A stretch of DNA of 64,000 nt from Terebella lapidaria (taxonomy: Eukaryota; Annelida; Polychaeta; Terebellida; Terebellidae). Position numbers and translations under genes: made by a program. Shown one piece after another: positions 1 through 64,000 of this stretch. The stretch lies in NCBI GenBank assembly GCA_949152475.1, contig OX424556.1:1240001-1304000 (forward strand). The letters run 5' to 3'. The notes below the pieces were generated by a model. It was not told where the DNA came from, made no database searches, and saw only the letters and a program-made list of their open reading frames with translations. Every line of letters begins with the position of its first letter. The first letter of the stretch is position 1.

Positions 1-124
1 TCATATGACTCTGAAATCATAATGGGTCCGTCAAAACGGTAGTACCAGACCTAAAATCATAAAAGTTTGTCAAAACGGGAGCACTAGACGTGACATCGGG
101 TGACAGGATCGAGTTCACCCGCAC

Positions 125-2670
125 CTGTCTTTGTGGCCACTTTGAGAGCAGTGTGGACGGGTTGTTTCATCTGAGGACAGACAGACTTGTGACTGGCTCC
201 AGCCTTGAGCAAGGCCAGGACCAGATCCTGTGCGCCAGACTTCCACACGGCCAGCGACGAGAAGATGATATCAGAAAGGTTGATCTCCTGGTCGCCTAGC
301 TCTGTTACATACTGTCGTGTGTCTGCACAGTTCAGCAGCAGGATCAGCCCATCCCAGCTCCTCTCCAAGACCAGCTTCTGGACCACATCCCGCCAAACTG
401 CCGTCGGGAGAGCGTAATATTTCAGGACGGCTGCAGGGTCTGCAATCCCAGGATGTTACAGATCATTGTACTCGTCATCAACAACAGTAGCTACTTGTGG
501 TGTGATAGGAACAGTCCCTGTCAGTGAACATTCGTATACATGCTGTTTCCTCACCTTTCAGATGGGTGTGTATCTGTACAGCTAACGTTAGGTATTCAAT
601 TTTTGAGCGGTGGTTCAGGGGTCGACTGAATGCTTCCCTGAGCAATGGGAGTGCTTGTCCATATAGTTCCAGCTTGTATAAAGTCTGGAGAAAGTGAATT
701 TTTCCCTGGCGGACAAAAACAGATATTGTGCGGAAAAGTATGTATAAAATGTTAATAAAAATTACTCAATGCTGGAAATTTTATGAACTACAGCAACATT
801 TCCATAAGCCTATAAACTGTTCATCTCCAAATGAATGCATTTATAAAATGAAGGATACCTTTTCATAAAATGGCAGACACGCGACCACCATTGCTGAGTC
901 TTTGATTGCAAGTTCATAATGTTCTAGTTGATAATGAGCCCGCGAGCGTCCATAGAATAGCATTCCTTGCTGGATACAGTTGTTCCTGACTTGTATAGCA
1001 TCCTACAACAAAACTAGACCAAATTCCTCCAGACTGTTCATCCTCCACCTATTACATTATAAAAATATAGGCTATATGTCTATGTTACATACAAGAATAG
1101 CTTCGGAGTATTTATCCACAGCTTTCTGGAAGTGTTGGTCTCTCATCTTCTCCTCGGCTTGCGCTTGTAACTTGTCTGCATTCACCATCAGAAACTCACC
1201 CACCTGGCTGTCTGCAAAATCAGAAAAAGTTAGCCCAAAGGCTAAGACAGGTTAACGGACAATTTTGGTTCGGCCATGGCAGCATTGGCAGGTAACAGAT
1301 TTTGAGATTTACCAATCAAGGTTCGTGGTGTGAACATATGACCTTGAGATTTATCAATCAAGGTCATCCGTGTGAACTTCGATGTCACCATTACATGTAT
1401 GTGTGCGGCATTTGATAGTCTATATGTTCATTATACAAAGATACATGTATATCTGGGTGGAATCGTTCAGGCCGCTCAAGTCAATTTACACATTCTGAGT
1501 CAGACATTTGGCACTCAAGGTCATCTGACGTCAAGTTCAAGGTCATCATTAGTTGTGCCATATATGTCTTCCTATATGTTCATAATGCAAACATGAGCTC
1601 TATCTGCAAGCATTTCATCTATAGAGGCAAATCTGGGCATTTTTTTTACCCCAAAATGGCTGTTTTGACCTTTCAAGGTCATCCAAGGTCAAATTCAAGG
1701 TCACCACACACGTTGACATATACGACTTCCCATTTGAAAGTGCCAATTTCTAAGCTCTATCTTCAGGCGTTCTAGGAGTACAGTTCCAGCAGCTCTCATT
1801 ATGAAGGAAACAATCGCGGAAAATTTTGTCCAAAATTTTTTTCAAAGGGGGAAATTTTTTTTGGTCTAGAAATGGCCCAAAATAGATAGTAATGCGATTT
1901 GGGCCAAAAATTATTTTTTCGTCGACCCGTCAAAAATTCAAAATGGCCGCCATACGCAGACCGGCGATTCAAGGGCAACCAAACTTATACACATCACAGA
2001 GGTACATAAGGAGAATATTTTGAAACAAAAATCTCAAATCTGATCAGACAGTTTTTGAGAAAATGGCCGCCAAAGTTCAAAATTGACTGTTTTTTGACGA
2101 AAATGGCCGCCATTTTGAAAAAAAAATTAAAATCAGAAAACTAAAAAATACCCCCTTCTCGAATTATTTTAAGGTATCTTTTCCCAAATTTTCATAAAGA
2201 TTGGACCGTAAACGTCCGGTAACCTAAAAAACTGAGTTTCTGCAAATAATGCATGAAGAGAGTATTAATTTGCAGATTGTGCATTAATTTTTTTTCGGCA
2301 TGTTCAAACTTCACTGGAGGGTCATTAGAGTGTATTTTGGAGGATGTATCTGGTTTACATTTGGACAGCTATTTAACCTAATAATATGGGGTGTGCGGTG
2401 GAAAAAGGCTGTGTTTTACACACTGCCTGCCCATGGAGGCGCCACTGTAGCTTCAGATATATAGAGATGACAGGTGTCACATCAACAACGTGTCAATCTC
2501 CCGTCAGCACTCATTCAGGCCGGGGGAAGATTGGGCACTGTCGGACACTGACCGATTTGGAAGATGCCTGGGTCTTGGACAGGTGCACGTGACTCCAGCT
2601 CTCTGGACTTGTGTACTAACTCCCGGACTGTGATCCTGGCGCCGGTCAGATCCGCCTCGGGTTCCGGCAT
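125..2670 (-). CDS. TRANK1-like (TPR and ankyrin repeat) protein, 5' exons only
   Basis: Five minus-strand exons join in phase: 2670-2553 (proposed first exon, ATG at 2670), 1211-1093, 1002-859, 705-555 and 439-125. All have AG acceptors and GT donors (GTCAGT, GTATGT, GTATCC, GTGAGG, GTGCGG), giving about 282 codons. Exons 2-3 encode tetratricopeptide repeats (ADKLQAQAEEKMRDQHFQKA, KYSEAIL, then FYGRSRAHYQLEHYELAIKD). Exon 5 reads like the start of an ankyrin stretch (VLALLKAGASHKSV ... HTALKVATKTG). TPRs followed by ankyrin repeats is the N-terminal order of TRANK1-type proteins, which are several times longer and end in a helicase-like region, so the gene should continue left of position 1. 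Exons 2-5 are well supported. The first exon rests on phase, an ATG and a usable donor only. The molecular role is not well established. Confidence 0.68.
1261..2360. repeat. AT-rich interspersed repeat in intron 1 of the TRANK1-like gene
   Basis: This intronic stretch holds repeated short motifs and no coding signal: two copies of a GAGATTTAYCAATCAAGGT phrase near 1300 and 1347, several AAGGTCA words between 1500 and 1700, and AAATGGCCGCC words near 1943, 2060 and 2102 in A/T runs. It looks like decayed interspersed repeat of a family I cannot name. Confidence 0.35.
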
Positions 2671-4250
2671 CGTGCTCGACTGTTCCTAGGCAGATCTAAA
2701 ATGCGAAAGCGAAACACAATGCCTATAACAGCGAAACACAAAATACAAAGTGCGTCAAAAATACTCACATAAATATGGTACATGTGATTTTGAGGACAAA
2801 CAAATCGGTCTATAGATTCTACACCATTTAATTGTGCCATAGATTTAATTCCATTCATACAGATATGCTAGTATAGGCATAGGCCTACTCATAGGCCAGG
2901 TACCAGAAGTTCCTGAACAATAATATTTGTTTGTCCTCTGACTAGACTGTGTCCAGCCCATCTATCCGGTAAGCACAGGACCTAAATATAGGCGAATGTT
3001 CGCTGAGTTATCCCCACTGATTTATAAGGGATAAAACTGTGGCGTGACACAAATCTAGAGGGATCTCCCTTGTGATCTGAGACACGAGAGGCGAATTCTA
3101 GTCATAGATATCATATAAAAGCTGAATATAGTCATAGGCCTAAATAGATATCATATAGCGAATGTTTCCGAACGTTTTTGCGCTGTACGTACGCTACGCG
3201 CTGTAGTCTGGTACAGGGTAATCCGCAAAGCTAGCCACAAGTCTAGGCCTATCCACTAATCTAGGCAACTCTAGTTCAGAGCCCACGACTCCCTCTCCAG
3301 AAAGCTATTAGGCCTACCTGTAAATATAGACTCTCGCCGCTCGCGAAATTTATAGGCCTCGATGGCCCAAGTATCATGCACTGCGCCCTAACTAAATGAA
3401 TGCCTTTCAATCCGTCTGTCACCTTTTTAATCCTAATTGAATATAGAGGAAGGCGCAGTGTATGATACTTGGGCCCTACCGTACCGAATCGTATATCCTC
3501 GTTCAGAACCAATGCGAATGATGAATATATCAAGTTCCTGTGAAAATGCCAGTGGTATTTCTCTCTCTGACCATAGATCCTCAGCCACTGCTCTGATCAA
3601 AGTCAGTACACGTACGAGTTACTCGATTCCGGCTGATCCAGAACAGACACTCAATCAATATCCGTGCAGGCCTGTTAGATGTAGAAGCCTATGTGGGTAA
3701 CTCGGGATTCCGCACAGCAGCCGCCACGTGTCGATCGATAATGCACAAAACTAAGCGACTAACCCACATGACCTAACAATGGTTTCGGTTTCCCAAATAT
3801 AACCCAAGGACTTTCCACTTTCTAGCTTGCCGCATTCATTCACTAGAAACTTCTTGTGTGCGGTTGAAAGTTTGTAGTCTACTTGTTACGTAGAGCGGAC
3901 ATAGCCTATACACGCTATATGTCTATGTAGGGACAATTATTGCAGGGTCTATGCACGGGGCCACCTCGGTAGGGTGTGTACTGTGCCTACCACCTCGGCA
4001 GAATGTTCCACATGAATCAGTAGGCCTACTAGGCTATTTTAGGCCTGGAATGAGACTTGACAAAAATATTCCAATTATTACCCTAATTGATCAGTTTGTT
4101 AATAACAAGCGAAGAAACTCGAAACCGTGAATTCTCACGCAGATCAATTGTTCTAAATATTCCTCTGGTTCAGAGGAATAGCACTGGTTCATAAGTGTCT
4201 GAGTGGAGAAGCCCCTCTATATTTGCGGGAACTGATAGTCTTCAAAGTGC
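2671..4250. other. Upstream of the TRANK1-like gene, no gene seen
   Basis: No ORF here shows protein-family features. The DNA is rich in TAGGCCTA-type words (for example near 2870-2900 and 4020-4045). The only structure I could define is the inverted repeat at 3364-3475. The part next to 2670 should contain the promoter and 5' UTR of the minus-strand gene, but no core element can be pinpointed. Confidence 0.4.
3364..3475. repeat. Short hairpin / MITE-like inverted repeat
   Basis: Arms at 3364-3387 and 3452-3475 are inverted copies of GGCCCAAGTATCATRCACTG followed by CGCC, with one mismatch, around a ~64-bp loop. No clear target-site duplication is visible. It could be a small MITE or a transcribed hairpin. 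Confidence 0.5.
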
Positions 4251-4265
4251 CAAGGAGGTCTGGCA

Positions 4266-4548
4266 TGCGATCTGGACATGACGCTCGGGTGCTGGAAGTC
4301 CCCACCACAACCTGTAGAACGTTTCCGACCGCTCGTTTGACGTGGCGGTCCAAAAATGTGGAACAACCTTCCAGCGGATATCAGAAATGAAAGCACATTC
4401 TCTGTCTTCAAACGAAAACTCAAAACACTATTGTTTCAACATGCCTTCCAGTGAAATGTATTATTAATCTAATTTTATGAACAGCGCTATTGATAATGTT
4501 GAACATTCAAAGGGCGCTATATTAGGTTATCAATGTATGTATGTAATA
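4266..4548 (+). mobile_element. 3' end of a non-LTR retrotransposon (LINE)
   Basis: The translation shows the typical C-terminus of CR1/RTE-like reverse transcriptases: RVLEVPTTTCRTF at about 4287-4325, then, after a frame change, PKMWNNLPADIRNESTFSVF and KRKLKTLLF, ending in a stop near 4452. The untranslated tail ends in an ATGTATGTATGT run at 4533-4545, as many LINE 3' ends do. The piece is strongly 5'-truncated and abuts the 56-bp satellite. The family assignment is by pattern only. Confidence 0.6.
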
Positions 4549-4551
4549 TTT

Positions 4552-7500
4552 TTCTGAGCACCCTATTACAACCATTACTGGGGTGGAGCTTGTCCATGCG
4601 TTCCTCTGAGCATACTAATACCACTGGTCTTTACTGGGATGGAGCTTGTCCATGCCTTCCTCTGAGCACCCTAATATCACTGGTCATTATTGGGGTGGAT
4701 CTTGTCCATGCGTTCCTCTGAGCACCCTAATACCACTGGTCTTTACTGGGGTGGAGCTTGTCCATGCTTTCCTCTGAGCACTCTTATAGCACTGGTCATT
4801 ACTGGGGTGGAGCTTGTCCATGCGTTCCTCTGAGCACCCTAATACCACTGGTCTTTACTGGGATGGAGCTTGTCCATGCCTTCCTCTGAGCACCCTAATA
4901 CCACTGGTCATTACTGGGGTGGAGCTTGTCCATGCCATCCTCTGACCACCCTAATACCACTGGTCATTACTGGTGTGGAGCTTGTCCATGCGTTCCTCTG
5001 AGCACCCTAATACCACTGGTCATTACTGGGGTGGAGCTTGTCCATGCGTTCCTGTGGCACCCTAATACCACTGGTCATTACTGGGGTGGAGCTAGTCCAT
5101 GCGTTCCTCTGAGCACCCTAATACCACTGGTCATTACTGGGGTGGAGCTTGTCCATGTGTTCCTCTGAGCACCCTAATACCACTGGTCATTACTGGGGTG
5201 GAGCTTGTCCATGCGTTCCTCTGGCACCCTAATACCACTGGTCACTACTGGGGTGGAGCTTGTCCATGCGTTCCTCTGGGCACCCTAATACCACTGGTCA
5301 TTACTGGGGTGGAGCTTGTCCATGTGTTCCTCTGAGCACCCTAATACCACTGGTCATTACTGGGGTGGATCTTGTCCATGCCTTCCTCTGAGCACCCTAA
5401 TACCACTGGTCACTACTGGGGTGGAGCTTGTCCATGCGTTCCTCTGAGCACCCTAATACCACTGGCCATTACTGGGGAGGAGCTTGTCCATGCGTTCCTC
5501 TGAGCACCCTAATACCACTGGTCATTACTGGGGTGGAGCTTGTCCATGGGTTCCTCTGGCACCCTAATACCACTGGTCATTACTGGGGTGGAGCTTGTCC
5601 ATGCGTTCCTCTGGCACCCTAATACCACTGGTCATTACTGGGGTGGAGCTTGTCCATGCGTTCCTCTGAGCAACCTAATACCACTGGTCATTACTGGGGT
5701 GGAGCTTGTCCATGCGTTCCTCTGGCACCCTAATACCACTGGTCATTACTGGGGTGGAGCTTGTCCATGCGTTCCTCTGAGCAACCTAATACCACTGGTC
5801 ATTACTGGGGTGGAGCTTGTCCATGCGTTCCTTTGAGCACCCTAATACCACTGGTCATTACTGGGGTGGAGCTTGTCCATGTGTTCCTCTGAGCACCCTA
5901 ATACCACTGGTCATTACTGGGGTGGAGCTTGTCCATGCGTTCCTCTGAGCAACCTAATACCACTGGTCATTACTGGGGTGGAGCTTGTCCATGCGTTCCT
6001 CTGGCACCCTAATACCACTGGTCACTACTGGGGTGGAGCTTGTCCATGCGTTCCTCTGGCACCCTAATACCACTGGTCACTACTGGGGTGGAGCTTGTCC
6101 ATGTGTTCCTCTGAGCACCCTAAGACCACTGGTCATTACTGGGGTGGAGCTTGTCCATGCGTTCCTCTGGCACCCTAATACCACTGGTCATTATTGGGGT
6201 GGAGCTTGTTCATGCGTTCCTCTGGCACCCTAATACCACTGGTTATTACTGGGGTGGAGCTTGTCCATGCGTTCCTCTGAGCACCCTAATACCACTGGTC
6301 ATTACTGGGGTGGAGCTTGTCCATGCTTTCCTCTGGCACCCTAATACCACTGGTCACTACTGGGGTGGAGCTTGTCCATGTGTTCCTCTGAGCACCCTAA
6401 GACCACTGGTCATTACTGGGGTGGAGCTTGTCCATGCGTTCCTCTGGCACCCTAATACCACTGGTCATTATTGGGGTGGAGCTTGTCCATGCGTTCCTCT
6501 GAGCACCCTAATACCACTGGTCATTACTGGGGTGGAGCTTGTCCATGCGTTCCTCTGGCACCCTAATACCACTGGTCATTACTGGGGTGGAGCTTGTCCA
6601 TGCGTTCCTCTGGCACCCTAATACCACTGGTCATTACTGGGGTGGAGCTTGTCCATGCGTTCCTCTGGCACCCTAATACCACTGGTCATTACTGGGATGG
6701 AGCTTGTCCATGCGTTCCTCTGGCACCCTAATACCACTGGTCATTACTGGGGTGGAGCTTGTCCATGCGTTCCTCTGGCACCCTAATACCACTGGTCATT
6801 ACTGGTGTGGAGCTTGTCTATGCGTTCCTCCGAGCACCCTAATACCACTGGTCATTACTGGGGTGGGGCTTGTCCATGTGTTCCTCTGAGCACCCTAATA
6901 CCACTTGTCATTACTGGGGTGGAGCTTGTCCATGCCTTTTTCTGAGTACCCTAATACAACTGGTCATTACTGGGGTGGAGCTTGTCCATGCCTTTTTCTG
7001 AGTACCCTAATACCACTGATCATTACTGGGGTGGAGCTTGTCCATGCGTTCCTCTGAGTACCCTAATACCACTGGTCATTACTGGGGTGGAGCTTGTCCA
7101 TGCGTTCCTCTGAGCAACCTAATACCACTGGTCATTACTGGTGTGAGCTTGTTAATGCGTTCTTCTGAGCACCCTAATACCACTGGTCATTACTCGGGTG
7201 GAGCTTGTCCATGCGTTCCTCTGACCACCCTAATACCACTGGTCATTATTGGGGTAGAGCTTGTCCATGCGTTCCTCTGAGCACCCTAATACCACTGGTC
7301 ATTGCTGGGGTGGAGCATGTCCATGCGTTCCTCTGAGCACCCTAATACCACTGGTCATTACTGGGGTGGAGCTTGTGCATGCGTTTCTCTGAGCACCCTA
7401 ATACCACTGGTAATTACTGGGGTGGAGCTTGTTCATGCGTTTCTCTGAGCACCCTAATACCACTGGTAATAACTGGGGTGGATCTTGTCTAATGTGTTCC

Positions 7501-10500
7501 TCTGAGCACCCTAATACCACTGGTCATTACTGGGGTGGAGCTTGTGCATGCGTTTCTCTGAGCACCCTAATACCACTGGTAATTACTGGGGTGGAGCTTG
7601 TTCATGCGTTTCTCTGAGCACCCTAATACCACTGGTAATAACTGGGGTGGATCTTGTCTAATGTGTTCCTCTGAGCACCCTAATACCACTGGTCATTACT
7701 GGGGTGGAGCTTGTCCATGTGTTCCTCTGAGCAGCCTAATACCACTGGTCATTACTGGAGTGGGGCATGTCCATGCGTTCCTCTGAGCACCCTAATACCA
7801 CTGGCCATTACTGGGGTGGAGCTTGTCCATGTGATCCTCTGAGCACCCTAATACCACTGGTCATTACTGGGGTGGAGCTTGTCCATACGTTCCTCTGAGC
7901 ACCCTAATACCACTGGTCATTACTGGGGTGGAGCTTGTACATGTTTTCATCTGAGCATTCTAATACAAGAGGTCACTACTGGGGTGGAGCATGTCCATGC
8001 GTTCCTCTGAGCACCCTAATACCACTGGTCATTACTGGGGTGGAGCTTGTCCATGTGTTCCTCTGAGCACCCTAATACCACTGGTCATTACTGGGGTGGA
8101 GCTTGTCCATGCGTTCCTCTGAGCACCCTAATACCACTGGTCATTACTGGGGTAGAGCTTGTCCATGCTTTCCTCTGAGCACCCTAATACCACTGGTCAT
8201 TACTGGGGTGGAGCTTGTCCATGCGTTCCTCTGAGCACCCTAATACCACTTGTCATTACTGGGGTGGAGCTTGTCCATGCGTTCCTCTGAGCACCCTAAT
8301 ACCACTGGTCATTACTGGGATGGAGCTTGTCCATGCTTTCCACTGAGCACCCTAATACCACTGGTCATTACTGGGGTGGAGCTTGTCCATGCGATCCTCT
8401 GAGCACCCTAATACCACTGGTCATTACTGGGGTGGAGCTTGTTCATGCGTTACTCTGAGCACCCTAATACCACTGGTCATTACTGGGGTAGAGCTTGTCC
8501 ATGTGTTCCTCTGAGCACCCTAATACCACTGGTCATTACTGGGGTGGAGCTTGTCCATGCGTTTCTCTGAGCACCCTAATACCACTGGTCATTACTGGGG
8601 TGGAGCTTGTCCATGCGTTCCTCTGAGCACCCTAATACCACTGGTCATTACTGGGGTGGAGCTTGTCCATGTGTTCCTCTGAGCACCCTAATACCACTGA
8701 TCAATACTGGGGTGGAGCTTGTCCATGCCTTCCTCTGAGTACCCTAATACCACTGGTCATTACTGGGGTGGAGCTTGTCCATGTGTTCCTCTGAGCACCC
8801 TAATACCACTGGTCATTACTGGGGTGGAGCTTGTCCATGCTTTCCTCTGAGCACCCTAATACCACTGGTCATTACTGGGGTGGAGCTTGTCCATGTGTTC
8901 CTCTGAGTACCCTAATACCACTGGTCATTACTGGGGTAGAGCCTGTCCATGCGTTCCTCTGAGCACCCTAATACCACTGGTCATTACTGGTTGGAGCTTG
9001 TCCATGTGTTCCTCTGAGCACCCTAATACCACCGGTCATTACTGGGGTGGAGCTTGTCCATGTGTTCCTCTGAGCACCCTAATACCACTGGTCATTACTG
9101 GGGTGGAGCTTGTCCATGCTTTCCTCTGAGCACCCTAATACCACTGGTCATTACTGATTGGAGCTTGTCCATGTGTTCCTCTGAGCACCCTAATACCACT
9201 GGTCATTACTGGTGTGGGGCTTGTCCATGTGTTCCTCTGAGCACCCTAATACCACTGGTCATTACTGGTGTGGGGCTTGTCCATGCCTTCCTCTGAGCAC
9301 CCTAATACCACTTGTCATTACTGGGGTGGAGCTTGTCCATGCCTTCCTCTGAGCACCCTAATACCGCTGGCCAATACTGGGGTGGAGCTTGTCCATGCCT
9401 TCCTCTGAGCACCCTAATACCACTGGTCATTACTGGGGTGGAGCTTGTCCATGCCTTCCTCTGAGCACCCTAATACCACTGGTTATTACTGGGGTGGAGC
9501 TTGTCCATGCGTTCCTCTGAGCACCCTAATACCACTGGTCATTACTGGGATGGAGCTTGTCCATGTCTTCCTCTGAGCACCCTATTACCACTGGTCATTA
9601 CTGGGGTGGAGCTTGTCCATGCGTTCCTCTGAGCACCCTAATACCACTGGTCATTACTGGGGTGGAGCTTGTCCATGCGTTCCTCTGAGCACCCTAATAC
9701 CACTGGTCATTACTGGTGTGGAGCTTGTCCATGCGATCCTCTGAGCACCCTAATACCACTGGTCATTACTGGGGTGGAGCTTGTCCATGCGATCCTCTGA
9801 GCACCCTAATACCACTGGTCATTACTGGGGTGGAGCTTGTCCATGCCTTCCTCTGAGCACCCTAATACCACTGGTCATTACTGGGGTGGAGCTTGTCCAT
9901 GCTTTCCTCTGAGCACCCTAATACCACTGGTCATTACTGGGGTGGAGCTTGTCCATGTGTTCCTCTGAGCACCCTAATACCACTGGTCATTACTGGGGTG
10001 GGGCTTGTGCATGCGTTCCTCTGAGCACCCTAATACCACTGGTCATTACTGGGGTGGAGCTTGTCCATGTGTTCCTCTGAGCACCCTAATACCACTGGTC
10101 ATTACTGGGGTGGAGCTTGTCCATGTGTTCCTCTGAGCACCCTAATAGCACTGGTCATTACTGGTGTGGAGCGTGTCCATGCGATCCTCTGAGCACCCTA
10201 ATACCACTGGTCATTACTGGGGTGGAGCTTGTCCATGCGTTCCTCTGAGCACCCTAATACCACTGGTCATTACTGGGGTGGAGCTTGTCCATGTGTTCCT
10301 CTGAGCACCCTAATACCACTGGTCATTACTGGGGTGGAGCTTGTCCATGCGTTCCTCTGAGCACCCTAATACCACTGGTCATTACTGGGGTAGAGCTTGT
10401 CCATGTGTTCCTCTGAGCACCCTAATACCACTGGTCATTACTGGGGTGAAGCTTGTCCATGCGTTCCACTGAGCACCCTAATACCACTGGTCATTACTGG

Positions 10501-10744
10501 GGTGGAGCTTGTCCATGCGTTCCTCTGAGCACCCTAATACCACTGGTCATTACTGGGGTGGAGCTTGTCCATGCGTTCCTCTGAGCACCCTAATACCACT
10601 GGTCATGACTGGGGTAGAGCTTGTCCAAGCGTTCCTCTGAGCACCCTAATACCACTGGTCATTACTGGGGTGGAGCTTGTCCATGCGTTCCTCTGAGCAC
10701 CCTAATACCGCTGGTCATTACTGGGTGGAGCTTGTCCATGCGTT
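4552..10744. repeat. 56-bp minisatellite, about 110 units
   Basis: A head-to-tail array whose unit is GGTCATTACTGGGGTGGAGC, then TTGTCCATGCGTTCCTCTGA, then GCACCCTAATACCACT. Most units are 56 bp. Between about 5040 and 6800 many units are 55 bp because GAGCACC is shortened to GGCACC. Higher-order repeats occur, for instance a 169-bp block near 7411 repeated near 7580. Open frames inside (PNTTGHYWGGACPCVPL and similar) are by-products of the repeat. It lies between the TRANK1-like gene and receptor gene A. Confidence 0.97.
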
Positions 10745-12251
10745 AGTTGATTTTCACCCGCAATTTTTATCGAGTTGCCCATTATTCTTGCCAAAACGTG
10801 TGGGCCTAATAGTTGCGCTTTCCACAAAGGATCATGGTGTGTGTTTTCTTGCTCTGTTGCTCAATATTGGCTACTCACAGTAGTTGTGAATTAGGTATAC
10901 ACCACAATCATATATTACATTGGTGTCAATGATAAAGAAATTTTTTTTTAAAAAAAAAAGCAAGCCAGAATAAACCTCCGTGTATTAGCAATTTCTTTAC
11001 ATTGGAACAAAATAATACCAGATTTGTGCAAATACACCTATGCCAAACTATTTGAATGTCCCTCGAGTTAAAAGTTTCATTTAAAGCTGCTGCCTTCGAA
11101 TGTATGCAATATTTTTTTCAAAACCAATTTTTTGGTAAACACATTTAATGCAATATAACAAAAGGTGTGCTCAATGATTTTGACGATTACAGTCCGTTCG
11201 AGTTGTCTTTTCATCCGTTTTATTGCCCTTTTTGTACCGGTTTTGTAAATAAACAAACGAAGTGTAGGCATATCCATCAAACCCGAATGTAAACAAATGC
11301 TCAAATCGCGCTTCAAAGTCCACATCGAGTACATTTTCCAGTTAGTATGTGCATATATAGTAGTAGTTGTTGTTGTGAGAAAATAATCAGTGATATACCT
11401 TGATGTCGTGGAATTATCAGTCTATCTCGCAATTCTATGCTTTGTTTACATCTGCGTGTGATGGATACAGATCCTGTATTTACGCGAGAACCGCCAGTTC
11501 AAATGAGCAAAATTTCCCTGAGGACTGGTTATTTTCATTACATTTGATGTGAGTATGTTTCAGTCAGTTAGTTTAGCATGTTTAATATGAAATATAGTTT
11601 TCAAAAAATATTGACTGGTTCCGAAGGCAGCTGCTTTAGATCACATTTTTTTGGCGCGCAATGATACAAATGCAATTTACTTGTTTACAAAATTGTTTTG
11701 TTTTTCAGCCAAGCATTAGTTTGCCATTGCATGATCAACAATTAAACACACAATACATTTCTGGGCAGAAAACACTGACATACCACACATTTCCCTAACA
11801 TCTCACACCTTTCCCACTAGATTTACTTTCTTTAAGCCGATTTATTCCGCAATACGATTAAAATGATGGTGATTCGTGTCAATACATGTATTACACAGAA
11901 TATATTTGTTTGCGTCCAAAATCTTAAGTTAATTAAACACTTTTTTGTAAGGTGAAGCAAAGGTGGAGGTCTTTGGGTGAGTGATCCTTGATGTCCAACC
12001 AGCAATATGGCTGTCTATGTAGGCCTATGTATTATGTACTTTCTCCGGTTATGCGTGGTTATTTTGTATTGTTTATATGGCGTGGTTCGTCGTATGGCTT
12101 GAGTGTTTTCATTCTGCTTCAAGTGGTATACAACTCGTTCGACGAAGTTGAGCCTCGATCAGATTGTTGTTACATTCTGGACTAGATGGGAAGTTGGCCT
12201 CCGACCATGCAAGGTGGTGGTTCTTGTTACCGTCATGTTCCTGTTCTAGTC
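10745..12251. other. Spacer downstream of receptor gene A
   Basis: AT-rich DNA between the 56-bp satellite and the stop codon of gene A. Apart from the inverted-repeat element at 11082-11638 I see no gene. The right part must hold the 3' UTR of gene A. Confidence 0.5.
11082..11638. mobile_element. Non-autonomous DNA transposon with ~45-bp imperfect TIRs
   Basis: The left end (TAAAGCTGCTGCCTTCG..., on to AATATTTTTTTCAAAAC near 11108) and the reverse complement of the right end (TAAAGCAGCTGCCTTCG..., on to AATATTTTTTGAAAAC) match over about 45 bp with a few differences. The interior is AT-rich without a transposase. The target duplication is not clear, so the superfamily is open. Confidence 0.6.
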
Positions 12252-15200
12252 TCACTGTCCCGATTCTGGCAGGATGACCAGGGTGACGACAGCTGTTAGA
12301 AAGAACAGCGCCAGGATGATCCAGAAGACGAGGCGGTCCAAAGCCGCAGCCACCACGCGCCACTCTATCAGGATCTCCTTGCGCTGGTCCGCGCGCCTGT
12401 GGCGGTCACCTTGGTAACGCACCTCGTGTAGCACACTTGCCAAGGTTGTTTGAATGTCGTCAATGGCTGGGGAGCTTTTATTGTTAGTCGGTTTGTTGTT
12501 GATTGCTTGGATCTCTCTGAGCTTCCTGAGGCTGTCACGTGGTGTGACGTCATCACAGAACGGAACGACACGTGTGCCGCTGCGGTTGAGACCGAGGCTG
12601 ACCATGGCGCGTCTGTTGAGGAGCCAGGCCAGGCGCACGAGACACGTGGACGGTCGCGTGGTCACGTGGTTGTGGTGCAATATCAACACAAACACGGAAC
12701 TCGTCACTGTCAGACACGTCACACCCATAAACGCCGAGATGTAAACAACTGCAAATAATAGATCTATTGAACATGCGCGACTTGATGTGCTTACCTAATG
12801 CTTCTTTACTTTTTCTTACAACATTACCATTCGAAGTGCAGCTCAAATAGATTGTAGGCCAACTTGTTATTGTACTCAGACTCACGTATGATAGGGATTG
12901 CTTCAGATGTGTGTGGAACACTCTCCGACACGGCCAGGATGAAGACAGTGTATGAGAGCAGGAGAGTGACTCCCATAGACATCTTCTCTCCGGAGTCCGG
13001 AGGCAGCCACAGAACCATCAGCACGAGAGCCGTCAGGATCAGGGACGGTACCACGATGTTCACCACGTAGTACAGCGACTTACGCTGGAAGTCAAACACA
13101 AACTGCACCTCGGGGAAGGGGTCGTTCGTGCATCCACAGCACACGTTGTAGTAGCGGTCGATCTGTGTGATCTGAGTGCTGACGATGTCCCACTCGCCGT
13201 TCTGAGCGTAGCTGCTCAGAAGCTCCTCCTCGGCGCAGCTGCGGTACGTCAGATTGATGGCGGTGCTCGAGTAAGCCCAGTTACCGAACACTAGCGAGCA
13301 CTGCTGCTTGTCGAACGGGAAGTACTGAACATTGGAGGCGCACTGAGACTTGAACTCGCCTCCTGGTGTCCAGCCCACGTGACCATCGTACCTCACACTG
13401 ACTCGGCTCAGGGTGTAATGTTCCTCAGTGTACACTACCTCTCCTATACTGCAGGGACAAGTCAGGAATTACAAACAGTCTAACTGCATTGTCAGTATGT
13501 GCACGTTGTGTTGTGTGTTCACACGTTACCTGTTGTAGAGGACAAAGTCTGGTAATACTGTAAACGTACAAAATTTCGCGATGTATTAATTTCGCGAATT
13601 TCGCGTTTGAAAAGAAAACGCGAAAATAAATACACGCGAATACACGATTATTCAATCGGGGGGCCTACGATTCACAACAGTCACGAACGTAAATCCACGC
13701 GAACATGTTGAGATGTTGAAAACGCGAACATTGATACACGCGAATTTTTATACGTTTACAGTATGTGTTGTGTCAGTATGTGCACGTTGTGTTGTGTGAT
13801 CACACGTTACCTGTTGTAGAGGACGAATTCTGGTAATATGTGTTGTGTCAGTATGTGCACGTTGTGTTGTGTGATCACACGTTACCTGTTGTAGAGGACG
13901 AATTCTGGTAATATGTGTTGTGTCAGTATGTGCACGTTGTGTTGTGTGATCACACGTTACCTGTTGTAGAGGACGAAGTCTGGTAATATGTGTTGTGTCA
14001 GTATGTGCACGTTGTGTTGTGTGATCACACGTTACCTGTTGTAGAGGACGAAGTCTGGTAATATGTGTTGTGTCAGTATGTGCACGTTGTGTTGTGTGAT
14101 CACACGTTACCTGTTGTAGAGGACGAATTCTGGTAATATGTGTTGTGTCAGTATGTGCACGTTGTGTTGTGTGTTCACACGTTACCTGTTGTAAAGGACG
14201 AAGTCTGGTAATATGTGTTGTGTCAGTATGTGCACGTTGTGTTGTGTTTACACGTTACCTGTTGTAGAGGACGAAGTCAGGTAATATGTGTTGTGTCAGT
14301 ATGTACACGTTGTGTTGTGTTCACACGTTACCTGTTGTAGAGGACGAAGTCTGGTAATATGTGTTGTGTCAGTATGTGCACGTTGTGTTGTGTGTTCACA
14401 CGTTACCTGTTGTAGAGGACGAAGTCTGGTAATATGTGTTGTGTCAGTATGTGCGCGTTGTGTTGTGTGATCACACGTTACCTGTTGTAGAGGACGAAGT
14501 CAGGTAATATGTGTTGTGTCAGTATGTGCACGTTGTGTTGTGTGATCACACGTTACCTGTTGTAGAGGACGAAGTCAGGTAATGTGTTGTGTCAGTATGT
14601 GCACGTTGTGTTGTGTGATCACATGTTACCTGTTGTAGAGGACGAAGTCAGGTAATGTGTTGTGTCAGTATGTGCACGTTGTGTTGTGTGCTCACACGTT
14701 ACCTGTTGTAGAGGACGAAGTCAGGTAATGTGTTGTGTCAGTATGTGCGCGTTGTGTTGTGTTCTCACACGTTACCTGTTGTAGAGGACGAAGTCTGGTA
14801 ATATGTGTTGTGTCAGTATGTGCGCGTTGTGTTGTGTGATCACACGTTACCTGTTGTAGAGGACGAAGTCAGGTAATATGTGTTGTGTCAGTATGTGCAC
14901 GTTGTGTTGTGTGATCACACGTTACCTGTTGTAGAGGACGAAGTCAGGTAATGTGTTGTGTCAGTATGTGCACGTTGTGTTGTGTGATCACATGTTACCT
15001 GTTGTAGAGGACGAAGTCAGGTAATGTGTTGTGTCAGTATGTGCACGTTGTGTTGTGTGCTCACACGTTACCTGTTGTAGAGGACGAAGTCAGGTAATGT
15101 GTTGTGTCAGTATGTGCACGTTGTGTTGTGTGCTCACACGTTACCTGTTGTAGAGGACGAAGTCAGGTAATGTGTTGTGTCAGTATGTGCGCGTTGTGTT

Positions 15201-18200
15201 GTGTTCTCACACGTTACCTGTTGTAAAGGACGAAGTCTGGTAATATGTTGTGTCAGTATGTGCACGTTGTGTTGTGTGTTCACACGTTACCTGTTGTAGA
15301 GGACGAAGTCAGGTAATGTGTTGTGTCAGTATGTGCGCGTTGTGTTGTGTGCTCACACGTTACCTGTTGTAGAGGACGAAGTCAGGTAATGTGTTGTGTC
15401 AGTATGTGCACGTTGTGTTGTGTGCTCACACGTTACCTGTTGTAGAGGACGAAGTCAGGTAATGTGTTGTGTCAGTATGTGCGCGTTGTGTTGTGTTCTC
15501 ACACGTTACCTGTTGTAAAGGACGAAGTCTGGTAATATGTGTTGCGTCAGTATGTGCACGTTGTGTTGTGTGATCACATGTTACCTGTTGTAGAGGACGA
15601 AGTCAGGTAATGTGTTGTGTCAGTATGTGCGCGTTGTGTTGTGTTTACACGTTACCTGTTGTAAAGGACGAAGTCTGGTAATATGTTGTGTCAGTATGTG
15701 CACGTTGTGTTGTGTGATCACATGTTACCTGTTGTAAAGGACGAAGTCAGGTAATGTGTTGTGTCAGTATGTGCACGTTGTGTTGTGTGATCACATGTTA
15801 CCTGTTGTAGAGGACGAAGTCAGGTAATGTGTTGTGTCAGTATGTGCACGTTGTGTTGTGTGATCACACGTTACCTGTTGTAGAGGACGAAGTCAGGTAA
15901 TGTGTTGTGTCAGTATGTGCGCGTTGTGTTGTGTTCTCACACGTTACCTGTTGTAAAGGACGAAGTCTGGTAATATGTTGTGTCAGTATGTGCACGTTGT
16001 GTTGTGTGATCACATGTTACCTGTTGTAGAGGACGAAGTCAGGTAATGTGTTGTGTCAGTATGTGCGCGTTGTGTTGTGTGTTCACACGTTACCTGTTGT
16101 AGAGGACGAAGTCTGGTAATATGTGTTGCGTCAGTATGTGCACGTTGTGTTGTGTGATCACATGTTACCTGTTGTAGAGGACGAAGTCAGGTAATATGTG
16201 TTGTGTCAGTATGTGCACGTTGTGTTGTGCTCACACGTTACCTGTTGTAGAGGACGAAGTCAGGTAATATGTGTTGTGTCAGTATGTGCACGTTGTGTTG
16301 TGTGTTCACACGTTACCTGTTGTAAAGGACGAAGTCTGGTAATATGTGCTGTGTCAGTATGTGCACGTTGTGTTGTGTGTTCACACGTTACCTGTTGTAA
16401 AGGACGAAGTCTGGTAATATGTGTTGTGTCAGTATGTGCACGTTGTGTTGTGTGATCACACGTTACCTGTTGTAGAGGACGAAGTCAGGTAATGTGTTGT
16501 GTCAGTATGTGCACGTTGTGTTGTGTGATCACACGTTACCTGTTGTAGAGGACGAAGTCAGGTAATATGTGCTGTGTCAGTATGTGCACGTTGTGTTGTG
16601 TGTTCACACGTTACCTGTTGTAGAGGACGAAGTCAGGTAATGTGTTGTGTCAGTATGTGCACGTTGTGTTGTGTGTTCACACGTTACCTGTTGTAGAGGA
16701 CGAAGTCAGGTAATATGTGTTGTGTCAGTATGTGCACGTTGTGTTGTGTGCTCACACGTTACCTGTTGTAGAGGACGAAGTCAGGTAATATGTGTTGTGT
16801 CAGTATGTGCACGTTGTGTTGTGTGCTCACACGTTACCTGTTGTAAAGGACGAAGTCTGGTAATATGTGTTGCGTCAGTATGTGCACGTTGTGTTGTGTG
16901 ATCACATGTTACCTGTTGTAGAGGACGAAGTCAGGTAATGTGTTGTGTCAGTATGTGCACGTTGTGTTGTGTGATCACACGTTACCTGTTGTAGAGGACG
17001 AAGTCAGGTAATGTGTTGTGTCAGTATGTGCACGTTGTGTTGTGTGTTCACACGTTACCTGTTGTAGAGGACGAAGTCAGGTAATGTGTTGTGTCAGTAT
17101 GTGCACGTTGTGTTGTGTGATCACACGTTACCTGTTGTAGAGGACGAAGTCAGGTAATGTGTTGTGTCAGTATGTGCACGTTGTGTTGTGTGTTCACATG
17201 TTACCTGTTGTAGAGGACGAAGTCAGGTAATATGTGTTGTGTCAGTATGTGCACGTTGTGTTGTGTGTTCACACGTTACCTGTTGTAGAGGACGAAGTCA
17301 GGTAATGTGTTGTGTCAGTATGTGCACGTTGTGTTGTGTGTTCACATGTTACCTGTTGTAGAGGACGAAGTCTGGTAATATGTGTTGTGTCAGTATGTGC
17401 ACGTTGTGTTGTGTGATCACACGTTACCTGTTGTAGAGGACGAAGTCAGGTAATGTGTTGTGTCAGTATGTGCACGTTGTGTTGTGTGATCACACGTTAC
17501 CTGTTGTAGAGGACGAAGTCTGGTAATATGTGTTGTGTCAGTATGTGCACGTTGTGTTGTGTGTTCACACGTTACCTGTTGTAGAGGACGAAGTCAGGTA
17601 ATGTGTTGTGTCAGTATGTGCACGTTGTGTTGTGTGATCACACGTTACCTGTTGTAGAGGACGAAGTCTGGTAATATGTGTTGTGTCAGTATGTGCACGT
17701 TGTGTTGTGTGTTCACACGTTACCTGTTGTAGAGGACGAAGTCTGGTAATATGTGTTGTGTCAGTATGTGCACGTTGTGTTGTGTGTTCACACGTTACCT
17801 GTTGTAAAGGACGAAGTCTGGTAATATGTGTTGTGTCAGTATGTGCGCGTTGTGTTGTGTGATCACACGTTACCTGTTGTAGATGATGAAGTCAGGTAAT
17901 ATGTGTTGTGTCAGTATGTGCGCGTTGTGTTGTGTTCACACGTTACCTGTTGTAGAGGACGAAGTCTGGTAATATGTGTTGTGTCAGTATGTGCACGTTG
18001 TGTTGTGTGATCACACGTTACCTGTTGTAAAGGACGAAGTCTGGTAATATGTGTTGTGTCAGTATGTGCGCGTTGTGTTGTGTTCACACGTTACCTGTTG
18101 TAGAGGACGAAGTCTGGTAATATGTGTTGTGTCAGTATGTGCACGTTGTGTTGTGTGTTCACACGTTACCTGTTGTAGAGGACGAAGTCTGGTAATATGT

Positions 18201-20272
18201 GTTGTGTCAGTATGTACACGTTGTGTTGTGTTCACACGTTACCTGTTGTAGAGGACGAAGTCTGGTAATATGTGTTGTGTCAGTATGTGCACGTTGTGTT
18301 GTGTGTTCACACGTTACCTGTTGTAGAGGACGAAGTCAGGTAATGTGTTGTGTCAGTATGTGCACGTTGTGTTGTGTGTTCACACGTTACCTGTTGTAGA
18401 GGACGAAGTCTGGTAATATGTGTTGTGTCAGTATGTGCACGTTGTGTTGTGTGTTCACACGTTACCTGTTGTAGAGGACGAAGTCTGGTAATATGTGTTG
18501 TGTCAGTATGTGCACGTTGTGTTGTGTGATCACACGTTACCTGTTGTAGAGGACGAAGTCAGGTAATGTGTTGTGTCAGTATGTGCACGTTGTGTTGTGT
18601 GATCACACGTTACCTGTTGTAGAGGACGAAGTCTGGTAATGTGTTGTGTCAGTATGTGCACGTTGTGTTGTGTTTACACGTTACCTGTTGTAGAGGACGA
18701 AGTCAGGTAATGTGTTGTGTCAGTATGTGCACGTTGTGTTGTGTGATCACACGTTACCTGTTGTAGAGGACGAAGTCTGGTAATATGTGTTGTGTCAGTA
18801 TGTGCACGTTGTGTTGTGTGATCACATGTTACCTGTTGTAGAGGACGAAGTCAGGTAATGTGTTGTGTCAGTATGTACACGTTGTGTTGTGTGATCACAC
18901 GTTACCTGTTGTAGAGGACGAAGTCAGGTAATGTGTTGTGTCAGTATGTGCACGTTGTGTTGTGTGATCACATGTTACCTGTTGTAAAGGACGAAGTCTG
19001 GTAATATGTGTTGTGTCAGTATGTGCACGTTGTGTTGTGTGATCACATGTTACCTGTTGTAGAGGACGAAGTCTGGCAGCCAGACCATCAGCGGAGACAC
19101 GACGATGTTCTCGAGTCCGTCGTACTGAGCTGGGTCCCAGGTCAGACGCTCGTCTGTCCACCTCTACACGCGGCGGCATGGCAACACGTGAACGGTAGAC
19201 ATGGCAACACGTGAAATGTCCCATTGTAAAACGTGAATTATACACATAGCAATAATTAGAACGTGAACATGGCAACACGTGAAAGGTATAGACATGAGCA
19301 ATGTGAAAGGTAGGCCTAGACACAGCAACATGTGAAACGTAGACGTGGCAAAATGTGAAAGATGGTCATGGCAACACGTGGGAGGTAAACATGGCAACTC
19401 GTGGGAGGTAGCCATAGCAACACGTGACAAGTTAGAAAGCTCAAGCAGCAAAAGTAGCCTTTTTGTTTCCAGAACTCATGAGAACTACTAAGAGCAAGAG
19501 GGGTTGAGCTTGGATATTAATGTTTGATGGGACTTTATTCCTATCCAAACACCCCCACCCTTTGGGCTATTTTGTTGCCACCTCCTTCCTTATCACTCCC
19601 CACTGTATGTTTTTTTTTTCATTTCCTGTGCCATTAACATAAATGAATGTACTTTGCTAGATCTACTTACCACACGCGTACTTACCACACGCGTACTTAC
19701 CACACGCGTACATACCACACGCGTACTTACCACACGCGTACATACCACACGCGTACTTACCACACGCGTACATACCACACGCGTACTTACCACACGCGTA
19801 CTCACCACACGCGTACTTACCACACGCGTACTCACCACACGCGTACTTACCACTCTGAGGTAACCAGACGTCACTAACGTCTCAGTCTTGATGTTCTGAA
19901 ACACGGAGGAATTAATGAACCTTAAGAGAGCATAATACAGACAGGGAATGTGTTCTCTGCAGGTGTCAGGTTTTTAGAGAAGTGTGTAGCAGGCACTGAC
20001 CAGGTCATGTAGCTTGAGGAGTATGTAACTCATGCTGACCGTTGTACTGTTGGACGAGTCTAGTACAGGTCGAGCCACGGAATTGTATCTGCGGAATAAA
20101 TCTTGAAGAAGTCGCTCCTCATCGTTAGCGGCTGTCACTGAAACACAACATTTACACAAAACAAATACATACGCTGGGCCTAATATATTTCTAACGATTT
20201 TTGGATGTGCCAAGAATCCTCACCTACGAGTATTAAGAAATGAATGGTTAAACATAAATAAAATTGTGTCAT
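12252..20272 (-). CDS. Gene A: nicotinic acetylcholine receptor-like subunit, alpha type, complete
   Basis: Six exons: 20272-20224, 20137-20001, 19895-19851, 19163-19054, 13448-12886 and 12748-12252. They join in phase to 466 codons plus stop. The protein has a signal peptide (MTQFYLCLTIHFLILVVTA), a ligand-binding domain, the Cys-loop C150-X13-C164 (ending PFDKQQC), loop B Trp (FGNWAYS, W171), loop C with vicinal cysteines (YYNVCCGC, 217-220), M1 about 242-262, M2 about 268-290 beginning GEKMSMGVTLLLSYTVFILA with the Glu typical of cation channels, M3 about 302-325, a short cytoplasmic loop and M4 (LDRLVFWIILALFFLTAVV). By family it should act as an acetylcholine-gated cation channel subunit in the plasma membrane. 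Oddities: the loop D tryptophan is replaced by Tyr (TSGYLRV), and introns 3 and 4 are largely minisatellite, intron 4 being about 5.6 kb against about 143 bp in genes C and D. Ligand and partners cannot be read from sequence. Confidence 0.9.
13490..19076 (-). repeat. Minisatellite of ~73-bp units, each with a copy of the exon 4 end and its splice donor
   Basis: On the minus strand each unit carries CCAGACTTCGTCCTCTACAA followed by CAG and GTAACGTG. These are the last 23 nt of exon 4 (codons for PDFVLYN) plus the authentic donor, followed by about 45 nt of intron (CACACAACACAACGTGCAC...). Units are 72-75 bp; about 75 copies fill intron 4 from the exon 4 donor (19054) to within ~40 bp of the exon 5 acceptor (13449). 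Common variants are CCA/CCT, CTC/CTT, GAC/GAA and one or two missing bases. One unit near the left end is interrupted by a MITE. Confidence 0.96.
13558..13761. mobile_element. 204-bp Tc1/mariner-type MITE with TA target duplication
   Basis: The ends are inverted copies: CTGTAAACGTACAAAATTTC at the left, and the right end reverse-complemented reads CTGTAAACGTATAAAAATTC, both continuing GCG. The element is flanked by TA (13556-13557 and 13762-13763). Neighbouring satellite units read GGTAATATGTGTTG uninterrupted, which shows the empty site. The interior is rich in CGCGAA words and has no coding capacity. Confidence 0.88.
19178..19440. repeat. Degenerate ~24-bp repeat next to the exon 4 acceptor of gene A
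   Basis: About ten diverged copies of ACATGGCAACACGTGAAAGG followed by TAG occupy the 3' part of intron 3 and stop just before the acceptor of exon 4. Many keep an E-box-like CACGTG. On the transcribed strand the unit reads CTACCTTTCACGTGTTGCCA, and the last copy lies directly before the CGCGTGTAG acceptor. Confidence 0.75.
19666..19850 (-). repeat. 15-bp minisatellite made of the exon 3 splice donor
   Basis: Twelve perfect-length 15-bp units (plus strand CTTACCACACGCGTA) follow directly after exon 3 (which ends at 19851). On the transcribed strand every unit reads GTGTG then GTAAGTACGC. Three units read GTATGT and two GTGAGT; both are still good 5' splice sites. The unit length is a multiple of three and the exon 3 reading frame stays open through the whole array (VVSTR repeats). 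Confidence 0.95.
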
Positions 20273-20951
20273 TTTGACAGCAGATATCACGTCGTGTCGG
20301 ATGTAATCCTCTGGGAAGACGCACAACCTCTCAGTGTAACATCCTCCCACATCCTCCCCTCAGCCTCATCACCCACCGTGGTAACCATGGCGAGAATACA
20401 AACAGCACCGGGGTATTGGGTTTGATGTCAAGAGGTTATCTGGAGTAAACGCTAACAGTTCTCGATAAGGATGCTATCACTCATGACAACCAGTTATTAG
20501 TCGGCACGGACTGCGCCGATCAAATACACATAACACTTCAGTTTGATGGTGTCCTTCTTGAATCGGCACGTTATTGGGACCGATCCTAAAACTTCACTCT
20601 CCTGAAGAGGCAAATGCCATCGGACAAATAGCAATCACTCAATAATTCAGATTTGTTCCGATTCAAACAATTATCCACTAATCATTATTATCTCTATTTT
20701 GTCAAAGTTGAGTTTTCACCAAGAACCCAGTAGTCTTGCGGCTTGTGATCGGGTATTGATATTCTTGACACACAACCTATGTTAAAGAATTTCACATGTT
20801 TTGTATTCTTGAATTGTGTTTGGTCGATGGTTGTTAATCCCAACAAGTGTACAAGTACAGTAACGTTAGTAACATCAATATCACCCCCCCCCCCCCCTCA
20901 TGACGACAATGTGGATTTTTGGTATGAAAACTTGGTTGAGCTTGGAAAGTA
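20273..20951. other. Upstream of gene A, no gene seen
   Basis: This should contain the promoter and 5' UTR of minus-strand gene A. I find no ORF with family features and no clear TATA box. A C-run near 20885 is low-complexity DNA. Confidence 0.4.
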
Positions 20952-21395
20952 CGACGGCGTATTAGGGCCAGGTTGTATGTCAAAAATTTAAGGTGTCTAA
21001 TTCGTGATCTCGAATTACAAAGTCGTGATCTCGAATTGCAATGTCGTGATCTCAAATTACAAAGTCGTTATCACGAATGACAAAGTCGTGATCTCGAATT
21101 ACAAAGTCGTGATCTTGAATTACAAAGTCGTGATCTCGAATTAGGTGTTCATCTCGAACTGTGAATGGTATTAAAGTACGAGTAAAGTGGAACTCAGCTG
21201 AATACAATTGTTCAATCTTGCATCAATATCTTCAATAATTCAAACTTGAAACGATGTGAAAACCGTGAATAACAACTTACATAATTCAATTGAAAAATAT
21301 CAAAATATATCATGCATAACCTTATTGTCTTATTTGCAAGTTAGTGTTCATGACAGAACATGAAATGTCATATTATATTGAAAACAGAATGTTAA

Positions 21396-21807
21396 GGTAG
21401 TCCGCTCCAAACAGTGAGGGAAGGGGGTCAAAGAATTTATTTAAATAAAAAACTGTGTCAACATTATCTAGAGCTTCAAAATGATATATGTTATAGAGTA
21501 ACTGCTCAGCATGCTAAAACTGAAAAGAAAATAGGGGGTCACCGTATCCGTTCTCATAGAAAACACGATGCAAGATGTTAATATGGACGAAAAAATGTGC
21601 AAAAATGCCAGAATTTATGTCATTTTAGGTAAATATGTGTGATTTTGATCGAATATGTAGAAGAAACGAGCACGGTGACCCCCTATTTTCTTTTCAGTAT
21701 TAGGATGCTGATCATTTACTCTATAAAATAATTTTGAAGAGATAATATTCAAGAAATGACTTTTAAATTTTGACTCTCCGTTACCTCCATGTTTGTAGCG
21801 GACTACG
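21396..21807. mobile_element. 412-bp MITE with TTAA target duplication
   Basis: The termini GGTAGTCCGCTCCAAACA and CGTAGTCCGCTACAAACA (right end reverse-complemented) are flanked by TTAA at 21392-21395 and 21808-21811. A second inverted pair lies inside: AAAAGAAAATAGGGGGTCAC near 21520 and its complement near 21680. The TTAA duplication points to a piggyBac- or Kolobok-type transposase. There is no coding capacity. Confidence 0.8.
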
Positions 21808-21857
21808 TTAAATTTTTGGTTCCGTATTGTAACAGGAAAACAACATAAACTGTCTCA

Positions 21858-22451
21858 CATTTTTTACCAGTTTTTAAGACACAAGTTTACTGAGGGTGAA
21901 TACCAGTCCAAGTGGTTGACTTGTATCAAAACAATACTCGATAATAGAGGTTTTTCAAACTTGTGGTCACATGATTATAAGTTATGTACTGTTACCTCAA
22001 CTTGGTTTAAAAACGAGGCTCAGATATCAATTTACAAAATTGGACAGACAGTATGTGGAATCATGAGAATTGTACTAACTATAGAATCTTTAAAACGAAT
22101 TTAGCCATGGAACAGTATATGTCTCTTTTAGACCGTAAAGATGCCATTACTCTATGTAGATTCAGATGTCGTAATAGTAACCTACCCGTTGTCAAAAATA
22201 TGTATGATAAATCTGTTAGTCACTCGTGTCACTTATGTAACTCTGTAGAAATTGGGGATGAATTCCATTATGTATTCCAATGCGAAAATTTTAAAGAGTC
22301 TAGAAAGCTGTTTCTCACTAATTTTTACCGTGTCCGACCCAACTCACTTAAAATGTCAGAATTGTTTAATAGCCAGAAGCGTAAATTACTGAAAGGTCTA
22401 GTGAAATTAGTTTGTGTGATTACAGCTGAATTGGATCTCCGTCCTCGATAG
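21858..22451 (+). pseudogene. C-terminal fragment of a LINE reverse transcriptase polyprotein
   Basis: The translation first reads HKFTEGEYQSKWLTCIKTIL and DNRGFSNLW. After one frame change near 22030 it continues NYRIFKTNLAMEQYMSLLDR, LCRFRCRNSNLPVV, then CHLCNSVEIGDEFHYVFQC before a stop at 22451. The last motif is the CxxC...H...C zinc-knuckle-like tail found after the reverse transcriptase domain in many LINE ORFs. The catalytic domain is absent, so this is a dead 3' piece. It lies inside the foldback element; whether it inserted there or was captured is unclear. Confidence 0.7.
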
Positions 22452-23654
22452 AACACTTTCTCGCATTTATATATAGCTGTTGGTAATCAGGGTTCTTTGG
22501 GAGGACTAAATTGACTTGTAACCATTGCAACAGTGTATTTAAGTGCATTTAACTATTGAAATTATGGAAAGCACATTATATTTTCATTTTAATTGTACTT
22601 TAAGTTAATGATAAGTAAATTGGTGATCTCGAATTTTTAATTAGAGATCACGACATACAAAGTCGTGATCACGACTTAAGTTCCACATTTGTCTCACATA
22701 TAACATGGCCCTAATGCGCACAATACTTTTAAATATTACGGACTACAGTAGAACATATTTCGAGATCAAGACTTCGTCATTCGTGATCACGACTTTGTAA
22801 TTCGAGATCACGACTTTGGTAATTCGAGATCACGACTTTGTAATTCGAGATCACGACTCTATAATTCGAGATCACGACTTTGTAATTCGAGATCACGACT
22901 TTGTAATTCGTAATCACGACTTCGTTATTCGAGATCACGACTTTGTAATTCGAGATCACTAATTTGTGATTCGTCGTGATCTCGAGATCACGACTTTGTA
23001 ATTCGAGATCACGACTTTATAATTCGAGATCTCGACTTTATAATTCGACATCTCGACTTTGTAATTCGAGATCACGACTTTGTAACTCGAGATCATGACT
23101 TTGTAATTCGTGATCACGACTTTGTAATTCGAAATCACGACTTTGTAATTCGAGATCACGAATTAGACACCTTAAATTTTTCACATACAACCTGGCCCTA
23201 ATACGCTTTCTTAGGTAATCAGGGTTCTTTGGGAGGACTAAATTGACTTGTAACCATTGCAACAGTGCACTTAAGTGCATTTAACTATTGAAATTATCGA
23301 ACGCACATTATATTTTCATTTTAATCGTACTTTAAGTTATTGATAAGTAAATTGGTGATCTCGAATTTGTAATTAGAGATCATGACTTACAAAGTCGTGA
23401 TCACGACTTAAGTTCCACATTTGTTTCACATATAACATGGCCCTAATACGCGCAATACTTTCAAATATCACGGACTACAGTAGAACATAATTCGAGATCA
23501 CGACTTCGTAATTTGTAATCACGACTTTGTAATTCGAGATCACGACTTTGTAATTCGTGATCACGACTTTGTAATTCGAGACCACCAATAAGACACCATA
23601 TTTTTTGACATACAACCTGGCCCTAATACGCCGTCGTAATAAGTATCATACATG

Positions 23655-24517
23655 TGTAAAGTTCGGTGCCCGCTACAGGGCGCCGCTCTCTACGGTAACA
23701 ACTACAACCAGGTAACAGCACCTCCGGATCGGATCCAGAACATGCGGAGCGGGTTCCGCACATCCGGAACGGGTCCCGCACATCCGGAACGGGCTCCGGA
23801 ACGAGTCCCGCACATCCGGAACGGGACTCCGCACATCCGGAACGGGCTCCGCATATCCGGAACGGGTCCGACCGTCATACATCACAACATAACACATATC
23901 ATCATCATCACCTTATCTACAACATGCACATTATACATTCGTTATGGTAATGTAGCCGTGTGTAGAGTCCGAGGAGCCATGGAGCGGCTCCACGGAGCAC
24001 GTACACGTGGGCATGTTGCTGGCCGGTCTCGCCGAAGGCACTGTCACAGAGATAGAACTCTGAGCCAGCCCGACGGTCTGCCAGAGCCTGTGTCACACGT
24101 CCCGGGAAGGGAGAGAACTGGCGATCCACAGGGCTTACGCCCCCGAGTCAGCAACTTGTCTCTCCCAGCCCGGGCCTCCCCATGGAAATCGTCCCCAGGG
24201 CTCTAAGAGCCCACTACTCCTGACCAGGGAACGCAAAGCTCATGGCGAGCCTTGCGTGCGTCCTGTTCACTCTCTCTCGGACAATCTCCTCGATCGAGTC
24301 GCTTCCAGTGTATATATAATACACCACAAGCTGTAGGACGCACGCGAGGTCTAATCGATCCATTGTTATAGTTTACTGGAGCGTAAATTACAATACGTCG
24401 CCGTGGCAACGCACGCTCGAACGGAGCATGTCAAAACAAGGCCAAGTACGAAAAGGCCACATAAATGGCATTTATGTTTACAATCACCTGCCGCGTGCTT
24501 AGGGCAAAATCGCCACA
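23655..24517 (-). mobile_element. Solo LTR of an LTR retrotransposon (fossil), 863 bp
   Basis: Read on the minus strand it begins TGTGGCG and ends TTTACA (TG...CA), and it is flanked by CATG on both sides (23651-23654 and 24518-24521). It contains a TATA-like stretch near 24316. No internal region or second LTR is attached, so it looks like a solo LTR left by recombination. A fragment with the same start lies at 36609-36801 in the opposite orientation. The family is probably Gypsy-like by target length, unproven. Confidence 0.65.
23735..23870. repeat. Short GC-rich tandem repeat inside the solo LTR
   Basis: About six degenerate copies of ACATCCGGAACGGGCTCCGC (20-22 bp) lie within the LTR. 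They give the local ORFs an artefactual repeated appearance. Confidence 0.75.
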
Positions 24518-27479
24518 CATGTAAAAATCTTGTGGTATTGGAGATAAGTTGATGTGTTAGTATCAGATATAGGTTTCATGTAATTGTGCTGATATAGAAC
24601 TTGGCCATTTACAGGAGCTGTTGGTTTGCCTGAATGTCTGGCATTTTCACCAAGCTTTCAAATTATGCCGTGGTGAAAATACTAGATCCAAGGATTCGAA
24701 TAATTATTTATTCTATAGGTGTGAACATCGATTTGACTGATCAATTATTCTTTCAATCCACAAGTTATTTCACATGAGCAACAATTTGATGTCTGCATGA
24801 CATACTATTCCACATTAGAGCTTGCCAAGCAATGCTCCTTGAACCAGACTGTACTAGATATTGATGGTTTTGCTGGCTCCTGTGTCTTGACTCTGAATCA
24901 CTCCCCTTGTAGCGGGTTTGTGCAGGTCACGGCTGTGAACACGACGAGAGCCAGCAGAAAGAGCCCGAGGATGACGAAGAAGACGCGGTCTAGTGCAGTC
25001 GCCACAACCCGCCACTGGACCAGTCTCTCCTTGCGGACGTCGGCGCGCTGGTGGCGATCACTCTGGCTCGTCAGCTGACCCAGTACAGCCTGCAGCACCT
25101 GCTCCACGCCACTCGGCTGGACTGCATTCACGGGATTCACAGACTTGGCCTGGACTGACTCCAAGCTGGGCTCGGAAGAGGTCACGTTGTTAGGAGGGCT
25201 TCGGTTCACTGGAACTGGCTCGATACTGGCCAGTGACCTTTTGTTGAAGATTGAAGCCAGGGATAGCAAACAAGCTGGCGGTGGTGTGGTCACGTGACTG
25301 TGGTGCAGGATCAACACCACCACAGAACTCGCCACGGTCAGGCACGTGATCCCCATGACAACCAGCACAAAAATCACTGAATCAACAAGTGAGATATGAC
25401 ACTGGGTTAAACCAGGCTCACCACACAGGGACATACCATTTTCATATTTTATGCTTTAAGTTTGTTAGAACATAATGATCAAATGTACTTGGCACTCACG
25501 GATGATGGGTACAGCCATTGATGTGTGTGGGACACTTTCTGTCAATGCCAGGATGAAGACGGTGAAGGAGAGAAGGAGAGTGACTCCCATAGACATCTTC
25601 TCTCCGGAGTCCGGGGGCAGCCACAGCACCATCAGCACCAGTAAGAAGAGGGTCAGTGACGGGATGATAATAGTCATCGTGTAGTACAGAGGCTTCCTCT
25701 GGAATGACATTCTGAACTCGACCTCAGGGTAAGGTTCCTCGGAGCAGCCACAGCAGTCGTAGTACCGGTTGATCTGTACGATCTCATGACCCACAATCTC
25801 CCACTCCCCATTCACCGGGTAATTCCTGAGAAGGTCGTCCTCGGCACAGCTGCGCAGAGTTGGGTTGATTGCCCTCCCAGTGTACGCCCAGTTACCAAAC
25901 ACCAGCGTACAGTGCTGCCGGTCAAACGGGAAGTATGTGACGTCACTGGCACTACATGTATTAGTATCATATATGTAAAAATCTCGTGGTTTTTTTGCGA
26001 TAAGTCGATGTATTAGTGTCATACATGTAAAAATCTTGTGATTTTGGAGATTTAGTATCAGATATAGGTTTCATGTAAATGTGCTGATATAGAACTCGGC
26101 CATTTAGAGGAGCTGTTCGTTTGCCCGAATGTCTGGCATTTTCTTCGGATATTCTTTAAGTATTTGAGAAGTGTCCAAGTTTCAACCAAGCTTTCAAATT
26201 ATGTGGTGAAAATACTGGATCCAAGGATTCGAAAAAATATTTATTATATAGATGTGAACATCGATCTGACTGATCAATTAATCTTTCAATCCCCAACGTT
26301 TTTCATGGGAGCAACAATCTGATGTCTGCATAACATATTATTCCACATTAGAGCTTGCCAAGAAATGCTCCTTGAACCAGACTGTACTATATATTGATGG
26401 TTTTGCTGGCTCCTGTGTCTTGACTCTGAATCACTCCCCTTGTAGCGGGTTTGTGCAGGTCACGGCTGTGAACACGACGAGCGCCAGCAGAAAGAGCCCG
26501 AGGATGACGAAGAAGAAAACGCGGTCTAGTGCAGTCGCCACAACCCGCCACTCGATCAGTCTCTCCTTGCGGACATCGGCGCGCTGGTGGCGATCACTCT
26601 GGCTCGTCAGCTGACCCAGTACAGCCTGCAGCACCTGCTCCACGCCACTCGGTTGGACTGCATTCACGGGATTGGCCTGGACTGACTCCAAGCTGGGCTT
26701 GGAAGAGGTCACGTTGTTAGGAGGGCTTCGGTTCACTGGAACTGGCTCGATACTAGCCAGTGACCTTTTGTTGAAGATTGAAGCCAGGGATAGCAAACAA
26801 GCTGGCGGTGGTGTGGTCACGTGACTGTGGTGCAGGATCAACACCACCACAGAACTCGCCACGGTCAGACACGTGATCCCCATGACAACCAGCACATAAA
26901 TCACTGAATCAACAAGTGACATATGACATTGGGTTAAACCAGGCTCACCACACAGAGGCATGTCATTTTCATATTTCATGCTCTAACTTTGTCAGTACAT
27001 AATGATCTTATGTGCTTGGCACTCACGGATGATGGGTACAGCCATTGATGTGTGTGGGACACTTTCTGTCACCGCCAGGATGAAGACGGTGAAGGAGAGA
27101 AGGAGAGTGACTCCCATAGACATCTTCTCTCCGGAGTCCGGGGGCAGCCAGAGAACCATCAGCACCAGTAAGAAGAGGATCAGTGACGGGATGATAATAG
27201 TCATCGTGTAGTACAGAGGCTTCCTCTGGAATGACATTCTGAACTCGACCTCAGGGTAAGGTTCCTCGGAGCAGCCACAGCAGTCGTAGTACCGGTTGAT
27301 CTGTACGATCTCATGATCCACAATCTCCCACTCCCCATTCACCGGGTAATTCCTGAAAAGGTCGTCTTCGGCACAGCTGCGCAGAGTTAGGTTGATTGCC
27401 CTCCCAGTGTACGCCCAGTTACCAAACACCAGCGTACAGTGCTGCCGGTCAAACGGGAAGTATGTTACGTCACTGGCAC
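24518..27479. repeat. Tandem duplication of the 3' half of gene C, period ~1533 bp
   Basis: 24518-25952 and about 26022-27479 align along their whole length, covering the 3' flank, last exon, last intron and most of exon 5. The two stop codons are 1533 bp apart (24898 and 26431). Homology ends abruptly at GTCACTGGCAC (25952 and 27479). At the junction (about 25953-26060) a ~50-bp segment (TATTAGTATCATATATGTAA...) is itself doubled. Confidence 0.9.
24898..25952 (-). pseudogene. Gene B: 5'-truncated nAChR-like copy of gene C
   Basis: Two exons remain: 25952-25500 (starting inside the Cys-loop at ASDVTYFPFDRQHC, through loop C RYYDCCGC, M1, M2 and VPHTSMAVPII) and 25376-24898 (M3, cytoplasmic loop, M4, stop). 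Both are open and nearly identical to gene C, with small replacements such as LVQWRVV for LIEWRVV. Exons 1-4 and the first third of exon 5 are missing, so no signal peptide and no complete binding domain can be made. It is best read as a pseudogene from partial tandem duplication. An AATAAA-type signal (complement of TTTATT near 24706) lies downstream, as in gene C. Confidence 0.88.
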
Positions 27480-28608
27480 ACTGGGACTGAAACTGTCCAC
27501 TGGGCTCCCAGATACACTGGCCGTCAGAGAACACTCTCACTCTGACCAGAGTGTAGTGTTCTTCCGTGTACACCTTGTCACCAACCCTGCAATGTGAACA
27601 TGGTGTCAGCAATGACAACTAAGATCGCCCTGCCGACAGATTGGTATGTCGTGTTCCCTGGTATGGGATGCGAGCGCTATGCACATGTATCTGTCGTGTT
27701 GACCCAGGCTGTCCGAGAGTATTGCGCACCTGTTGTAGAGGACAAAGTCAGGCAGCCAGACCATCAGAGGAGACACCACAACCACGTCCAGACTGTCATA
27801 CTCAGTGGCATTCCAGGTCAGCCGCTCGTCCACCCAGCTCTGAGGGGACATATCAAGGGGCTTGTCAATGAGCTTGTGGGGTAATGAAGTAGCATATAAG
27901 ACACAACGACAATGTAGCATACCACTTTGAGAAATCCCGACGTTGTCAGAGTTTCTGTCTTTATACTCTGCAATCAAAGGCGAAAAAATATAGAAAACAG
28001 TTAGAAATGGATACTTTCCGCATGAATAGACTGGTTGTATTAGTATTTAGTAAGCGTCTAGTAGTTTTGTGTGATGTGTTGCACCAGGTCATGAAGCTTG
28101 ATCAGACTGTAACTCAGGTAGACTGTTGTACTAAGGGACGAGTTGATCACAGGCCTAGCCGCCGGACTATAATCCCGGAACAAGTCCTGCATGAGCCGCT
28201 GTTCTGTGTTCTGGGGGTTCGCTGTAAACATGTACAATATACTCATTATGTATTTCTGCCTTTGTAAGTATCATAGTTATAATTGTGTTGACGACTCATT
28301 TCCAGAACATTTCAGGTATAACTATAAACATCAATGTTTTTAGAGAACTATACTAGCCTAAGACTAGAACCTACTGGAATTGAGACCACGTGACGGATTT
28401 GCTGAAAAGAATCCGCTCGCGTTGGATGAACACGCTGATGACAGCAACGAAATATTTATATCTCATAAAAAAATACTCAGATTATTACCATTCATTAGAA
28501 TTTTTTCACACAAGTCCATGTTTTGTTTGGTCAAGCTGGTAGCTCACCTTTTGATGTCAGTAGAACAAAGGGCCATAAGATATCTCTGATCCACATGGCA
28601 TTTGACAT
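26431..28608 (-). CDS. Gene C: nicotinic acetylcholine receptor-like subunit, alpha type, complete
   Basis: Six exons: 28608-28548, 28221-28085, 27967-27923, 27839-27730, 27586-27027 and 26903-26431, in phase, 461 codons plus stop. The first exon gives a signal-like N-terminus (MSNAMWIRDILWPFVLLTSK). Then come NTEQRLMQDLFRDYSPAARP, a loop D region TSGFLKV, loop A (WLPDFVLYNR), the Cys-loop (CASDVTYFPFDRQHC), loop B Trp (FGNWAYTG), loop C (RYYDCCGCSEEPYPEV, about 220-235), M1, a cation-type M2 (GEKMSMGVTLLLSFTVFILA), M3, a short cytoplasmic loop and M4. Exon sizes 2-4 (137, 45, 110) equal those of genes A and D. The exon 2 donor is GTGCAA, a weak site. A polyadenylation-type signal lies near 26240. 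It stands head-to-head with gene D, 1.47 kb apart. Predicted role: acetylcholine-gated cation channel subunit; ligand not proven. Confidence 0.9.
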
Positions 28609-30081
28609 TTTGTCACGAGTGACATTACAAGTGAACTGTCAGCGTATTGAGTGACATGTGAAGTAATAATAATCCTCGGTCCGCTCTCTGACGTGTCTCT
28701 TGGCTCAGCAATCGCTCCCCGATAACAGCGCTGCTTCCAGACATTAAACGACAAATCACTCCCGATAACACGAATCCGGCGAAAATAATTCCCAAATGAA
28801 ATCCGCTCAATTTGGAATAATCCCATATACATGTACAGCCTGTCGTGAGCAAATCCCCTGGAAGTGTTGTGACTAACAGACGCCACATTTACCGAAAACT
28901 CATTCACGTCAATCAGAATACTTATTTGGGTAACAAAGCACAAATAATATTTTATGTGCATTGGCAGTCTGTGCATACCTGCTAATTATCTGTAAATACA
29001 CCATCAAAGGTGCAGTTTAGCCGAGGGGAGTTCTGCCCATGGACTCGGTCATGGAATGCAAACTTGTGGGTTGTCGGCACATATACATTATGTGCTTTGT
29101 CTAACGTGTTGTGACCACAGTGAACAACCTAGCAGACAATAGATACCATTGTCTATAGTAACATTGTCACATTCACGTTTTAGCGGGCCAACCTTAGGAT
29201 GTCTACGAGGATGACATAGGCGGATCCACGTTGGGGCTGGAGACCGACTATGTTCATTTTGCAATCTCAATAATGTAACTTGTGCGTTTGAATACTTTCA
29301 TGAAATATGGTATATGGGTGATACGGCGCCCCTAACCCCAGACCGGCCATACTCGTCTTGCTCCGCTGGATTTATGTTCTCTTCTCCAAACTTTACCCCA
29401 CCCCCCAACCCAAAAAATATCCGCACCTGGATGTGCATTATGAAGCCTGGTGATGTTTATTGACTTCCATGTATCTTCAGACTTTCGAGTCATTTCGTGA
29501 ATTTCGTAGAATTATCTGACTTACTCGATGAAAGTGGTTTTCATACCATGGCAGAGGTGACTCAGACTCACTTAAGTTGCTTGAAGTTAATTTTAGGAGA
29601 GACCGGTAGCGTTTCTTTATCGATTCCACTTAAGTGAACACGGCATTGAGATTCGAGAACAATGGGCAAAAACTGTAAAACAAATGTCTTCTTTGAAAAT
29701 AAATCAAAACCCAGGGAAATATCATTCCCAGGGGAACTCATCGTGTTTCCTCAAGACATCGAAGCCACATTTGTTCCCAAAGTATTGATAAGGACCGGAA
29801 GCTTATCAAATCTCGCTCACACTCAGTCCATCACCACAGCGTGACATCAACCAATCACAACATAGTATGTTGATACAGTTCTCCATGACATCAACCAATC
29901 AGAAGAAACCTTGTTTGCACAGTTCTTCAGGACGTCTGAAGCGTCTAAAAGCCGTCTTATCTTGTGACGTCATGGGTCTGACCACCACTAAACTGATATT
30001 TAGTGTGATGAGCTCGTGAAAGATAACACACTATCAGTTGATATATTGAGTGTCTCAGCGTGGCAGTGACGATTGAACAGA
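28609..30081. promoter_or_regulatory. Bidirectional intergenic region between receptor genes C and D
   Basis: This 1.47-kb stretch separates two divergent start codons and contains no ORF with family features, so it must hold both promoters and 5' UTRs. The only regulatory-looking element I can define is the CCAAT pair at 29842-29904. Confidence 0.45.
29842..29904 (+). promoter_or_regulatory. Duplicated CCAAT-box element upstream of gene D
   Basis: TGACATCAACCAATCACAA (29842-29860) recurs as TGACATCAACCAATCAGAA (29886-29904), 44 bp apart and 180-240 bp before the gene D start codon. Both contain CCAATCA. The pairing and position suit NF-Y-type promoter sites, but this is inference. Confidence 0.4.
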
Positions 30082-32753
30082 ATGAAAGCTGCTCAATATA
30101 TCTTTGTATACCACACAGTATTCTGTGTTGTATACTGCCGCATTCCTGCCTCCGAAACTAGTAAGTATCAGAATTTTTGATTGATTTGTCAAACTGACAT
30201 GAACGCCGTAGGTCGATCACAAATACCTAACTCGCCGAAATATACATATAAAATAGTCCCGATCAGACAGTTCAGATTTCCTCAGGCGTGGTGCAGAACA
30301 CGGAACAGAGGCTGATGCGAGATTTGTTCAGGGATTATAGTCCGGTGGCCAGACCTGTCCTGAACACTTCCTCTAACAGTCTTGTCAACATCAGCTTCGT
30401 GCTCAACAAGCTTCAGGAACTGGTCAGTCTGGCACCATGTAGCGACTGATAAAGGCCTGTGACAGTCGTTAATGACAAGAATTGTGTAGGCTCTGGGAAA
30501 TTTACCGAACGTGCCAGTGAAAATATAGATAATTTGTGTAAGTAGTGTAGGAATGAAGGTGCAAGATGACTTTGCTTGGCCATGTTGAATTTAATTTGTG
30601 AAATCTCATAATTTCAGAATATCAAGACAGAAACCATGACCACATCAGGTTACCTGAGAGTGGTAAGTACAAAAACATCACACACCATCCTGTCAATATA
30701 TTATTACTTTTATTGTTTACAAATAATACTCCTGTGGTGACGACCACTGACCCTGACTACTCTCTCCGGACCCTGACTACTCTCTCTGGAACCTGACTAC
30801 TCTCTCCAGACCCTAACTACTCTCTCTGGACCCTGACTACTCTCTCCGAACCCTGACTACTCTCTCCGGACCCCAACTACTGTCTCCGGACCCCGACTAC
30901 TCTCACCGGACCCTGATTACTGTCTCCGGACCCTGACTACTCTCTCCGGACCCTGACTACTGTCTCCGGACCCTGACTACTGTCTCTGGACCCTGACTAC
31001 TCTTTCCAGACCCTGACTACTCTCTCCGGAACCTGATTACTCTCTCTGGACCCTGACTACTCTTTCCAGACCCTGACTACTCTCTCTGTACCCCGACTAC
31101 TGTCTCCAGACCCTGACTACTCTCTCTGTACCCCGACTACTGTCTCCAGACACTGACTACTCTCTCCGGACCCTAACTACTATCTCTGGACCCTGACTAC
31201 TCTCTCCGGACCCTGATTACTCTCTCCGGACCCGGTCTGTTCCAGTCATGGACAGACGAGCGTCTGACCTGGGACCCGGCTCAGTACGACGGACTCGAGA
31301 ACATCGTCGTGTCTCCGCTGATGGTCTGGCTGCCAGACTTCGTCCTCTACAACAGGTAACGTGCACAAGTTATTGCTACATGCTGTTCGATTGCAACAAC
31401 TAGTAGTGATGTGAATATCTCTGATTGGAGGGTATCAATAATAACCTTGCCTAGAGCAAGAAGGACAGGTTTCACAAAGCCATCCTTATCTTGTGTAGAG
31501 TGGGCGAGGTGGTGTACACGGAGGAACACTACACACTGTGCCGTGTACAGCTGCGCTCGGACGGTGTGTGTCAGTGGGCTCCGGGAGGACAGTTCAAGTC
31601 ACAGTGCCTCAGTGATGTCGCCTACTTCCCGTTCGACAAGCAGCAGTGCTCGCTGGTGTTCGGTAACTGGGCTTACTCGAGCACCGCCATCAATCTGACG
31701 TACCGCAGCTGTGCCGAGGAGGAGCTTCTGAGCAGCTACGCTCAGAACGGCGAGTGGGACATCGTCAGCACTCAGATCACACAGATCGACAGGTCAATTT
31801 ACTATGTCACTTGATATCAGCAAACTCCCCCTCGTACACATTTTGTCTGTGATGTAGTTCCTAATTTGGATGATAAATAAATACCTACAAATCCCTGACG
31901 TTTTGTGAAGCAGGTATTACAACGACTGCTGCGGTTGTACGACGCATCCTTTCCCCGAGGTTCGATTCAATTTCTACTTCCAAAGAAAGTCCCTGTACTA
32001 CAACATGACGATCGTGGTGCCGTCACTGATCCTGTCGGCTCTGGTGCTGATGGTCCAGTGGCTGCCGTCAGACTCCGGAGAGAAGATGTCTATGGGAGTC
32101 ACTCTCCTGCTCTCCTTCACCGTCTTCATCCTGGCGCTGACGGAGAGTGTTCCTCACACATCGGAAGCTGTACCCATTATCTGTCAGTACTAAAGGTACG
32201 ATATTGGATCCTGGTTTTTGATGAGTGTACGATAGGTTGACCTCTCTGTTGTATTGTTGCAGTGATTTACGTGCTGGTGTTGATGGGTATCACGTGCGTT
32301 ACCGTAGCCAGTTCAGTGTTCGTGTTGATCCTGCACCACACCCATATCACCACTCCGCCTCCCGCTTGGCTGCTCAACCTGGGTTGGCTCCTGAACAGCA
32401 AGGCCATGCAGGCCCTCGAGGCTGTACATAGGATCAACGTTCAGCTTGACCGCCTCGAGTCCGGCCAGCGAGTCACCATGAAGACTCTGCACCAGCGCCG
32501 AGCCCTGAAGGTTTGTAACGTGAGCATGGAGCGGGGCGCTAGGGACCCGCTGAGGGGCGTACTGAGGCAGATTCTGGCTGAGTTTCAGTCACAGTCGGAG
32601 CGCAGACACCGCTCGGACCTGCGCAGGGAGCGTCTGATAGAGTGGCGCGTGGTGGCTACGGCACTGGACCGCCTCGTCTTCTGGATCATCCTCGGCCTAT
32701 TCCTCTCGGCTTTTCTCGTCACCATCATCATCGTGCCAATGACAGCACAGTAA
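30082..32753 (+). CDS. Gene D: nicotinic acetylcholine receptor-like subunit, alpha type, complete
   Basis: Seven exons: 30082-30160, 30286-30422, 30618-30662, 31246-31355, 31499-31792, 31914-32182 and 32263-32753, in phase, 474 codons plus stop. Signal peptide MKAAQYIFVYHTVFCVVYC; then NTEQRLMRDLFRDYSPVARP, TSGYLRV, loop A (WLPDFVLYNR), Cys-loop (CLSDVAYFPFDKQQC), loop B Trp (FGNWAYSS), loop C (YYNDCCGCTTHPFPEV), M1, M2 (GEKMSMGVTLLLSFTVFILA), M3, and a ~125-residue cytoplasmic loop with an Arg-rich helix before M4 (LDRLVFWIILGLFLSAFLV). It differs from A and C by an extra intron at QIDR/YYN that splits the long exon 5. Intron 3 carries a 20-bp minisatellite. The last exon is partly repeated downstream. 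By family it is a plasma-membrane cation channel subunit gated by acetylcholine or a related ligand. Confidence 0.92.
30751..31230 (+). repeat. 20-bp minisatellite resembling branch point plus polypyrimidine tract, 24 units
   Basis: Twenty-four exact-length copies of CCCTGACTACTCTCTCCGGA fill intron 3 of gene D and end 15 bp before the acceptor of exon 4. Each unit contains a CTGAC/CTAAC-type word like an animal branch point, followed by a pyrimidine stretch (CTCTCTCC). Variants change the purine of CTGAC or the CCGGA tail. Confidence 0.95.
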
Positions 32754-33049
32754 CCATGGTTACGAGGACATTACATTCATACTGATGATATCTAGAATAC
32801 AGCACAGCTACCGTGGCTACAAGGACAGCACAGTAGCCCTGGTCACGGTGACAGTACAGTAATTCCAGTATATTCCACATGTTGTCACTATCACTGATAA
32901 TAAGTGTATGTTTGTTTGTCACGGTGCGGAGTGATTTACAAAGGGTATAACAGCAACATGTGTTGAGTGCATTGTTTGTTGAAGAAATCATTAGCTAACA
33001 ACGAGTGTTTGCTTGCAGCCTCCTGGTTGTCACCCCGCCGGTAATGTTG

Positions 33050-33410
33050 TGTAACGTTTGGCGCCCGCTACCTGGAGTGCAAGCACCACGCAATGCAGCA
33101 CGGTCACGGCGGGCGTCGTAATTACTTTACTATAACCAGGTAGCAGTCCGCCGAACAAGTCCGGCCTTCATACATTACTTAGATATTGCATCATCACGGT
33201 AATGTAACCCGGTGTGACGAGCCCAGAAGCCATGGGCGCGCACTGCTAGGAAGTAAGACGGCCTGCCAGCTTATATAGCCCGAGGGCCAGGGCGTGACGT
33301 CAGACGATTGTTAAAGTATAGTGGAAAGGTTAAAGACAATGCGTCGCTAAGCGACGCACGAGCTTCGAACTTGAAGCGGCAAAAACAAGAATAGTGTGTG
33401 AAAAGCCACA
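33050..33410 (-). mobile_element. LTR-like remnant (fossil), related to the solo LTR at 23.7 kb
   Basis: Minus-strand ends are TGTGGC and GTTACA. The end segment GTAGCGGGCGCCAAACGTTA resembles that of the 23655-24517 LTR, and it has a TATA-like CTATATAAGC near 33280. No clear target duplication is visible. The second copy, about 35033-35385, came with the 1983-bp duplication. Confidence 0.45.
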
Positions 33411-34339
33411 GTGAAAAGCCATCAGTGGATGTATGTCACCAGCTCCATGTGTTACTGGCTACCATATTGGCTGTGTGCCATATTTCGAGCAGCCCTATCC
33501 CTTTTACAAGTACGCATATCTACCTTTTAAGCACCAATTCATAGGAAATACACACAATTGCTAGTAGCGTATGTATTCGCAATCACGATTGTTCACAAAA
33601 ATTAGCCATTGTTCCGTGTTTAAGTTTGTACTATCCAAAAATATAGACTGCCTTTTGTGACATGTAAGATACATACATACTACCATACTATCTCGAGATA
33701 TACTGGCCAAAATATTTTTTTTCTGCGTGGCCCTAACACTCTTCCGTAATTAGGTGTCCAATCCCATAAATATATATTCTTCTACTGTTCCACATAGGAT
33801 TCAAAATAATGTTCCTTCAATGACACAATATACCATTCATCCGGGCGTTTATGGAGAGTAATAATCATTCTGATATACGCCCATGGACCTACAACGCGGT
33901 CTAGAGGGAAATTTCTTCATTCATGGTAAATTTTACATGACAATTAGTGAGATAGACTTTATCCCTGGGACGCAAACGAACCAAATTTAAAAATTTCCCC
34001 GTCAGATAGGTAAGTGCATGTTCCCCATCAGGAGACCGCACCAGATTGTCTCCGAGCAGACTGTGTATAGTTTATTCATGGAGGTAATTTAATTACTGGT
34101 CTTGGTTATAGTTTTACTTTTACGTCTGCTCATTATTTGGGTCTTATGTATCTAAAATCTCGAGTTGCCGGAGAGTGAAGAATCACGCAAGGCCGTGTAG
34201 ATTGTAGATTGTACAGAAGAGGATGAGGGCCACACAACTAAACTCGACTTACGTTTCTTGATTATTTGACTTTTCTCGATATATCGACTTATGACTATGG
34301 CATTTAAAGTACCGGGTACAAGTGAAATGGAGATAGATT
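33411..34339. other. AT-rich spacer of the 1983-bp duplication
   Basis: Non-coding AT-rich DNA with no recognisable gene. It is repeated almost unchanged at about 35386-36304. Confidence 0.5.
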
Positions 34340-34736
34340 GCCTCCCGCTTGGCTGCTCAACCTGGGTTGGCTCCTGAACAGCAAGGCCATGCAGGCCCTC
34401 GAGGCTGTACATATGATCAACGTTCAGCTTGACCGCCTCGAGTCCGGCCAGCGAGTCACCATGAAGACTCTGCACCAGCGCCGAGCCCTGAAGGTTTGTA
34501 ACGTGAGCATGGAGCGGGGCGCTAGGGACCCGCTGAGGGGCGTACTGAGGCAGATTCTGGCTGAGTTTCAGTCACAGTCGGAGCGCAGACACCGCTCGGA
34601 CCTGCGCAGGGAGCGTCTGATAGAGTGGCGCGTGGTGGCTACGGCACTGGACCGCCTCGTCTTCTGGATCATCCTCGGCCTATTCCTCTCGGCTTTTCTC
34701 GTCACCATCATCATCGTGCCAATGACAGCACAGTAA
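34340..34736 (+). pseudogene. Orphan partial last exon of gene D
   Basis: An exact-frame copy of most of the gene D last exon: cytoplasmic loop (PPAWLLNLGWLLNSKAMQAL, with one replacement, VHMINVQL for VHRINVQL), M4 and the stop codon. It lacks the acceptor site and M3, because the 1983-bp duplication starts inside the exon. No promoter or other exons accompany it, so it should be non-functional. Confidence 0.92.
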
Positions 34737-36608
34737 CCATGGTTACGAGGACATTACATTCATACTGATGATATCTAGAATACAGCACAGCTACCGTGGC
34801 TACAAGGACAGCACAGTAGCCCTGGTCACGGTGACAGTACAGTAATTCCAGTATATTCCACATGTTGTCACTATCACTGATAATAAGTGTATGTTTGTTT
34901 GTCACGGTGCGGAGTGATTTACAAAGGGTATAACAGCAACATGTGTTGAGTGCAATGTTTGTTGAAGAAATCATTAGCTAACAACGAGTGTTTGCTTGCA
35001 GCCTCCTGGTTGTCACCCCGCCGGTAATGTTGTGTAACGTTTGGCGCCCGCTACCTAGAGTGCAAGCACCACGCAATGCAGCACGGTCACGGCGGGCGTC
35101 GTAATTACTTTACTATAACCAGGTAGCAGTCCGCCGAACAAGTCCGGCCTTCATACATTACTTAGATATTGCATCATCACGGTAATGTAATCCGGTGTGA
35201 CGAGCCCAGAAGCCATGGGCGCGCACTGCTAGGAAGTAAGACGGCCTGCCAGCTTATATAGCCCGAGGGCCAGGGCGTGACGTCAGACGATTGTTAAAGT
35301 ATAGTGGAAAGGTTAAAGACAATACGTCGCTAAGCGACACACGAGCTTCGAACTTGAAGCGGCAAAAACAAGAATAGTGTGTGAAAGCCATCAGTGGATG
35401 TATGTCACCAGCTCCATGTGTTACTGGCTACCATATTGGCTGTGTGCCATATTTCGAGCAGCCCTATCCCTTTTACAAGTACGCATATCTACCTTTTAAG
35501 CACCAATGCATAGGAAATACACACAATTGCTAGTAGCGTATGTATTCGCAATATATTGTTCACAAAAATTAGCCATTGTTCCGTGTTTAAGTTTGTACTA
35601 TCCAAAAATATAGACTGCCTTTTGTGACATGTAAGATACATACATACTACCATACTATCTCGAGATATACTGGCCAAAATATTTTTTTTCTGCGTGGCCC
35701 TAACACTCTTCCGTAATTAGGTGTCCAATCCCATAAATATATATTCTTCTACTGTTCCACATAGGATTCAAAATAATGTTCCTTCAATGACACAATATAC
35801 CATTCATCCGGGCGTTTATGGAGAGTAATAATCATTCTGATATACGCCCATGGACCTACAACGCGGTCTAGAGGGAAATTTCTTCATTCATGGTAAATTT
35901 TACATGACAATTAGTGAGATAGACTTTATCCCTGGGACGCAAACGAACCAAATTTAAAAATTTCCCCGTCAGATAGGTAAGTGCATGTTCCCCATCAGGG
36001 GACCGCACCAGATTGTCTCCGAGCAGACTGTGTATAGTTTATTCATGGAGGTAATTTAATTACTGGTCTTGGTTATAGTTTTACTTTTACGTCTGCTCAT
36101 TATTTGGGTCTTATGTATCTAAAATCTCGAGTTGCCGGAGAGTGAAGAATCACGCAAGGCCGTGTAGATTGTAGATTGTACAGAAGAGGATGAGGGCCAC
36201 ACAACTAAACTCGACTTACGTTTCTTGATTATTTGACTTTTCTCGATATATCGACTTATGACTATGGCATTTAAAGTACCGGGTACAAGTGAAATAGAGA
36301 TAGATGTAGGTTTCGAGCCACAATATCGGAGCCATTTCATTGGTTACATTAGCAACTACAGGAAAACGTGTGAAATTAGTCATTCATTTAGAAAGCTATA
36401 TGGAGTATATGATTGACCATTATAACATTCAACATTGAATAATACAATATAAAATCTATAGCAACAAAAACCGTACAGTAACTAGAATATATCACTATCT
36501 GGTCAAAATCTACAGCATATATATATAATCGTTTTTGAAAACTATTTGGAATATTTCGTGAAGTCATCTGGGGCGAATTTTATTTTCAAAACTTGTCTTT
36601 AATCATAA

Positions 36609-36801
36609 TGTGGCGATTTTGCCCTAAGCACGCGGCAGGTGATTGTAAACATAAATGCCATTTATGTGGCCTTTTCGTACTTGGCCTTGTTTTGACATGC
36701 TCCGTTCGAGCGTGCGTTGCCACGGCGACGTATTGTAATTTACGCTCCAGTAAACTATAACAATGGATCGATTAAACCTCGCGTGCGCCCTACAGTTTCG
36801 A
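36609..36801 (+). mobile_element. LTR fragment (fossil) at the left flank of the giant foldback element
   Basis: It starts TGTGGCGATTTTGCCCTAAG and follows the 23655-24517 LTR for about 187 bp at high identity, in the opposite orientation. Similarity stops at CCTACAG, about ten bases before the foldback element begins. Confidence 0.7.
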
Positions 36802-36915
36802 GTAAGGTGCGGTATTTGATTTCCTAGGCTATTCCTAGCTATTCCACTGCAATAAGCATAGACGCTAATTAGAAAAAAATGTGCTAAAAACAGCTACAAG
36901 ACGCTATTTTCAGCT

Positions 36916-39900
36916 ATTTATTCTATTCTGGAACGCAGTTTCTCTTGAACTATAGGGCTGCTGGACTCTGCCTTTTTTTGCCCGATTCCTTTGATTTCCA
37001 CATCGTTTGTAATAGCATCTAAAAGCGCTATTTGTTCTATTCTGGAATGTAATTTCTCTTGAACTGTAGGGCTGCTGGACTCTGTAGTTTTTTGCCCGAT
37101 TTCTTGCTTTCTACAGCGTTTCTAATAGCCTCTAAAAGCGCTATTTGTTCTATTCTGGAATGTAATTTCTCTTGAACTGTAGGGCTGCTGGACTCTGTCG
37201 GTTTTTGCCCGATTTCTTGCTTTCTACAGCGTTTCTAATAGCCTCTAAAAGCGCTATTTGTTCTATTCTGGAACACACTTTATCGCAAACTGTAGGGCTG
37301 CTGGACTCTGTCGTTTTGTGCCCGATTCCTTTGCTTTCTACAGCGTTTCTAATAGCCTCTAAAAGCGCTATTTGTTCTATTCTGGACCACAATCTCTCTT
37401 AAACTGTAGGCTGCTGGACTCTGTCGTTTTGTGCCCGATTCCTTTGCTTTCTACAGCGTTTCTAATAGCCTCTAAAAGCGCTATTTGTTCTATTCTGGAA
37501 CACACTTTATCTCAAACTGTAGGGCTGCTGGACTCTGTCGTTTTGTGCCCGATTCCTTTGCTTTCTACAGCGTTTCTAATAGCCTCTAAAAGCGCTATTT
37601 GTTCAATTCTGGAACCCACTTTATCTGAAACTGTAGGGCTGCTGGACTCTGTCGTTTTTTTGCCGATTCCTTTGATTTCCACATCGTTTCTAATAGCCTC
37701 TAAAAGCGCTATTTGTTCTATTCTGGACCACAATCTCTCTTAAACTGTAGGCTGCTGGACTCTGTCGTTTTGTGCCCGATTCCTTTGCTTTCTACAGCGT
37801 TTCTAATAGCCTCTAAAAGCGCTATTTGTTCTATTCTGGACCACAATCTCTCTTAAACTGTAGGCTGCTGGACTCTGTCGTTTTGTGCCCGATTCCTTTG
37901 CTTTCTACAGCGTTTCTAATAGCCTCTAAAAGCGCTATTTGTTCTATTCTGGAATGTAATTTCTCCTGAACTGTAGGGCTGCTGGACTCTGTCGTTTTTT
38001 GCCCGAATTCTTGCTTTGTACAGCGTTTCTAATAGCCTCTAAAAGCGCTATTTGTTCTATTCTGGAATGTAATTTCTCTTGAACTGTAGGGCTGCTGGAC
38101 TCTGTCGTTTTTTGCCCGATTTCTTGCTTTCTACAGCGTTTCAAATAGCCTCTAAAAGCGCTATTTGTTCTATTCTGGAATGTAATTTCTCTTGAACTGT
38201 AGGGCTGCCGGACTCTGTCGGTTTTTGCCCGATTTCTTGCTTTCTACAGCGTTTCTAATAGCCTCTAAAAGCGCTATTTGTTCTATTCTGGAACACACTT
38301 TATCTCAAACTGTAGGGCTGCTGGACTCTGTCGTTTTGTGCCCGATTCCTTTGCTTTCTACAGTGTTTCTAATAGCCTCTAAAAGCGCTATTTGTTCTAT
38401 TCTGGAATGTAATTTCTCTTGAGCTGTAGGGCTGCTGGACTCTGTCGTTTTTTGCCCGATTTCTTGCTTTCTACAGCGTTTCTAATAGCCTCTAAAAGCG
38501 CTATTTGTTATATTCTGGAATGTAATTTCTCTTGAACTGTAGGGCTGCCGGACTCTGTCGGTTTTTGCCCGATTTCTTGCTTTCTACAGCGTTTCTAATA
38601 GCCTCTAAAAGCGCTATTTGTTCTATTCTGGAACACACTTTATCTCAAACTGTAGGGCTGCTGGACTCTGTCGTTTTTTTGCCCGATTCCTTCGCTCTCT
38701 ACAGCGTTTCTAATAGCCTCTAAAAGCGCTATTTGTTCTATTCTGGACCACAATCTCTCTTAAACTGTAGGCTGCTGGACTCTGTCGTTTTGTGCCCGAT
38801 TCCTTTGCTTTCTACAGCGTTTCTAATAGCCTCTAAAAGCGCTATTTGTTCTATTCTGGACCACAATCTCTCTTAAACTATAGGCTGCTGGACTCTGTCG
38901 TTTTTTTGCCCGATTCCTTTGATTTCCACATCGTTTCTAATAGCCTCTAAAAGCGCTATTTGTTCTATTCTGGACCACAATCTCTCTTAAACTGTAGGCT
39001 GCTGGACTCTGTCGTTTTTTGCCCGATTTCTTGCTTTCTACAGCGTTTCTAATAGCCTCTAAAAGCGCTATTTGTTCTATTCTGGAACACACTTTATCTC
39101 AAACTGTAGGGCTGCTGGAATCTGCCTTTTTTGCCCAATTCCTTTGATTTCCACATCGTTTCTAATAGCCTCTAAAAGCGCTATTTGTTCTATTCTGGAC
39201 CACAATCTCTCTTAAACTATAGGCTGCTGGACTCTGTCGTTTTTTTGCCCGATTCCTTTGATTTCTACAGCGTTTCTAATAGCCTCTAAAAGCGCTATTT
39301 GTTCTATTCTGGACCACAATCTCTCTTAAACTGTAGGCTGCTGGACTCTGTCGTTTTGTGCCCGATTCCTTTTCTTTCTACAGTGTTTCTAATAGCCTCT
39401 AAAAGCGCTATTTGTTCTATTCTGGACCACAATCTCTCTTAAACTATAGGCTGCTGGACTCTGTCGTTTTTTTGCCCGATTCCTTTGATTTCCACATCGT
39501 TTCTAATAGCCTCTAAAAGCGCTATTTGTTCTATTCTGGACCACAATCTCTCTTAAACTGTAGGCTGCTGGAATCTGTCGTTTTTTGCCCGATTTCTTGC
39601 TTTCTACAGCGTTTCTAATAGCCTCTAAAAGCGCTATTTGTTCTATTCTGGAACACACTTTATCTCAAACTGTAGGGCTGCTGGAATCTGCCTTTTTTGC
39701 CCAATTCCTTTGATTTCCACATCGTTTCTAATAGCCTCTAAAAGCGCTATTTGTTCTATTCTGGAACACACTTTATCTCAAACTGTAGGGCTGCTGGACT
39801 CTGCCTTTTTTTGCCCGATTCCTTCGATTTACACATCGTTTCTAATAGCCTCTAAAAGCGCTAATTGTTCTATTCTGGAACACAATCTCTCTTAAACTGT

Positions 39901-42900
39901 AGGCTGCTGGACTCTGTCATTTTGTGCCCGATTCCTTTGCTTTCTACAGCGTTTCTAATAGCCTCTAAAAGCGCTATTTGTTCTATTCTGGAACACACTT
40001 TATCTCAAACTGTAGGCTGCTGGACTCTGTCGTTTTGTGCCCGATTCCTTTGCTTTCTACAGCGTTTCTAATAGCCTCTAAAAGCGCTATTTGTTCTATT
40101 CTGGACCACAATCTCTCTTAAACTGTAGGCTGCTGGACTCAGTCTTTTGGTGCCCGATTCCTTTGCTTTCTACAGTGTTTCTAATAGCCTCTAAAAGCGC
40201 TATTTGTTCTATTATGGAATGTAATTTCTCTTGAACTGTAGGGCTGCTGGACTCTGTCGTTTTTTGCCCGATTTCTTGCTTTCTACAGCGTTTCTAATAG
40301 CCTCTAAAAGCGCTATTTGTTCTATTCTGGAACACACTTTATCTCAAACTGTAGGGCTGCTGGACTCTGCCTTTTTTTGCCCGATTCCTTTGATTTCCAC
40401 ATCGTTTCTAATAGCCTCTAAAAGCGCTATTTGTTCTATTCTGGAACACACTTTATCTCAAACTGTAGGACTGCTGGACTCTGTCGTTTTTTGCCCGATT
40501 CCTTTGATTTCCACATCGTTTCTAATAGCCTCTAAAAGCGCTATTTGTTCTATTCTGGACCACAATCTCTCTTAAACTGTAGGCTGCTGGACTCTGTCGT
40601 TTTTTGCCCGATTTCTTTGCTTTCTACGGTGTTTCTAATAGCCTCTAAAAGCGCTATTTGTTCTATTCTGGAATGTAATTTCTCTTGAACTATAGGGCTG
40701 CTGGACTCTGTCGTTTTTTGCCCGATTTCTTGCTTTCTACAGCGTTTCTAATAGCCTCTAAAAGCGCTATTTGTTCTATTCTGGAATGTAATTTCTCTTG
40801 AACTGTAGGGCTGCCGGACTCTGTCGGTTTTTGCCCGATTTCTTGCTTTCTACAGCGTTTCTAATAGCCTCTGAAAGCGCTATTTGTTCTATTCTGGACC
40901 ACAATCTCTCTTAAACTGTAGGCTGCTGGACTCTGTCGTTTTTTGCCTGATTCCTTTGATTTCCACATCGTTTCTAATAGCCTCTAAAAGCGCTATTTGT
41001 TCTATTCTGGACCACAATCTCTCTTAAACTGTAGGCTGCTGGACTCTGTCGTTTTGTGCCCGATTCCTTTGCTTTCTACAGTGTTTCTAATAGCCTCTAA
41101 AAGCGCTATTTGTTCTATTCTGGAATGTAATTTCTCTTGAACTGTAGGGCTGCTGGACTCTGTCGTTTTTTGCCCGATTTCTTGCTTTCTACAGCGTTTC
41201 TAATAGCCTCTAAAAGCGCTATTTGTTCTATTCTGGAATGTAATTTCTCTTGAACTGTAGGGCTGCCGGACTCTGTCGATTTTTGCCCGATTTCTTGCTT
41301 TCTACAGCATTTCTAATAGCCTCTAAAAGCGCTATTTGTTCTATTCTGGAACACACTTTATCTCAAACTGTAGGGCTGCTGGACTCTGGACCACAATCTC
41401 TCTTAAACTGTAGGCTGCTTGAATCTGCCTTTTTTGCCCAATTCCTGGACTCTGGACCACAATCTCTCTTAAACTGTAGGGCTGCTGGAATCTGCCTTTT
41501 TTGCCCAATTCCTTTGCTTTCTACAGTGTTTCTAATAGCCTCTAAAAGCGCTATTTGTTCTATTCTGGAATGTAATTTCTCTTGAACTGTAGGGCTGCTG
41601 GACTCTGTCGTTTTTTGCCCGATTTCTTGCTTTCTACAGCGTTTCTAATAGCCTCTAAAAGCGCTATTTGTTCTATTCTGGAATGTAATTTCTCTTGAAC
41701 TGTAGGGCTGCCGGACTCTGTGGGTTTTTGCCCGATTTCTTGCTTTCTACAGCATTTCTAATAGCCTCTAAAAGCGCTATTTGTTCTATTCTGGAACACA
41801 CTTTATCTCAAACTGTAGGGCTGCTGGACTCTGGACCACAATCTCTGGAATCTGCCTTTTTTGCCCAATTCCTTTGCTTTCTACAGTTTTTTGCCCGACT
41901 TCTTGCTTTCTACAGCGTTTCTAACAACCTCTAAAAGCGCTATTTGTTCTATTCTGGACCACAATCTCTTTTAAATTGTAGGGCTGCTGGACTCTGTCGT
42001 TTTGTGCCCGATTCCTTTGCTTTCTAAAGCGTTTCTAATAGCCTCTGAAAGCGCTAATCGTTCTATTCTGGAACACACTTTATCTCAAACTGTAGGGATG
42101 CTGGACTCTGCCTTTTTTCGCCCAATTCCTTTGATTTCCACATCGTTTCTAATAGCCTCTAAAAGCGCTATTTGTTCTATTCTGGAACACACTTTATCTC
42201 AAACTGTAGGGCTGCTGGACTCTGTCGTTTTTTGCCCGATTCCTTTGATTTCCACATCGTTTCTAATAGCCTCTAAAAGCGCTATTTGTTCTATTCTGGA
42301 CCACAATCTCTCTTAAACTGTAGGCTGCTGGACTCTGTCGTTTTGTGCCCGATTCCTTTGCTTTCTACAGCGTTTCTAATAGCCTCTAAAAGCGCTATTT
42401 GTTCTATTCTGGAATGTAATTTCTCTTGAACTGTAGTGCTGCCGGACTCTGTCGGTTTTTGCCCGATTTCTTGCTTTCTACAGCGTTTCTAATAGCCTCT
42501 TAAAGCTCTATTTGTTCTATTCTGGAACACACTTTATCTCAAACTGTAGGGCTGCTGGACTCTGTCGTTTTTTGCCCGATTCCTTTGATTTCCACATCGT
42601 TTCTAATAGCCTCTAAAAGCGCTATTTGTTCTATTCTGGACCACAATCTCTCTTAAACTGTAGGCTGCTGGACTCTGTCGTTTTTTGCCCGATTTCTTGC
42701 TTTCTACAGCGTTTCTAATAGCCTCTAAAAGAGCTATTTGTTCTATTCTGGAATGTAATTTCTCTTGAACTGTAGGGCTGCCGGACTCTGTCGGTTTTTG
42801 CCCGATTTCTTGCTTTCTACAGCGTTTCTAATAGCCTCTAAAAGCGCTATTTGTTCTATTCTGGAACACACTTTATCTCAAACTGTAGGGCTGCTGGACT

Positions 42901-45900
42901 CTGTCGTTTTTTTGCCCGATTCCTTTGCTTTCTACAGCGTTTCTAATAGCCTCTAAAAGCGCTATTTGTTCTATTCTGGACCACAATCTCTCTTAAACTG
43001 TAGGCTGCTGGACTCTGTCATTTTGTGCCCGATTCCTTTGCTTTCTACAGCGTTTCTAATAGCCTCTAAAAGCGCTATTTGTTCTATTCTGGACCACAAT
43101 CTCTCTTAAACTATAGGCTGCTGGACTCTGTCGTTTTTTTGCCCGATTCCTTTGATTTCCACATCGTTTCTAATAGCCTCTAAAAGCGCTATTTGTTCTA
43201 TTCTGGACCACAATCTCTCTTATACTGTAGGCTGCTGGACTCTGTCGTTTTTTGCCCGATATCTTGCTTTCTACAGCGTTTCTAATAGCCTCTAAAAGCG
43301 CTATTTGTTCTATTCTGGAACACACTTTATCTCAAACGGTAGGGCTGCTGGAATCTGCCTTTTTTGCCCAATTCCTTTGATTACCACATCGTTTCTAATA
43401 GCCTCTAAAAGCGCTATTTGTTCTATTCTGGAACACACTTTATCTGAAACTGTAGGGCTGCTGGACTCTGTCGTTTTTTTGCCCGATTCTTTTGATTTCC
43501 ACATCGTTTCTAATAGCCTCTAAAAGCGCTATTTGTTCTATTCTGGACCACAATCTCTCTCAAACTGTAGGCTGCTGGCCTCTGTCGTTTTGTGCCCGAT
43601 TCCGTTGCTTTCTACAGTGTTTCTAATAGCCTCTAAAAGCGCTATTTGTTCTATTCTGGAACACACTTTATCTCAAACTGTAGGGCTGCTGGACTCTGCC
43701 TTTTTTTGCCCGACTTCTTGCTTTCTACAGCGTTTCTAATAACCTCTAAAAGCGCTATTTGTTCTATTCTGGACCACAATCTCTCTTAAACTGTAAGGCT
43801 GCTGGACTCTGTCGTTTTGTGCCCGATTCCTTTGCTTTCTACAGTGTTTCTAATAGTCTCTAAAAGCGCTATTTGTTCTATTCTGGTATGTAATTTCTCT
43901 TGAACTGTAGGGCTGCTGGACTCTGTCGTTTTTTGCCCGATTCCTTCGATTTCCACATCGTTTCTAATAGCCACTAAAAGCGCTATTTGTTCTATTCTGG
44001 AACACACTTTATCTCAAACTGTAGGGCTGCTGGACTCTGTCTTTTTTTGCCCGACTTCTTGCTTTCTACAGCGTTTCTAATAACCTCTAAAAGCGCTATT
44101 TGTTCTATTCTGGACCACAATCTCTCTTAAACTGTAAGGCTGCTGGACTCTGTCGTTTTGTGCCTGATTCCTTTGCTTTCTACAGTGTTTCTAATAGTCT
44201 CTAAAAGCGCTATTTGTTCTATTCTGGTATGTAATTTCTCTTGAACTGTAGGGCTGCTGGACTCTGTCGTTTTTTGCCTGATTCCTTCGATTTCCACATC
44301 GTTTCTAATAGCCACTAAAAGCGCTATTTGTTCTATTCTGGAACACACTTTATCTCAAACTGTAGGGCTGCTGGACTCTGTCGTTTTTTGCCCGATTCCT
44401 TTGATTTCCACATCGTTTCTAATAGCCTCTAAAAGCGCTATTTGTTCTATTCTGGAACACACTTTATCTCAAACTGTAGGGCTGCTGGACTCTGTCGTTT
44501 TGTGCCCGATTCCGTTGCTTTCTACAGTGTTTCTAATAGCCTCTAAAAGCGCTATTTGTTCTATTCTGGACCACAATCTCTCTTAAACTGTAGGCTGCTG
44601 GACTCTGTCGTTTTGTGCCCGATTCCGTTGCTTTCTACAGTGTTTCTAATAGCCTCTAAAAGCGCTATTTGTTCTATTCTGGAATGTAATTTCTCTTGAA
44701 CTGTAGGGCTGCTGGACTCTGTCGTTTTTTGCCCGATTCCTTTGATTTCCACATCGTTTCTAATAGCCTCTAAAAGCGCTATTTGTTCTATGCTGGAACA
44801 CACTTTATCTCAAACTGTAGGCTGCTGGACTTTGTCGTTTTGTGCCTGATTTCTTGCTTTCTACAGCGTTTCTAATAGCCTCTAAAAGCGCTATTTGTTC
44901 TATTCTGGAACACACTTTATCTCAAATTGTAGGGCTGCTGGACTCTGTCGTTTTTTGCCCGACTTCTTGCTTTCTACAGCGTTTCTAATAACCTCTAAAA
45001 GTGCTATTTGTTCTATTCTGGACCACAATCTCTCTTAAACTGTAGGGCTGCTGGACTCTGTCATTTTGTGCCCGATTCCTTTGCTTTCTACAGTGTTTCT
45101 AATAGTCTCTAAAAGCGCTATTTGTTCTATTCTGGTATGTAATTTCTCTTGAACTGTAGGGCTGCTGGACTCTGTCGTTTTTTGCCCGATTCCTTTGATT
45201 TCCACATCGTTTCTAATAGCCACTAAAAGCGCTATTTGTTCTATTCTGGAACACACTTTATCTCAAACTGTAGGGCTGCTGGACTTTGTCGTTTTTTGCC
45301 CGATTGCTTTGATTTCCACATCGTTTCTAATAGCCTCTAAAAGCGCTATTTGTTCTATTCTGGAACACACTTTATCTCAAACTGTAGGGCTGCTGGACTC
45401 TGTCGTTTTGTGCCCGATTCCGTTGCTTTCTACAGTGTTTTTAATAGCCTCTAAAAGCGCTATTTGTTCTATTCTGGACCACAATCTCTCTTAAACTGTA
45501 GGCTGCTGGACTCTGTCGTTTTGTGCCCGATTCCGTTGCTTTCTACAGTGTTTCTAATAGCCTCTAAAAGCGCTATTTGTTCTATTCTGGAATGTAATTT
45601 CTCTTGAACTGTTGGGCTGCTGGACTCTGTCGTTTTTTGCCCGATTTCTTGCTTTCTACAGCGTTTCTAATAGCCTCTAAAAGCGCTATTTGTTCTATTC
45701 TGGAATGTAATTCCTCTTGAACTGTAGGGCTGCTGGACTCTGTCGTTTTTTTGCCCGATTCTTTTGATTTCCACATCGTTTCTAATAGCCTCTAAAAGCG
45801 CTATTTGTTCTATTCTGGACCACAATCTCTCTTAAACTATAGGCTGCTGGACTCTGTCGTTTTGTGCCCGATTTCTTTGCTTTCTACAGTGTTTCTAATA

Positions 45901-48900
45901 GCCTCTAAAAGCGCTCTTTGTTCTATTCTGGAATGTAATTTCTCTTGAACTGTAGGGCTGCTGGACTCTGTCGTTTTTTGCCCGATTTCTTGCTTTCTAC
46001 AGCGTTTCTAATAGCCTCTAAAAGCGCTATTTGTTCTATTCTGGAACACACTTTATCTCAAACTGTAGGGCTGCTGGACTCTGCCTTTTTTTGCCCGATT
46101 CCTTTGATTTCCACATCGTTTCTAATAGCCTCTAAAAGCGCTATTTGTTCTATTCTGGAACACACTTTATCTCAAACTGTAGGGCTGCTGGACTCTGTCG
46201 TTTTTTTGCCCGATTCCTTTGATTTCCACATCGTTTGTAATAGCATCTAAAAGCGCTATTTGTTCTATTCTGGACCACAATCTCTCTTAGGGCTGCTGGA
46301 CTCTGCCGTTTTGTGCCCGATTCCTTTGCTTTCTAAAGCGTTTCTAATAGCCTCTAAAAGCGCTAATCGTTCTATTCTGGAACACACTTTATCTCAAACT
46401 GTAAGGCTGCTGGACTCTGCCTTTTTTTGCCCGATTCCTTTGATTTCCACATCGTTTCTAATAGCCTCTAAAAGCGCTATTTGTTCTATTCTGGAACACA
46501 CTTTATCTCAAACTGTAGGGCTGCTGGACTCTGTCGTTTTTTTGCCCGATTCCTTTGATTTCCACATCGTTTCTAATAGCCTCTAAAAGCGCTATTTGTT
46601 CTATTCTGGACCACAATCTCTCTTAAACTGTAGGCTGCTGGACTCTGTCGTTTTTTACCTGATTCTTTTGCTTTCTACAGTGTTTTAAATAGCCTCTAAA
46701 AGCGCTATTTGCTCTATTCTGGAACGCAGCTTCTCTCAAACTGTAGGGCTGCTGGACTCTGTCGTTTTTTTGCCCGATTCCTTTGATTTCCACATCGTTT
46801 CTAATAGCCTCTAAAAGCGCTATTTGTTCTATTCTGGACCACAAACTCTCTTAAACTGTAGGGCTGCTGGACTCTGTCGTTTTGTGCCCGATTCATTTCC
46901 TTTCTACAGTGTTTCTAATAGCCTCTAAAAGCGCTATTTGTTCTATTCTGGAATGTAATTTCTCTTAAACTGTAGGGCTGCTTGACTCTGTCGTTTTGTG
47001 CCCGATTCCTTTGCTTTCTAAAGCGTTTCTAATAGCCTCTAAAAGCGCTATTTGTTCTATTCTGGAACACACTTTATCTCAAACTGTAGGGCTGATGGAC
47101 TCTGTTGTTTTTTGCCCGATTCCTTTGCTTTCCACAGCGTTTCTAATAGCCTCTAAAAGCGCTATTTGTTCTATTCTGGACCACAATCTATCTTAAACTG
47201 TAGGCTGCTTTCTACAGTGTTTTCAATAGCCTCTAAAAGCGCTATTTGTTCTATTCTGGAACGCAGCTTCTCTGAAACTGTAGGGCTGCTGGACTTTGTC
47301 ATTTTTTGCGGATATCTTGCTTTCTAAAGCGTTTCTAACAGCCTCTAAAAGCGCTATTTGTTCTATTCTGGAGCACAATTTATCTCAAACTGTAGGGCTC
47401 CTGGACTCTGTCGTTCTTTGTCCGATTTCTCGCTTTCTACAGCGTTTCTAATAGCCTCTAAAAGCGGTATTTGTTCCATTCTGGAACACACTTTATCTCA
47501 AACTGTAGGGCTGCTGGACTCTGTCGTTTTTTACCCGATTCTTTTGCTTTCTACAGTGTTTTAAATATCCTCTAAAAGCGCTATTTGTTCTATTCTGGAA
47601 CGCAGCTTCTCTCAAACTGTAGGGCTGCTGGACTCTGTTGTTTTTTGCCCGATTCCTTTGCTTTCCACAGCGTTTGTAATAGCCTCTAAAAACGCTCTTT
47701 GTTCTATTCTGTACCACAATCTCTCTTAAACTGTAGGGCTGCTGGACTCTGTCGTTTTGTGCCCAATTCCTTTGCTTTCTACAGTGTTTCTAATAGCCTC
47801 TAAAAGCGCTATTTGTTCCATTCTGGAACGCAGCTTCTCTTAAGCTGTAGGGCCGCTGGACTCTGTTGTTTTTTGCCCGATTCCTTTGCTTTGCACAGCG
47901 TTTGTAATAGCCTCTGAAAGCGCTATTTGTTCTATTCTGGACCACAATCTCTCTTAAACTGTAGGGCTGCTGGACTCTGTCGTTTTGTGCCCGATTCCTT
48001 TACTTTCTACAGTGTTTCTAATAGCCTCTAAAAGCGCTATTTGTTCTATTCTGGAACGCAGCTTCTCTTAAGCTGTAGGGCCGCTGGACTCTGTTGTTTT
48101 TTGCCCGATTCCTTTGCTTTCCACAGCGTTTGTAATAGCCTCTAAAAGCGCTATTTGTTCTATTCTGTACCACAATCTCTCTTAAACTGTAGGGCTGCTG
48201 GACTCTGTCGTTTTGTGCCCGATTCCTTTGCTTTCTACAGTGTTTCTAATAGCCTCTAAAAGCGCTATTTGTTCTATTCTGGAATATAATTTCTCTGAAA
48301 CTGTAGGGCTGCTGGACTCTGTCGTTTTTTGCCCGATTTCTTGCTTTCTACAGCGTTTCTAATAGCCTCTAAAAGCGGTATTTATTGTATTCTGGAACAC
48401 ACTTTATCTCAAACTGTAGGGCTGCTGGACTGGACGTTTTTTACCCGATTCTTTTGCTTTCTACAGTGTTTTAAATAGCCTCTAAAAGCGCTATTTGTTC
48501 CATTCTGGAACGCAGCTTCTCTCAAACTGTAGGGCTGCTGGACTTTGTCATTTTTTGCGGATATCTTGCTTTATAAAGCGTTTCTAACAGCCTCTAAAAG
48601 CGCTATTTGTTCTATTCTGGAGCACACTCTATCTCAAACTGTAGGGCTCCTGGACTCTGTCGTTTTTTGCCCGATTCTTTTGCTTTCCACAGCGTTTGTA
48701 ATAGCCTCTAAAAGCGCTATTTGTTCTATTGTGGAACGCACTTTCTCTCAAACTGTAGGGCCGCTGGACTCTGTCGTTTTTTGCCCGATTCTTTTGCTTT
48801 CCACAGCGTTTCTAATAGGCTCTAAAAGCGTTATTTGTTCTATTCTGGACCACAATCTCTCTTAAACTGTAGGGCTGCTGGCTCTGTCGTTTTTTGCCCG

Positions 48901-49053
48901 ATTCCTTTGCTTTCCACAGCGTTTCTAATAGCCTCTAAGAGCGCTATTTGTTCTACTTTGGAACGCAGTTTCTCTTGAACTGTAGGGCTGCTGGACTCTG
49001 TCGTTTTTGCCCGATTCTTGTGCTTTCCACGGCGTTTGTATTAGCCTCTAAAG
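36916..49053. repeat. ~114-bp satellite, about 106 units, left arm of the foldback element
   Basis: Unit: GGGCTGCTGGACTCTGTCGT, TTTGTGCCCGATTCCTTTGC, TTTCTACAGCGTTTCTAATA, GCCTCTAAAAGCGCTATTTG, TTCTATTCTGGAACACACTT, TATCTCAAACTGTA. Three tail types (GGAATGTAATTTCTCTTGAA, GGAACACACTTTATCTCAAA, GGACCACAATCTCTCTTAAA) and two middle types (TTTGCTTTCTACAGCG, TTTGATTTCCACATCG) are shuffled. A GGAACGCAGCTTCTCT type dominates the right end (46.7-49 kb), which is also the most diverged part. Many units are 38 codons long, so long spurious ORFs arise in both strands. Confidence 0.96.
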
Positions 49054-49091
49054 GCTTTCACAGTCTTACCACATACTTGAATTAAAACTAC

Positions 49092-50362
49092 CTGGAGTCT
49101 CGTAACGAACGTCCATCGTGCAAGTCATAGGCTTGTTGTCTAGCTGATGCTTGACTTGTTCCATGTGGTTGCCATAGTACCTATCAATGGCTCTCCCGTA
49201 TATTTTCTGGGCTTTGTAGAAATTAGAGCTTTTCTCTATTTCTACTCCGATGAACCTCATCAACAAATACACAGAGCCGTAGGTAAGACCACATATCAGG
49301 GTAGCTATTTGAATGAGTAAGTGCGTGCTTGACTTTCTCCCGTAGTATTTGGATGACAACCACTTCTGCTGGTGCTTATTCTGAAACATAAAAAGGAAAC
49401 CTGTCAGCTATTTTACACGTAATAACATAATTCATGTATATAGAGCCAATCAAAAGTGTTTAGATAAATCATATTGTAAAAATTATCGCAATATAAATTG
49501 GCAAACGTACGTGACACTGGTATGTGAACTTGACAGCTGCTGGTAGGGGTGTTGACTTGATGGATGCAGGGTCCGTATGGCTGTCACATCCCTCTACACC
49601 TCATTTCTGGTTGACGATTAGGGCTTCCAGGCGTCCGTGGCTGACAATGACTTTTTTCTCACTGATGAGACGATACTCCGTCTGCCTATGAGGGTTGCTG
49701 TTAGAAAAAAAGCAGTTCGTTTTGTCACTCCGGAAATCATAATTTACAATTTTTTGGATAAATTATTGACAATGAACAAACTACGTGTACATGGCAATAA
49801 CAACAAAGGCTTTTCTACTCTGTAGTGTTTCATAAAATTTCGATATTTTCCTCAGTACACACACATATTTTACGTAGATTAGTATACATACACATCGCTG
49901 TGATCTTCCGTCTCCACTGCATCATCTAGCAACTCTTCTTCTCCTAAGACAGAGTCTGTGTCGTAGCCCTGTGTACAAGTGAATAACGTAGATTATCACC
50001 AAAGACTATTGCGACATGAGTCATCATACAGAACATAAACAAATACGCATACTTCCAGCGATTCACAGTGCTCATGACTTTAGATACATGTTGCACTCAA
50101 CCGTGTCAAATCACTCGCATGTCAAGCCCATGCAGTTGTACACGTATACATCATACCACACAACACAAACTGATAGCTGGATAGATAACTACTGTGTCGT
50201 ACATGAATGTATTTGTTTACAGTATTTACCGAAGTTTCATTTTACAACGATATCAAAGTATTTCCGATTCGAAGGAAATGAATGCTATTGGTGAGTATTA
50301 CTTACAATTTCACTATCATTCGGGGATACACCAGTTTGGCGAGCAGGCTGCGAAGTGTCCAT
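49092..50362 (-). pseudogene. Kolobok-like transposase remnant, four 5' exons
   Basis: Exons: 50362-50306 (ATG; MDTSQPARQTGVSPNDSEI, donor GTAAGT), 49968-49896 or so (GYDTDSVLGEEELLDDAVET, acidic), about 49591-49511 (SIKSTPLPAAVKFTYQCH, donor GTACGT) and 49380-49092 (NKHQQKWLSSKYYGR ... AQKIYGRAIDRYY ... CTMDVRYETPG, donor GTAGTT). The pattern (Cys/His then W-S-S, a hydrophobic segment, Q-K-Y, then DxRY-x-PG) matches, from memory, transposases found with THAP domains in the Kolobok group, the DxR being a candidate first catalytic Asp. The rest of the catalytic domain should follow leftward, but the satellite starts about 40 bp after the last donor, so the gene is truncated. Edges of exons 2 and 3 are uncertain. 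Confidence 0.6.
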
Positions 50363-51156
50363 GTCGCTGGCTATTACAACTGAAACGCATCAGTGATTTT
50401 GGTTTCTCATTTTATACCCGCTGAAACTCCAAAAGGCTGGGGGACTGTGGAGCAAACGCCGAGCCTCTCCGATGAAGGCCGAGTGGTTGTCGGCACAGTG
50501 TTCGGAAACGAGTGGCAAATAATACCGACGGAACACATGTAGCACAACATTTACTTTGTGCCTTTGATTTTTTTTTTACTACAATCTCTTCTTTTTATCG
50601 GGATTGTCCAGCTTTAAGGAAAAATTGTGGCCTGTATAGGCGCGCTCCACCTCAGCGCTTATCCCTTGCATGATCAAAGCGACTGGGGCTTCACCCCTAT
50701 TGTGATCACTACCACTGGCACTTGTTTCAGAGTTATATCAGGTTGTTGTTGTCCTGGCAGCTTGTGTGACCCGTGTTCAGTGAACCGTTAACAGGTAATT
50801 ACATTCTGGGCTTATTGTCCTCTTGCACGCTTTGTAGGCTAATTTACTTCTTAGTCGAGTATTGCTTGACACCGTTCGTTATGTCACCTTATTTTGTTTC
50901 TCGCGTTTCTGATTGTAGTTAATAACATACAGTGCAGACTTCTAGCAATTGTTTTGTGAAAAACTTGCGAGGCCAAAAATGTTTTTGGTGTAAGATTCCA
51001 CAACCACGTTCACGGAATAAGCCGTGTTTTTACCACGTACTGTACATATTGTGTGAAAAGCAAAACATAGCAGCGCTGTAGAGACCCGGAGAATCACAAC
51101 CAAAAACCAGTCCAACGCCTCTGACAGGAAGACACATTCGCTTGAACATTTCATAA
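50363..51156. other. Unique central DNA of the foldback element
   Basis: It lies upstream of the transposase remnant and should have held its promoter. No other ORF or repeat could be recognised. Confidence 0.4.
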
Positions 51157-51164
51157 GTGCCACC

Positions 51165-52140
51165 GCGGCTCACACTGCATTCCACAATAGAACCAATAGC
51201 GCTTTTAGAGGCGATTAGAAACGCTGTAGAAACGCAGGAAATCTACCCCTCCCAAGGCCCACACACACTTCTGTGGCGCAGGGGCAATATTTCCCCACTC
51301 CTCCCCCCCACCCCGGCCTCTCCTTCCCCAAGCCCCCTGGAGACAGATTTTATTGAACATTTTCTAAGTTCCAACGGGAGTTACACAGCGTTCCAGAATA
51401 TACCAATTAGCGCCTTTATAGGCTATTGGAAACGCTGTAACAGGAAATCAGGCAAAAAGTCCAGCGCCCCTAACAGATAGACAGATTTGCTTCAAATTTT
51501 CTAAGTTCCAACGGGAGTTACGCTGCGTGCCAGAATAGAACCAATAGCGCTTTTAGAGGCGATTAGAAACGCTGTAGAAACGCAGGAAATCTACCCCTCC
51601 CAAGGCCCACACACACTTCTGTGGCGCAGGGGCAATATTTCCCCACTCCTCCCCCCCACCCCGGCCTCTCCTTCCCCAAGCCCCCTGGAGACAGATTTTA
51701 TTGAACATTTTCTAAGTTCCAACGGGAGTTACACAGCGTTCCAGAATATACCAATTAGCGCCTTTATAGGCTATTGGAAACGCTGTAACAGGAAATCAGG
51801 CAAAAAGTCCAGCGCCCCTAACAGATAGACAGATTTGCTTCAAATTTTCTAAGTTCCAACGGGAGTTACGCTGCGTGCCAGAATAGAACAAATAGCGCTT
51901 TTAGAGGCTATTAGAAACGCCGTAGAAACCCAAGAAGTCAGGCAAAAAAAAACAGAGTCCAGCGGCCTTGTACAAGGAAAAACACCCCAAAACGGCAGAG
52001 TCCAGCAGCCCTACAGCTGTTCAACAGGCCAACGGTTTAAGAGAAAAAGCTGGTAAATTGACTGAGTCCCCAGGCAAATAACCTCGGGTTCCAGAATAGA
52101 ACAAATAGCACTTTTAGAGGCTATTTGAAACGCTGTAGAA
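51165..52140. repeat. Right arm of the foldback element with a 348-bp direct duplication
   Basis: Segments such as AATAGAACCAATAGCGCTTT, TAGAGGCGATTAGAAACGCT, GTAGAAACGCAGG are reverse-complement copies of the left-arm satellite unit. A 348-bp block starting near 51186 is repeated from 51534. It includes a C-rich insert (CACTCCTCCCCCCCACCCCG) absent from the left arm. Further single units lie at about 51885-52035 and 52088-52170. Confidence 0.85.
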
Positions 52141-52429
52141 ACCCAGGAAATCAGGCAAGAATGACAAAGTCCAACCCCTACCTTCCCAAGGCCCACAAAC
52201 ACTTCAGACGGGCACGGGCGATATTTCCCCACTACTCTCCCTCCCCCGTCCCTCATCGAGTCGCGCCCTCCCCCCCCCCCCCCCCCGACCCCTGCTTTCC
52301 CCAACACGCTGACCTCCCCACTCCCCTTCCCTTTTTCTCCTGCGTTCAGCCTGTTACCATAGTAGCTGTTTTAGAAAGATTTCTTCTAAAATAGCACTTT
52401 GGGCGCTATTGTACAATACCGCACCTTAA

Positions 52430-53158
52430 TGGAAGCCACAGGGGGTTTCAATTCTGCAGTCAAGGGAGGACCAAACACAAGCTCAAAAGCCACCACGAAC
52501 GACGAGTTGAGAAATCAAGGGACGGAATGAGGACCTGTGGAATATTGATAGTCACAGCTTAGCGGGGTTTTCCAGCTTCAGTCATGTTCTAAGCGTGGGG
52601 ACACCGACGTTTACCTACGTCGTCGGCGTCATAGGCGGTGGCCACTGGACGACCACGCTTCTAGCGGTTGTATATGGTTCGCTATATCTGGGTGGTTCCT
52701 TTGCGAGTTTCTCCTCCGGGGAAGAAATCAAGAGCACGGGAAGAGGGTAGCCGCACCACAGGTCCGCCCCCCCCCCCCTCCTGTGCCCCCAATGGGCTGG
52801 CGCCGTCGTGAAGTATACGTTTAGAAAGGTCGGGGAGTTGTTTCCGCTGTGATGGCGACGTTTACGAAAGGGAGAAGTTGATCATGAGTCGATGGCATGG
52901 CAGCCGTCAAAACGTGAAAAATGTTTCGACGCGTCAGTGATGCTCGGTGCTGAGTAAGAAGAGTCGTCGCTGTCGGCTGTCCGGTGTCATGATTACCTCA
53001 AGGGATGACTGAAGCGTGGTGCGTGGAAAAAGTTCGCAGGTGCATGGTAAAGCAAGTTGCACGACAGTGGATACTTGTTGGAAGTTTGAAACCTCTCGTG
53101 TTGTGACTTGTTACGTAAACCGCGTGGTTTTCCTGGCCTGTGACATCCATCACGGAAG
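52430..53158. other. Spacer between foldback element and assembly gap
   Basis: Moderately GC-rich DNA with no recognisable gene. A short hydrophobic reading (YVVGVIGGGHWTTTLLAVVY, about 52614-52675) has no supporting splice or family evidence. A C-run occurs near 52768. Confidence 0.4.
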
Positions 53159-53358
53159 NNNNNNNNNNNNNNNNNNNNNNNNNNNNNNNNNNNNNNNNNN
53201 NNNNNNNNNNNNNNNNNNNNNNNNNNNNNNNNNNNNNNNNNNNNNNNNNNNNNNNNNNNNNNNNNNNNNNNNNNNNNNNNNNNNNNNNNNNNNNNNNNNN
53301 NNNNNNNNNNNNNNNNNNNNNNNNNNNNNNNNNNNNNNNNNNNNNNNNNNNNNNNNNN
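53159..53358. other. Assembly gap, 200 N
   Basis: A run of exactly 200 N, probably a placeholder of unknown true length, directly at the left edge of the 22-bp satellite. The satellite is therefore probably longer than shown. Confidence 0.97.
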
Positions 53359-54622
53359 ATCTGCGTGTGTAGGACCGCCAATCTGCGTGTGTAGGACCGC
53401 CAATCTGCATGTATAGGACCGCCAATCTGTGTGTGTAAGACCGCCAATCTGCATGTGTAGGACCGCCAATCTGCGTGTGTAGGACCGCCAATCTGCGTGC
53501 GTAGGACCGCCAATCTGCGTGTGTAGGACCGCCAATCTGCGTGTGTAGGACCGCCAATCTGCATGTATAGGACCGCCAATCTGCGTGTGTAGGACCGCCA
53601 ATCTGCGTGTGTAGGACCGCGAATCTGCGTGTGTAGGACCGCCAATCTGCGTGTGTAGGACCGCCAATCTGCGTGTGTAGGACCGCCAATCTGCATGTAT
53701 AGGACCGTCAATCTGCGTGTGTAGGACCGCCAATCTGCATGTATAGGACCGCCAATCTGCGTGTGTAGGACCGCCAATCTGCGTGTGTAGGACCGCCAAT
53801 CTGCGTGTATAGGACCGCCAATCTGCATGTGTAGGACCGCCAATCTGCATGTATAGGACCGCCAATCTGCGTGTATAGGACCGCCAATCTGCGTGTGTAG
53901 GACCGCCAATCTGCGTGTGTAGGACCGCCAATCTGCGTGTGTAGGACCGCCAATCTGCATGTGTAGGACCGCCAATCTGCGTGTGTAGGACCGTCAATCT
54001 GCATGTATAGGACCGCCAATCTGCGTGTGTAGGACCGCCAATCTGCGTGTGTAGGACCGCCAATCTGCGTGTGTAGGACCGCCAATCTGCATGTATAGGA
54101 CCGCCAATCTGCATGTATAGGACCGCCAATCTGCGTGTGTAGGACCGCCAATCTGCGTGTGTAGGACCGCCAATCTGCGTGTGTAGGACCGCCAATCTGC
54201 ATGTATAGGACCGCCAATCTGCATGTGTAGGACCGCCAATCTGCATGTGTAGGACCGCCAATCTGCGTGTGTAGGACCGCCAATCTGCATGTGTAGGACC
54301 GCCTATCTGCATGTGTAGGACCGCCAATCTGCGTGTGTAGGACCGCCAATCTGCATGTGTAGGACCGCCAATCTGCATGTGTAGGACCGCCAATCTGCGT
54401 GTGTAGGACCGCCAATCTGCGTGTGTAGGACCGCCAATCTGCATGTATAGGACCGCCAATCTGCATGTGTAGGACCGCCAATCTGCATGTGTAGGACCGC
54501 CAATCTGCGTGTGTAGGACCGCCAATCTGCGTGTGTAGGACCGCCAATCTGCGTGTGTAGGACCGCCAATCTGCGTGTGTAGGACCGCCAATCTGCATGT
54601 GTAGGACCGCCAATCTGCGTGT
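53359..54622. repeat. 22-bp minisatellite, about 57 units visible
   Basis: Unit GTGTAGGACCGCCAATCTGC followed by GT (or AT), varying almost only at GCGT/GCAT and GTGT/GTAT. Since 22 is not a multiple of three, the minus strand reads through in all frames as the same 22-residue cycle (HADWRSYTRRLAVLHTQIGG). The long ORFs are artefacts and there is no evidence of a protein. Confidence 0.96.
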
Positions 54623-55237
54623 GACCCCATTTTGACTTGCAACAATCGGAGGCCAATAACGAGTCCATATTGTGATTTTGCATGTTAACGAAATGTTCCC
54701 AGATATTCAGTAGTACATTTATGTGTTATTTGGATTCTTCTGGAAATGGTATATTTTGATTTCAGTATGACAGAATGTACGTATATTCCAATTGTTTATA
54801 TAGAACCATGTACCATTGTAGGTCATATTCCTTTTTGAAGCAATTCATATGCTACTTGCAACATTTTTTTCCATCAAAAACTATATGGAAATCCAAGCGA
54901 TCGTATGGGCGTATTTGAAGACGCCACGTAAACAATCGCCCTGACGATTATACACCCTTGGGCCCCTTTGATTCAGCATACTGCACAATAGTGCATCAAA
55001 TGCATCTGTGATTTAGACGATTATGTTAATGTTTGGTTCCATCGTGGCTCATCTTACTGCATAATCAATAAAGTGCGATCAATAAAACTCTAATAAATAA
55101 AGTGCAATCAATACAATTCTTTCTAACTGGATTTGACAATGTCCGCCCCTATTGCCGACAGTATGGCTACTTGAATATGTGGTAATATGTGGGCTGTTTT
55201 CCTGTTCCAAGATCTCGTATTATGGAAATGGTGAAAG
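54623..55237. other. Spacer between two satellites
   Basis: AT-rich DNA. Two AATAAA words near 55067 and 55096 stand in a short local repeat (CAATAAAGTGCAATCAATA-like). No gene seen. Confidence 0.35.
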
Positions 55238-57045
55238 GGCGTACACCTCACGGCAGACACTATATTCGTCCAGTCTCTACAGTTACTCTCTAGAACTGAT
55301 CATCTTCGGGGTTCAGTGGTGTGTCTCTCAGGGCACAAATCTCATATCACAAAATTGCTCCTCATGGCAGACACTTTATTCGTCAATTCGCTACAGTTAC
55401 TCTCTAGAACTGCTCATCTTCGGGGTTCAGTCACTGTGGTGTGTCTCTCAACGCACAAATCTCATATCGTAGTCTTACTCCTCACGGCAGACACTTGATT
55501 CATCAAGTCTCTACAGTTACTCTCTAGAACTGCTCATCTTTGGTGTTCAGTGGTGTCTCAGGGCACAAATCTCATATCACAGTCTTACTCCTCACGGCAG
55601 ACACTTGATTCATCAAGTCTCTACAGTTACTCTCTAGAACTACTCATCTTTGGTGTTCAGTGGTGTCTCAGGGCACAAATCTCATATCACAGTCTTACTC
55701 CTCACGGCAGACACTTGATTCATCAAGTCTCTACAGTTCCTCTCTAGAACTGCTCATCTTTGGGGTTCAGTGGTGTGTCTCTCGGGGTACAAATCTCATA
55801 TCGCAGTCTTACTCCTCACGGCAGACACTTGATTCATCAAGTCTCTACAGTTACTCTCTAGAACTACTCATCTTTGGTGTTCAGTGGTGTCTCAGGGCAC
55901 AAATCTCATATCACAGTCTTACTCCTCACGGCAGACACTTGATTCATCAAGTCTCTACAGTTACTCTCTAGAACTACTCATCTTTGGTGTTCAGTGGTGT
56001 CTCAGGGCACAAATCTCATATCACAGTCTTACTCCTCACGGCAGACACTTGATTCATCAAGTCTCTACAGTTCCTCTCTAGAACTGCTCATCTTTGGGGT
56101 TCAGTGGTGTGTCTCTCGGGGTACAAATCTCATATCGCAGTCTTACTCCTTACGGCAGACACTTGATTCATCAAGTCTCTACAGTTCCTTTCTAGAACTC
56201 CTCATCTTTCGGGTTCAGTGGTGTGTCTCTCAGGGCACAAATCTCATATCACAAAATTGCTCCTCATGGCAGACACTTTATTCGTCCAGTCTCTACAGTT
56301 CCTTTCTAGAACTCCTCATCTTTGGTGTTCAGTGGTGTGTCTCGGGGTACAAATCTCATATCACAAAATTGGTCCTCAAGGCAGACACTTGATTCATCAA
56401 GTCTCTACAGTTACTCTCTAGAACTGCTCATCTTTGGGGTTCAGTGGTGTGTCTCGGGGCACAAATCTCATATCACAATCTTACTCCTCACGGCAGACAC
56501 TCGATTCATCAAGTCTCTACAGTTCCTTTCTAGAACTCCTCATCTTTGGGGTTCAGTGGTGTGTCTCGGGGTACAAATCTCATATCACAAAATTGGTCCT
56601 CAAGGCAGACACTTGATTCATCAAGTCTCTACAGTTACTCTCTAGAACTGCTCATCTTTGGGGTTCAGTGGTGTGTCTCTCGGGGCACAAATCTCATATC
56701 GCAGTCTTACTCCTTACGGCAGACACTTGATTCATCAAGTCTCTACAGTTCCTCTCTAGAACTGCTCATCTTCAGGGTTCAGTGGTTGTCTCTCAGGGCA
56801 CAAATCTCATATCGCAGTCATACTCCTTACGGCAGACACTTGATTCATCAAGTCTCTACAGTTACTCTCTAGAACTCCTCATCATTGGGGTTCAGTGGTG
56901 TGTCTCTCAGCGCACAAATCTCATATCGCAGTCTTACTCCTTACGGCAGACACTTGATTCATCAAGTCTCTACAGTTACTCTCTAGAACTGCTTATCTTC
57001 GGGGTTCAGTGGTGTGTCTCTCAGGGTACAAATCTCATATTGTTC
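55238..57045. repeat. ~112-bp minisatellite, about 16 units
   Basis: Unit: CTCTACAGTTACTCTCTAGA, ACTGCTCATCTTTGGGGTTC, AGTGGTGTGTCTCTCGGGGC, ACAAATCTCATATCGCAGTC, TTACTCCTCACGGCAGACAC, TTGATTCATCAAGT. Length varies (about 108-117 bp) through GTGTGTCTC/GTGTCTC differences. The first two units, with TTCGTCCAG or TTCGTCAAT in place of TTCATCAAG, are the most divergent. ORFs within it are repeat artefacts. Confidence 0.94.
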
Positions 57046-57661
57046 ATAGGCGACGATAGTTACTGGTAGTTTCCAGGATAACAATGTACAACTGGCGGAA
57101 TACTAGCACCGAATATTTTGAATTTAAACAGTTTAAAGGAAGAGAAAATTGTCAGAAGAATCCCTGAAACTAAGAACCTGAACTGGCATTCAATAATCAC
57201 ATTCGAAAGTCCAAAACGATAGAAACCGGGGGAACGGATACCAACCACTGAAATGGAGTAATTGTACATCTTTTTTCTGTTGTGAAATATATCCCTGTTT
57301 TTCTGCAGTGGATTCTCTGAGAGGGAAAGTTGTCTGGAAAGCGAATAAACACAGTGAGTGCGAGGAAATGCGATTCAGAATGTGAGGGAATGCAATAAGA
57401 TTGCAAGGGAACGCGAGGAAACGCGATAACAAAGTGCCATAAAATATTTCTTTCATGTCCTCTCAGCTATTTTCTGTCTCGTGGACGTGACTGTTGTCAT
57501 TTGATAGTAGTAATTAGAATAATCAGCCCATCAGAATCAACTATGTTTAAGGATACATCCCCACATTCACTGTAGTCCCAGAGGAAGTCTGGAAGGGCAG
57601 TTGAGGAGAGATGTCGTACTTAACCAGCCTCAACCAGCCGATGACATGATCGAATACATCA
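57046..57661. other. Spacer, no gene seen
   Basis: AT-rich sequence with degenerate short words (AACGCGAGGAAACGCGATAA near 57410). Minus-strand ORFs here have no protein-like composition. Confidence 0.35.
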
Positions 57662-58051
57662 CTCATTCCTATCTATGGCAGTAAATGATGAACGCATCGT
57701 CTTGGATTTCCTAGGCAGAAAAGTTTTTATCGAGGTAATACCACAAATACAACAGATTGCAATAGGAACAATAGAAAAAGTAAAAACAGACTTTGGAACG
57801 GAAACGAACCCAACAACAGTTATATCAAAACTGGCCTGATGAAAACAGACAGTACCCAAAATATAGTCGCCATTGTACAGTTTGATTGAATTAGTATATA
57901 ATAGACCGACACCAGGCCAAACCAAGCAACTTTGGAGAATATGTACCGAATCACAGCCGAAATGCTTCTGAGTTGATGGGACAGAATTAAAATTCACCAA
58001 CAGTAACACCGTCTCGGTCGTAGGAATTATGCATATATGACCATTATGCAT
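57662..58051 (-). pseudogene. Possible rhodopsin-type GPCR fragment (TM4 to third cytoplasmic loop)
   Basis: A 130-codon minus-strand frame. Residues ~40-60 (SCLVWPGVGLLYTN) resemble TM4 with its Trp. A following Cys (LGTVCFHQ) would suit the second extracellular loop. VFTFSIVPIAICCICGITSI with its Pro resembles TM5, and FLPRKSKTMRSSFTAIDRNE a basic third loop. A stop follows at once and no TM3 DRY or TM6-TM7 is seen nearby, so if real it is a relic or a lone exon. It could also be chance hydrophobic sequence. Confidence 0.3.
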
Positions 58052-59198
58052 ATATCAGCTGCTGTACAACAAGAATATAATGATTACAATAAAAACATTT
58101 ATGAAACATTTATTTGATTAAAAACGAAACCCGATAAAACACTCATTATCCAAAGTCATTCATTTCGAGCCGTAGCTATAGTTTTGTTATCCAAAATCCC
58201 AATATATACAATCGGTTGATGCAAACACTGTAGCTGCTGGGTTGTGATGTCTGCTTAATTCAGACATCTATGCGAACGTCATGTGTTGCTGACATTTTAA
58301 TGACGTATGGTTATAAGGCATTAGCGTAAAATCCCGACTTCGTGTCTGCATGCTTCATTTTATGGTAATTGACATCCACGGTCTTCCAGCTGCTCCATGA
58401 AAAGTTTGCTTGAAGCTGTAAATGCAGATGTGATTCCATTAGCGAGGAGGCACTCCTTGGAGATACTGCTTACGTGCTACATTCCTTATGACAGATTATC
58501 TGATTCCGAATCCATTAACGTGGTTTTGAACTTATCGTCACATCGGTTCATAAAAATAAACACCGGCAGAGCTTGCTTTGAGTTTCTGCTAAACAAAATT
58601 AAGCAAATTCCTTCTCTCTACATAACTCATAGCGATATCAAAAATCGTATCCTTCATTCTGCATAATAAATAACATATAATTGGATTCATGTTCATAAAA
58701 CGGACATAATGACGGACATTGTTTCATGTTCGTATTACTGATTAATTCCTCATAATTGCTCTGGATAAGTGGGGGAAAAGCTGAGTGTTTATACAGGTGG
58801 GTACACATGGCTGTTTTTGATTTGGAATTGCTTTGCAACATGTTCTAGTGTAAACAGGTAGATTCAATTATCGTGTTGGCACATGGGATTCTCGCCATAA
58901 TTTGTATAACGGATTCATCGACTATTTCTTGTCGGAGAAAACTAGATATTTTGTACTTTTTCAGCACGTGGATGAAAAAAGGTCCCACGGTCAATTTCAT
59001 ACTGTACAACGAGCCGTAAATATTACATTCCTTTTGGAATATCCAATATTAGAGTGCGATGACACTGATCGTACAAAAATCATCAGCTGATCGTCAGCTC
59101 GTCATTAGAGCGCGATGACGAGCTGATCGTACAAAAAAGTCGGAACTGTATTGACATCACATCAATCGAATAGCTGGAAGATAGAAGGAAGCACCAGG
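58052..59198. other. AT-rich region, ancient sequence pair with 62.6-63.2 kb
   Basis: No convincing gene. An 89-codon plus-strand ORF (58397-58666, MKSLLEAVNADVIPLARRHS...) shows no known domain. From about 58460 to 59080 the DNA is diverged but collinear with 62590-63180 (shared words: GACAGATWATCTG, TACACATGGYTGT, AATTGCTCTGGA). Confidence 0.4.
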
Positions 59199-61645
59199 TA
59201 AATATAATCTGAGGTCCAAAATAGGAGGAAACACACCAGGTGAATATAATCTGAGGTCAAAAAAAGCAGGACAAACACACCAGGTAAATATAATCTGAGG
59301 TCAAAAAAGCAGGACAAACACACCAGGTAAATATAATCTGAGGTCTAAAAAAGCAGGACAAACACACCAGGTAAATATAATCTGAGGTCAAAAAAGCAGG
59401 ACAAACACACCAGGTAAATATAATCTGAGGTCCAAAATAGGACAACAAACACACTAGGTAAATATAATCTGAGGTCCAAAATAGGAGGAAACACACAAGG
59501 TAAATATAATCTGATGTCCAAAAGAGCAGGACAAACACACCAGGTAAATATAATCTGAGGTCCAAAATAGGAGGAAACACACCAGGTAAATATAATCTGA
59601 GGTCCAAAATAGGAGGACACACACCAGGTAAATATAATCTGAGGTCCAGAATAGGAGGACAAATATACCAGGTAAATATAATGTGAGGTCCAAAATAGGA
59701 AGAAACAGCCCCGGTAAATATAATCTGAGGTTTAAAATAGCAGGAAAAATATACCAGATAAATATAAACTGAGGTCCAAAATAAGAGGGAACACACCAGG
59801 TAAATATAATCTGGGGTCCAAAATAGGAGGACAAACACACCAGGTAAATAAAAACTGAGGTCCAAAATAGGACAAACACACCAGGTAAATATAAACTGAG
59901 GTCCAGAATAGGAGGACAAATATACCAGGTAAATATAATCTGAGGTCCAAAATAGGACAAACACACCGGGTAAATATAAACTGAGGTCTAGAATAGGAGG
60001 ACAAACACACCAGGTAAATATAATCTGAGGTCCAAAATAGGACAACAAACACACCAGGTAAATATAATCTGAGGTCCAAAATAGGACAACAAACACACCA
60101 GGTAAATATAATCTGGGGTCCAAAATAGGAGGACAAACACACCAGGTAAATAAAAACTGAGGTCCAAAATAGGACAAACACACCAGGTAAATATAAACTG
60201 AGGTCCAGAATAGGAGGACAAATATACCAGGTAAATATAATCTGAGGTCCAAAATAGGACAAACACACCAGGTAAATATAATATGAGGTTCAAAATAGGA
60301 AGAAACACACCATGTAAATATAAACTGAGCTCCAAAATAGGAGGAAACACACACCAGGTAAATATAAACTGAGGTCCAAAATAGGAGGAAACACACCAGG
60401 TAAATATAATCTGAGGTCCAAAATAGGAGGAAACACACCAGGTAAATATAATCTGAGGTCCAGAATAGGAGGAAACACACCAGGTAAATATAATCTGGGG
60501 TCCAAAATAGCAGGACAAACACACCAGGTAAATATAAACTGAGCTCCAAAATAGGAGGACAAACACACCAGGTAAATATAATCTGAGGTCCAAAATAGGA
60601 GGACAAACACACCAAGTAAATATAATCTGAGGTCCAAAATAGGAGGAAACACACAAGGTAAATATAAACTGAGGTCCAAAATAGGAGGACAAACACACCA
60701 GGTAAATATAATCTGAGGTCCAAAATAGGAGGAAACACACCAGGTAAATATAATCTGAGGTCCAAAATAGGAGGAAACACACCAGGTAAATATAATCTGA
60801 GGTCCAGAATAGGAGGAAACACACCAGGTAAATATAATCTGATGTCCAAAAGAGGAGGACAAACACACCAGGTAAATATAATCTGAGGTCCAAAATAGGA
60901 GGAAACACACCAGGTAAATATAATCTGAGGTCCAGAATAGGTGGACAAACACCAGGTAAATATAATCTGAGGTCCAACATAGGAGGACAAACACACCAGG
61001 TAAATATAATCTGAGGTCCAAAATAGGAGGACAAACACACCAGGTAAATATAATCTGAGGTCCAAAATAGGAGGACAAACACACCAGGTAAATATAATCT
61101 GAGGTCCAAAATAGGAGGACAAACACACCAGGTAAATATAATCTGAGGTCCAAAATAGGAGGACAAACATACCAGGTAAATATAATCTGAGGTCCAAAAT
61201 AGGAGGAAACACACCAGGTAAATATAACCTGAGGTCCAAAATAGGAGGACAAACACACCAGGTAAATATAATCTGAGGTCCAAAATAGGAGGACAAATAC
61301 ACCAGGTAAATATAATCTGAGGTCCGAAATAGGAGGACAAACACACCAGGTATAAACTGAGATCCAAAATAGGACAACAAACACACCAGATAAATATAAT
61401 CTGAGGTCCAAAATAGGAGGACAAACACACCAGGTAAATATAATCTGAGGTCCAAAATAGGAGGACAAACACACCAGGTAAATATAAACTGAGGTCCAAA
61501 ATAGGAGGACAAACACACCAGGTAAATATAATCTGAGGTCCAAAATAGGAGGACAAACACACCAGGTAAATATAAACTGAGGTCCAAAATAGGAGGACAA
61601 ACACACCAGGTAAATATAATCTGAGGTCCAAAATAGGAGGACATA
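59199..61645. repeat. 41-44-bp minisatellite, about 56 units
   Basis: Unit AGGTCCAAAATAGGAGGACA, AACACACCAGGTAAATATAA, TCTG (44 bp), with a 41-bp form reading AGGAGGAAACACACC and a few shorter forms. Units carry CACCAG/GTAAAT, which resembles a splice donor on the plus strand. The minus strand is open for 795 codons in cycles (YIYLVCLSSYFGPQIIFTWC), an artefact of stop-free units. Confidence 0.95.
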
Positions 61646-63738
61646 TCTCATCAATTTATCTGGGTATGAAACGCCTTTTCTTTTTTTTATTTCCGGTATT
61701 AAAAGTGACATTTATCGTTTTACGCAGGATATTCACACTATTTGAAGGAGTTCAGGGCTGGCGTTTAATCTCAGTCAGGTCTAAATGTTGGCGTATGTGA
61801 TTTCGTGACTAGCTCAGAGCGCTCACAACCTTTGATGTCGGGTAGTGTTAGTGTCCTTTACATCTGCCTTGTGATTGTCCTGACAGGTTGTGTCAGTCCA
61901 GAGTCACGGGCTACAAAGTGTCTGTCTGTCCTTCGTCTGTCAGACCAAATGGACGATATCGTTGTCACAGTATAACTTTCAAAAGCAAGAAATACCAGCG
62001 AAAATGTGAGCATTCCAAAGTAAGTATCATATTCAAGTTGTGCTTCATTGGAGACACATCACATTAACACTTTAAATGTGCTTACACAACTCAGAGTTGA
62101 TTACAGGAAATTACATCTAGATGAGACATCAGTTGTGCGTACGTATTGACATGATGACATTATTCCAGCAGGCCTATCCTATTCCACACTTAATAAACGA
62201 AAATACTGTGAGAGCTTTGCGATATTTGTTGATTTACCGTAATACATACGCATACAGTAGCGCAACAAAAATATTGAGCTAAATTTCTGATGTTGGCAGA
62301 ACAGTTACGAAAGGTTGCCAACTTTTATAGTTTACGATATAAAAGTGATAAAATGTGATATTTTTTACACTAAAATAGACGCATAAATTATCAATTTGAT
62401 CCAAAACATTGGACAATATTTAAACCACTGAATGTCCGTGCTCAGATATACATCTATAGATCTGTTCCTTTTTTGCTTTTGTATTGAGAATAATGAACAA
62501 TTTAATCCAATGAATTAAGGTTATTAATTACACAAACTTTCCCATCCCAACATATTTCCGCTGGCCACAAAAATAATTATCTCCGCAGTAGGTTACTTGT
62601 GACAGATAATCTGGTTCAGAATCCAATAACTTCAGTTTTCAAGCTCAATCTCGAACCATTTTTAAGAATACCAACAAGTTGAGAGCTCGCCTTGAGTTCT
62701 GGCTGAGATAGTTAGGTAGATTAGTTCTGTCAATAAAATCCAGTATGTATCGTCCAAATCTTCCATAGGCAACAGAAAGATGACATCAACATTTTAAATA
62801 AGTAAAACGTGATATTGAATTGCCATGCGTGAATAAAACTGAAATAATGATTTTGTGGTTATGTTTCGTAACAACAAGTACAATTGCTCTGGAAAATGAG
62901 ATTTGTGGCCAAAACTGAGAGTATTCACCTGTACACATGGTTGTTGCCTTGGAATGGTTTCGAATATGGTATGGTGTGAATAGATGGATTTGATTGTTTT
63001 GCATAATTGGTCCTCAGTTGTTTGTTGTCAGATGACAATATTTGTTTCGTACCCGTTCAGCTAGAATTTCAGACAAGTGCACCGGCAAATTTCCTATTGT
63101 TTAATGTGCTACAAATCGACAATATTTCTTTGGAGAATATAATTGTGTAAGAACGTGATTATGAACTGATTGTCTGGACTAGTAAGCCACTGACCCCCAC
63201 TTATACTGAAAAAAAGAGAGATGATATCTCCTCAATAAGAAAGCTCCATTTAGAAGGCTGAACAAACTGGGCGTACGAACAACTCCACTTGCTCAACGAG
63301 AGAATTGAATTTACATTCACCGACTAGTGTGTTATCTATATTTTTTGCCAGATGTGGTTGTCTTTGTCAGCAATACCCAGGTAAAGAGTAACATTTTGGA
63401 TATATGTTATATAGCAATGCTCAATGGATGCATATTACAGAAATACTGAGAAAATAGACACTGAAATCCAGCAAGCTGACTTAGAATAAATTTCACGGGA
63501 AAAGATTGTCCACTGTGTGCACCCTCAGCTTTGTAGCCTTTTGGAGTTTGATTGGGTACTTATGTACTCTCCGTACCCATATCGTCGGGTTTGTTTGGAT
63601 TTCTGAATAGTTTAATGAGGTGTTGGGCAGTTGTGCATTAATTCATATATTTACATACTGTCTGCCCCTGGTGGCGCCGGGCTTTGTTTCGTTTCGAAAA
63701 CTGTTTGACTCTATATTGATATTATGAAAATCTTGTGG
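61646..63738. other. AT-rich region without recognisable genes
   Basis: No ORF with family features. The part from 62590 to 63180 is an old, diverged duplicate of the DNA left of the preceding satellite. Confidence 0.4.
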
Positions 63739-63751
63739 CGGAAGCGTTATT

Positions 63752-63827
63752 TTTTTTTTTTTTTTTTTTTGTAAACATATATTTATTAAAGGGATTGACA
63801 AATAGCCTAATGGCTAACATACATCTA
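63752..63827 (-). mobile_element. 76-bp 5'-truncated retro-insertion with poly(A) and 13-bp target duplication
   Basis: Read on the minus strand it begins TAGATGTATGTTAGCCATTA, contains AATAAA and ends in a ~20-nt A-run. It is flanked by perfect copies of CGGAAGCGTTATT at 63739-63751 and 63828-63840. This is the mark of LINE-type target-primed insertion. The body is probably a LINE 3' end (GGCTATTTGTCAATCCCTTT), though a processed mRNA end is possible. Confidence 0.9.
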
Positions 63828-64000
63828 CGGAAGCGTTATTGGATCGATACATAAATTACTGCCTTTCATATCTAAACAATACTCCTTCAATCACGGTTGG
63901 CGCCACGGATGATACCCGGATTCTGTCAGCTACTTCCTGTATGCTGATGAGTCATTCATTTCACTGGAATATTTCTGGTTCATTGTCATCAGGCATCATT

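Follow-up and report, generated by a model that had tools for sequence, protein, structure and literature searches.

The exon 3 donor of gene A, a nicotinic-receptor-like gene of the annelid Terebella lapidaria, is followed by twelve 15-bp units that each begin with a donor, and this array is probably a mirage-type minisatellite that lies in the intron, with the first donor being the one used. The gene is read on the minus strand of contig OX424556.1, within a window of 64,000 nucleotides, which is the whole stretch of DNA that was analysed. If splicing proceeds in this way, the exon-side donor at the boundary 19851/19850 would be joined to position 19163, which would give the 45-bp exon 3 of the gene family, and the other 12 donors would be bystanders that are kept alike through repeat homogenisation. 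The features of gene A are as follows.

20001-20137, minus strand: exon 2, N-terminal part of the ligand-binding domain, joined in frame to exon 3
19851-19895, minus strand: exon 3, 45 bp, NIKTETLVTSGYLRV, placed by sequence reading, the 45-bp exons of paralogues B and C and a gap-free alpha-7 alignment
19671-19850, minus strand: twelve 15-bp units GTRWGTACGCGTGTG with a donor at the start of each, from sequence reading and TRF
19665-19670, minus strand: donor 13, GTAAGT, which closes the exon 3 array on its intron side, from sequence reading
19177-19436, minus strand: degenerate 23-bp array (TRF, 65% matches), with an edge 14 bases away from where exon 4 begins
19054-19163, minus strand: exon 4, 110 bp, first base 19163
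13762-19076, minus strand: array of 71-75-bp units that spans the donor of exon 4, with TACAACAG/GTAAC present 72 times (the slash marks the exon-intron boundary), from TRF and motif reading
12886-13448, minus strand: exon 5, with Pfam Neur_chan_LBD and Neur_chan_memb on ORF 12827-13468
12255-12748, minus strand: exon 6, the last exon read, which joins the open frame of exons 2-6

Joining exons 2-6, with the first donor taken at exon 3, gives a single open frame of 449 residues, and exon 4 starts at 19163, as had been given in a preliminary description of this DNA. Pfam finds both the Cys-loop ligand-binding domain (PF02931, Neur_chan_LBD, 6e-24) and the transmembrane domain (PF02932, Neur_chan_memb, 4.8e-16) on ORF 12827-13468, and alpha-7 receptor chains are the top matches of gene A (E 3.2e-64) among the best 60 of 173 matches to PDB sequences. 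In the translation of exon 5, RYYNVCCG is read as the loop C cysteine pair, which marks alpha subunits of nicotinic receptors. Exon 5 presumably holds the Cys-loop, this cysteine pair, TM1 and TM2, and we take the last exon to hold TM3, the cytoplasmic loop and TM4. Judged from its sequence, gene A is nicotinic-acetylcholine-receptor-like and of the alpha type. A reading of exon 3 one base off, with an apparent stop and a chance match of SGKY to gene C, was rejected since the phase-0 reading NIKTETLVTSGYLRV fits genes B and C as well as alpha-7.

As the preliminary description had it, the 45-bp exon 3 is followed by twelve 15-bp donor copies. The exon ends in ...CTCAGAGTG, after which come 12 full units and the 13th donor, and TRF detects a period of 15 at 19664-19853, with 12.7 copies, 94% matches and a score of 345; the array spans the boundary 19851/19850 with three exonic bases. 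The donors start at 19850 and recur each 15 bp to 19670 (n = 13), and GT is kept in 13/13. The 6-mers of donors 1-7 are GTAAGT, GTGAGT, GTAAGT, GTGAGT, GTAAGT, GTATGT and GTAAGT, and those of donors 8-13 are GTATGT, GTAAGT, GTATGT, GTAAGT, GTAAGT and GTAAGT; with GTAAGT coded as A, GTGAGT as G and GTATGT as T, donors 1-13 read A,G,A,G,A,T,A,T,A,T,A,A,A. That the array or its copy number was altered by an assembly error is extremely unlikely: the window is rich in repeats and has a 200-N gap at 53159-53358, but an array of 190 bp whose unit variants can be told apart fits within single reads, and its pattern is orderly.

The unit had been taken for a copy of exon 3's own donor, and the donor is indeed kept, but the exonic bases common to exon 3 and the unit are only the last three, GTG. 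The claim that all substituted donors are still good holds for GTGAGT and less well for GTATGT: U1 pairing, computed with the U1 end sequence, is -10.5 to -10.7 kcal/mol for 10 of the 13 donors, GTGAGT included, and weaker (-6.7) for the three GTATGT. As had been noted, no stop interrupts the frame from exon 3 across the 12 units; it ends at a TGA at 19595-19593. When 1 to 12 units are added to gene A, the 449-residue frame is still open and gains 5 residues per unit, which agrees with the earlier proposal that the n-th donor, if used, would add n x 5 residues.

The exon 3 array itself is beyond chance, but its in-frame look need not be. None of the 45 possible single substitutions of the 15-bp unit creates an in-frame stop, and thus a single step is unable to close its frame. 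Random 15-mers that start with GTAAGT and end with GTG are open in 0.89 of trials; multiplied by 1/3 for a period that is a multiple of three, this gives a chance of about 0.30 for an in-frame open unit at a donor. The substituted donors are of two kinds that alternate, which suggests perhaps two events, and two substitution events copied as 30-bp pairs would leave this pattern. We considered selection retaining the exon 3 donors and do not claim it, because there are just two kinds of substitution. The retained frame and donors, which the preliminary description had singled out as notable, therefore lose that standing, also because donors are kept in the exon 4 array despite truncation.

The exon 4 donor array of the same gene served as a within-gene control. 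This array crosses the boundary 19054/19053, and TACAACAG/GTAAC is exact in 72/72 copies, with a spacing of 71, 73 or 75 bp and none skipped; its donors run from 19053 to 13810, and a 73rd copy is isolated at 13529. Past the first exon 4 donor the frame reads LYNR and then, one codon on, the stop TAA. Exon 4 donors other than the first truncate the receptor, and 71/72 are thus unusable. Since all 72 are intact although 71 truncate, the intact donors there reflect copying and not use, and intactness within an array is thus no sign that a donor is used. It also follows that, if gene A makes a receptor, splicing must take the first of 72 equal donors at exon 4, and the same rule would splice exon 3 at 19851. 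When the units were cut at an intronic anchor and their columns compared (49/60 intervals used, 11 longer ones dropped), divergence was 0 in the donor 8-mer compared to 0.046 in the rest of the unit, with 10/57 eight-base windows equally low; the donors are not singled out by column conservation, and weak constraint on them is possible. The usual unit of this array is TTCGTCCTCTACAACAG/GTAAC, in which a pyrimidine-rich stretch, an AG and a donor stand together, which makes recursive splice points conceivable; that the units act as such could in principle be so, and the idea is speculative.

Two paralogues in the window provide a second comparison for exon 3.

about 28.2-26.4 kb, minus strand: gene B, paralogue, with a 45-bp exon 3 at 27923-27967
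about 30.3-32.75 kb, plus strand: gene C, paralogue, with a 45-bp exon 3 at 30618-30662

Exon 3 has the same length, 45 bp, in all three genes, and exon 2 of genes A and B shares 66.7% amino-acid identity over the matched stretch. In genes B and C exon 3 also ends in GTG, followed by the donors GTATGC (B) and GTAAGT (C). In neither of these two paralogues did TRF report an array at this donor, and thus no conservation of the array in relatives was found within the window. The 45-bp exon of the paralogues bears on a further reading, in which the last, intron-side donor is used and the receptor always carries 60 extra residues. The frame is open for 12 units, and SRSF1 can favour intron-proximal donors in human cells, in the part of that study available to us (PMC5585400), but the paralogues and the gap-free alpha-7 fit at the first donor speak against it and the same rule, if it held for exon 4 too, would abolish the protein; we regard this reading as barely credible.

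Gene D (24901-26070, minus strand) is a tandem copy of gene B, in which no match was found for exons 2-4 or for the start of exon 5, and a partial copy of the gene C last exon lies at 34326-34733 (plus strand). The tryptophan of alpha-7 loop D is replaced by Tyr in gene A (19851-19895, minus strand), by Phe in gene B (27923-27967, minus strand) and by Tyr in gene C (30618-30662, plus strand). Exon 4 of gene A (19054-19163, minus strand) and exon 4 of gene C (31246-31355, plus strand) are 96% identical on opposite strands, and in exon 5 a stretch of about 150 bases is 98-100% alike, with 0.56 to 0.94 in the other 50-base windows. Elsewhere genes A and C are less alike (exon 2 61%, exon 3 73%, exon 6 58%), and blastn gave no match between their introns 3 and 4. 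The near-identical exon 4 and exon 5 blocks look like gene conversion. In addition, exon 5 of gene C is split by an extra 121-base intron (31793-31913, plus strand) with CAG/GT at both ends, and genes A and B are uninterrupted at this place; a recent intron gain in gene C is possible.

In the PDB sequence alignment the insert point of gene A follows GYLRV and precedes RWTDE, the counterparts of IWLQM and SWTDH in alpha-7, and gene A joined at the first donor shows no gap across the 3/4 junction when compared to four alpha-7 chains among the matches listed. From the parts of two structural studies available, strand beta-2 includes loop D (PMC8510392), and residue 58 of this strand is a reference point opposite loop C (PMC3174232). 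Placed on this alignment, exon 3 inserts would fall within the binding domain in strand beta-2, a few residues past loop D, where an extension by 5 to 60 residues would probably impair binding or assembly. By our own count the insert point is presumably no more than 1-2 residues from residue 58.

This position argues against the length switch that the preliminary description had proposed, in which the use of several exon 3 donors is regulated or depends on the allele and the repeat number sets receptor length in 5-residue steps (of the VSTRV type) within strand beta-2. Paralogues B and C, with their plain exon 3 donors, argue against it as well, and so does retention of frame and donors that is expected without selection. 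In its favour are the GT of every donor and the frame that stays open with any number of units added. In human segmental duplications, as far as the available part of the report goes, internal tandem repeats at exon-intron boundaries may either be retained in the exon or be removed by splicing, and 66% of intron modifications also have repeat-retaining transcripts (PMC2812944), so that a length-variant reading keeps some room. We consider the switch very unlikely, and give slightly less credence to the fuller version, a copy-number-variable donor ladder that yields receptor lengths differing by five residues beside the agonist site, the mixture being shifted by somatic or allelic repeat changes. 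What stands of the earlier interpretation is the frame-keeping 5-residue step and the existence of amphioxus precedents in print; the analysis yielded no sign that the array serves as a length switch.

These precedents confirm that donor-spanning minisatellites are known from amphioxus, and they are cited here from the portions of the papers that were available. Mirages are minisatellites at exon-intron boundaries, described in amphioxus Adh3 and in the globins BflGb6 and BflGb9, with units of 10-72 bp in Adh3 and 150-160 bp in the globins, many of which carry AG/GT signals; their length is reported to be unstable and regular splicing to be undisturbed (PMC3087553). The exon 3 and exon 4 arrays of gene A are likewise tandem repeats across a splice junction, their units (15 and 71-75 bp) are comparable in length, and they bear splice signals, GT at exon 3 and TACAACAG/GTAAC at exon 4, in every copy. 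Unlike mirages, the exon 3 array includes just three exonic bases, and its unit is a multiple of three with an open frame. Lancelet PGBD5 carries repeats at splice sites, with units of 60 and 108 bp; the first copy abuts the 5′ splice site, copy number varies between assemblies, and the authors suggest that splicing is unaffected (PMC3902484). The exon 3 array shares with PGBD5 the first repeat abutting the 5′ splice site and a unit that is a multiple of three, but the PGBD5 units are longer and imperfect. The human boundary minisatellites resemble the length-switch reading of exon 3 in that copy number can alter transcripts, but they are transcript-supported and read mainly as new introns, and the part of that report at hand describes no array of strong donors (PMC2812944). 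No published donor ladder of the exon 3 kind was recognised among the literature matches listed, and the available parts of papers on amphioxus huntingtin (PMC2206037) and vertebrate receptor introns (PMC6354393) held nothing decisive for the exon 3 array.

First-donor use at exon 3 is thus suggested by the exon 4 array, by the paralogues and by the reports of undisturbed splicing at mirages. The site itself does not favour donor 1, since its U1 pairing is no better than that of donors 2-5, 7, 9 and 11-13. Position alone is not decisive either, since in human cells SRSF1 favours intron-proximal donors and hnRNP A1 intron-distal ones, according to the same partly available study (PMC5585400). 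The choice might be caused by exon definition or by enhancers within exon 3, and both this cause and the origin of the array are points that we infer. The equal pairing of 10 of the 13 donors also favours leaky use, in which the first exon 3 donor is dominant and downstream donors are used as low-level noise. Such products, being in frame through the array, would escape nonsense-mediated decay and would be tolerated, and the amphioxus globin paper, in the part available, sees mirage copies as potential cryptic sites (PMC3087553). We consider leaky use unlikely, and retain first-donor splicing as the probable reading.

To determine how arrays relate to splice junctions across the window, 18 merged arrays from 38 TRF rows were compared to 29 junctions of genes A-D placed from motifs. 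Array edges lay within 25 bases of 4/29 junctions, which was matched by 64/5000 random placements, and within 15 bases of 3/29 junctions, matched by 70/5000; at a tolerance of 5 bases the result was not significant (1/29, matched by 818/5000). The junction set comprised all but the exon 1 junctions, the last-exon acceptors of genes B and D and the other junctions of gene D, and the exon 2 donor and last-exon acceptor of gene C were placed one base off. An earlier run with 25 junctions, several of them 1 to 5 bases off, gave 4/25 at 25 bases (38/5000). One of the edges belongs to a 20-bp array in gene C and lies 13 bases away from where exon 4 begins. When just three arrays, the one in intron 3 of gene C and the two in intron 3 of gene A, were placed at random within their own introns, the 3 touched junctions gave P values of 0.003 (15 bases) and 0.011 (25 bases). 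Taken together, these results show that tandem arrays recur at splice junctions of these receptor genes at 15 and 25 bases, and not significantly at 5.

Other repeats of the window include satellite-like 113-114-bp repeats over about 12 kb (36913-49052), a 348-bp array at 51109-51936 and a 114-bp array at 55242-57040. A 44-bp array at 59192-61643 (plus strand) holds CCAG/GTAAAT in 46 places; no gene was recognised beside it among the few nearby ORFs scanned, and the one at 58373-58663 had no Pfam match.

Gene A therefore has two donor-spanning arrays whose units differ. The exon 3 array is in frame and has 13 donors, the exon 4 array has 72 and just the first of these is workable, and together they form a natural test of how a single donor is chosen among many equal ones. 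If the first donor is used at exon 3, position or exon context would override site strength; if it is not, gene A would be a source of length-variable receptors.
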